35,119 nt of DNA, from contig JACMMZ010000100.1 of assembly GCA_014378775.1 (NCBI GenBank), positions 1 through 35,119 on the forward strand, written 5' to 3'. The notes under the pieces were generated by a model, which had not been told where the DNA came from, made no database searches, and saw only the letters and a list, made by a program, of their open reading frames with translations. Of this stretch, positions 1 through 35,119 are shown one piece after another; positions within the stretch are counted from its first letter, which is position 1, and each line of letters opens with the position of its first letter. The translations under genes were made by a program, and so were the position numbers. The DNA comes from Pseudobdellovibrionaceae bacterium. GTDB taxonomy: Bacteria; Bdellovibrionota; Bdellovibrionia; Bdellovibrionales; Bdellovibrionaceae.

Positions 1-288
1 GGACCAGAAATGTCATCAAAAGAATTTATGGGCTGGGCATATCGTAATAATATTGCGATAGAATATATTCAACCTGGAAAGCCAGTGCAGAATGCATTTA
101 TCGAATCGTTTAATTCGCGCTTTAGAGATGAATGTTTGAATGAAGAATTATTTTTTGACTTGAACGATGCAAAGAAGAAAATAGAAAAGTGGCGAAAGTA
201 CTACAACGAAGAAAGGCCGCACTCTTCAATCGGAATGAAAACTCCGAATGCTTTTGAAAAAGAATTAACTAACTCGGAAAAACTCTAG
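1..288 (+). CDS. IS3-family transposase (OrfB), C-terminal fragment, cut by the window edge
   Basis: The frame is already open at base 1 and continues to the stop at 286-288, so this is the 3' part of a larger gene. It begins GPEMSSKEF, which corresponds to the stretch just after the second catalytic Asp of the DDE integrase core. The third catalytic acid is visible as the Glu in NAFIESFNSRFRDE, followed by the usual WRxYYNxERPHSSIGxxTPxAF ending of IS3 OrfB proteins. The protein would catalyse cut-and-copy transposition together with an upstream OrfA product that lies outside the window. The sequence pattern resembles the IS407 subgroup (inference). Whether the complete element is active cannot be judged here. 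Confidence 0.93.
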   Translation, partial: GPEMSSKEFMGWAYRNNIAIEYIQPGKPVQNAFIESFNSRFRDECLNEELFFDLNDAKKKIEKWRKYYNEERPHSSIGMKTPNAFEKELTNSEKL

Positions 289-297
289 ATCCAAATG

Positions 298-320
298 GCT
301 CAAAAAATAGGGTAACCTCA
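298..320. repeat. Putative right terminal inverted repeat of the IS3-family element
   Basis: The sequence ends ...GGGTAACCTCA, whose complement reads TGAGGTTACCC inward. IS3 elements typically begin TGA followed by a C/G-rich block, and the position 10 to 30 bases after the transposase stop fits a right end. The left end is not in the window, so the repeat cannot be matched and the target duplication cannot be seen. Confidence 0.35.
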
Positions 321-621
321 ATCCGAGTATACGTACTTTATGCTTTTTGTTGAATTTCTTTTTTTAGTTAAGCCGGAGAAAAACCGCAGGCGCGTATTGG
401 CTGGATTTAATAATGCACTCAAGACTTTTTGCAAATCCAAATCTACAAAATACATAAGATTTTATAGTATACGCGGCATAGAGGGCTTGCTGGATCGCAA
501 TTTGTTATTATTTGAATCTGAAGATAACCCTTTTAAAGACATCAACACGGTATTTCAGAAAAAAGTTGTGTGGTATAAGCAGTGGCGGAAAGCTGGATCA
601 AAAAAACAAACTTATAAATAG
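316..621 (+). pseudogene. Unknown reading frame abutting the IS end, possibly a gene truncated by the insertion
   Basis: The frame is open from 316, immediately at the proposed IS end, and runs to a stop at 619-621. The first ATG is at 340 and gives 93 residues, but there is no Shine-Dalgarno sequence before it. The product is basic (EKNRRR, KSKSTKY, WRKAGSKKQ) with a hydrophobic start. I do not recognise it. The lack of a ribosome site and the frame opening right at the IS border suggest the 3' part of a gene interrupted by the element, but a chance open frame is also possible. Confidence 0.3.
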
Positions 622-677
622 TGATCAACATCTATTTTAATAAATTAAAATGCTTCGACAGAAAAAATAATGTCACA

Positions 678-857
678 TCATATCATTTTTATTTTTTTGA
701 TAATTGCGAAATGTTTCATTTCCTTGATGGAGCTTAGTAAAAAATTAATAAATTTAGTAGAGGCATCCATAAATCGGTACGCAAAAAAATCAATAAATTC
801 ATCGATGTTTCCAATTTCATTACGAAGTTCGGTTAAAATATAATCTATTTGGCTTTT
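678..857 (-). pseudogene. Decayed short reading frame downstream of brxL
   Basis: On the minus strand a frame of about 59 residues ends at 678-680 and reads as plausible protein (it contains SQIDYILTELRNEIGNIDEF and FMDASTKFINFLL). It has no start codon: the frame is closed by TAA within an A6 run at 854-859. A one-base shift in that run would join it to a frame that is open back toward brxL. The rest of 622-966 holds no gene, and I see no convincing hairpin terminator for the BREX operon. The function is unknown. It is most likely a remnant. Confidence 0.3.
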
Positions 858-966
858 TTAAAACCCCAACCCCTAATTCACCTCGCGCAGTCAGAAAGGA
901 CTTAAACCCCAATATATCGAAATGAGCGAACCAAAGGTAGTATTTCTGCCAACCCACAATTAACCT

Positions 967-3039
967 TTACTTGTTTTCTTTAATGTAAGTTACCTCAAAT
1001 GCTTTGCAAGCCCTAAATTTTTGGTTTCGATTTGATACAGCAAAAGCATCATTCATATCGTACTGTTGAAAAATATCTAGCCCTCTATCAAGTAGAATTT
1101 TCCAACCATTGTCTGCAACTATATGCCTTGCATGAATTTTTTCAGTCATATCAAACGACCAACTGAAATTTAACCCGGCGGGAGCCAAATTATCTCTAAT
1201 TTGAGTGAAAAAATTAATTTGTTGTTCCGAACTATGCTCGTCTTTAATAGTAACTAAAACCACTTCGACTTCGTCAGCTTCGGATTTATGTTTTACTAAC
1301 TGCTCGAGCAATTCCATTAAGTTTCGCGTTTGATAAAAAAGTCTTACATAGGGGTCTGTAATTGTAATCTTCCTAACTCCTTCAAGGTACGGAATCAACA
1401 GATCTTCAAAACTGATCCCTTTTTGGTTCTCGCTAACAACAACTTGTTTTTCAATTAAAACACCAGCCTTCGCACTCGTCGCAACAATCGATGCATTTTT
1501 TAATTGGTTATCCGGCAAATTACTTTTTCCTTGAGATGTGCCTTCTGTTCCATCACTAGCGGCTTTATTTTTGAAATAAAAGCTAGGATATTCTTTCTCT
1601 TCAAGAGTTTGCACAAAATATTCGTTATTGTTTTTCACGCTTGAAAATTTAAAATTTACTGGAGCGTAAGTTGAGTCAATTCTAAACAACTGGTCTTTAA
1701 CACGTTTTCGTCCCTCAATAGCAAACTCTAAAATTTCTCGCACTTCGTCTTCAGTTGCTTCATTATGCGGAAATAATATTTTCATTAACCCTGAGAAGGT
1801 CTTGTGTATTCCGTCTCGATCACGCGTGGAAATATCTGTACCTAAACTGAAGAAATTTTTATACTTAAGTGAATAATCGTGATTTCTCAAATGTCGTAAA
1901 ACTTCAGCAAAATAATCAACTACAAACCCATAGCCATCTGAAAACATCTCAGCTCTAATAATATCAAGCTCCCAGCCGGGTATATAGCAATGTAGGCGGT
2001 CTAAAAATGCTGAATCATGGTATTTCTCAGGCAAATCATCAAACAAATCCGAATTCTTTAACATATGAGGAACAGATTTAGAAGTATTGCCGACAAAAGC
2101 CATTGAAGCTTCGGCCCCAAGCGTTTCAACGCCCCTTGAAAAAGTTTTATTGGCCATATAGTTTTTCATCACGTCAACTAAAGCTTTATCAACACGCTTC
2201 TGCTTTCCCGCAAATTCATCGAAAGCAACGGTATCCCAATAACCCACTAGACCAAGCTTTCCGGTAGAATTATTTACGAATAATTTAGCTAACGTGATCT
2301 CACCGCCTGATATTAATATTCCATGTGGCGAAAACTCAGAATACACATGCGATTTACCAGTCCCTTTAGGGCCAAGTTCAATTACGTTATAATTTCTTTC
2401 ACAAAATGGAATCAAACGCACAAGCTGCAAAAGCTTACTTCGTTTACCAAATAATTCTGGGTTAAAACCGATACTTTGAATAATTAAATGGATCCACTCG
2501 TCAGTGGTAAATTTTCTTCTTGTTTCGACATATGAATCGTAATCAAAATGCGACAACTGAATAGGCTTAATAGAAGTCATGCCCCACGGCACCCCCTCTT
2601 CTTCTTCAGAAAAAAAGTATTCTAAATCACATATACACCACACGCCGCCAATCAAAAGCTTAGGGTGTTTTTTAATTATTTCTGAGCCGACAACAACTTC
2701 ATCTATACCAAGGTTTGCAAAGGTTGCTTCGTAGACGTCTTTTTTGTCATTCAAAGACACACTAATTTTATCAATTACTTTGTGCCGCACTTTTTCTTTA
2801 ATTATTGAACGAACCAACCCCGCTTCATTTCTATGAACGTAGTGTTTGCTTAAAATGTCTTTAACAGTTTCAATTCCGGCGTTAATACTGGCCTCGTCCG
2901 AGGTAGCGCAATACTGACCAAGCAAATACTCAAGAACGTAAGAAGGCACTATGGCATTGCCTTTTACAGCCTTTACCAAGTCTTTTCTTACAACTGTGCC
3001 GGCAAACAAATCATTTATCTTTTTATCTAAATTATTCAT
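967..3039 (-). CDS. brxL: BrxL, Lon-like AAA+ ATPase of type I BREX
   Basis: Last gene of the BREX operon, 690 residues, the usual size for BrxL. The AAA+ core is clear: Walker A GPKGTGKS at about residues 223-230 and Walker B VAFDEF at about 271-276. The C-terminal 150 residues correspond to the Lon-related domain of the family. BrxL is known as a ring-forming, DNA-binding ATPase required for phage restriction in type I BREX. It starts 9 bases after the pglZ stop, with GAGGT placed six bases before the ATG. There are no frameshifts, so the gene looks functional. A low-complexity acidic patch (SEEEEG) lies near residue 145. Assignment rests on motif, length and position in a canonical operon. 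Confidence 0.96.
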   Translation of the reverse strand: MNNLDKKINDLFAGTVVRKDLVKAVKGNAIVPSYVLEYLLGQYCATSDEASINAGIETVKDILSKHYVHRNEAGLVRSIIKEKVRHKVIDKISVSLNDKKDVYEATFANLGIDEVVVGSEIIKKHPKLLIGGVWCICDLEYFFSEEEEGVPWGMTSIKPIQLSHFDYDSYVETRRKFTTDEWIHLIIQSIGFNPELFGKRSKLLQLVRLIPFCERNYNVIELGPKGTGKSHVYSEFSPHGILISGGEITLAKLFVNNSTGKLGLVGYWDTVAFDEFAGKQKRVDKALVDVMKNYMANKTFSRGVETLGAEASMAFVGNTSKSVPHMLKNSDLFDDLPEKYHDSAFLDRLHCYIPGWELDIIRAEMFSDGYGFVVDYFAEVLRHLRNHDYSLKYKNFFSLGTDISTRDRDGIHKTFSGLMKILFPHNEATEDEVREILEFAIEGRKRVKDQLFRIDSTYAPVNFKFSSVKNNNEYFVQTLEEKEYPSFYFKNKAASDGTEGTSQGKSNLPDNQLKNASIVATSAKAGVLIEKQVVVSENQKGISFEDLLIPYLEGVRKITITDPYVRLFYQTRNLMELLEQLVKHKSEADEVEVVLVTIKDEHSSEQQINFFTQIRDNLAPAGLNFSWSFDMTEKIHARHIVADNGWKILLDRGLDIFQQYDMNDAFAVSNRNQKFRACKAFEVTYIKENK

Positions 3040-3048
3040 GTGACCTCA

Positions 3049-5541
3049 TTAAAAATCAAAATCACTCGTAAACGAGCGACGTAGTGTGTATTTATAAACT
3101 TTATGTAACTTATCATATCGATCTGTACCTTTAGTTTGCTCAAACAGCCTTAACTCAACCTCGCGGTTATTGAATTTATTGGCTTCCTGCGATAGCAAAA
3201 ACTGCAATTTAAACTCTCGGTCTCTCGGATCCTCAGCAGTGCGATCAAAAAGTATTACCTTAGAATCACTAATCAAAACATCGCCACAAAATAAACCTAT
3301 TTTTAATTGCAAAGGGCGAACTTTATTTGAAATTGGTTCTGACTGATACAAGGCCACGGCAAGTTGCCCTGTCGTAATCAGGTGAGATGTTCCACCTAAT
3401 ATTTCAACAGCTACGTAACCAATATCACTTTCACGTTTTTTTCTAATATCTAGAACCGGTACAACGACTTCTTGCAAAGTTGCCCCGCCATGTACGAACC
3501 GAATACTAGAACCCTTTTTTCTAATTCTATTAACCGTCTTTGGTATTGCAAAGGTAACATCACCGATCAAGCCCGCCTGTGCTGCGGTAAAAACTTTAAA
3601 TGAAGAATTGGTAGCTCTGAGATCTTTACCGATAATAAACCGCCTATCAATCTGCAATAACTCACCTTCAATTGAGCTGTCTGACAAGAAGTCACTTTCA
3701 TCTAAATCTTTATCTTGAAACAAAAATCCATGATCGGCGGTTATTAGTATCCGATTTGCATTTGAAGATGTTAATTTCTTAACCATTTTAAGTATTGTAT
3801 CAAATGTACGCTCGACAGCACCAGGCAATGTGTCAGGGTTCTTTCCTGCACTATCAATTTCGTCGTGGTAAAGATAAATAAACGAATGATCTCTAACTAA
3901 AGTCTTCACATCGTCTAAGTGCATGCCTAAGAAATCTGATGACAAAACAACAGTACCGGAATATTTTTCAGTTTCTGAAACAATTTTTCTACGATTATCT
4001 GTGCCCATCGTCGATTTGCCATCGACAAATACAGTTTCAACTTTCTCAGCGTTTAAACTTATTTGATTGTTTGGCAGAAGCGCCGCCATACCCAATTGCG
4101 TATAGCTAGGTAATACTGATTGTGCGAAGTTTATTTCACCCTCATATCTGTTTTCTTGAAGAATTCGATTGTACAACTCTTTACCAGCCTCAAACCTCAA
4201 TGCATCTGAAATAATAACAAATACCTTATAGTTTTTCTCAAGAATTGGTAAAACGGTCTTTCTGAAAAAACATTTTTGGTCTGAAACTCCGCCGTCGTGC
4301 CAATTCGTTAGATTATCAACGTGAGGCTGCCATTCATTATTTAAACGATTTAAAAAATTATTAGTGTACTGGTTTTCAACTTGGTCAATAAGCGGAATCA
4401 GCGGCGATGACTGCCCGCTTTCTCTAACGAAGTAAACAAACTTTCTATAGTTAAGATCCAATTTATACCAGTTATCGGTATACTTAACAAAACCATCCTC
4501 AAAGCTAGAAATTGAAATATTAAACTCACTTAAAAGCTTAAACACATAAGCCGCGTGGTGCACAGCCTCATACATGTCGCTTATGTTTTCTTTATACCAA
4601 TGCGTTTGCTTTCTGAGAGTTATAAACTTAAGGCAGTGCTCTGGGCTTATTGTTTTATTAGCTAAATCATTGATAAGAGTCGTAAGGATCTTTTTATCAA
4701 TAATCTTAAAGTGATCGGCACTTTGAAGCTCTTCCCGAGTTCTGTTTGCCAAATCGTGCTCGATATCTAAGACAGATTCGAACTCTAAAGATAACTTTTC
4801 AAAATCAGTAACGCGTTTACGACTATCTTTCCATTTCTGCATTAAAACAAAAGCATCGCTGTTAAGCTTAGTTTCTTTCTTGATACTAACAAAATAGCAA
4901 GACTTAAAAAGCTCTATTGCAAAGTCTTTGACTGACGGATTATTAGATTTGTAACCATAGTTCTGTTCGAACATTTTCCATAAAAAACTATCTAAACTAC
5001 ACTTCACAACGGAGTTAAATTTTTCCATCTTGTCATTGGCTAAATCAGACAGAAGCTCTTCTAAAACAGAATCAATTCTATCTTCAGCATTGACACAAAT
5101 AGCTAACATCTTCATTCGCAGTGAATTATTACTATCAAAGCCAGGAAGAATCTCTTTAAGTCTGTCACGAAAGCTCTGCTTTTTAAAAAACGCCACATGC
5201 TCTTGCACGAAACTAGCAAATTCAAAACCTAGGCCAATCTCACCTAGCCAAATTGAAAACTGATCGCTTTTGAATTCAGCAAAGGCTAGCTCTAAATCTA
5301 ACATCCAGTTAGATTTTTCCGTAACTCGTTCGCCTTCGCGATATATTAAAAATTTAGTGTCCGGATTTCGGACTAAAACATCGTATTTTATTGTAAACTC
5401 GTTATTGTCTTGAACAAGCTTCTGAACATTATCTAAAGAAAGCGTTTCAAACTCAGAGCGGAGTTCTTTCTTAACATCATTCCAAAAAACAATTCTGTGC
5501 TGTTCGAATAGTTTTTCTAAAGCTAATTTAATTTTACACAT
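3049..5541 (-). CDS. pglZ: PglZ (BrxZ), alkaline-phosphatase-superfamily protein of BREX
   Basis: 830 residues. The C-terminal half carries the PglZ domain: metal-site Asp in VFVIISDALRFEAG (Asp about 446), the LPSYTQLGMAALLP segment with the candidate nucleophile Thr at about 481, YHDEID at about 558-563, and the metal motif TADHGF at about 601-606. The first 400 residues are helical and lack a recognisable catalytic motif, as is usual. PglZ is the signature gene of BREX and Pgl systems and belongs to the alkaline phosphatase superfamily. Its ATG lies 2 bases after the pglX stop with AGAG just upstream, so translation is coupled. The gene is intact. Confidence 0.97.
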   Translation of the reverse strand: MCKIKLALEKLFEQHRIVFWNDVKKELRSEFETLSLDNVQKLVQDNNEFTIKYDVLVRNPDTKFLIYREGERVTEKSNWMLDLELAFAEFKSDQFSIWLGEIGLGFEFASFVQEHVAFFKKQSFRDRLKEILPGFDSNNSLRMKMLAICVNAEDRIDSVLEELLSDLANDKMEKFNSVVKCSLDSFLWKMFEQNYGYKSNNPSVKDFAIELFKSCYFVSIKKETKLNSDAFVLMQKWKDSRKRVTDFEKLSLEFESVLDIEHDLANRTREELQSADHFKIIDKKILTTLINDLANKTISPEHCLKFITLRKQTHWYKENISDMYEAVHHAAYVFKLLSEFNISISSFEDGFVKYTDNWYKLDLNYRKFVYFVRESGQSSPLIPLIDQVENQYTNNFLNRLNNEWQPHVDNLTNWHDGGVSDQKCFFRKTVLPILEKNYKVFVIISDALRFEAGKELYNRILQENRYEGEINFAQSVLPSYTQLGMAALLPNNQISLNAEKVETVFVDGKSTMGTDNRRKIVSETEKYSGTVVLSSDFLGMHLDDVKTLVRDHSFIYLYHDEIDSAGKNPDTLPGAVERTFDTILKMVKKLTSSNANRILITADHGFLFQDKDLDESDFLSDSSIEGELLQIDRRFIIGKDLRATNSSFKVFTAAQAGLIGDVTFAIPKTVNRIRKKGSSIRFVHGGATLQEVVVPVLDIRKKRESDIGYVAVEILGGTSHLITTGQLAVALYQSEPISNKVRPLQLKIGLFCGDVLISDSKVILFDRTAEDPRDREFKLQFLLSQEANKFNNREVELRLFEQTKGTDRYDKLHKVYKYTLRRSFTSDFDF

Positions 5542-5543
5542 TT

Positions 5544-8500
5544 TTACTCTTCATCTTTATCAAGCCCTTTAATTGGCTTTAAAGCCTTTCCAAATTTTTG
5601 ATAATTAACTTTAACACCATCGTCGAGATCAATTTCAAGACGTTGTGTTGCCAATGGGTAAAGTATATCATTTTCATATTCGTCGAGCTCAACAATAGTC
5701 TTCTTTAGCTGCTCAATTTCATTTAAAGCTGCTGTTTTGTCGCGCGAAGAAGAGTCGCCAGAAGCAGACAGTCTTTCAAGATTTTCTTTTTTTATCGAAA
5801 GCTTAGTTCTAAATTCACGAAGATAGCCGTTTAGAACGGTACTTACCGTATCCGAGTTATATCTATGTAAATATATTAATGCATTGAAAGTATTTTTCGG
5901 GCTGGAAAACATCCAATAAATGGGGCGATTTTTATATCTCCGAATATGATCTGCATAAAAATCTTTAAGCAAATACTTATCAAGTGTTGAACCTAAAATA
6001 GACTCAATAAAGTCAATATTTTCATTATGCAACTCAGGCCCAAATAATTCGTTTACAGTCTTCTTTACCATAGTTGTAACATCGTCAGAAAACCAACCCC
6101 CACCAACAAAAGGAACCACATTGTCTTTATCGAGCATGGAGTTAAACATACCTTTTTCTTCAAATTTGGCAGACTGAGAGGGCTGCTTCTTTACCATATA
6201 GCTACTATTTACATAATCAAATCTACCAAAAACAACACCTACAATATATGAAATAAAATCAATAATGATTTCCCTAATATTAATTTTCAATTCTGCGGCA
6301 TCATTTTCCTCAAGATTAATTTTTATTTCGTAAATATTTGCTAGAATCTCGTCATTTATCCGCTCTAGTCTTTTAATTTCCAATTTACTGTCTCTAATTT
6401 TTTGCGATAGTTTTTCAACTGAAATTCTGATGGACTTGAATTCAATAAATTCAAGGAGTGCATTGTATTTAAAATCCATGGATATCTCAGAGCTGTCCCA
6501 CTGTTGTTTAGCTACATCTATCAATTTCGCAACATGTTTAAAATCTCTTTTTTTAAGCTCCGTATACATTATTGGCAGGCTAGATATATGACCAACTTCA
6601 AAGTTCAGGGTCGGGGAAATAGCTTTAAGTATACTAATCGTTACTGAGCTATTACAAAATCCCAATATAAGATTATAATCATCTTTTGAATTGGGGAAAA
6701 TTGATGTTCCTGCCACGTCAAAAATAAAACCCTTTGGATAATACCTAAAAGCCGGCGACGAACTACTGATTTTCGACCAGGAGATAGACTCTTTAAAAAA
6801 TAAGTCGACATTTTGTGGTCGTGACCTGAGCTTGCCTTTTTCATCTTTAAAGTTTTTTATTTCATTTCCATTATTCTCCCATAGTACCACGTTCAGCTGA
6901 TTTCCATACCACTTTAGAAAATCTCCCCCTTTATTGTATGGCACCCATCTTTGCGATGAGGTCATTTCATCTGCAGATGATTTGTTAAAAGCAATCGCAT
7001 CCCTATTAACTTCGAACCAAAATCTAACAAATCTTCCATTTTCTCCTGTTTGTAGCCCTACAACTGCATTTCCATGATCAGAAAGCGGATCACTTTTTGC
7101 GAATGCTCCAACATAAGAAGAGTCTAACCAATATACCAAAGGTATTCCTGGTAAAAGTTGAAATACTGAACTCTTTACTGTATATCGCCATGGTGACAAC
7201 GTATTCGAAATAGCCTCTAGTGTTTTAATTGGTTGCAACTCAGCACCTCTAAAATCAGAAAGCTTAATGTAAATACCTTCACTGTTTGCTTTAGCACAAT
7301 TTCGTATAGTAAAAGCACAAACAGGTATACAGGCCGGCGCAAAAGAATTGTATTCAAGCTGGACTAGAGTCGTTACTGTTTTTTCTTTTAGAATCTTCTC
7401 TCTAAGTTTCTCATAAGAAGATATAAACATCCAAACGTACGGGGTCAAAAAAGCAATATATCCGCTCTTCATAGTCAAATTAAAACTTCTTGCAACAAAA
7501 GATGCAAAGATATCACTTTTTGTATCCTTAAAATTATTCAATAAAAAAAGCTTAAGCTCCGGGTTCAATGCTTTGCCACCCATATATGGAGGATTTGCAA
7601 TCAGAACATGATATCGTGATTTTAAATAAACCGATTGTTTTAATATCTTCAATACCTTTTGATGTGTATTTGAAAAAAATAATTGACCTGAAATACTACT
7701 GTTTTCTAAACTTTTTAAAACAGTATCCACATCAGAAACTTCCGGTATAATGAGTGATCCGAAATTCTCAGCTTGTTCAAATTGACGCAATGTATTTTGC
7801 AGTTGAACTGAAAACAAATCACGCCCAACATTATCGATATAATCTTCAATTTCTTGGTCATGAATAGATACGTTTTCCAAAACACATATCATTGGCTGCA
7901 CAGCAGAGCTAAAATAACGTCGCTGCTTTTCTCTCGCTTTCATTGTTAGCGCAAAAGCTGCTAATTCTCCTGCTCTTTTATCAATTTCAATTCCAAATAA
8001 ATTGTTCTTCAAAATAGCCGATGGAATTTCTTTAGGATCTACGCCATCTTCCTCATACATTGAAAAAAGTAAATCAAAAGCATAGACTAACATATGCCCA
8101 GATCCGCATGCAGGATCACATATTTTAATTTCTTCGGGACCTTTTATTTTTAAAAAATCTGTTACTTCCGATTCCGGTTTTATGAAGTATTCCATCTTTG
8201 AAACAAGATTCGAGCTAGGGCGATTAAGCATCCAAAGAGCGCCTAAGGAATTTTCTACTAAGTATTTAACAATCCAGCTTGGTGTGAATATTTGGGTAGC
8301 CGCAGGGATTTCTTCCTTCTTTACTACTGATCTTCTATTTATAACTTCATCTTTTTTTTCTGAAATGTAGAATTGATATAGCCATCCTATAACCTCAACA
8401 TTATTACAATTTTCTTCATCGAGCGCATGCCTAACTTTAAACACGATTGATGATTCAGATAAAAGGTCGTCAGGCATTAACAGCTCTGTATAGTCGTCAA

Positions 8501-8981
8501 TTTTTTCGAATAAAAAAGGCATGATAGAGTGGTAGTAATTACAAGTCATAATTACCAACCGTCGATAGGCTTCAGCTTGCGGATCTTTTGATAAAGCCTT
8601 TCCTGATAGTAAATTGATTACATGATCACGATCAGTTTCGTTACTTAATTCTTCTTTAATGTGACCGGCTTTGGCTTCTACTAGAATTTCGGGCTGCGAA
8701 TGCGCAGCACTCGTTGGCGAAAGTACCCCAATAAGCGAATACTGTTTTACATCCATGTATCTTAATGCGCAGAATCTGTTGAACCAAGTATAAGCAACTT
8801 TTTCAATGACTTGTTCTTTTGAAGTTGAGGCAATATCGTTTTTTAAGTCATCAACCAATCTAGATTTTGCTCTGACTTCGACGTTGTCAGTTGATAGGTA
8901 GTAGTCAATTTTGTTTGCTACGACATCCAACAAATAGCGTCGTGAATCTTGAGCAAATGACTTTAAAGCTGATGTATCCAT
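5544..8981 (-). CDS. pglX: PglX (BrxX), BREX adenine-specific DNA methyltransferase
   Basis: 1145 residues, typical for type I PglX. SAM-binding motif I is DPACGSGHML at about residues 289-298, and the catalytic amino-methyltransferase motif IV is NPPY at about 463-466. Both are in the gamma-type order (I before IV) seen in large single-chain N6-adenine methyltransferases. The C-terminal 600 residues would hold the target-recognition part. In type I BREX this enzyme marks host DNA at a non-palindromic site so that self is spared, and it is also needed for phage exclusion. The gene has AGGAT before its ATG, follows brxC by 9 bases and precedes pglZ by 2 bases. I see no stop or homopolymer break, so there is no sign of phase variation. 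Confidence 0.97.
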   Translation of the reverse strand: MDTSALKSFAQDSRRYLLDVVANKIDYYLSTDNVEVRAKSRLVDDLKNDIASTSKEQVIEKVAYTWFNRFCALRYMDVKQYSLIGVLSPTSAAHSQPEILVEAKAGHIKEELSNETDRDHVINLLSGKALSKDPQAEAYRRLVIMTCNYYHSIMPFLFEKIDDYTELLMPDDLLSESSIVFKVRHALDEENCNNVEVIGWLYQFYISEKKDEVINRRSVVKKEEIPAATQIFTPSWIVKYLVENSLGALWMLNRPSSNLVSKMEYFIKPESEVTDFLKIKGPEEIKICDPACGSGHMLVYAFDLLFSMYEEDGVDPKEIPSAILKNNLFGIEIDKRAGELAAFALTMKAREKQRRYFSSAVQPMICVLENVSIHDQEIEDYIDNVGRDLFSVQLQNTLRQFEQAENFGSLIIPEVSDVDTVLKSLENSSISGQLFFSNTHQKVLKILKQSVYLKSRYHVLIANPPYMGGKALNPELKLFLLNNFKDTKSDIFASFVARSFNLTMKSGYIAFLTPYVWMFISSYEKLREKILKEKTVTTLVQLEYNSFAPACIPVCAFTIRNCAKANSEGIYIKLSDFRGAELQPIKTLEAISNTLSPWRYTVKSSVFQLLPGIPLVYWLDSSYVGAFAKSDPLSDHGNAVVGLQTGENGRFVRFWFEVNRDAIAFNKSSADEMTSSQRWVPYNKGGDFLKWYGNQLNVVLWENNGNEIKNFKDEKGKLRSRPQNVDLFFKESISWSKISSSSPAFRYYPKGFIFDVAGTSIFPNSKDDYNLILGFCNSSVTISILKAISPTLNFEVGHISSLPIMYTELKKRDFKHVAKLIDVAKQQWDSSEISMDFKYNALLEFIEFKSIRISVEKLSQKIRDSKLEIKRLERINDEILANIYEIKINLEENDAAELKINIREIIIDFISYIVGVVFGRFDYVNSSYMVKKQPSQSAKFEEKGMFNSMLDKDNVVPFVGGGWFSDDVTTMVKKTVNELFGPELHNENIDFIESILGSTLDKYLLKDFYADHIRRYKNRPIYWMFSSPKNTFNALIYLHRYNSDTVSTVLNGYLREFRTKLSIKKENLERLSASGDSSSRDKTAALNEIEQLKKTIVELDEYENDILYPLATQRLEIDLDDGVKVNYQKFGKALKPIKGLDKDEE

Positions 8982-8990
8982 ATTTTTATC

Positions 8991-11900
8991 CTAAATTTGA
9001 ATTTGATTGCCTAGCTCAAGCTCTTTTTTTAATTCAAGCTTAAGCAGTTCGATGTATTGGTCTACTTCAGTATCAGACGACAGTACGGGTTTTTTAAAAC
9101 CGACCTGAATATTTCTTAACTGCACCAATTTAATTTTTTTATCTTCAACAGGCTTGTCACTCATGCTCGCATCAGTGTTAGTTTGAGGAGCCTTTTTTGA
9201 CATCAGACGAGTCAGAATATTATTGTATTCGCTTGATTCAAAGTTCGAAGCAGAGTGCCTGATAATTTCAATGCTGTGCCTTTGCGCTAAACCAGTAGCG
9301 GCTTTATTAAAGATCTGCTCAATGTCTTCTTTTTCAAAAGAGGTCAAAAGACTATACCCTTCTGATTCTTTAATTTTTATTTTTAAAATTTCTAATCGTT
9401 GTTTAACTTCAGAAATTTCTTTGTCTTTTACAGACTTTAATTTGCTAGCAATACTTTCTTTTAAGTCTTTTGCTGTTTTGATTTTGTTACCTAAAAAACA
9501 ACCCGTATCAGCTAAAATAACCGTTACCTGGCTTACTTCTGTTGAATCAATAAAAGAAAAGTTATCAGCCTCTTTAAGTAAAAACTCTTTTACATCTTTG
9601 TAAATGTCTTTTTGCGCGCCCCCCATAAATGTTTCAATTGGCGCTATCGTCTTTTCTTTATAATCTAACAACTGATCTTCGACTTCTTTTAAGTTCGTTA
9701 AAAAATAGCCGTAGTGTTTTTTAGATAGCGAATCGACCAATTCTAATGCGGGGTCAAGTGTTACTAGAAATGAAAACTGATCTTTCTGATAACTTAACTT
9801 TCTTAATCTTTCACCAAGCTCTTTAAACTTTTCAATTGCCTCTTTGGCTAATAATTTAGCCTCTTGAGATTTCGGCTGCTCATCAAAGAAATCCTTGTAA
9901 AAATCTTTCAAGCCCCGTACCTGCGAAGGTGTAAACTCAGCTTGCGATTCAATAATTACCTGTGCATGCATTTGAGAATTTAAAATAGCACGCTCTAAAT
10001 CTTGCCCCTCTAATAAATTGCCATCAAGACGTAATTCAATTTTACCACGCGTACACAGCTTGGCTAGTGTGCACTGGGTGGCAGCCTGAGGCCAACCGTT
10101 AGGCTTGATATTAAAATCACTGATAAGTGATTTTAAAGTCATTCTAATGCCCTTCAGCGCGCTTCGTTGAATTGCGGATAAAACTTCTTGCTCAGACTCG
10201 ATCAAATCATTCGTAAAACTAATTTGACTTGAAGGATTTAAAAAAGCAGCTACCTGTTGTTCCGTATAATTTGTACCTCTCAATAATTGTAAATTCGGAT
10301 AAGTTTTTTTTACTAACTCTACAAACCCTTCGCTAATACGTCCTTTTGGGTCTTTCTGCGAAATATCCAAAACATCTGCACCTGCAGCAATTTTTGCTTC
10401 AGACAATAACTTCTTAAGCCGATCCTCAATGTCAGCTTGTCTCCTGTGATTTTGATCACCTTTTTCTCTTAAAATACGGGCAACTGCATCTTGTTGTGAA
10501 GCATTTGAACTTTGTCTAATATAACAATTAGTTTTTTGGTGCATCATCAGGTCTTTGATCAATCGATCATCCGGAGGCAGAATGACCAGTAACTCACTTT
10601 TAGCAAAAGCCTGATTAAGTATTACTTTTTCATTTCCTGAATGTTCGTGAAATGGAGAAATTATGTGGATCACGAGCTCTTTCTCACGCCCCATGAATTT
10701 ATCATCAAGTTTTCTGGCAAACTCTTTGTCATCTATACCATTTTGATCAAATCTAATTTTTCTGAAACCAAGAATCGAGTCAAAAATAGCTTTCGATAGG
10801 TCTTCAAGTAATAATTGATTGTCTATTTCGGTATTTTTAATTTCTTCTTCGATATCTTTTTCATCGTTAGTCAGAAACTCATAGATCTCGCCATTACGCT
10901 GAATATATGTCTGCTGCTCAAGAAGCGATAAAGCATCTTCTAATTCTTTTTTTAATGCAGGGATTTCTTTATCAAAACTGTCATACATTAAAACCGTAAG
11001 GTTTCGAACAGTGCACTTGAAATCTTTTACGTACTTAACTACAAATAACGCCTTTAACACCTGTATCGCAAACTTATTATCTAAGTTTCTTTCGGCAATA
11101 TTGATAGAGCCTTGAATCTGTGCTTTTAGAGCGGTTCGAAGCCCCTCAAACATGAGGTCAAATGTTGCAAGCCTTCCGACTTCTTTAGTTGATATTTGTT
11201 TTGCAACCTGCTGGAAAACACCAAGCATAGATCTTTCACCGACCGCTGTATGTTTACCTTCAAAGGCGTTATGCTCTGACAGTTGTTGTATGCTGGTTTG
11301 AAATAAATCAAATTGGTACGGTATGAATGGGTACGAAGCAATGAAGTGCTCTTTGTCTTTAAAGTTTTTATAAACTTTTGCCCCGTCTGCAAAATCGAAT
11401 AGCGTTTTAAAATTATTATGTTGCCTGTCGTAGAGTTTTGCTAATTCAGCTTTAGAGGCTTCAGTTTTACTGAGTAATCTAACTTGTATAACTTCGGAAA
11501 CGTCTGTGCTTGTTAATTTCAGTCTGTTTTCAAATCTGGCTTGAATTTTAGTAAAGTCATTACCTTGCTTCTTTGTCATGTCTCCAAGAATTGAATTCAT
11601 GTCTTCTTGCGCTGTTACAATCAGCCAAGATCTACCTTTACACTTTGTATTCAAACTTTCTGCTATTGTTTGCAGATTTGTCATAAGTTTTACATTGTCT
11701 GCAATGTACTGCCCGACTTCATCGACAAAGAAATTCAAGCGAAAATCTTTTCCTTTTTTGTTGATGTAGGCGTTTACTTGATCAGCAAAATCTTCAATCG
11801 AAAGTCTGTATTCGGTTCGATATTTTTCAAGAATACCGTCGGAATTTGAGTCTGAAACAGCATTAAAAGCAGCGTCTATATGTTTCTTTTCTAAAATGGC

Positions 11901-12482
11901 TTGCTGGCGACCTTGCTCCCAGTCTTTGCCGGCGGCTTTTTTAAACTCATCCTTAAACTTTGCTAGAATGCCACGAGAATCTAAGTCACGCTCAAATTGT
12001 GCGATATAGGATTGTTTGCCAAAATATCCGCAGGTTTCATCAAAGACCTTCACAAACACAGACAGCAATGCATCGACTTGATCTTTTCTAATAACATCTG
12101 CTTTCTGATCGATATTAAAAAGAATACTTTGCGAAGATATTGATGCGGCCTTTTCAATTTTTGCTTGCAACAATCTGTCTTCTTTACATTTAGCGATAAA
12201 CATTTCTTTAACTGAAACTCCATCAACAGTTTTGTTTTCTAAAAGCAAAGAAAGCATTTTTAGTAAGTGGGATTTACCAGAACCAAAGAAGCCAGATAGC
12301 CAAGCACCGTTTGCACCTTGATAATTGTTATAGGCCTCTAAAAATGAATCCAAACGCTTAGCAACTTCGTTTGTTAATACATATTCTTCAATTTCGATTT
12401 TTAAACTTGAGGCATCGTCAGCCTTAATAACACCTTCAATTGCTCGATCAACCGGTTTTAAAAATATATCTTTTAATAACAT
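8991..12482 (-). CDS. brxC: BrxC, large P-loop ATPase of BREX
   Basis: 1163 residues, near the usual 1200. The N-terminal ATPase module has Walker A GFFGSGKSH at about residues 64-72 and Walker B FFVDEVGQYI at about 251-260. The remainder is largely helical with coiled-coil character, and there is a lysine- and glutamate-rich tail. BrxC is a DUF499/PglY-like ATPase essential for both protection and methylation in the systems studied. An AGAGG ribosome site sits six bases before the ATG. The gene follows brxB by 12 bases in the canonical order. No damage is seen. Confidence 0.96.
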   Translation of the reverse strand: MLLKDIFLKPVDRAIEGVIKADDASSLKIEIEEYVLTNEVAKRLDSFLEAYNNYQGANGAWLSGFFGSGKSHLLKMLSLLLENKTVDGVSVKEMFIAKCKEDRLLQAKIEKAASISSQSILFNIDQKADVIRKDQVDALLSVFVKVFDETCGYFGKQSYIAQFERDLDSRGILAKFKDEFKKAAGKDWEQGRQQAILEKKHIDAAFNAVSDSNSDGILEKYRTEYRLSIEDFADQVNAYINKKGKDFRLNFFVDEVGQYIADNVKLMTNLQTIAESLNTKCKGRSWLIVTAQEDMNSILGDMTKKQGNDFTKIQARFENRLKLTSTDVSEVIQVRLLSKTEASKAELAKLYDRQHNNFKTLFDFADGAKVYKNFKDKEHFIASYPFIPYQFDLFQTSIQQLSEHNAFEGKHTAVGERSMLGVFQQVAKQISTKEVGRLATFDLMFEGLRTALKAQIQGSINIAERNLDNKFAIQVLKALFVVKYVKDFKCTVRNLTVLMYDSFDKEIPALKKELEDALSLLEQQTYIQRNGEIYEFLTNDEKDIEEEIKNTEIDNQLLLEDLSKAIFDSILGFRKIRFDQNGIDDKEFARKLDDKFMGREKELVIHIISPFHEHSGNEKVILNQAFAKSELLVILPPDDRLIKDLMMHQKTNCYIRQSSNASQQDAVARILREKGDQNHRRQADIEDRLKKLLSEAKIAAGADVLDISQKDPKGRISEGFVELVKKTYPNLQLLRGTNYTEQQVAAFLNPSSQISFTNDLIESEQEVLSAIQRSALKGIRMTLKSLISDFNIKPNGWPQAATQCTLAKLCTRGKIELRLDGNLLEGQDLERAILNSQMHAQVIIESQAEFTPSQVRGLKDFYKDFFDEQPKSQEAKLLAKEAIEKFKELGERLRKLSYQKDQFSFLVTLDPALELVDSLSKKHYGYFLTNLKEVEDQLLDYKEKTIAPIETFMGGAQKDIYKDVKEFLLKEADNFSFIDSTEVSQVTVILADTGCFLGNKIKTAKDLKESIASKLKSVKDKEISEVKQRLEILKIKIKESEGYSLLTSFEKEDIEQIFNKAATGLAQRHSIEIIRHSASNFESSEYNNILTRLMSKKAPQTNTDASMSDKPVEDKKIKLVQLRNIQVGFKKPVLSSDTEVDQYIELLKLELKKELELGNQIQI

Positions 12483-12494
12483 GTGTGCCTCTTT

Positions 12495-13097
12495 CTAAAC
12501 TTCACAATGAAAAACGTTAGTTGCTCTGTAATATTTATCGTCATGTAGCTTGCCAAACAAATCTAGACTTGACCCCATGGTTACAGAGTATGAATAGTCG
12601 CCAGGAAAGAACATGACAGTTGGATTATCTTTAGCGACCTTTTGCAGATTATTCAGAACATTATGGGATCTAATATATGGGTATACTTCGCCAACTCCTG
12701 AAATGAATAATATATCGTGCTCGTTTTTCTTGATCAAATCTGCAATATATGGAACAAGTTCATTTTCAGGATCTAGAGTGTTTTGCAATAGTTCTAATAA
12801 TTCATCTTTTGTGAACTCTTTTTCACGGCCAATAATTTCATCAAAGATACCACGCAACTTTAAAAGCTCGATGGAGATTAAATATAAATCTATATTCAGC
12901 ACTTGTACGCCTTGGGTTCCGAGCTTTGTTACCAGCTGTTTCTGCACACGCTTCATCTCAACTGCATCTTTAGGGCTAAATGGACAAATGAAAAAAGGGA
13001 TATCATTGCCTGGCCCTTCTTTTTTTAAAAAACGCTTACTTGAGAATAATTTTAATAGATGGTTAAATTTTTCTTCTATGGTTGATGTTTCGATCAT
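12495..13097 (-). CDS. brxB: BrxB, DUF1788-family BREX protein
   Basis: 200 residues, the family's normal length. It starts MIETSTIEEKFNHLLKLFSS and ends with a segment typical of DUF1788 (VMFFPGDYSYSVTMGSSL, then a short loop and YYRATNVFH). The biochemical role is not known in detail, but BrxB is a core type I BREX component required for defence. It begins 4 bases after the brxA stop and is followed by brxC. Assignment rests on length, sequence pattern and position. Confidence 0.93.
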   Translation of the reverse strand: MIETSTIEEKFNHLLKLFSSKRFLKKEGPGNDIPFFICPFSPKDAVEMKRVQKQLVTKLGTQGVQVLNIDLYLISIELLKLRGIFDEIIGREKEFTKDELLELLQNTLDPENELVPYIADLIKKNEHDILFISGVGEVYPYIRSHNVLNNLQKVAKDNPTVMFFPGDYSYSVTMGSSLDLFGKLHDDKYYRATNVFHCEV

Positions 13098-13101
13098 TTT
13101 T

Positions 13102-13746
13102 CTATTCCGTAATTTTTCTTATTTGTTCATCGGTCAAAGGGAAAACAGTTAGCGCTCGTTGAGAATTTTTGCCTAAGGTCTTTGCCAAAGTTTTAGAAAT
13201 GTAAATGTTGTTAATAATATCGTTTGCCATAATAATTTCAGCTTCTTTAAGCATCCGAAATAAAACTTGTCTGATTTTTTTTAATGTGTTCATTGTTAAC
13301 TTATCGAGTTCAGGATGCCAATCGGCTTTTTGGTTGAAGAACATGTCAAAATCTTTGTGCGTAACTAACGGCTGAAAATGTAAGTGCTTTTCTCTAATAA
13401 CTTCGACGGCAAATTCACGAATGAATCGGTGCTTTCTGCATGCGCTAATCCACAATAATTGTCTTCGGTCTGTTGTTGAACCCTTTACTAAAAGTTCAAT
13501 TTCTAAATCGTTTAATTGTCGAAGTCTTAAAACTATTTCTCTTAGATAGCGGTCTAACGAAGCTCGCGTTTTCGCTTGTATTTTATTGTTATGAGATACT
13601 AAAGTTTTAACTTCATCCCAGTTTTTTGAATGTAGGTATGCTTCGGCTACAGCAGTAGATTCAATTAAAAACAATCCCCCCGCTATAAAAGACATGCTGT
13701 ATTCTGAATCTGACATTAAACTCTGCTTTCTGATTTCAAGATCCAT
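13102..13746 (-). CDS. brxA: BrxA, DUF1819-family BREX protein
   Basis: 214 residues. The N-terminus YSMSFIAGGLFLIESTAVAEAYL matches the DUF1819 pattern of BrxA, a small all-helical DNA-binding protein at the start of type I BREX operons. Its ATG shares one base with the stop codon of the preceding HTH gene (TAATG arrangement), so the regulator and brxA are translationally coupled. The downstream order brxB, brxC, pglX, pglZ, brxL is complete. The gene is intact. Confidence 0.94.
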   Translation of the reverse strand: MDLEIRKQSLMSDSEYSMSFIAGGLFLIESTAVAEAYLHSKNWDEVKTLVSHNNKIQAKTRASLDRYLREIVLRLRQLNDLEIELLVKGSTTDRRQLLWISACRKHRFIREFAVEVIREKHLHFQPLVTHKDFDMFFNQKADWHPELDKLTMNTLKKIRQVLFRMLKEAEIIMANDIINNIYISKTLAKTLGKNSQRALTVFPLTDEQIRKITE

Positions 13747-13958
13747 TACTGATTCTCCAAACTAGGCTCGGAAGATATTTCAGCTCCGCCTGCCATCACC
13801 CAACTATCAACTTCAGAAGGTTTAAATTTCCATAATTTACCGATACGATGTGCTGGAATTTTTTTACGTTCAAGCCAGCGGTAGATTGTTTCTTTCGAAA
13901 CACCTAAATGTATTGCAATCTCTTCAACAGAGAACCAGCGCTCAGATGACTTCACCAT
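13746..13958 (-). CDS. Small HTH (excisionase/MerR-like) protein heading the BREX operon
   Basis: 70 residues with one helix-turn-helix of the HTH_17/excisionase type: WFSVEEIAIHLGVSKETIYRWLERKKIPAHRIGKLWKF, then the usual PSEVDSWV helix. GAGG lies five bases before the ATG. It is the first gene of the BREX transcript and overlaps brxA by one base. Many characterised BREX loci use the larger WYL-domain repressor BrxR, which is absent here, so this protein may be the local regulator. That is inference. It could alternatively be a structural DNA-binding partner or a recruited excisionase. Confidence 0.85.
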   Translation of the reverse strand: MVKSSERWFSVEEIAIHLGVSKETIYRWLERKKIPAHRIGKLWKFKPSEVDSWVMAGGAEISSEPSLENQ

Positions 13959-13991
13959 TACCTCATATTTTTATAACAATTTCTGTTTAGA

Positions 13992-14020
13992 ATTAGACCA
14001 CCAGATACTGTCAGTGACAA
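13992..14020 (-). promoter_or_regulatory. Probable sigma70-type promoter of the BREX operon
   Basis: On the minus strand TTGTCA (14015-14020) is followed by a 17-base spacer and TCTAAT (13992-13997), about 35 bases before the HTH gene start. This is the best-spaced hexamer pair in the divergent region. A palindrome overlaps the -35 box. Confidence 0.5.
14009..14019. promoter_or_regulatory. Palindrome TGTCAGTGACA over the BREX -35 box, candidate operator
   Basis: A perfect 5+1+5 inverted repeat overlapping the proposed -35 hexamer of the BREX promoter. This position is typical for a repressor site, and the HTH protein encoded just downstream is an obvious candidate ligand (inference). Confidence 0.4.
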
Positions 14021-14039
14021 GCAAATACAAAAAGACGAA

Positions 14040-14068
14040 TTGCCGTAAGTTTCTGAAATCTTAGGCAA
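14040..14068. promoter_or_regulatory. Imperfect dyad in the divergent BREX / small-gene intergenic region
   Basis: TTGCC-G-TAAG at the left pairs with CTTA-GGCAA at the right, with an inner TTTC/GAAA pair around T14054. It lies between the BREX promoter and the plus-strand gene at 14127, and may be an operator or an RNA hairpin. The rest of 13959-14126 shows no gene. Confidence 0.35.
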
Positions 14069-14126
14069 ATTATGAATTCCTTCAGGCATAAGTTAGCTGG
14101 ACCTAAATTAACAATATTGGAGGAAA

Positions 14127-14342
14127 ATGGAAAACGAAAAAAACAAGTTACTCGATACTAAATGGACGGCATGTGAAAGATGGCACTTCACCGGCCATAC
14201 TTTACTTGCTACCGGAACATTATGCATAAGCATTGCTCACTTGCTACAGTTAGCAAGCAGCGGAAAAATCTCAGATTTTTCAGGATACCAGCCAAGCAGT
14301 GGCCGCCAAGGACCCCAGATGACAACCAACCAACACGATTGA
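14127..14342 (+). CDS. Small unknown protein with a hydrophobic segment
   Basis: 71 residues, preceded by a very strong ribosome site (GGAGG five bases before the ATG), which is the main reason to believe it over the overlapping +2-frame reading. Residues about 24-43 (HTLLATGTLCISIAHLLQLA) are hydrophobic enough for one membrane helix. The C-terminus is polar and Ser/Gln-rich. It opens a plus-strand run of small genes divergent from BREX. I do not recognise the family and propose no function. Confidence 0.5.
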   Translation: MENEKNKLLDTKWTACERWHFTGHTLLATGTLCISIAHLLQLASSGKISDFSGYQPSSGRQGPQMTTNQHD

Positions 14343-14376
14343 TTGTCACCAATGGATTATTTTCGGCGAGGCTGAC

Positions 14377-14700
14377 ATGAGTGAATTTGAAATTGTAAAC
14401 AGATATGAAAGGTTTACTAGTGTAATTGAAGACAAGTTTTCTGGTAGCGAAATTCCTTTAGACGTTCAGATGTTTTATTTAATCGCTTCGCTTATTTCAT
14501 TACAAAGCTTTAAGCGTTTTCATCAAAGATACGGCGCAATTCCGATTGATCCGGAATTTGCGGAAGCTGGAAAAGTAGAGTGGCTGAATCTCGGTCCGCT
14601 CACTAACTTTGAACGTGAATCCTGTACTTTATGGAACCGATACGTAAAAGAAATTAACGACAATTACAAACCAAAACATTTAGCCCCTCCCGGGTATTAA
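14377..14700 (+). CDS. Unknown 107-residue protein
   Basis: A soluble-looking protein beginning MSEFEIVNRYERF, with a central helix LDVQMFYLIASLISLQSFKRFHQRYG and a proline-rich end (KHLAPPGY). GAGG lies about eight bases upstream of the ATG. It sits between the small membrane-like gene and the DUF3768 gene, all on the plus strand with short gaps, so they are probably co-transcribed. Family not recognised. Context suggests a mobile-element accessory gene. Confidence 0.6.
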   Translation: MSEFEIVNRYERFTSVIEDKFSGSEIPLDVQMFYLIASLISLQSFKRFHQRYGAIPIDPEFAEAGKVEWLNLGPLTNFERESCTLWNRYVKEINDNYKPKHLAPPGY

Positions 14701-14726
14701 GAACAACAAAAATATAAAGGAGTCCT

Positions 14727-15065
14727 ATGCTCGACACTGCAAAAGCGACTGTGGCAGCTATTGCTGCAAAAAATGATGAGTTAAGAAAATGTTTACCAAA
14801 CCCATTGCCCTTCCCACATCAAGCTTTACTTACGGATGAAATCGAAGCATTGCCGGAAGATAAAATCCGCTTGGTTCTCTTTATGGTTCGTGAATTTTAT
14901 GACTTCACGGAATCAAATGATCCGCATTCAGAACACGACTTCGGAGAAATTGATTTTGAAGGTCAGAAAATTTTTTGGAAGTTTGATTATTATAATGAAG
15001 ACATGGAACACTTCGAAGAAAATGGCCGGCGGGTTCTTTTAGTAATGTACGCGCATGAATACTGA
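14727..15065 (+). CDS. DUF3768-family protein
   Basis: 112 residues. Residues about 65-90 carry DPHSEHDFGEIDFEGQKIFW followed by KFDYY, the pattern I know from DUF3768, a family common on plasmids and integrative elements of proteobacteria. A near-consensus AAGGAG ribosome site precedes the ATG. No biochemical function is known for the family. Its presence supports the view that 14127-16808 is mobile-element cargo rather than part of BREX. Confidence 0.8.
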   Translation: MLDTAKATVAAIAAKNDELRKCLPNPLPFPHQALLTDEIEALPEDKIRLVLFMVREFYDFTESNDPHSEHDFGEIDFEGQKIFWKFDYYNEDMEHFEENGRRVLLVMYAHEY

Positions 15066-15191
15066 CGAAAAAAACGTTCGTTTAATACCGCCTAAATCAG
15101 CTCAGTAAAAGTCTGCCAATCACCCCTTATTTTTAAACACATTCTGTCGATAAATAGTCCACAAATACCTTAAATCACAAAAGGAGCGATT

Positions 15192-15793
15192 ATGGTCATA
15201 GGATACGTGCGCGTAAGTGGCGACAAACAGGACTCAGATAACCAGCGATTTCAACTCTTAAAATATGCAAATAAAAAAGGGTTAAAGATTGCTAGGTGGG
15301 TTGATGAAACAATTTCGTCGCGGAAGGGTTTAGAACATCGACAACTGGGTCAGCTACTTCAGGAGTTAAAGCCAGCTGATATTTTGATTGTATCTGAAAT
15401 TACAAGGCTTGGCCGAAGTTTATTTGAGATTATGGAAATCTTAAATGGGATTATGAAAAAAGGCGTAGTCCTTCATTCGTTAAAAGAAGGCTACACCCTG
15501 AGTGACGATATCAATTCAAAAATTCTGGCTTTTGCATTCTGTTAGCCGCAGAAATCGAGAGAAATTTAATTTCTTTAAGGACTCGCGAGGCGCTCGAGCG
15601 CAAGCGCAGCGAAGGCATGATCTTGGGCCGCCCCGTGGGCAGCTTGAATAAAAATACAAAACTGACAGGACAAGTGAACTCAATCCGGGAGCTGATGCAA
15701 AAACAAATACCGGTTGCAACAGCCGCCCGACTACTGGGTGTTCACAGAACAACACTCGGATCATTCATAAAAACAAGAAAATTAAAACCGTAA
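15192..15793 (+). pseudogene. Serine recombinase / invertase-resolvase, broken by a one-base deletion
   Basis: The first frame (15192-15545, AAAGGAG before the ATG) gives the resolvase catalytic domain: YVRVSGDKQDSDNQ with nucleophile Ser9, then SEITRLGRS and the long E helix start. It ends early at TAG after ILAFAFC. The -1 frame continues at once with LAAEIERNLISLRTREALERKR, GRPVGS and a C-terminal HTH (VATAARLLGVHRTTLGSFI), stopping at 15791-15793. Together they make a normal 200-residue small serine recombinase. One base is missing near 15540-15542, with no slippery run there, so this looks like a real lesion or a sequencing error. The second half has noticeably higher GC than its neighbours. 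Confidence 0.92.
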
Positions 15794-15838
15794 GCGCTGC
15801 TTACATAACAGCCCATCGGGCAGAACAAAGGAACGTAA

Positions 15839-16114
15839 ATGGAACCAGACAAAAACAAAATCAATCAAGGCACAAAAATTAATGGCAACGAAAAAATGTC
15901 GGCATCAAAATTAACAAAAGATGATGCTTGGAAAACTGAAGCAAAAAGCTTCGCAATGAGTGCCGGATTAACCATTATTCAGGGCGCATTATTTGCCCTT
16001 GGCGGTATCGCCGCCCGGTCAGCAGTTGATAGAGTTAAGACTGGCAGAATAACAAAAGTTGACCCGTTTTCTGACAACTTATTAACAACAAAACGACCGT
16101 CGGCTAACGCTTAA
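15839..16114 (+). CDS. Unknown 91-residue protein with a hydrophobic helix
   Basis: The start is polar and Asn/Lys-rich (MEPDKNKINQGTKING). Residues about 42-62 (FAMSAGLTIIQGALFALGGIAA) look like a Gly/Ala-rich amphipathic or membrane helix, and the tail is basic. AAAGGAA precedes the ATG. It follows the broken recombinase by 45 bases on the same strand. Alternative start: Met20 (KMSASKLTKDDAW). Family not recognised. Confidence 0.55.
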   Translation: MEPDKNKINQGTKINGNEKMSASKLTKDDAWKTEAKSFAMSAGLTIIQGALFALGGIAARSAVDRVKTGRITKVDPFSDNLLTTKRPSANA

Positions 16115-16164
16115 TCAAAACGCGTCATGGACGACGCGATTTTAAACCCGAAAGGAACTATTTT

Positions 16165-16434
16165 ATGCTTAATTTAAAAATCGATATTATACTGAGTATC
16201 CCTAAAGACAAACTGGTTGAAATTATTCGTGCGGTTGAAAATAGCGACCTAGAAGTCATTTACGCCAACTCAAACCAGCAGATAAAAAATGAAATTGAAT
16301 CTGTGCTATCCGCCAGAGCGGTTGAACTCTTACGGGAGCTCTCGGCTCCTTTGACAAACGCTGAACCTAGGCTCATCGAGCATAGTGCGAAAAATCTTAT
16401 GTTTGTCGTCTCTAAGCTTTATCAACCGAATTAA
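16165..16434 (+). CDS. Unknown 89-residue protein
   Basis: A helical, soluble protein (LNLKIDIILSIPKDKLVEII... ending SKLYQPN). AAAGGA lies nine bases before the ATG. It follows the preceding small gene by 50 bases. Its last codons lie inside a long perfect inverted repeat, with the stop codon in the loop. Family not recognised. Confidence 0.55.
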   Translation: MLNLKIDIILSIPKDKLVEIIRAVENSDLEVIYANSNQQIKNEIESVLSARAVELLRELSAPLTNAEPRLIEHSAKNLMFVVSKLYQPN

Positions 16435-16451
16435 ATCGGTTGATAAAGCTT
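16414..16451. repeat. Perfect 16-bp inverted repeat with the stop codon of the upstream gene in its loop
   Basis: The arm AAGCTTTATCAACCGA (16414-16429) is exactly complemented at 16436-16451, with loop ATTAAA between. The TAA stop of the upstream gene is 16432-16434. No U-tract follows on either strand, so it is not a standard intrinsic terminator. It could be a transcript-end stabiliser, a bidirectional terminator of unusual form, or a recombination site. Confidence 0.7.
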
Positions 16452-16523
16452 GGCGGTCGTAAATATAAAAATTATTTTTTTAATTATTGGTCCAGCGGCA
16501 TATCTAGAATTTAAAATATTTAG

Positions 16524-16529
16524 TATAAT
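16524..16529 (+). promoter_or_regulatory. TATAAT -10 box placed for a leaderless transcript
   Basis: A consensus TATAAT ends six bases before the ATG at 16536, so transcription would begin at or within one or two bases of the start codon. No Shine-Dalgarno sequence is present. No good -35 box is seen at 17 bases, which lowers confidence. Confidence 0.4.
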
Positions 16530-16535
16530 AGAATT

Positions 16536-16808
16536 ATGAAAAAACAAAAATATTACACTAAAGACGATGCTATAAAATACTTGGTTCTGGGTGGCACCAT
16601 TGTAAGCGCATCTGGCACGTATAATTCTGACGACATGCTGTATAGTTGCAAATATGTCGAAATTCAAAACGTGGAACCCGCTCTTTCAGAGCTTTTGTAC
16701 CGAGATCATGAAACAGCGAACAAATATTTAATCGAAGAAATCGGCACTAAGATTCTTAAAATCAAAAGTGCCATCGACACGATTGAATTCGTTGTGAATG
16801 TTAATTAG
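16536..16808 (+). CDS. Unknown 90-residue protein, probably leaderless
   Basis: Starts MKKQKYYTKDDAIKYLVLGGTIVS. Mixed alpha/beta composition, with a C-terminal helix DTIEFVVNVN. No ribosome site is present; instead a TATAAT lies immediately upstream. It is convergent with the next gene on the minus strand, with 28 bases between the stops and no clear terminator. Family not recognised. Confidence 0.5.
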   Translation: MKKQKYYTKDDAIKYLVLGGTIVSASGTYNSDDMLYSCKYVEIQNVEPALSELLYRDHETANKYLIEEIGTKILKIKSAIDTIEFVVNVN

Positions 16809-16836
16809 TAGCAATGGCGATTCTCCTTAAAAACTT

Positions 16837-17520
16837 TTAGTAACCTTTTTTAAAGCAATACATGTCTATCAACTTCATGTCAGGATACATTTTCAAGCCA
16901 GGGTGTGACTTTCTGATAAGTTCCAATGTGTTTTTTTGCTTACTGAACAAAGTGGCGACGCCGTTTAAACTTCTTTCATTGAAAACTTGCGATATTCCAT
17001 GTTTCTTTAGCGTCTTTTTTGCATAGGTATCGTAAGCAACTATGCACCCTAACGTACCCAAAAGTATTTTTGACGAAAGTGTATCGCTCGGATTAACCAG
17101 AAGCTTTTTGCCGTTTGTTTTAATTATTGATTTCAATTTTCTTTTATACTCTTTCTTAATTTCTTCCGATAAATTAACTATATCTTGCGCCTTCGATCCT
17201 AAATCCCAAATGCTCAATCCCGACAACCCAAACTTTTTATCAGATTTTTTAATTAATTCCACTATTCCTAAATTTACTTTATAGTCCAACTCCAACATAA
17301 ATGAAGAGCCACGATACATGCCCCAACTCGCCAGATACATTGAAAGATGTAACGCCAGTAAGTCGTAATTCTTAGCATTTTTAGGATCATTGAATGCTAA
17401 GTAACAGTGTTCCCACGACTTATACCTGTGAAACTCTGAACCGTTTTTGACAGATTGCTGGTGAAAATCTTTAATGCCGGCTTTAAAGCTCTTTATATCT
17501 ATTGGAATAGTCGTTTTCAT
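16837..17520 (-). CDS. Unknown 227-residue protein, third gene of the PLD operon
   Basis: Contains the patterns RYKSWEHCYLAF (about residues 27-38) and LSMYLASWGMYRGSSFMLELDY (about 79-100), which I recognise as typical of an uncharacterised bacterial family often annotated only as hypothetical. No catalytic motif is evident. It starts 21 bases after the stop of the 540-residue gene on the same strand, so it is probably co-transcribed with the PLD-nuclease pair. That makes it either a third component of the system or an independent passenger. Confidence 0.75.
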   Translation of the reverse strand: MKTTIPIDIKSFKAGIKDFHQQSVKNGSEFHRYKSWEHCYLAFNDPKNAKNYDLLALHLSMYLASWGMYRGSSFMLELDYKVNLGIVELIKKSDKKFGLSGLSIWDLGSKAQDIVNLSEEIKKEYKRKLKSIIKTNGKKLLVNPSDTLSSKILLGTLGCIVAYDTYAKKTLKKHGISQVFNERSLNGVATLFSKQKNTLELIRKSHPGLKMYPDMKLIDMYCFKKGY

Positions 17521-17541
17521 TAAAATTGACCTTTGGCTTTT

Positions 17542-19164
17542 TTAAATATTTATTACGTTTTTTAATTTAATCAAATCATCACTTTTGCTAATCACGTCCA
17601 CATCGCAAAGAAGATCAATAAATGCATCAAGCCGGTCAGCCATCCAAGGAACTTCCCTTGTACCAATATCAGTTGTACCTTTCGTTGGTACAATTCCTTT
17701 GTCGTCTAAAATAAATCTTATTTTTTGTGATTCCCCATCAAACCTCGATAGAGCAATGCGTATATGTTGTGAAAATATTAACTCTTGAAAAAGTTCATTT
17801 AAGAGTTGTTTTAAATCTAATGTAGATCTTTTATCGATCCAGCCTATAAACCAAGAAATGCTGACTCGATCTGAATCCCCGTATTTTAGAAACGGGACTT
17901 TAATTTCGTCAATCCCCCAAGACTTAACTCGAAGATACCATCCAATTAAAAGGCTTATCGCTCGCGCAGAATTATTCGCATCTTCAGACTCATCAACCTC
18001 TAAATACTCAAAAAACTTATGTTGAAAATGCACAGTATTATTCCAAAGTTTGCTTGTTTCACTTAAATCAATAGTCTTATTTTTAGTAAGCTTGCCACAT
18101 TCAATATTTAATAATTCTGCAAAACTTTGAGTCGAAATGTTACATTTGGTAAGTTCATCAATAGCACGTAATGAAACTTCCTCTATTGAATGGCAACCCT
18201 CAATGAGAGATTGCTCAAAGAATACCAGTAGTTTTTCTAAAAAATACCTTTGATATTGTCGTGCCATAAAAACAGCCCAAATTTTACGATGCTTTTCAAG
18301 TTCGTCGGATAAATTTAATTTTTTACCGTTTGTCATTAGACCGGTATACCAAATCATCCTTAGATCCCAGCCGTCTATCGGACCAACTTGTTCAATTGTA
18401 CTAATTATGAGTTTTGCTGTAAGTCTTCTTTTAAAACCAGAGTCATTTGCTTCAGTTGGTAAAAGTTTTTTTAAAAATGATTTCTTAGTTGCAAGATCAA
18501 AACTTAGGAAAGAGCTCGCACAAAGCCCATGATTACCCAAGTCAGCAGCCTCGTCTTCGTTAATTTTATGATCCTTACTAATTTTTAATTTTTTATAAAA
18601 TCGACTTTCAATTAAGTGTTTCTCTAATGCTGTCATTAATTTTTTGGTGTCGTCATCTTCACTTGTTAATGGTATCCCCGTTGAAGAGCCATCGATTGCA
18701 GCTGCTGGAAACTTCTGAAGCAGTTCCATGTACTTCAATGCAGGGCCATAAAGCGGGGCAGCATAAATACTTGTGGCCTCTGTTCTTTTAACTTTTTCGA
18801 AACTAACTGGACATGGAAATTTGACTTTTTGGCCATTGCCAATTCTATTTTTAGGTTTACCAAATAAAGCGTGAGTATCGGATCCATCTGTCATATGTGA
18901 CGAAAAAATTATTTCAATATATTGTCTAAATAAATTAAAATTTGATATATTAAATTCTGCATTTTTCCAAAGTTGAGTGAACTTCCACGGTATCCAGGCC
19001 CCTACACAAAAAGAACCTGCATCTCGAGTTTGGTTATTAAGACCTGGTAGTAGCTCGTCGCTTAGAATGCCAAGATTCACAAGTCTCAATCCTAGGAAAT
19101 CTACACCACCACCTTTGTCGGAAAAATCTGTCGTAAGAAATGGTTTTTCTGGAAATGTATTCAT
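17542..19164 (-). CDS. Unknown 540-residue protein, translationally coupled to a PLD-type nuclease gene
   Basis: The ATG at 19164 overlaps the stop of the PLD gene in an ATGA arrangement; a longer upstream start would lie inside the PLD coding region. The N-terminus has a Gly- and Leu-rich block (GGGVDFLGLRLVNLGI, then LLPGLNNQTRDAGSF and GAWIPWKF). It recalls the start of DUF6361-type proteins (sirda..lFPGts..q..aRYflfvpW), but only distantly. The rest is helical, with several Trp-rich segments (LLIGWYLRVKSWGI, SWFIGWIDKR). No nuclease or ATPase motif was found. The strict coupling implies a joint function with the PLD protein, perhaps as a target-recognition or scaffold subunit (inference). 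Confidence 0.85.
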   Translation of the reverse strand: MNTFPEKPFLTTDFSDKGGGVDFLGLRLVNLGILSDELLPGLNNQTRDAGSFCVGAWIPWKFTQLWKNAEFNISNFNLFRQYIEIIFSSHMTDGSDTHALFGKPKNRIGNGQKVKFPCPVSFEKVKRTEATSIYAAPLYGPALKYMELLQKFPAAAIDGSSTGIPLTSEDDDTKKLMTALEKHLIESRFYKKLKISKDHKINEDEAADLGNHGLCASSFLSFDLATKKSFLKKLLPTEANDSGFKRRLTAKLIISTIEQVGPIDGWDLRMIWYTGLMTNGKKLNLSDELEKHRKIWAVFMARQYQRYFLEKLLVFFEQSLIEGCHSIEEVSLRAIDELTKCNISTQSFAELLNIECGKLTKNKTIDLSETSKLWNNTVHFQHKFFEYLEVDESEDANNSARAISLLIGWYLRVKSWGIDEIKVPFLKYGDSDRVSISWFIGWIDKRSTLDLKQLLNELFQELIFSQHIRIALSRFDGESQKIRFILDDKGIVPTKGTTDIGTREVPWMADRLDAFIDLLCDVDVISKSDDLIKLKNVINI

Positions 19165-21824
19165 GATTCCCCAATTTCTAAAATTGAGTAAAGTTTTGTT
19201 GATACCAATATAGAACCACACGAAGAGCAAATCACAGGCATTAACTCTGTTATCAATCTAAATTCGGGATTAATAGTATATCTATTTGAACAGCCTTCCG
19301 AAATGCAATAATTTTGCCCATCACGAGCTTTGATTATTACTGGCATACTTCTTTCGGCCCTATGACGTAGCTTATTTAAACTAGGCTGTGATATTTCTGA
19401 AATGCTTTGAAACAAATTCCATTCTTTATTTTGAACGATTTCTAATATTTTTTTAGTAAGCGCTGCACCTTTTATCTCGGAAACGTTGAAATTTCTTAGC
19501 TGCTCGGCAGCAGATTCAAAATCTGTCATCAATATGCCATCGTTATTTGCCGATAAATAATTTCTAAAAAAACTCTTCAATCGATCTGTGTTAGTAAACA
19601 ATGATTGCATCTTGTTTCCTGAGATTTGCTTATAAGCAATCCAGGATTTGATTGGAAATCTTTTTTTGGTTTTTTTATTTTGTGACATCAAATAAATGAA
19701 GAAGTACAAATAAGTGAGCATAGTTTCTTCCGGAGGAAGAACTTTATATTCAGAATAAATATCTTCTGCAATTGCTGGGAAGGGTTCGCCTTTGTATCGA
19801 TTTCCTTTTGGCAGCACATAGCCCTCCCACGCGGATCTATCAGCAAACAACATTTCAATAAATGACTCACATAGTTCTGCAACCGACTCCGTTTCTACTG
19901 TGTATTTCGAAGACACTCCAACTACACTACGGACCCTTAAACAAATAAGAGCCATTATTGTACACCGTGGCCAAATATTTAAAGAATCTTTCTCAGAGAC
20001 TATGCAATCGCTGAGATGGCCCCATAAGTAGTACAATTGATCAATGGTAATTTTCCAAATTTTATTATATTTGCCTATTTTCTTAGGTGGCTCTTTGGCT
20101 ACTACTGATGCTGCGTTAGTTTCATCTTCCGTGTCCCCATCAGCATTATTAATTGTAGTATTGTTAAATTCAAACTTAGAAAAATGAGCAAATATCGATT
20201 GTAACGTTTGAATGTCATTAAATCTTTTAGAATTTTTAATCCCTTGATCTAAATTATCAATTTGTATTGGCGGCCATATTGCTATTTTGTCTATGATAGT
20301 ATTTTTTTCATCACCAAGAGCTTTTGCGTTCGTATTTTTTATTACAACTTCACCGTTAATACTGGATTGATTCAAATCCTCAAAAAAGTAATCTACAACC
20401 AATGAAGTAAGTGCCGTCAAATCTAAGTAGTCAGGCGTCGCTTCACCAGATAGCAGGGCCATAGCCCCACGCAAAGCATTTCTCTGAGATGGCCCAGTTG
20501 AAAGACTAACAATGTCATTTACAAAACTAATGCCTTTTAAAGCTTTACCCTCAATACTCTGACAATCTATCGATATTGTTGCAGCCTGAAACCTTCTGGA
20601 AGCCTCGGTAATATTTTCTGGCCATTTTATTTTAAGTTTATAATTTTCTATCTTTTCAGTAATCTTGACGGCACCCCTTTGTAAGCCGATTTTAATTAAG
20701 ATACTGATTTTATCTATTGGGAAGTTTTTTTGCGCAGCCTCGTCGAAGTTAATTTCAATGAATTCACCTGATGTAGATGCAAAAAAATTTAATGAACCTA
20801 CGTTTGTTTCTGGATTTGACCTAGATATTTGACGACAACCCTCATACTTACCGGATTTATTCGAAAAATAGTCAAGAATAGTTTTTGAATTGGTTTGTCT
20901 TAATAATCCTGCTTCAAAATTAGATCCGGACAATGCTGCTAAAGTACAATTAGCACTACCGCTAAAAATCCAACTTTCTTTTTTATTTAAAATTCCATAA
21001 AGTTTAAGGTGATGAAACCCCTTTTTATCTAAATCCCATTCTCTTAATTCGACGTTTTCAATTTTCTTAACATCTGAAATATCAAAATCGATTTTATTGT
21101 CCTGATCTAAACCTGGATATAAATAAACTTTTTTAGGCTCGAATTTTGTAATGAATAACCTTATGCCGGCAACCTCGCCTCCAAAGTACGGCGCCCCAAT
21201 ATAAAGATCAGAAGCTTTTTCAATTGGCAATTGCTCTAAAATTGTTTTTCGTGAATTGTTAATAAAATGCAACTCTCTGCTCGGATTTTTCTCATTAGAT
21301 TTATGTACATTTAGTTCCCCCAATATTGAATTGATGTATTGCACTTGAAAAGATGAACTTTGTTTTATATTTGACCATTGCTTAACTAGACCCTCTAAAA
21401 AGTCGACACTATCTGCAACCAATTCTCCGGTTAATGAATCACCGAACTTTCCATGAAAAGAATCAAATATCTCTACGTTTTCAATAAAGCCCGATTGTGT
21501 AAGGTTGCCACTACCCACGAGCAGAGCGAACTCTACCTCATTAAACATGATCCACACTTTAGGGTGAAATGATCCTTTACACGGCACAGCTGTAACCACA
21601 TAGTCTTTACCTGCTGACCTTAAAGCAGGTGCTTCCTGAAATGCTCTGGCCACGCCGAGTGAGTCGGCCAAGATCATACACTTCTCGAGCTTTTCCTTAT
21701 TTATTCTGGAAAAAACTGTAGACTCGAAAAATGCCAAGCTTAACGTGTAAGATGTACCTAAAATATGTGTGGGGCTAAATAATTCAAAAAAGTCTGAAAG
21801 TGGAATTCTATTAATTTCAGACAT
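19161..21824 (-). CDS. PLD/HKD-family nuclease-like protein with C-terminal Cys4 motif
   Basis: 887 residues from the ATG at 21824. A TTG six codons upstream is possible, but neither start has a strong ribosome site. Two HKD half-sites are visible: SFHPKVWIMF (His87, Lys89) with GSGNLT at 104-109, and HHLKLYGI (His272, Lys274) with GSANCT at 289-294. This is the duplicated arrangement of phospholipase-D-superfamily nucleases. The middle is an unrecognised beta-rich region, and 350 helical residues follow. Near the end Cys840-x4-Cys845 and Cys866-x2-Cys869 could bind zinc. The gene is first in a three-gene minus-strand operon and may be a DNA or RNA nuclease effector (inference). No helicase is encoded nearby. 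Confidence 0.88.
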   Translation of the reverse strand: MSEINRIPLSDFFELFSPTHILGTSYTLSLAFFESTVFSRINKEKLEKCMILADSLGVARAFQEAPALRSAGKDYVVTAVPCKGSFHPKVWIMFNEVEFALLVGSGNLTQSGFIENVEIFDSFHGKFGDSLTGELVADSVDFLEGLVKQWSNIKQSSSFQVQYINSILGELNVHKSNEKNPSRELHFINNSRKTILEQLPIEKASDLYIGAPYFGGEVAGIRLFITKFEPKKVYLYPGLDQDNKIDFDISDVKKIENVELREWDLDKKGFHHLKLYGILNKKESWIFSGSANCTLAALSGSNFEAGLLRQTNSKTILDYFSNKSGKYEGCRQISRSNPETNVGSLNFFASTSGEFIEINFDEAAQKNFPIDKISILIKIGLQRGAVKITEKIENYKLKIKWPENITEASRRFQAATISIDCQSIEGKALKGISFVNDIVSLSTGPSQRNALRGAMALLSGEATPDYLDLTALTSLVVDYFFEDLNQSSINGEVVIKNTNAKALGDEKNTIIDKIAIWPPIQIDNLDQGIKNSKRFNDIQTLQSIFAHFSKFEFNNTTINNADGDTEDETNAASVVAKEPPKKIGKYNKIWKITIDQLYYLWGHLSDCIVSEKDSLNIWPRCTIMALICLRVRSVVGVSSKYTVETESVAELCESFIEMLFADRSAWEGYVLPKGNRYKGEPFPAIAEDIYSEYKVLPPEETMLTYLYFFIYLMSQNKKTKKRFPIKSWIAYKQISGNKMQSLFTNTDRLKSFFRNYLSANNDGILMTDFESAAEQLRNFNVSEIKGAALTKKILEIVQNKEWNLFQSISEISQPSLNKLRHRAERSMPVIIKARDGQNYCISEGCSNRYTINPEFRLITELMPVICSSCGSILVSTKLYSILEIGES

Positions 21825-21970
21825 ATTCTTTATCGCATCCAATCTGTTTTAATTCGCAAGGTATTTCCCGATAGCGCTTATTCAGCGAAACTTTTTAAAT
21901 AAGAATTTGTTAATTAAAACACAGTTTGTAAATGCCGAGTATTAAAGGCTAATTTGGATCTGGACTATTG

Positions 21971-21988
21971 GCCTGCAAGTTCGCAGGC
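21971..21988. repeat. Six-base-pair hairpin GCCTGC-AAGTTC-GCAGGC
   Basis: A perfect hairpin just downstream (minus strand) of a decayed reading frame and touching its TAG stop. No U-tract follows on the minus strand. It may be a degenerate terminator. Confidence 0.4.
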
Positions 21989-22176
21989 TAGAAGAGTTCA
22001 AAATTAAGCTTTATTGGCTTTGAGATAAAGTTTGCATCCGCATCAACTGTGGTTTGCTTGATCTCATTTTTGCTCTTGTCGGGACCCAACACATCGCAAG
22101 TGAACAATTCTGTATTTCCAGAACTCACCAATACGTCGGATCCAGAATATTCAAACCTTTCGAGTTGTCTAAGAAT
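21988..22176 (-). pseudogene. Orphan C-terminal fragment of an unknown gene
   Basis: An open frame of 62 residues with no start codon, closed upstream by TAA. The translation is protein-like (it contains ERFEYSGSDVLVSSGNTEL, CDVLGPDK and PIKLNFELF). It looks like the end of a gene whose 5' part has been lost. Nothing in it is recognised. Between the PLD start and the DUF2130 stop (21825-22427) this is the only coding-like sequence, together with a hairpin and a 19-bp palindrome. Confidence 0.4.
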
Positions 22177-22331
22177 TTAGGCACTAAATAAATACTTACA
22201 AACGTAATTAAATTTCCTATAAATTACTTAATCTGCGTCAACCATACAGCTGCATCGAGTCTGCAAGAGTTTACTTATTCTTTAAAAAAATTCTACGGCT
22301 AAAGTGCAATATCCCACAAAAAATTATAACA

Positions 22332-22350
22332 ACAAAATCAATGATTTTGT
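22332..22350. promoter_or_regulatory. 19-bp palindrome ACAAAATCA-A-TGATTTTGT
   Basis: A perfect dyad with a one-base centre in the non-coding stretch between the DUF2130 gene and the PLD operon. It could be an operator or protein-binding site; there is no clear adjacent start codon. Confidence 0.4.
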
Positions 22351-22427
22351 GATCTATCAGTCTATCAAAAAAGATTTCTCACACATTCGCTGACCAAGTT
22401 GTGGGCTATTCAGTCACAGCTTCTTCT

Positions 22428-23819
22428 CTAATCTTTTTTTGCATCCGCAAATTTTGCCATCATTGTTGGATTATTCTTTGTAAGCTTTTTAATTGTCACG
22501 TCTTCAGCCTTGCGATTTGCTAAATCCAACTGGTTCTCAGCTCCCAAGAGGACGTCTTTTGTTTTCTGCAGTTGTGCAATTGATTTATCGATTGACTCAA
22601 TCGCCGTTCTAAATTTATCAGAGGCTAATTTATAATTTCTTGCAAAGCCACCTTTGAAAGCTTCTAGCTCTTTTTCAAAATTTGTAATATCTAAGTTCTG
22701 ATTCTTAACAAAAGCTAATTCGGCTTTGTACTTAAGCGAGTTAAGCGCAGCACTTCGTAATAAAGAAATAATTGGCAAAAAAAACTGCGGTCTCACCACG
22801 TACATTTTTGGGTATCGATAGGACACATCAACTATTCCTCTGTTGTAAAGCTCATTATCGGCCTCAAGAAGCGAAACTAGAACCGCGTACTCGCAGCCTT
22901 TTTCTATGCGATCTTTATCTAATTCCTTAAAGAAATCCTCATTCTTATTCTTTTTACCGGTGCCATCAGCCTCATTTTTCATTTCGAACATAATTGAAAT
23001 TATTTCGTTTTCGTTTTCATCTGACTCTTTAAAGATATAATCACCCTTACTGCCAGAGCTGCCATCGTTATCTTTTTCAAAATAGGCCTTAGGAAATGCC
23101 ATAGCTCTTATATTATTAAATTCATTTTCACAGTGTTTCTCTAGCGTCTCACCAACCATTTTTGTAGATAGCTGAAGCTTCATATCTTTAAGTCTTTCAA
23201 TCGAATCGTCTCTATCCTTGATTTGCGTTTCGTATTTTTCTTTAAGTGACTTTTCTGAAAGCTCTTTTTCAAGTTTCAGTTTATCGACGCTGACCTTTAA
23301 TGAATCTCTTTCTTTTTCAACAATCCCAACCGCTTCTGACACTTTAAGTTTTTGTGTCAGCTCAGCAGTATCCAACTTTGATTTGAGAGCAGAAATCTCG
23401 GCCTCTTTTTCAGCCTTGGTTTTATCGACTTCAGCCGCTAGCTTTACTTCAGAGACCTGCGTGGCCGCCAATTTTTCTTGCTCGATTTTTTCGATTTTCG
23501 ACACAAGCAAGTCACGCTCTCTTTCGACCTTAGTGAGTGCGTCTTTAGCTGCCGCCTGAAGAGCTAATTCAGTCGAGACAAGTTTATTTTTCATCTCTTG
23601 AATTTCTGATTCCTTGACTGATGAGTTCTTCTGAAACTCAGCGGTTAGCTTGGCCTTTTCTAGCTCAACTGCTGAGTTTTTCTCTTTTTCAGCAATTTCA
23701 AGGCGATTATGGATCTCCTTTTCAAAGTCACCATCGCGAACTTGCTTTAAAATTGCAGCATACCCCGCCTCATCAATCTTAAAAGCCTTACTACAGTGCG
23801 GACATCTTATTTCGTTCAT
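22428..23819 (-). CDS. DUF2130-domain protein (probable PD-(D/E)XK-type fold) with long coiled coil
   Basis: 463 residues. It opens [13 protein letters not shown] (a single CxxC knuckle at 6 and 9), then about 180 residues of Lys/Glu-rich coiled coil (roughly 30-215). The DUF2130 domain follows, with the hallmark [20 protein letters not shown] and [12 protein letters not shown]. Asp260 in KGDYIF and Glu279-x-Lys281 in IMFEMKN are spaced like the catalytic D...ExK of PD-(D/E)XK nucleases. The nuclease assignment is inference, while the DUF2130 call is firm. GGAAT precedes the ATG. It stands alone among defence-type genes, separated from both neighbours by non-coding DNA. Confidence 0.9.
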
Positions 23820-23906
23820 ATCATTCCATTCTAATTGTTAAAAGTTCACATTCCTCAACTTAAATAATCACACCAAAATATTACTTCAAAAATAATAAAC
23901 TTTAAA

Positions 23907-24100
23907 TTATTTACGACTGCATTCCTGCCTTCTGGTCTCTGCGATCGACTTTAAATATTTTTTTTTGATTTTCGCTAAGGTTTTGTGCATTTTTTCCAAC
24001 TCGGTAACTCCGAGAGAAGCCGTAAATTCGTCGAGTTGCCAACACCATTTTTTTTCGAGGGCATTTCGACCAATACAAAATTAGAGATAAGGTCAGCCAT
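23907..24100 (-). CDS. Short unknown gene requiring a -1 frameshift at an A8 run
   Basis: Starts ATGGCTGACC at 24100, overlapping the end of the upstream gene by eight bases, with AAAGGA seven bases before it. The zero frame reads MADLISNFVLVEMPSKKNGV and stops after about 38 residues. From the eight A residues (complement of 24048-24055) the -1 frame is open and clearly protein-like: WCWQLDEFTASLGVTELEKM, then a basic helix to TAA at 23907. Nine bases after the run a 7-bp stem (CAACTCG/CGAGTTG, 24032-24038 with 23997-24003) follows. That is the layout of a programmed -1 shift, but a plain homopolymer mutation or read error is equally possible. Function unknown. Confidence 0.5.
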
Positions 24101-24539
24101 TATTAGTTCCTTTATTTGTACCGATTACGCCAAGAACAATCTTAATTGAGGCCCTCGTCTGCATAGTTCGTTTTTGATCGACCAATTCATCTGTTTGAAA
24201 AGCCGCTATTAAGTCGTAATCTAGATCGTCCCATATAATTGCAATTTCACACTCCGGATTTAGCGGAGCTTTAAATAGAATCTTTTTAATTTCTTCTTCG
24301 GAAGAATCTTTATTAGTCATTAAAAGCGATTTAGCCTTTTTCTTTTGCTCTGAATCTAAAAATACTTCGGGGTTGTCTTTTATTAACATTGTGAAGGAGC
24401 CATTTATGTCTGCGAAGTTTCCGCCTGAACCAAACTTTACGCGACCACTTGCCTTTGGATACTTTTGCCTTAACAGCTTCCAAACTTCGTTGTATTTTTT
24501 TTGAATTTCGTAAAGCTCCGCCCCTAAATAATAGTTCAT
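24093..24539 (-). CDS. Unknown 148-residue protein
   Basis: Start set at the ATG 24539 because GGAGAA lies six bases before it; the ATG at 24551 has no ribosome site. The protein begins MNYYLGAELYEIQKKYNEVW, with a Gly-rich turn RVKFGSGGNFADINGSF, and an acidic segment CEIAIIWDDLDYDL. No family recognised. It lies downstream of the Tat-signal ATPase gene with a 90-base gap that contains a repeated leader motif, and it overlaps the frameshifted gene that follows. Confidence 0.6.
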   Translation of the reverse strand: MNYYLGAELYEIQKKYNEVWKLLRQKYPKASGRVKFGSGGNFADINGSFTMLIKDNPEVFLDSEQKKKAKSLLMTNKDSSEEEIKKILFKAPLNPECEIAIIWDDLDYDLIAAFQTDELVDQKRTMQTRASIKIVLGVIGTNKGTNNG

Positions 24540-24574
24540 ACTATTCTCCATCGTATATTTTAAATTAATTTTGC

Positions 24575-24588
24575 CGTTACGTGCTGCT
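24575..24588. repeat. Leader motif CGTTACGTGCTGCT, copy 1
   Basis: Identical 14-mer to 26115-26128. On the minus strand both copies are followed by a similar AT-rich stretch containing AAAATATA and ATGGA(A)GAATA before a gene. The motif is probably part of a duplicated 5' regulatory leader. Confidence 0.45.
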
Positions 24589-24629
24589 GATTCCGCTCAA
24601 TCCCAAAGTTGTTTTTCTATTTGGCGACT

Positions 24630-25520
24630 TTAAGATTTTAAGCCAGTTATCTGATGATTTTCGGAATTAAAGTTTGCAAACCATACGTCAGCCCGCTTGA
24701 ACAAACCGTGACTTAAGTTTTTTTCGTTTTCAAATAGGGTAAAGCGAATTGTGTCATCTGCATTTTCGTCATAATATTTTTTTCGATAAATTAAGACTAA
24801 TTTGTCAATAGATCTGAAATCGCGAATTTCTCTTAAATCTGTTGGAAGTGGTCTTTTGTCCAACCTAGATTCCATTCCTAGATTAATCTGACTAGCTACA
24901 ATGACGACTAAATTAAGATCTGTGGACATTGTTTTAAGATTCTTTAAAATGTCTTCAACCTCAAGTAATCGATTCGGGAATTTTTGCTCACTATTTAGCA
25001 ATTGAATATAATCTACAAAAACATACTTGAGTGTTGATTGTTGTGCTTTATAAAGCTCAACACGTTTTCTTAAGTCTTGTACTGACAAAGTGTACGAATC
25101 ATCAATTTCTGCTAGGCCATTTGAAAATGAACTAAAGCCTATTGCTGTATCTTGCTGACTTCTGTACATAGCATTTAGACTTTTAATGCCAACGTCGGAT
25201 TGCAGCGATTGCCATCGCTGCAAAGCCTTTGCTTTACTTAGTTCTATTGAAAAAAAGAGGCTTTTGTATTCTTTGAATTCAGAAACTTCATCTAATAAGT
25301 TGAGCATAACAGCCGACTTACCCATACTGGGTCTGCCCGCAATTATGACTAATTTCGAAAAGGTTTCATTGCCAACCAATGCTTCAAACAGAGGTTTCGG
25401 TTTTTCAATAAACGCTTTTAACTTAAAACTGTTTTCCGTATTTGCGATTGCCTGTGCTGTATTAAATAAAGTGTACAGCGGAAATAATCCGGCAAATTTT
25501 ATGAGTGTTCGTCTTTTCAT
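24630..25520 (-). CDS. DnaB/RecA-type ATPase domain with an apparent twin-arginine signal peptide
   Basis: 296 residues. Residues 1-26 (MKRRTLIKFAGLFPLYTLFN then TAQAIA) form a textbook Tat signal: RRTLIK, a hydrophobic core, then an AxA site. The rest matches the C-terminal ATPase domain of DnaB: Walker A GRPSMGKS at 62-69, the FFSIELS element at 88-94, Walker B VFVDYIQLL at 166-174, SQ at 209-210 and KRPLPTDLRE at 221-230, then LIYRKKYY. The N-terminal DnaB domain is absent. AAAGGA precedes the ATG. A replicative-type ATPase sent to the periplasm is not expected, so the N-terminus may instead be a membrane anchor or an unprocessed helix. Neighbours are unknown small genes on the same strand. 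Confidence 0.85.
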   Translation of the reverse strand: MKRRTLIKFAGLFPLYTLFNTAQAIANTENSFKLKAFIEKPKPLFEALVGNETFSKLVIIAGRPSMGKSAVMLNLLDEVSEFKEYKSLFFSIELSKAKALQRWQSLQSDVGIKSLNAMYRSQQDTAIGFSSFSNGLAEIDDSYTLSVQDLRKRVELYKAQQSTLKYVFVDYIQLLNSEQKFPNRLLEVEDILKNLKTMSTDLNLVVIVASQINLGMESRLDKRPLPTDLREIRDFRSIDKLVLIYRKKYYDENADDTIRFTLFENEKNLSHGLFKRADVWFANFNSENHQITGLKS

Positions 25521-25571
25521 TTTAATTTCCTTTCAAAAATATTATCAAACAGTCATTCTTTTATAGCTCAA

Positions 25572-26024
25572 TTAGATTTTCGATTTCTCTACCGCCAATA
25601 TTGCCTTTATTAACTGATCTAAGCGCATGTGACCCAATTTTTGAAACAGTCTTGATTGCCAGTAACTTGCCTCCGAACCAGCCTTGATACTTAAACTCGT
25701 CGATGTTCCTAGCGTTTCAATTGTTTCACTCACTTCATCCTCTCGAACATCTAAACACTTTAAAGCAAGATCTAAAATTTTTTGGTACTGCGACATAGGT
25801 AACTTATGCCGTGTCACGGATTCGTCATCATGATTTGGGCGTACTAGTCGCAAATAATCATTGGCTGAACCGGTCGAGGTGATGATTACGCCAGGGTGTA
25901 CAACTTCAAACTTTTGCTCGGTACTTTTACCGAAACACGGGAGTATATTGGTTTGTAGGGTAATTGAAATATCTGAAATATTAATTAGATCATCAGCTTT
26001 TACGGTAATAGTTTTTTTGCTCAT
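25572..26024 (-). CDS. Unknown 150-residue protein upstream of the DnaB-like ATPase
   Basis: Start set at ATG 26024, which has AAAGGA six bases before it; the upstream ATG at 26039 lacks a ribosome site. Mixed beta and helical protein (MSKKTITVKADDLINISDIS, later ASYWQSRLFQKLGHMRLDQL). No membrane segment and no recognised family. It is followed after 51 bases by the Tat-signal ATPase gene, so the two are likely co-transcribed. Confidence 0.6.
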   Translation of the reverse strand: MSKKTITVKADDLINISDISITLQTNILPCFGKSTEQKFEVVHPGVIITSTGSANDYLRLVRPNHDDESVTRHKLPMSQYQKILDLALKCLDVREDEVSETIETLGTSTSLSIKAGSEASYWQSRLFQKLGHMRLDQLIKAILAVEKSKI

Positions 26025-26114
26025 TTTTGATCCTTTCATTTTAATTTCGCAAAGCTCGGCGCCAGAGCAATATAAACATTCCCATTATTCTTCCATTTAT
26101 ATTTTCTTATTCTG

Positions 26115-26128
26115 CGTTACGTGCTGCT
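26115..26128. repeat. Leader motif CGTTACGTGCTGCT, copy 2
   Basis: Second copy of the motif at 24575-24588. Here it touches the stop codon of the DUF2779 gene and precedes the 150-residue gene by about 90 bases. Confidence 0.45.
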
Positions 26129-27614
26129 AACTATGGTGCTGAAGCCACCTAAATAACTCAACCATCGCCATCGTGTCTTGCCGGCAATAGGCCAGCATAT
26201 CTTCAACGACTTGGTTTTTTGCTTTTGGGTCAATTTTTCCGCGTAAAATCAATTCGGCAAAGGCTTGTGTCGTCGAGCCATCCCCAATCGTTAAATTCTT
26301 GTAATTTAATTTTTCACCGATTAAAGCCGGCGCCACTTCTTTAATACTAAAACTACCGTAAAATTCCGGATGATAAACGGCACTTCTAAAGAGCGGTAGT
26401 GGATCGACGAATCTTTCGACCAAGGCCAATAGAGCTTTGCGATTTTTCTTATCTTGTTCGGCCAGTTTTTTTATAACTCCAATTTCGAATACTTTGTTGT
26501 AACTAACAATGCTTCCTTTAGCGCCAAGGCCATCAAGCATGGCTTTTATTATGCCAGCGCGCGGGTCGCTGGCTTCGGTATGTAAATACTCAAAGTGTTT
26601 CAACTTTGAACTCCTTGCTGATTCTAAAATATAGCAACTAAATTGAAATGGTATTTTACCATAAGGGTGCGTTCCCTCATATCTTGGAATCGCAGGGTTA
26701 ATTGTTTCGAAGTCGAAAAAGTAGAGTGGAAACTTCCATGTTGCCAGCTCTGATTTGATTTGAGATTTATCTACAAAAAGCTTGTTACTTTTAGTAACTT
26801 CTATGGCGCGTTTGGTATTATTTTTAAAATCTTTGGGGTCTAAATCTGTGATTTTTATTTTACCTGCGTTATAAAGCTCCCAGACTTTTTTACCGCGCAC
26901 ACCGGGTAGTGCAAAAATTGATTTTTTAGGAATATTTTTCCAGCACGTGCTTTTAAAAGGACAGCCGTAGGGATCACTACAATACGGGCCAATTTCTTTT
27001 TCGGGTAGTTTTGTGGCTAGTGCCACTTTTAATAATGTCTTAATGTTTTTATTTACGCTTGCTTGCATTGCGCGGACTTCTTTTGTGATATCAACAGTTC
27101 CAAAAATATTTTTTAAATCTGGATACGTCACTTCGGTGTTAATGTGTCTTATTGAAATTGATGCCAAATTTAAGCCGGTGCTTTCAATAACTATAGACTG
27201 AATAGCAGCGTCTTGATAATACTGCTCTTTAACTTCTGAAGCTTTTTTGACTTCAATTAAATGCCAGCCTTTTTTATCTTTCTTAAGTATGTCAACTCTA
27301 GCAAAAATGCCGTTATTTAAAAACGAAGCTTCAAATATTAATGTTTCACCATCGGCCAATGCTTTTTCTGTTAAATCGTGAGCTTTTTTATAATCCCAGT
27401 AATCGGCCTGAATAAGTACGCCCACGCCCGCGTGTTTACGCGCAAGCTCGCCCACTTCATTACCTTCATCGAACTGCATTTGCGTGGCTGCATCGGTATC
27501 TGCAGCGGCTTCAGGTTGATTTATTGATAGCCATAAGTATTTTTCGCATTGAAAGCCCTTCATTAACGAAGATTTTGAGAGGGTTTTCGGTTTCGTTTTT
27601 TTACTTTCGGCCAT
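26127..27614 (-). CDS. DUF2779 protein: Cas4/RecB-like nuclease domain plus DEDD-like exonuclease domain
   Basis: 495 residues. The N-terminal half has a lone Cys23 and a later Cys212/Cys218/Cys224 cluster, flanking Asp108 and Glu121-x-Lys123 (LIEVKKAS). This is the Fe-S-cluster PD-(D/E)XK layout of Cas4 and AddB-type nucleases. The second half starts with YFFDFETINPAIP (Asp301, Glu303) and ends with YCRQDTMAMVEL, the first and last motifs of a DEDD 3'-5' exonuclease fold. The DUF2779 assignment is firm; the nuclease activities are inferred from motifs. It is transcribed away from the XRE regulator gene. It could serve in defence or DNA repair. Confidence 0.88.
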   Translation of the reverse strand: MAESKKTKPKTLSKSSLMKGFQCEKYLWLSINQPEAAADTDAATQMQFDEGNEVGELARKHAGVGVLIQADYWDYKKAHDLTEKALADGETLIFEASFLNNGIFARVDILKKDKKGWHLIEVKKASEVKEQYYQDAAIQSIVIESTGLNLASISIRHINTEVTYPDLKNIFGTVDITKEVRAMQASVNKNIKTLLKVALATKLPEKEIGPYCSDPYGCPFKSTCWKNIPKKSIFALPGVRGKKVWELYNAGKIKITDLDPKDFKNNTKRAIEVTKSNKLFVDKSQIKSELATWKFPLYFFDFETINPAIPRYEGTHPYGKIPFQFSCYILESARSSKLKHFEYLHTEASDPRAGIIKAMLDGLGAKGSIVSYNKVFEIGVIKKLAEQDKKNRKALLALVERFVDPLPLFRSAVYHPEFYGSFSIKEVAPALIGEKLNYKNLTIGDGSTTQAFAELILRGKIDPKAKNQVVEDMLAYCRQDTMAMVELFRWLQHHS

Positions 27615-27727
27615 TGCTTATTCCTATTCTGTTACTTCGTGCCATTTTTATCTACAAAAACTGGTCTATACAACTTATTTTAGTACTCTGAGTAATATTT
27701 TCATATTAAATATTAGTATTTTATCGA

Positions 27728-27733
27728 TATAAT
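27728..27733 (+). promoter_or_regulatory. Possible -10 box (TATAAT) of the XRE-regulator transcript
   Basis: A consensus TATAAT about 58 bases upstream of the XRE gene, inside the AT-rich 27615-27790 divergent spacer and adjoining a TATCGATA palindrome. The -35 region is weak. Confidence 0.35.
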
Positions 27734-27790
27734 ACACTTTTTACTTAATTTTATAACTAATTGGGACGATAAGCATTTTAAGAGGTCCAT

Positions 27791-28141
27791 ATGAGCAAAG
27801 CAAAGATTTCTAAAGCAGATTACACCATCGGTGAGCGCTTAACCTACCTTCGCAACGTAAGAGGTATAACGCAAACAAAGTTAGCCGAAATTGCTGACGT
27901 CAGCCAAAGCACGATCACGCAAATAGAAAAAGGCCACAAAGATCCGTCGCTTTCGACATTAACTAAATTGGCACACGCACTTGATTGCCATATCGCCATT
28001 TTATTTTCGAGTGATGATGTGCATGTGTTTGATATGGCGAGGTTGCGGAAGAAGTACACTCATGTGAATAAATTGAACCCGACTTTGTACCATGCTTTGG
28101 GGAAGGTGGTTGCGTATGCGAAAGAGATTGAGTTTATTTAG
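27791..28141 (+). CDS. XRE-family helix-turn-helix regulator
   Basis: 116 residues. Classic Cro/C1-type HTH at about 14-68: IGERLTYLRNVRGITQTKLA, then the recognition helix VSQSTITQIEKGHKDPSLSTL. The C-terminal 45 residues (FDMARLRKKYTHVNKLNPTLY) are a variable extension. AAGAGG lies before the ATG. It is followed after 47 bases by the nuclease-like gene on the same strand, an arrangement typical of a control protein for a restriction enzyme or toxin. Confidence 0.9.
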   Translation: MSKAKISKADYTIGERLTYLRNVRGITQTKLAEIADVSQSTITQIEKGHKDPSLSTLTKLAHALDCHIAILFSSDDVHVFDMARLRKKYTHVNKLNPTLYHALGKVVAYAKEIEFI

Positions 28142-28188
28142 TTCTAAATAACTGCAAGCCATAGGATGATGGTCAAACTGGAGGATAA

Positions 28189-29229
28189 ATGGCGAGGAAT
28201 TTTTTTTATAAATATGGCGAAAAAAATTTCGCATTTAAGACCTTATACGAAATGGATCCAATTGATAAATCGTTAAAAATGATTCAAAAGGGAGGCAAGG
28301 CGCTAAAAAACTGTGAAGTTTACTGGCTTTGCATATTTAATGGCGATTTTCGCTTTAGAGATTTTAACAAAATAACTGAAACACACAAAAATGTTAAGTC
28401 GAGAAAGAAAACTGAGCTGCATCATACGCAATTCAAAGATTGCAGAAACTTCTTTGGCGCAAAAAATGGCGATATATTATGGGTTTTTACGGAAACAAAT
28501 ATTTTTGCTTTCGAATTGTTAGAAGACAAAACATATGATGCCGATAGTGACGAGCTTATCAAGCCTACTGATATCCCGGATTGCCTAGGCCTACTTCCCG
28601 ACTATCCAAAACTACGCAAGGCCAAACTGGCCATAACACCACTGAAACGATTTGAATATACCGTCCCAGAAATATTTTTGAGTACCGACACATCTGGCAT
28701 TTACGGAACGATTCGACTTCTTGACGGCGATCGAGACGCTAATTCAAAAATAGGAACTTCGCTAGTCACATCTAAAAAAATAAAACCATCATCAAATTTT
28801 GAAATTTTAGACTTTTTATCACCTACTCAACTTGAAACGTTTTTATTTAAGGTTTTTGATTCCAATGATTTTTTTGTTTCATCCTGCAAAGGGGCCTCAA
28901 GATCGCAGATTGATTTACATATATTTCCCAAAGAACAAACAATTTCGCTTGGGGGATTAACCGTAGATATCAATGATGGCCTACTTCTCCAAGTTAAACG
29001 AAGAATAACTAGCGAAGATGCAATCGAATTTCTTAAGAACAGTGATAGCAATATTTTTCTATTTACTTTATCTGACATCGGGCAGTTGGGCCCACAAAAT
29101 ATCGGAATAGCAAGCCGACTAATAGACAAATCTCATATTATAAAAAATCTGGTAGACTGCAATGAAGTAGAGAAAGCGATGGCTTGGGCAAAAAAGATTC
29201 TTGGAAGCCGCTGCTTTGATTTTAATTAG
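28189..29229 (+). CDS. Unknown protein with C-terminal Mrr/PD-(D/E)XK-like nuclease motif
   Basis: 346 residues, with TGGAGG just before the ATG. The first 200 residues form an unrecognised domain (it contains YWLCIFNGDFRFRDF and GDILWVFTETNIFAFEL). The C-terminal part reads FLSPTQLETFLFKVFDSNDF, SQIDLHIF and LLLQVKRRI. Glu216, Asp242 and Gln268-x-Lys270 are placed as in Mrr-type restriction endonucleases (helix Glu, catalytic Asp, QxK). No methyltransferase is adjacent, so if it is a restriction enzyme it may target modified DNA. The preceding XRE gene probably controls it. The motif reading is by eye and the domain call is inference. Confidence 0.7.
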   Translation: MARNFFYKYGEKNFAFKTLYEMDPIDKSLKMIQKGGKALKNCEVYWLCIFNGDFRFRDFNKITETHKNVKSRKKTELHHTQFKDCRNFFGAKNGDILWVFTETNIFAFELLEDKTYDADSDELIKPTDIPDCLGLLPDYPKLRKAKLAITPLKRFEYTVPEIFLSTDTSGIYGTIRLLDGDRDANSKIGTSLVTSKKIKPSSNFEILDFLSPTQLETFLFKVFDSNDFFVSSCKGASRSQIDLHIFPKEQTISLGGLTVDINDGLLLQVKRRITSEDAIEFLKNSDSNIFLFTLSDIGQLGPQNIGIASRLIDKSHIIKNLVDCNEVEKAMAWAKKILGSRCFDFN

Positions 29230-30466
29230 ATTAAAAGTATCATTCCATAATTGATAACGCCGTAAACGCCTTGTCGTAGTTATTCATGTATACAAAATAT
29301 AAATACTTTCAACGAATCACCTTAGCTTTAGAACCCCTCAAATCTTGTATATTGCTTTTAAAGTAGTATTTCTCGCAATAGCTAGACCGCACTGTCCGGT
29401 TTATCGGGACCTAACGGCCAAATATTACGCTTGCACCGTAGGGCACTGCTAAAGCAAGGTGGGCCTTTAAGTTCGAAACCTTCATTTGGCTGAAGTGCCT
29501 GATTTCAAACACTTACGAAGCTATAACTCCATTAAAGAAGTTCTAAATTCGTCGATCTGGGAACGCCAATTAAAACAAATACTTATACATTTTAGAAAAG
29601 AATCTACTTGCTGCAGCAGTCTTAAAGGCAAAACAATGCCATGACTGGGACAGTCTGAAATGGCGAACAGCAGATTTTACAAGCTGGCATAGGTTGAATA
29701 GGACATTGTTTTCATTTGTGCAAACGGGGTTTAAGCTGTGCCCGTGCAGCGTGAAATAATGGCCTTGGTCATTCAGCCAAAAGAGAGTCGACAAGATTCG
29801 GGGCTCATCGGTAAATTTTTATAAAGAGACGGATACAACGAATTCTCGAGTTTAAACACGAAGGCCAGAAGTCTCGCATAAGATAAGACGAGCAGAAGTA
29901 GTTCATGGCCACGATAACGGACATTTGCAATCAGGCAATTTTTCATTTTTTTAATTTTTCAATCTTACAACGAGTAGATTCACATTTTTACCGGCGAACA
30001 ATTTTGGAACAGTGTCGTGGTTATGATAAATGAAAACGTAATAAGTAGCATCAACTTGTAGTTCTTTTGATTTATCATTCTATCCCCCTGGAGTCTCAAA
30101 TTTAAAAAAATAACTCATACAACACTAGCCTATTCGGCTATGTTGCTAAAAAAAGTAGAAACGATGTTGCAAATTTTTCGTAAAAAAGTTCGTCATCAAA
30201 TCTGTGCGCATGCTCTTTACATTACAAGTTCGAAGCCACCCGCCCAGCTGCATGGGCGCTAAAACTGAAGAACTTTTAATCGCTGTATGTCAAAATGAAC
30301 ACGGTGTCTTGCAATGAGATTTTATTAAGGTGTGTCCACTTACGCAATTTGATCCACGGCCTGCCAAATTTTTAGAAATCAGGCATCTTTTTCTGGTTCG
30401 GCGCTTACTAGATGACATAACCATTTTTTTATAGCATCCCATCAAAAAACGGCGTAAATTGATGCT
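29230..30466. other. 1.2-kb stretch without a convincing gene
   Basis: No frame here has a ribosome site, a start codon and protein-like content together. The stretch holds a nested hairpin (GCCAT-GACT-loop-AGTC-TGAA-ATGGC at 29638-29664), a tRNA-Glu-end-like junction at 29541-29571, a GCCCA/TGGGC hairpin near 30250 and several short blocked frames. It is probably decayed mobile DNA. Confidence 0.6.
29541..29571. repeat. Junction repeat C, ending TGGGAACGCCAATT
   Basis: Matches repeat B (34145-34173) at 24 of 29 positions, and shares TGGGAACGCCAATT exactly with the tRNA-Glu fragment at 31904-31917. Possibly an integration att-site remnant. Confidence 0.5.
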
Positions 30467-30468
30467 AT
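30431..30468 (+). promoter_or_regulatory. Inverted repeat ATAGCATC/GATGCTAT embracing the start codon
   Basis: Eight-base arms at 30431-30438 and 30461-30468 enclose 22 bases. The right arm includes the first two bases of the ATG at 30467. No Shine-Dalgarno sequence is visible. It may be an autoregulatory operator or an RNA hairpin that hides the start. Confidence 0.45.
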
Positions 30469-31612
30469 GTCATACAAAAGAGATTTCAACATACCGAAGA
30501 CAAGCTTTTTTCTACTGGGCCCCAGGGGCTCTGGCAAAACAACCATGCTTAAGAATTTGAATTTCGCGAGCCACACGATAGATTTGCTTGATAGCCAAAA
30601 TTTTCGCAGGCTTTCAGCCAATCCGCATTTATTGTATGAAGAACTATCAAGTTTAAAAGCGAATTCTTTTGTTATAATAGATGAAATTCAAAAAATTCCA
30701 GAGTTACTGAATGAGGTCCATCGCTTGATTGAAAATAAAAAAATTAAATTTGCATTAACCGGATCAAGTGCAAGAAAGCTTAAATCTGTTTCAGCAAATT
30801 TACTGGGTGGACGAGCCGCTTTAAAATACATGTACCCATTAACTCCGCATGAAATGGGTGCTGATTTTAATTTAAATCAAGCGCTTGAACTAGGGACGTT
30901 ACCGTTAATTATTAAATCTGATGACCCTGAAGAAACTTTAAAATCGTATGTCGATCTGTATTTAAAAGAAGAAATACAGGCTGAAGCTTTAGTTCGAAAC
31001 TTATCTGGTTTTATTAGATTTTTACCGATCGCGGCTTTGATGCATGGCCAGAAAATTAATTTATCATCGATTGCCCGTGATTCAGAAGTTCAAAGAGCTA
31101 CCGTTCAAGGTTTTTTTTCAATCCTAGAGGACACACTTCTTGTCAGAAGACTCGAAGCCTATCAAGCCAAAATAAGAGTTCGAGAGCAACAAAAAGCGAA
31201 ATTTTATTTTATTGATCCCGGCATTGTGCGCTCTTGCAAAAACATAAAAGGTGAAGTGGCTGCCGAAGAAAAAGGAAGCTTATTCGAAGGTCTTATTTTT
31301 ACCTTACTTACAATTCAAAAAGAAATGCATCAAGATATAGACAGTCTTCATTACTGGTCGCCAGCCGAAGCAAAAAATACAGAAGTCGATTTTTTAATTT
31401 CAAAAGGAAAAGGAAAAATTGCCGTCGAAGTTAAGTCTGGCACACAAGTTAGTACTGCAGATCTAAAAGGACTTAAGGCCATCACAGAATTGAAATCAGT
31501 TAAGCGAAAAATAATTGTTTACAATGGAAACACAAGCCGAACTACCGCAGAGGGAATTGAAATAATGCCCTTTAAAACTTTTATAAATGAACTCGCGAAG
31601 AAAAATATATAA
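30467..31612 (+). CDS. AAA ATPase with DUF4143 domain
   Basis: 381 residues, the usual length of this family. N-terminal AAA domain: Walker A GPRGSGKT at 18-25, Walker B FVIIDEIQ at 68-75, and sensor LTGSSARKL. The C-terminal DUF4143 part has the PD-(D/E)XK-like ending TEVDFLISKGKGKIAVEVKSG. Members are widespread, often horizontally transferred ATP-binding proteins of unknown role, sometimes proposed to act in defence or toxin-like functions. It is a single-gene unit between two tRNA-Glu-end-like junctions. Confidence 0.93.
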   Translation: MSYKRDFNIPKTSFFLLGPRGSGKTTMLKNLNFASHTIDLLDSQNFRRLSANPHLLYEELSSLKANSFVIIDEIQKIPELLNEVHRLIENKKIKFALTGSSARKLKSVSANLLGGRAALKYMYPLTPHEMGADFNLNQALELGTLPLIIKSDDPEETLKSYVDLYLKEEIQAEALVRNLSGFIRFLPIAALMHGQKINLSSIARDSEVQRATVQGFFSILEDTLLVRRLEAYQAKIRVREQQKAKFYFIDPGIVRSCKNIKGEVAAEEKGSLFEGLIFTLLTIQKEMHQDIDSLHYWSPAEAKNTEVDFLISKGKGKIAVEVKSGTQVSTADLKGLKAITELKSVKRKIIVYNGNTSRTTAEGIEIMPFKTFINELAKKNI

Positions 31613-31870
31613 CAGCTTAACAAATGTTTGTGACCCCGATTTGAATTGGACACCCAAACCAGGGAGTCTTTATGGAAGCTGTATCCACCTATACAGGGCG
31701 AGTTTCGGTCTCAAAATTCTGCTACCACTAGCTACCATGACTTCCCAGAAAACCATGCAACAAGACTGAACAAGATGGATTACCACCAAGTTTTTAAGTC
31801 TCTAAATCTATTCAATATTACGCGAAAATGTGAGTCTTTTTAATTAGTTCATAGCTCCATAAACGTGGCT

Positions 31871-31914
31871 CTTTCACGGAGGATACAGGGGTTCGAATCC
31901 CATTGGGAACGCCA
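31871..31914 (+). pseudogene. 3' half of a tRNA-Glu (UUC) gene, fragment
   Basis: From CTTTCAC (anticodon loop, anticodon TTC) through ACAGGGGTTCGAATCCC (T arm) to TGGGAACGCCA (acceptor, discriminator G, CCA), the sequence reads as the 3' half of bacterial tRNA-Glu. The 5' side does not pair: there is no GTTCCCA acceptor strand upstream, and the anticodon stem is mismatched. This looks like an att-site remnant left by site-specific integration into a tRNA-Glu gene elsewhere. The flanking stretch 31613-31972 holds no convincing gene. Confidence 0.7.
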
Positions 31915-31972
31915 ATTCGGTTTTTATCGAACTTTCGTTTACATTAATCCACTAACTTCTTATTCTTTAAAA

Positions 31973-32467
31973 ATGATTAATAAAACAACCTACGCGATAG
32001 CCGGACACATCGGCTCTGGAAAAACAACTTTAGCAAGAAAGCTCGCCAAAGAAAAGCAGGCTCTATTCTTTTCAACAGATCAGTGGATCGCTAGTTTAGG
32101 CGTGCCTATTCGAAGCCATGAGGTTTATGCAAAATATTACACAGTTATTCGCGATCGCATCTTTGAAGTGGCGCAACAAGCCCTTCACTTAGAAGTTCCT
32201 GTAGTTTTCGATTTCGGAGTGAACAGCCCAAAAGGCCGAGCAGGGCTTCAGAAATTTGCTCCAGCAGCTGATGCTGATTTGGAAATTTACCATGCTTCTG
32301 TACCAATAGAAGTGTGCCGAGAGGGCGTTCGAGAAAGAAACAAAAATAAGTCGCAAGATATTTTCTCTTTCACCTGCTTAGATGACGACTTCGACTTCAT
32401 CTCTAAAGATTATGAACCCCCGACAAGCAACGAAGGCGCAACAGTAATCGAGGTCAAAAATGACTAA
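31973..32467 (+). CDS. P-loop kinase / AAA_33-type ATP-binding protein
   Basis: 164 residues from the ATG at 31973 (MINKTTYAIAGHIGSGKTTL). A GTG 36 codons upstream would translate through the tRNA fragment and is rejected. Walker A is GHIGSGKTT at 11-19, with STDQW following as in zeta-toxin and small-molecule kinases, then VVFDFGVNS and a lid region rich in Arg (CREGVRERNKNKS). It may phosphorylate a small metabolite or an antibiotic. The gene overlaps the acetyltransferase gene by eight bases, so they form a two-gene unit of resistance-like or toxin-like character. Confidence 0.85.
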   Translation: MINKTTYAIAGHIGSGKTTLARKLAKEKQALFFSTDQWIASLGVPIRSHEVYAKYYTVIRDRIFEVAQQALHLEVPVVFDFGVNSPKGRAGLQKFAPAADADLEIYHASVPIEVCREGVRERNKNKSQDIFSFTCLDDDFDFISKDYEPPTSNEGATVIEVKND

Positions 32468-32990
32468 GTTAAATTCTTCTAAATTTTTGATCCGAAAAGC
32501 AACCAGCGATGATGCCCCAAGTGTAGCCTTTATTAATGCACAATCTTGGCAAACAACATACCGCGAAATCATAGATCAAGATTTTTTAAAAACAATTACG
32601 CAAGAGCAGCAGCTTCCGCGCGCCAACAGGCTTGTCGAAAGCATAGACCTTAGCTGCATTGTCGCCGAGAACAATTCAACTAAAGAAATTGTAGGCTTCA
32701 CTTGCTTTGGTAAAAGCAGAGAACCTAAAGTTGATGCTGACTGCGAACTTCAGGCTATCTACTTGCTGGAAGCCTTTCAAAAATTAGGGATAGGAACGAT
32801 GCTTTTTGAATATGGAGTTAAAGAATTAAAAGAAAAGTCTAAAGAAAAAATGACGGTTTCCGTATTCGAAAGCAACAAGGGTGCACGATTTTTTTATGAA
32901 CGACAAGGTGGCAAGCAGATCGAAAATGATCACGTTGATCTTGCTGGAACGAGACATATAACTTCTACTTATATTTGGAATTTAAAATAA
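32460..32990 (+). CDS. GNAT-family N-acetyltransferase
   Basis: 176 residues. Start FLIRKATSDDAPSVAFINAQ is the usual GNAT beta1-alpha1, with motif A at LQAIYLLEAFQKLGIGTMLF (acetyl-CoA pyrophosphate loop QKLGIG) and motif B at VFESNKGARFFYERQGGKQ. It would transfer an acetyl group to an amine whose identity cannot be told from sequence. Coupled by overlap to the upstream kinase-like gene. No terminator is visible before the junction repeat that begins two bases after the stop. Confidence 0.93.
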   Translation: MTKLNSSKFLIRKATSDDAPSVAFINAQSWQTTYREIIDQDFLKTITQEQQLPRANRLVESIDLSCIVAENNSTKEIVGFTCFGKSREPKVDADCELQAIYLLEAFQKLGIGTMLFEYGVKELKEKSKEKMTVSVFESNKGARFFYERQGGKQIENDHVDLAGTRHITSTYIWNLK

Positions 32991-32991
32991 C

Positions 32992-33040
32992 AGCGTGCTC
33001 GGAAACTTTAATTCTTAGTTCTTCGCAGTGCGTACGCCAA
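32992..33040. repeat. 49-bp direct repeat A, junction sequence
   Basis: Aligns without gaps to 34125-34173 with 39 of 49 identical positions. It ends in TGCGTACGCCAA, a degenerate version of the tRNA-Glu-end TGGGAACGCCAA. It flanks the regulator/nucleotidyltransferase unit on its left. Confidence 0.7.
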
Positions 33041-33076
33041 ATTTATTTTGCAAAAACAAATCTGCAACTCTTAGAT

Positions 33077-33619
33077 TTACTTATTTTTTTTTAATTTTAA
33101 GATATTTAGAAATATTTCAAATTTGTCTTCTTGGCCTTCTTCAAGAGACCATTTTTTTACTTCGCTTAATTTTATTGGATGCCTGATTGCAACCATCACG
33201 GCCTGGTCTAAACATTGGCGATCATTGTTAAAATAAAACCATGCCAGACGATCCATTACGGACTGGGTCGGCGATAATAATATAACCTCAGTTTTTCCGA
33301 CTTTAATTTTACCTTCAGGCTTTACCGGTACGCGATCGCCGATGCCGATCGGGCCCGCCGGAAATTCAACACTTAATTCGATGAATTTATGATAAAAATT
33401 TTTGCCTTCGCGCTCAAATCCTAGATTTTCCATAACCGCTATAATTTTTTTATGCTCGGCGGGCGAGATAAAATCAAGATCCTTAGATTCATATTCGTTG
33501 TCTGTGTAAATAGAGACGACTCCCCCACCGACCAAACAAGTTTGAATGCCTTGCTTCGCTAAAGCTTCCGTAATCAGAGCGGCTAATTCGAGACGTGAAG
33601 TTTTGGGACCAATCTTCAC
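33077..33619 (-). CDS. Nucleotidyltransferase-superfamily protein
   Basis: 180 residues with a GTG start in a GTGA overlap with the upstream regulator gene. The N-terminal pattern GGGVVSIYTDNEYESKDLDF (31-50) is the glycine turn and Asp-x-Asp metal site of pol-beta-type nucleotidyltransferases. A later VILLSPTQSVMDRLAWFYF fits the same fold. It may modify a tRNA or protein, as do AbiEii-type and MenT-type toxins. The pairing with a small winged-helix regulator supports a toxin-antitoxin or abortive-infection role (inference). It contains no HEPN domain. Confidence 0.82.
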   Translation of the reverse strand: MKIGPKTSRLELAALITEALAKQGIQTCLVGGGVVSIYTDNEYESKDLDFISPAEHKKIIAVMENLGFEREGKNFYHKFIELSVEFPAGPIGIGDRVPVKPEGKIKVGKTEVILLSPTQSVMDRLAWFYFNNDRQCLDQAVMVAIRHPIKLSEVKKWSLEEGQEDKFEIFLNILKLKKNK

Positions 33620-33945
33620 AATTCTTTTCCGGTTTTTCTAGGGCGAGTACGATTACGAAAAAATTTTTTTTGATCTTCAGTGGGAACTAATGCCAGAATC
33701 GCTTCTAGTAATTGCATGAGTGGTTTTTTTATTGCTAGCCTTGGACTAACTGAAAAAACTTTTGTTCGTCCGGATTGCTTGGCCACCAGTATTCCTTCTT
33801 TTTCCAAACGAATTAATTGCTGGTAAACCTGCGAGGTGCTTAAGGTAAATGTAGTGGCTATCGCTCGCGTATGACCTTCACCATAATTGGCGATATATAA
33901 AAGAACTTTTTCGGCGGTTGGATTTCCAAAAATAGCTGCGTACAT
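33616..33945 (-). CDS. ArsR/MarR-like winged-helix regulator, probable partner of the nucleotidyltransferase
   Basis: 109 residues. A winged-helix core at about 8-70 (KVLLYIANYGEGHTRAIATTFTLSTSQVYQQLIRLEKEGILVAKQ, wing GRTKVFSV) is followed by a short basic tail (FFRNRTRPRKTGKEL). AGAGAGG precedes the ATG. It is translated with the nucleotidyltransferase through a four-base overlap. The very long dyad over its promoter strongly suggests autoregulation. It resembles AbiEi-type antitoxins in role, though not proved by sequence. Confidence 0.85.
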   Translation of the reverse strand: MYAAIFGNPTAEKVLLYIANYGEGHTRAIATTFTLSTSQVYQQLIRLEKEGILVAKQSGRTKVFSVSPRLAIKKPLMQLLEAILALVPTEDQKKFFRNRTRPRKTGKEL

Positions 33946-33961
33946 AGGTTACCTCTCTTTC

Positions 33962-34012
33962 TATTATATAGAACATATGTTCTTAAAACAAGAACATATG
34001 TTCTATATAATA
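33962..34012. promoter_or_regulatory. 51-bp perfect dyad operator containing two AGAACATATGTTCT palindromes
   Basis: Arms of 23 bases (33962-33984 and 33990-34012) are exact complements around AAAAC. Each arm holds its own 14-bp palindrome AGAACATATGTTCT, and a further half-site TAGAAC follows at 34011-34016. It overlaps the promoter of the winged-helix gene, so the regulator probably binds here as two dimers. Confidence 0.85.
33963..33991 (-). promoter_or_regulatory. Promoter of the winged-helix / nucleotidyltransferase operon
   Basis: Minus strand: TTGTTT (33986-33991), 17-base spacer, TATAAT (33963-33968). Both boxes lie within the dyad, and the start codon is about 18 bases beyond the -10 box. 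Confidence 0.75.
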
Positions 34013-34124
34013 GAACATTAGCCCTGAACAAGTCACTTTGGAATCGCCTTACTCAGCCAAAGCGCACAGAAAAAAGGCTGGAAACATTTTAACAACATTA
34101 GTAAAATCCAGTATTTTTTACATA

Positions 34125-34173
34125 AGCGTATTCTGGAACACTAATTCTCAATTCTTCGCAGTGGGAACGCCAA
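34125..34173. repeat. 49-bp direct repeat B, junction sequence ending TGGGAACGCCAA
   Basis: Partner of repeat A (39/49). The last 12 bases are identical to the acceptor end of the tRNA-Glu fragment. It bounds the regulator/nucleotidyltransferase unit on the right. On the minus strand it also forms the last codons of the decayed Fic frame. Confidence 0.7.
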
Positions 34174-34449
34174 CTACTTCTAAGTAATTATCCAAAACAT
34201 CGAGCTCAGATTTACGATCAAAAAAATTCGAAATATCAATAAATTTTTCTATTTTTCATCGGGGATAATTTTCGGTGTGACCGATTTAATAATAAAGGAA
34301 GCTTTCTTCATGAAATATGAAGCTTTCTTCATGAAATATGAAGCTTCGGCGACAAATATTCCAAGATCTTCAAGAACCCCGTTATCAGCCTTTTCCAATG
34401 CCCTGTAATATTTCTTACGGTCATTTTTTAAAATAGAAACTTCACCACA
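34148..34449 (-). pseudogene. C-terminal remnant of a Fic-family protein, frameshifted
   Basis: Two overlapping minus-strand frames. The first (34249-34449) reads SILKNDRKKYYRALEKADNG, the conserved post-catalytic segment of Fic proteins, and ends at TAG. The second (34148-34252) continues IEKFIDISNFFDRKSELDVL to TGA inside repeat B. The catalytic HPFxxGNGR region is missing, since a stop closes the frame upstream at 34450. An in-frame 21-bp tandem duplication adds ASYFMKK. This is a dead gene end. Confidence 0.7.
34298..34346. repeat. 21-bp tandem repeat, 2.3 copies
   Basis: Unit at 34298-34318 is repeated exactly at 34319-34339, with seven bases of a third copy. Being a multiple of three, it duplicates seven residues in the Fic remnant. 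Confidence 0.9.
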
Positions 34450-34467
34450 TTACCCATTTACTTAGTT

Positions 34468-34635
34468 TTATACTTCCTTATCGAATTTCAATAAAGATTT
34501 CAATTCCGAATCTGAAACCTTTATTGCGATTCGAAAGTCCAAACTTTTTCTTCGTAAATTTTTTTTACACTGAACATAATTAAGTGGATCAAAAATATCT
34601 GATATCTCAATTTTAAAAAAGCTAAACTCTAATCT
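34468..34635 (-). pseudogene. Orphan 55-residue reading frame of unknown family
   Basis: Open between an upstream TAA and the stop at 34468-34470, with no ATG, GTG or TTG near the beginning. The translation is protein-like and basic (it contains EFSFFKIEISDIFDPLNYVQ and KKNLRRKSLDFRIAIKV). It is probably the end of a lost gene. Confidence 0.35.
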
Positions 34636-34963
34636 TTATTTTGGAATTAAAACGGCATCTTTTGCTGCAACTTATTTTGCAGCAAAAAAAATAACCGTTA
34701 GTTTCTTTGCAATATCTTAACAAAGCAAGTTTCTCTTGTTCGTGTGCAAGCGTTCGCTTCCGAGGCAATTGTTCATTTAATTATTCTTAATCTTTGAAAT
34801 GAATACTCCAATCTTTCTTCAGTGAACCAATTAAAACTTATTTTTTGTACAGCGACCGACTAGCACTTCATAAACTTTAGAGTCACAAGTATCATTTATG
34901 AAATAATCATGTTAGCTATCGGCTGTTTCGAAATTACTCGAAATTTATACAAAGGAGACTTCA
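34636..34963. other. Non-coding stretch before the fasciclin gene, with a 10-bp hairpin
   Basis: No gene seen. TTTTGCTGCA (34660-34669) pairs exactly with TGCAGCAAAA (34678-34687) around an 8-base loop. It is followed by A residues on the plus strand, not T residues, so it is not a normal terminator in either direction. The rest is AT-rich and probably contains the promoter of the fasciclin gene. Confidence 0.5.
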
Positions 34964-35119
34964 TTGTCTAATCAAACGCATGATATCGTCGATACAGCAG
35001 TAGCTGCCGGCACATTCAAAACTTTAGTTGCAGCTGTTGGAGCCGCAGGTTTAGTAGAAACTTTAAAAGGTGCTGGACCGTTCACAGTATTTGCACCAAG
35101 CGATGAAGCTTTTGCAAAA
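34964..35119 (+). CDS. Fasciclin (FAS1) domain protein, 5' part, runs off the window
   Basis: Begins at TTG 34964, seven bases after AAAGGAG; no in-frame ATG is available. The translation [20 protein letters not shown], then [31 protein letters not shown], is the first half of a FAS1 domain with the conserved FAPSDEAF box. There is no signal peptide in the visible part, so it may be cytosolic or the signal may have been lost. FAS1 proteins usually act in adhesion or surface functions. It is the only gene here that looks like ordinary chromosome rather than island cargo. Confidence 0.92.

Follow-up and report, generated by a model that had tools for sequence, protein, structure and literature searches.

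The 35,119-nt stretch of DNA analyzed here (the window) encodes a protein, Tat-DnaB, in which a twin-arginine-type N-terminal signal is followed by a linker and a RecA-fold domain of the DnaB C-terminal type. On sequence grounds, and with moderate confidence, we consider Tat-DnaB to be a Tat-targeted, probably cleaved, single-domain NTPase that derives from DnaB, is not replicative, and is carried as accessory island cargo. The presence of RecA-fold, replication-type motors outside the cytoplasm is unexpected; if Tat-DnaB is indeed exported, a piece of the replication machinery may have become an extracytoplasmic protein, raising the questions of how an NTPase can operate with little ATP at hand and whether there are bacteria that hold nucleic acid-handling machinery in their envelope.

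The sequence preceding the gene, TTTTGAAAGGAAATTAAA-ATG, is a good Shine-Dalgarno site. Translation from a downstream start, which the earlier note on this DNA had named as evidence that would speak against Tat export, was checked and found unsupported: the sole in-frame ATG, GTG, or TTG codon between the start and Walker A is TTG48, which lacks a Shine-Dalgarno sequence, and ATG66 falls within Walker A itself. The protein scored 139.4 bits against the DnaB_C superfamily model (PF03796; gathering cutoff, 27 bits; E = 1.8e-40) and has a RecA fold. In the AlphaFold model (pLDDT, 77), most of the ATPase domain is confident, while residues 1 to 40, a stretch in which alignment depth is absent, have a pLDDT of <50 and include a low-confidence helix at residues 16 to 30. 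Searching the PDB by sequence and searching by fold both ranked DnaB first, the best Foldseek matches to the model being DnaB structures (E = 3.7e-22). The coordinates of the gene and its neighbors are given in Table 1.

Table 1. Positions of Tat-DnaB, its parts, and adjacent features in the window
Feature	Position	Strand	Basis
Tat-signaled DnaB_C ATPase (Tat-DnaB), 296 aa	24630..25520	-	PF03796, 1.8e-40 over residues 55-255; AlphaFold, Foldseek
Tat-type signal peptide, residues 1-26: KRRTLIKF, hydrophobic core, A-Q-A-I-A end	25443..25520	-	Sequence; G047 alignment; rule and shuffles
Shine-Dalgarno region AAAGGAA, 5' of the Tat-DnaB ATG	25527..25533	-	
RecA-fold ATPase domain (residues 55-255): Walker A, E93, Walker B D170, Q211	24756..25358	-	
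ORF X (orphan), 155 aa, 5' of Tat-DnaB, same orientation	25572..26039	-	
DUF2779/RNase_H_2/Cas4-like protein, 495 aa	26127..27614	-	
14-bp direct repeat AGCAGCACGTAACG, downstream copy	24575..24588	-	
Upstream copy of the 14-bp direct repeat AGCAGCACGTAACG (overlaps the DUF2779 gene end)	26115..26128	-	

Residues 1 to 26 of Tat-DnaB read MKRRTLIKFAGLFPLYTLFNTAQAIA and share with Tat substrates (TIGR01409/PF10518) the RR-x-[FL]-[IM]-K motif, a hydrophobic core, here an uncharged stretch of ~18 to 20 residues, and an A-x-A end. We applied an approximate, simplified TATFIND-type rule to 258 background ORFs, each at least 200 aa long; Tat-DnaB conformed to it along with just two others, one (L028) resembling a Tat sulfatase and the other (L033) having a typical Tat-like start, as did only 6 of 20,000 shuffled Tat-DnaB N termini. 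The curated Tat HMMs (TIGR01409 and PF10518) did not match this N terminus, indicating that the signal is somewhat atypical. The same genome encodes TatC (E = 5.1e-71) and at least one other clear Tat-type substrate, MNRRSFIQTALTITGALAFLPLIA. Redox proteins, cofactor proteins, and folded hydrolases make up most of the known Tat passengers; no DnaB-type passenger was found in the literature searched. A published study (PMC7174725, citing Chang et al. 2011) states that deletion of Tat impairs the growth of Bdellovibrio both in the presence and in the absence of prey.

A homologue with 36% overall identity to Tat-DnaB is encoded by G047, a genome from the same order but a different family. Its N terminus is MKRRTFMKFLSLAPAATLFHNSEALA (a longer stretch reads MKRRTFMKFLSLAPAATLFHNSEALASNA), and when the two N termini are aligned, the RR motif, the hydrophobic core, and the A-x-A end superpose position for position, with MKRRT, KF, L12, P14, TLF, and A24-x-A26 identical in both. 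The region following RR scored 41, against a mean of 21 for shuffled sequences, a similarity equaled in 10/5,000 and 6/5,000 shuffles under two schemes. The G047 N terminus conforms to the Tat rule if His is treated as uncharged, and it falls slightly below the cutoffs of the curated Tat HMMs (16.0 of 16.7 bits and 17.4 of 22.7 bits). Conservation of the RR and core among homologues, the check suggested in the earlier note, was thus confirmed, together with that of A-x-A, in the one family homologue found. The description of the N terminus as Tat type, made there from the window sequence, likewise stands: the ORF is exact, its start is supported, the rule applies, and the homologue begins in the same way.

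The description of the remainder as an otherwise complete DnaB C-terminal domain was borne out only in part. As in DnaB (PF03796; PDB 4esv, 6kza, and 3bh0), the RecA-type fold carries Walker A (GRPSMGKS), the catalytic Glu (E93), the Walker B Asp (D170), and the motif-3 Gln (Q211), and the Walker A Lys and the other three residues are also kept in the G047 protein. DnaB has an N-terminal domain where Tat-DnaB has the Tat signal; only ~54 residues precede the ATPase domain, the first 26 being the signal, which leaves no DnaB N-terminal domain plus linker. DnaB proteins carry a single-stranded-DNA (ssDNA)-loop motif, ESGxIEQDxD, and a finger motif, KxR(N/H/D)G. Among 56 comparison sequences, the former was present in its strict form in 44 and the latter in 49; the window and G047 proteins have neither, nor the N-terminal domain, and Tat-DnaB has LREIRDFRSID in place of LRE[SA]GxIEQDxD. 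Loss of the N-terminal domain and of both motifs argues against a processive hexameric helicase, and the score against the DnaB equivalog model (TIGR00665) was 143.6 bits, versus a cutoff of 385.25. The G047 protein terminates just past an arginine near the finger position, an early C-terminal end; that arginine may be retained, and the G047 copy may be a shortened version.

Homologues were sought in 141 genomes of the order and, more widely, in 369 from the phylum. Among the matches listed from the 369 phylum genomes, the G047 protein was the only other one to align from residue 1, so that the family has two known members in this set. The window and G047 proteins appeared in the phylum search at ~1e-56 and the next listed match at 6e-12, a gap indicating that no close members are hidden. 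No family member with the Tat-DnaB N terminus was found in phages, plasmids, or IMG/VR, or among the matches listed from GTDB contigs; a pattern combining an RR start with Walker A gave five matches in IMG/VR, none of them a Tat-DnaB. In a tree built from ATPase C-domain columns, with the signal region left out, the window and G047 proteins formed a clade (support, 97/73; 98% of bootstrap trees), a grouping that we count as support rather than proof, since both branches are long. The G047 protein scored 93 bits against the window protein and no more than 73 bits against the plasmid and phage DnaBs listed, a comparison that is indicative only, since the scores come from different programs.

Other single-domain DnaB relatives are distinct from this pair. 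Stand-alone proteins of the PRK05973/NF004629 type resemble Tat-DnaB in consisting of a single DnaB-like ATPase domain (~250 to 300 aa), but Tat-DnaB scored 45.3 bits against a cutoff of 156. Small DnaB-like proteins from three genomes (G058, G104, and G118) were considered as family members and rejected, the two read in their entirety having no Tat signal. Those of G058 and G104, genomes of the same order, are probably of the PRK05973 type; they instead have a soluble MKLSxPIxxLK...EAL leader and occupy a separate branch of the tree. A plasmid-encoded DnaB_C protein of Aeromonas (WP_182951797.1, pWP2-W18-CRE-05_5) is similar in size (~295 aa) and likewise has a single DnaB_C domain; unlike Tat-DnaB, it has no signal, retains intact ESGxIEQDAD and KNRHG motifs, and adjoins trfA, and it is therefore probably a plasmid replication helicase.

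Judged from its sequence context, the Tat-DnaB location is accessory, patchy, repeat flanked, and near a DUF2779 nuclease-like gene. The AGCAGCACGTAACG pair flanks ORF X and Tat-DnaB and occurs in exactly two copies in the 2.34-Mb genome, even when one mismatch is allowed; of the 15 exact direct repeats of at least 14 bp in the window, it has the highest GC content. This unique flanking repeat suggests that ORF X and Tat-DnaB were inserted as a 1.54-kb unit. No integrase was identified for the putative unit, and in G047 the gene lacks a flanking repeat of this kind. A search for relatives of ORF X found none, and its single-sequence structure model was meaningless. DUF2779 genes are present in 32 of the 141 genomes of the order and lie close to Tat-DnaB in both genomes that have it: one gene away in the window and 5 bp away, tail to tail, in G047, the two DUF2779 proteins being 45% identical. 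Scanning the flanks of the other DUF2779 genes in the order revealed no further DnaB-type Tat-signaled ORF. In G047, the ORF upstream of Tat-DnaB (L022 8778-9461, minus strand) combines a RelE toxin with an HTH domain.

If the favored reading is correct, Tat-DnaB would fold before leaving the cytoplasm, as transport by Tat demands, and might already have bound nucleotide by then; TatABC would export it, with a cut probable after A26. Outside the cytoplasm, it would bind or hydrolyze NTPs rather than act as a processive helicase, its likeliest role being that of island cargo whose targets in the periplasm are nucleotides or nucleic acid; it might, for instance, form a barrier against incoming DNA or help to scavenge released nucleotides. 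The periplasm is poor in ATP, which counts against an exported ATPase; the folded protein might carry its nucleotide out, use nucleotides or nucleic acid released in the envelope, or have a structural nucleotide site. A more specific proposal, that Tat-DnaB is an envelope-located nucleic acid or nucleotide factor of a defense or mobile island, partnered with DUF2779, forming a periplasmic counterpart of intracellular defense, is speculative, and we think it unlikely.

The earlier note had offered two options, real export or an N terminus that anchors the ATPase at the inner membrane, for instance to sense incoming DNA. Retention of RR, core, and A-x-A in the homologue, the lack of a plausible later start, and the presence in the genome of TatC and of another Tat-type substrate support the first. 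The second, in which Tat would recognize the signal but leave it uncleaved, so that the protein stays anchored by its N terminus in the inner membrane with its ATPase facing the periplasm and might sense incoming phage DNA, is not favored, and we give it rather little weight. The length of the hydrophobic stretch and the location in a BREX-containing defense island are compatible with it; however, A24-x-A26 resembles a signal peptidase site, and its alignment in both proteins favors cleavage over a permanent anchor, while Kyte-Doolittle values over 18 residues (1.1 for the window and 0.87 for the G047 signal) are low for a stable anchor. As for the sensing of incoming DNA, the defense island setting alone speaks for it, and loss of the ssDNA-loop motif speaks against it.

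Tat-DnaB might instead be cytoplasmic, with RR and the hydrophobic segment forming a helix for oligomerization or partner binding, comparable to the linker helix of DnaB, and the likeness to Tat signals accidental. This would place the ATPase where its substrates are obvious and would fit both the AlphaFold helix and the failure of the curated HMMs to detect the window N terminus. We nonetheless regard it as improbable: the G047 homologue shows the same RR, spacing, core, and A-x-A, few shuffles conform to the Tat rule, and the low pLDDT of residues 1 to 40 also counts against such a helix, though alignment depth was absent there. Finally, Tat-DnaB could have arisen by chance, through recombination that joined a DnaB C-terminal fragment to a Tat signal, and now be decaying with no selected function. 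Its rarity, flanking repeats, and long tree branch and the early end of the G047 copy are in line with such an origin, which we consider very improbable, given that two open frames at 36% identity keep both the catalytic residues and the signal, pointing to long maintenance under selection.

The window also encodes a DUF2130 protein and a complete type I BREX operon (967-13746, minus strand; BrxA, BrxB, BrxC, PglX, PglZ, and BrxL) whose BrxL has a C-terminal PLD-like MIT_C domain (PF16565). A paper on BREX diversity (PMC12839542) does not mention DnaB. Two large overlapping uncharacterized ORFs at 17542-21842 (minus strand; 562 and 893 aa) are a possible defense pair, the 893-aa ORF showing weak PLD-like/ZacB-type similarity, and an AAA_14/DUF4143 protein at 30467-31612 (plus strand) matches the PADLOC candidate PDC-S01 (7e-53). 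Toward the end of the window, a palindromic 14-nt sequence, AGAACATATGTTCT, occurs as a pair at 33970 and 33991, 21 nt apart, and a 28-nt direct repeat, GAAGCTTTCTTCATGAAATATGAAGCTT, occupies 34298-34346, its copies also 21 nt apart.
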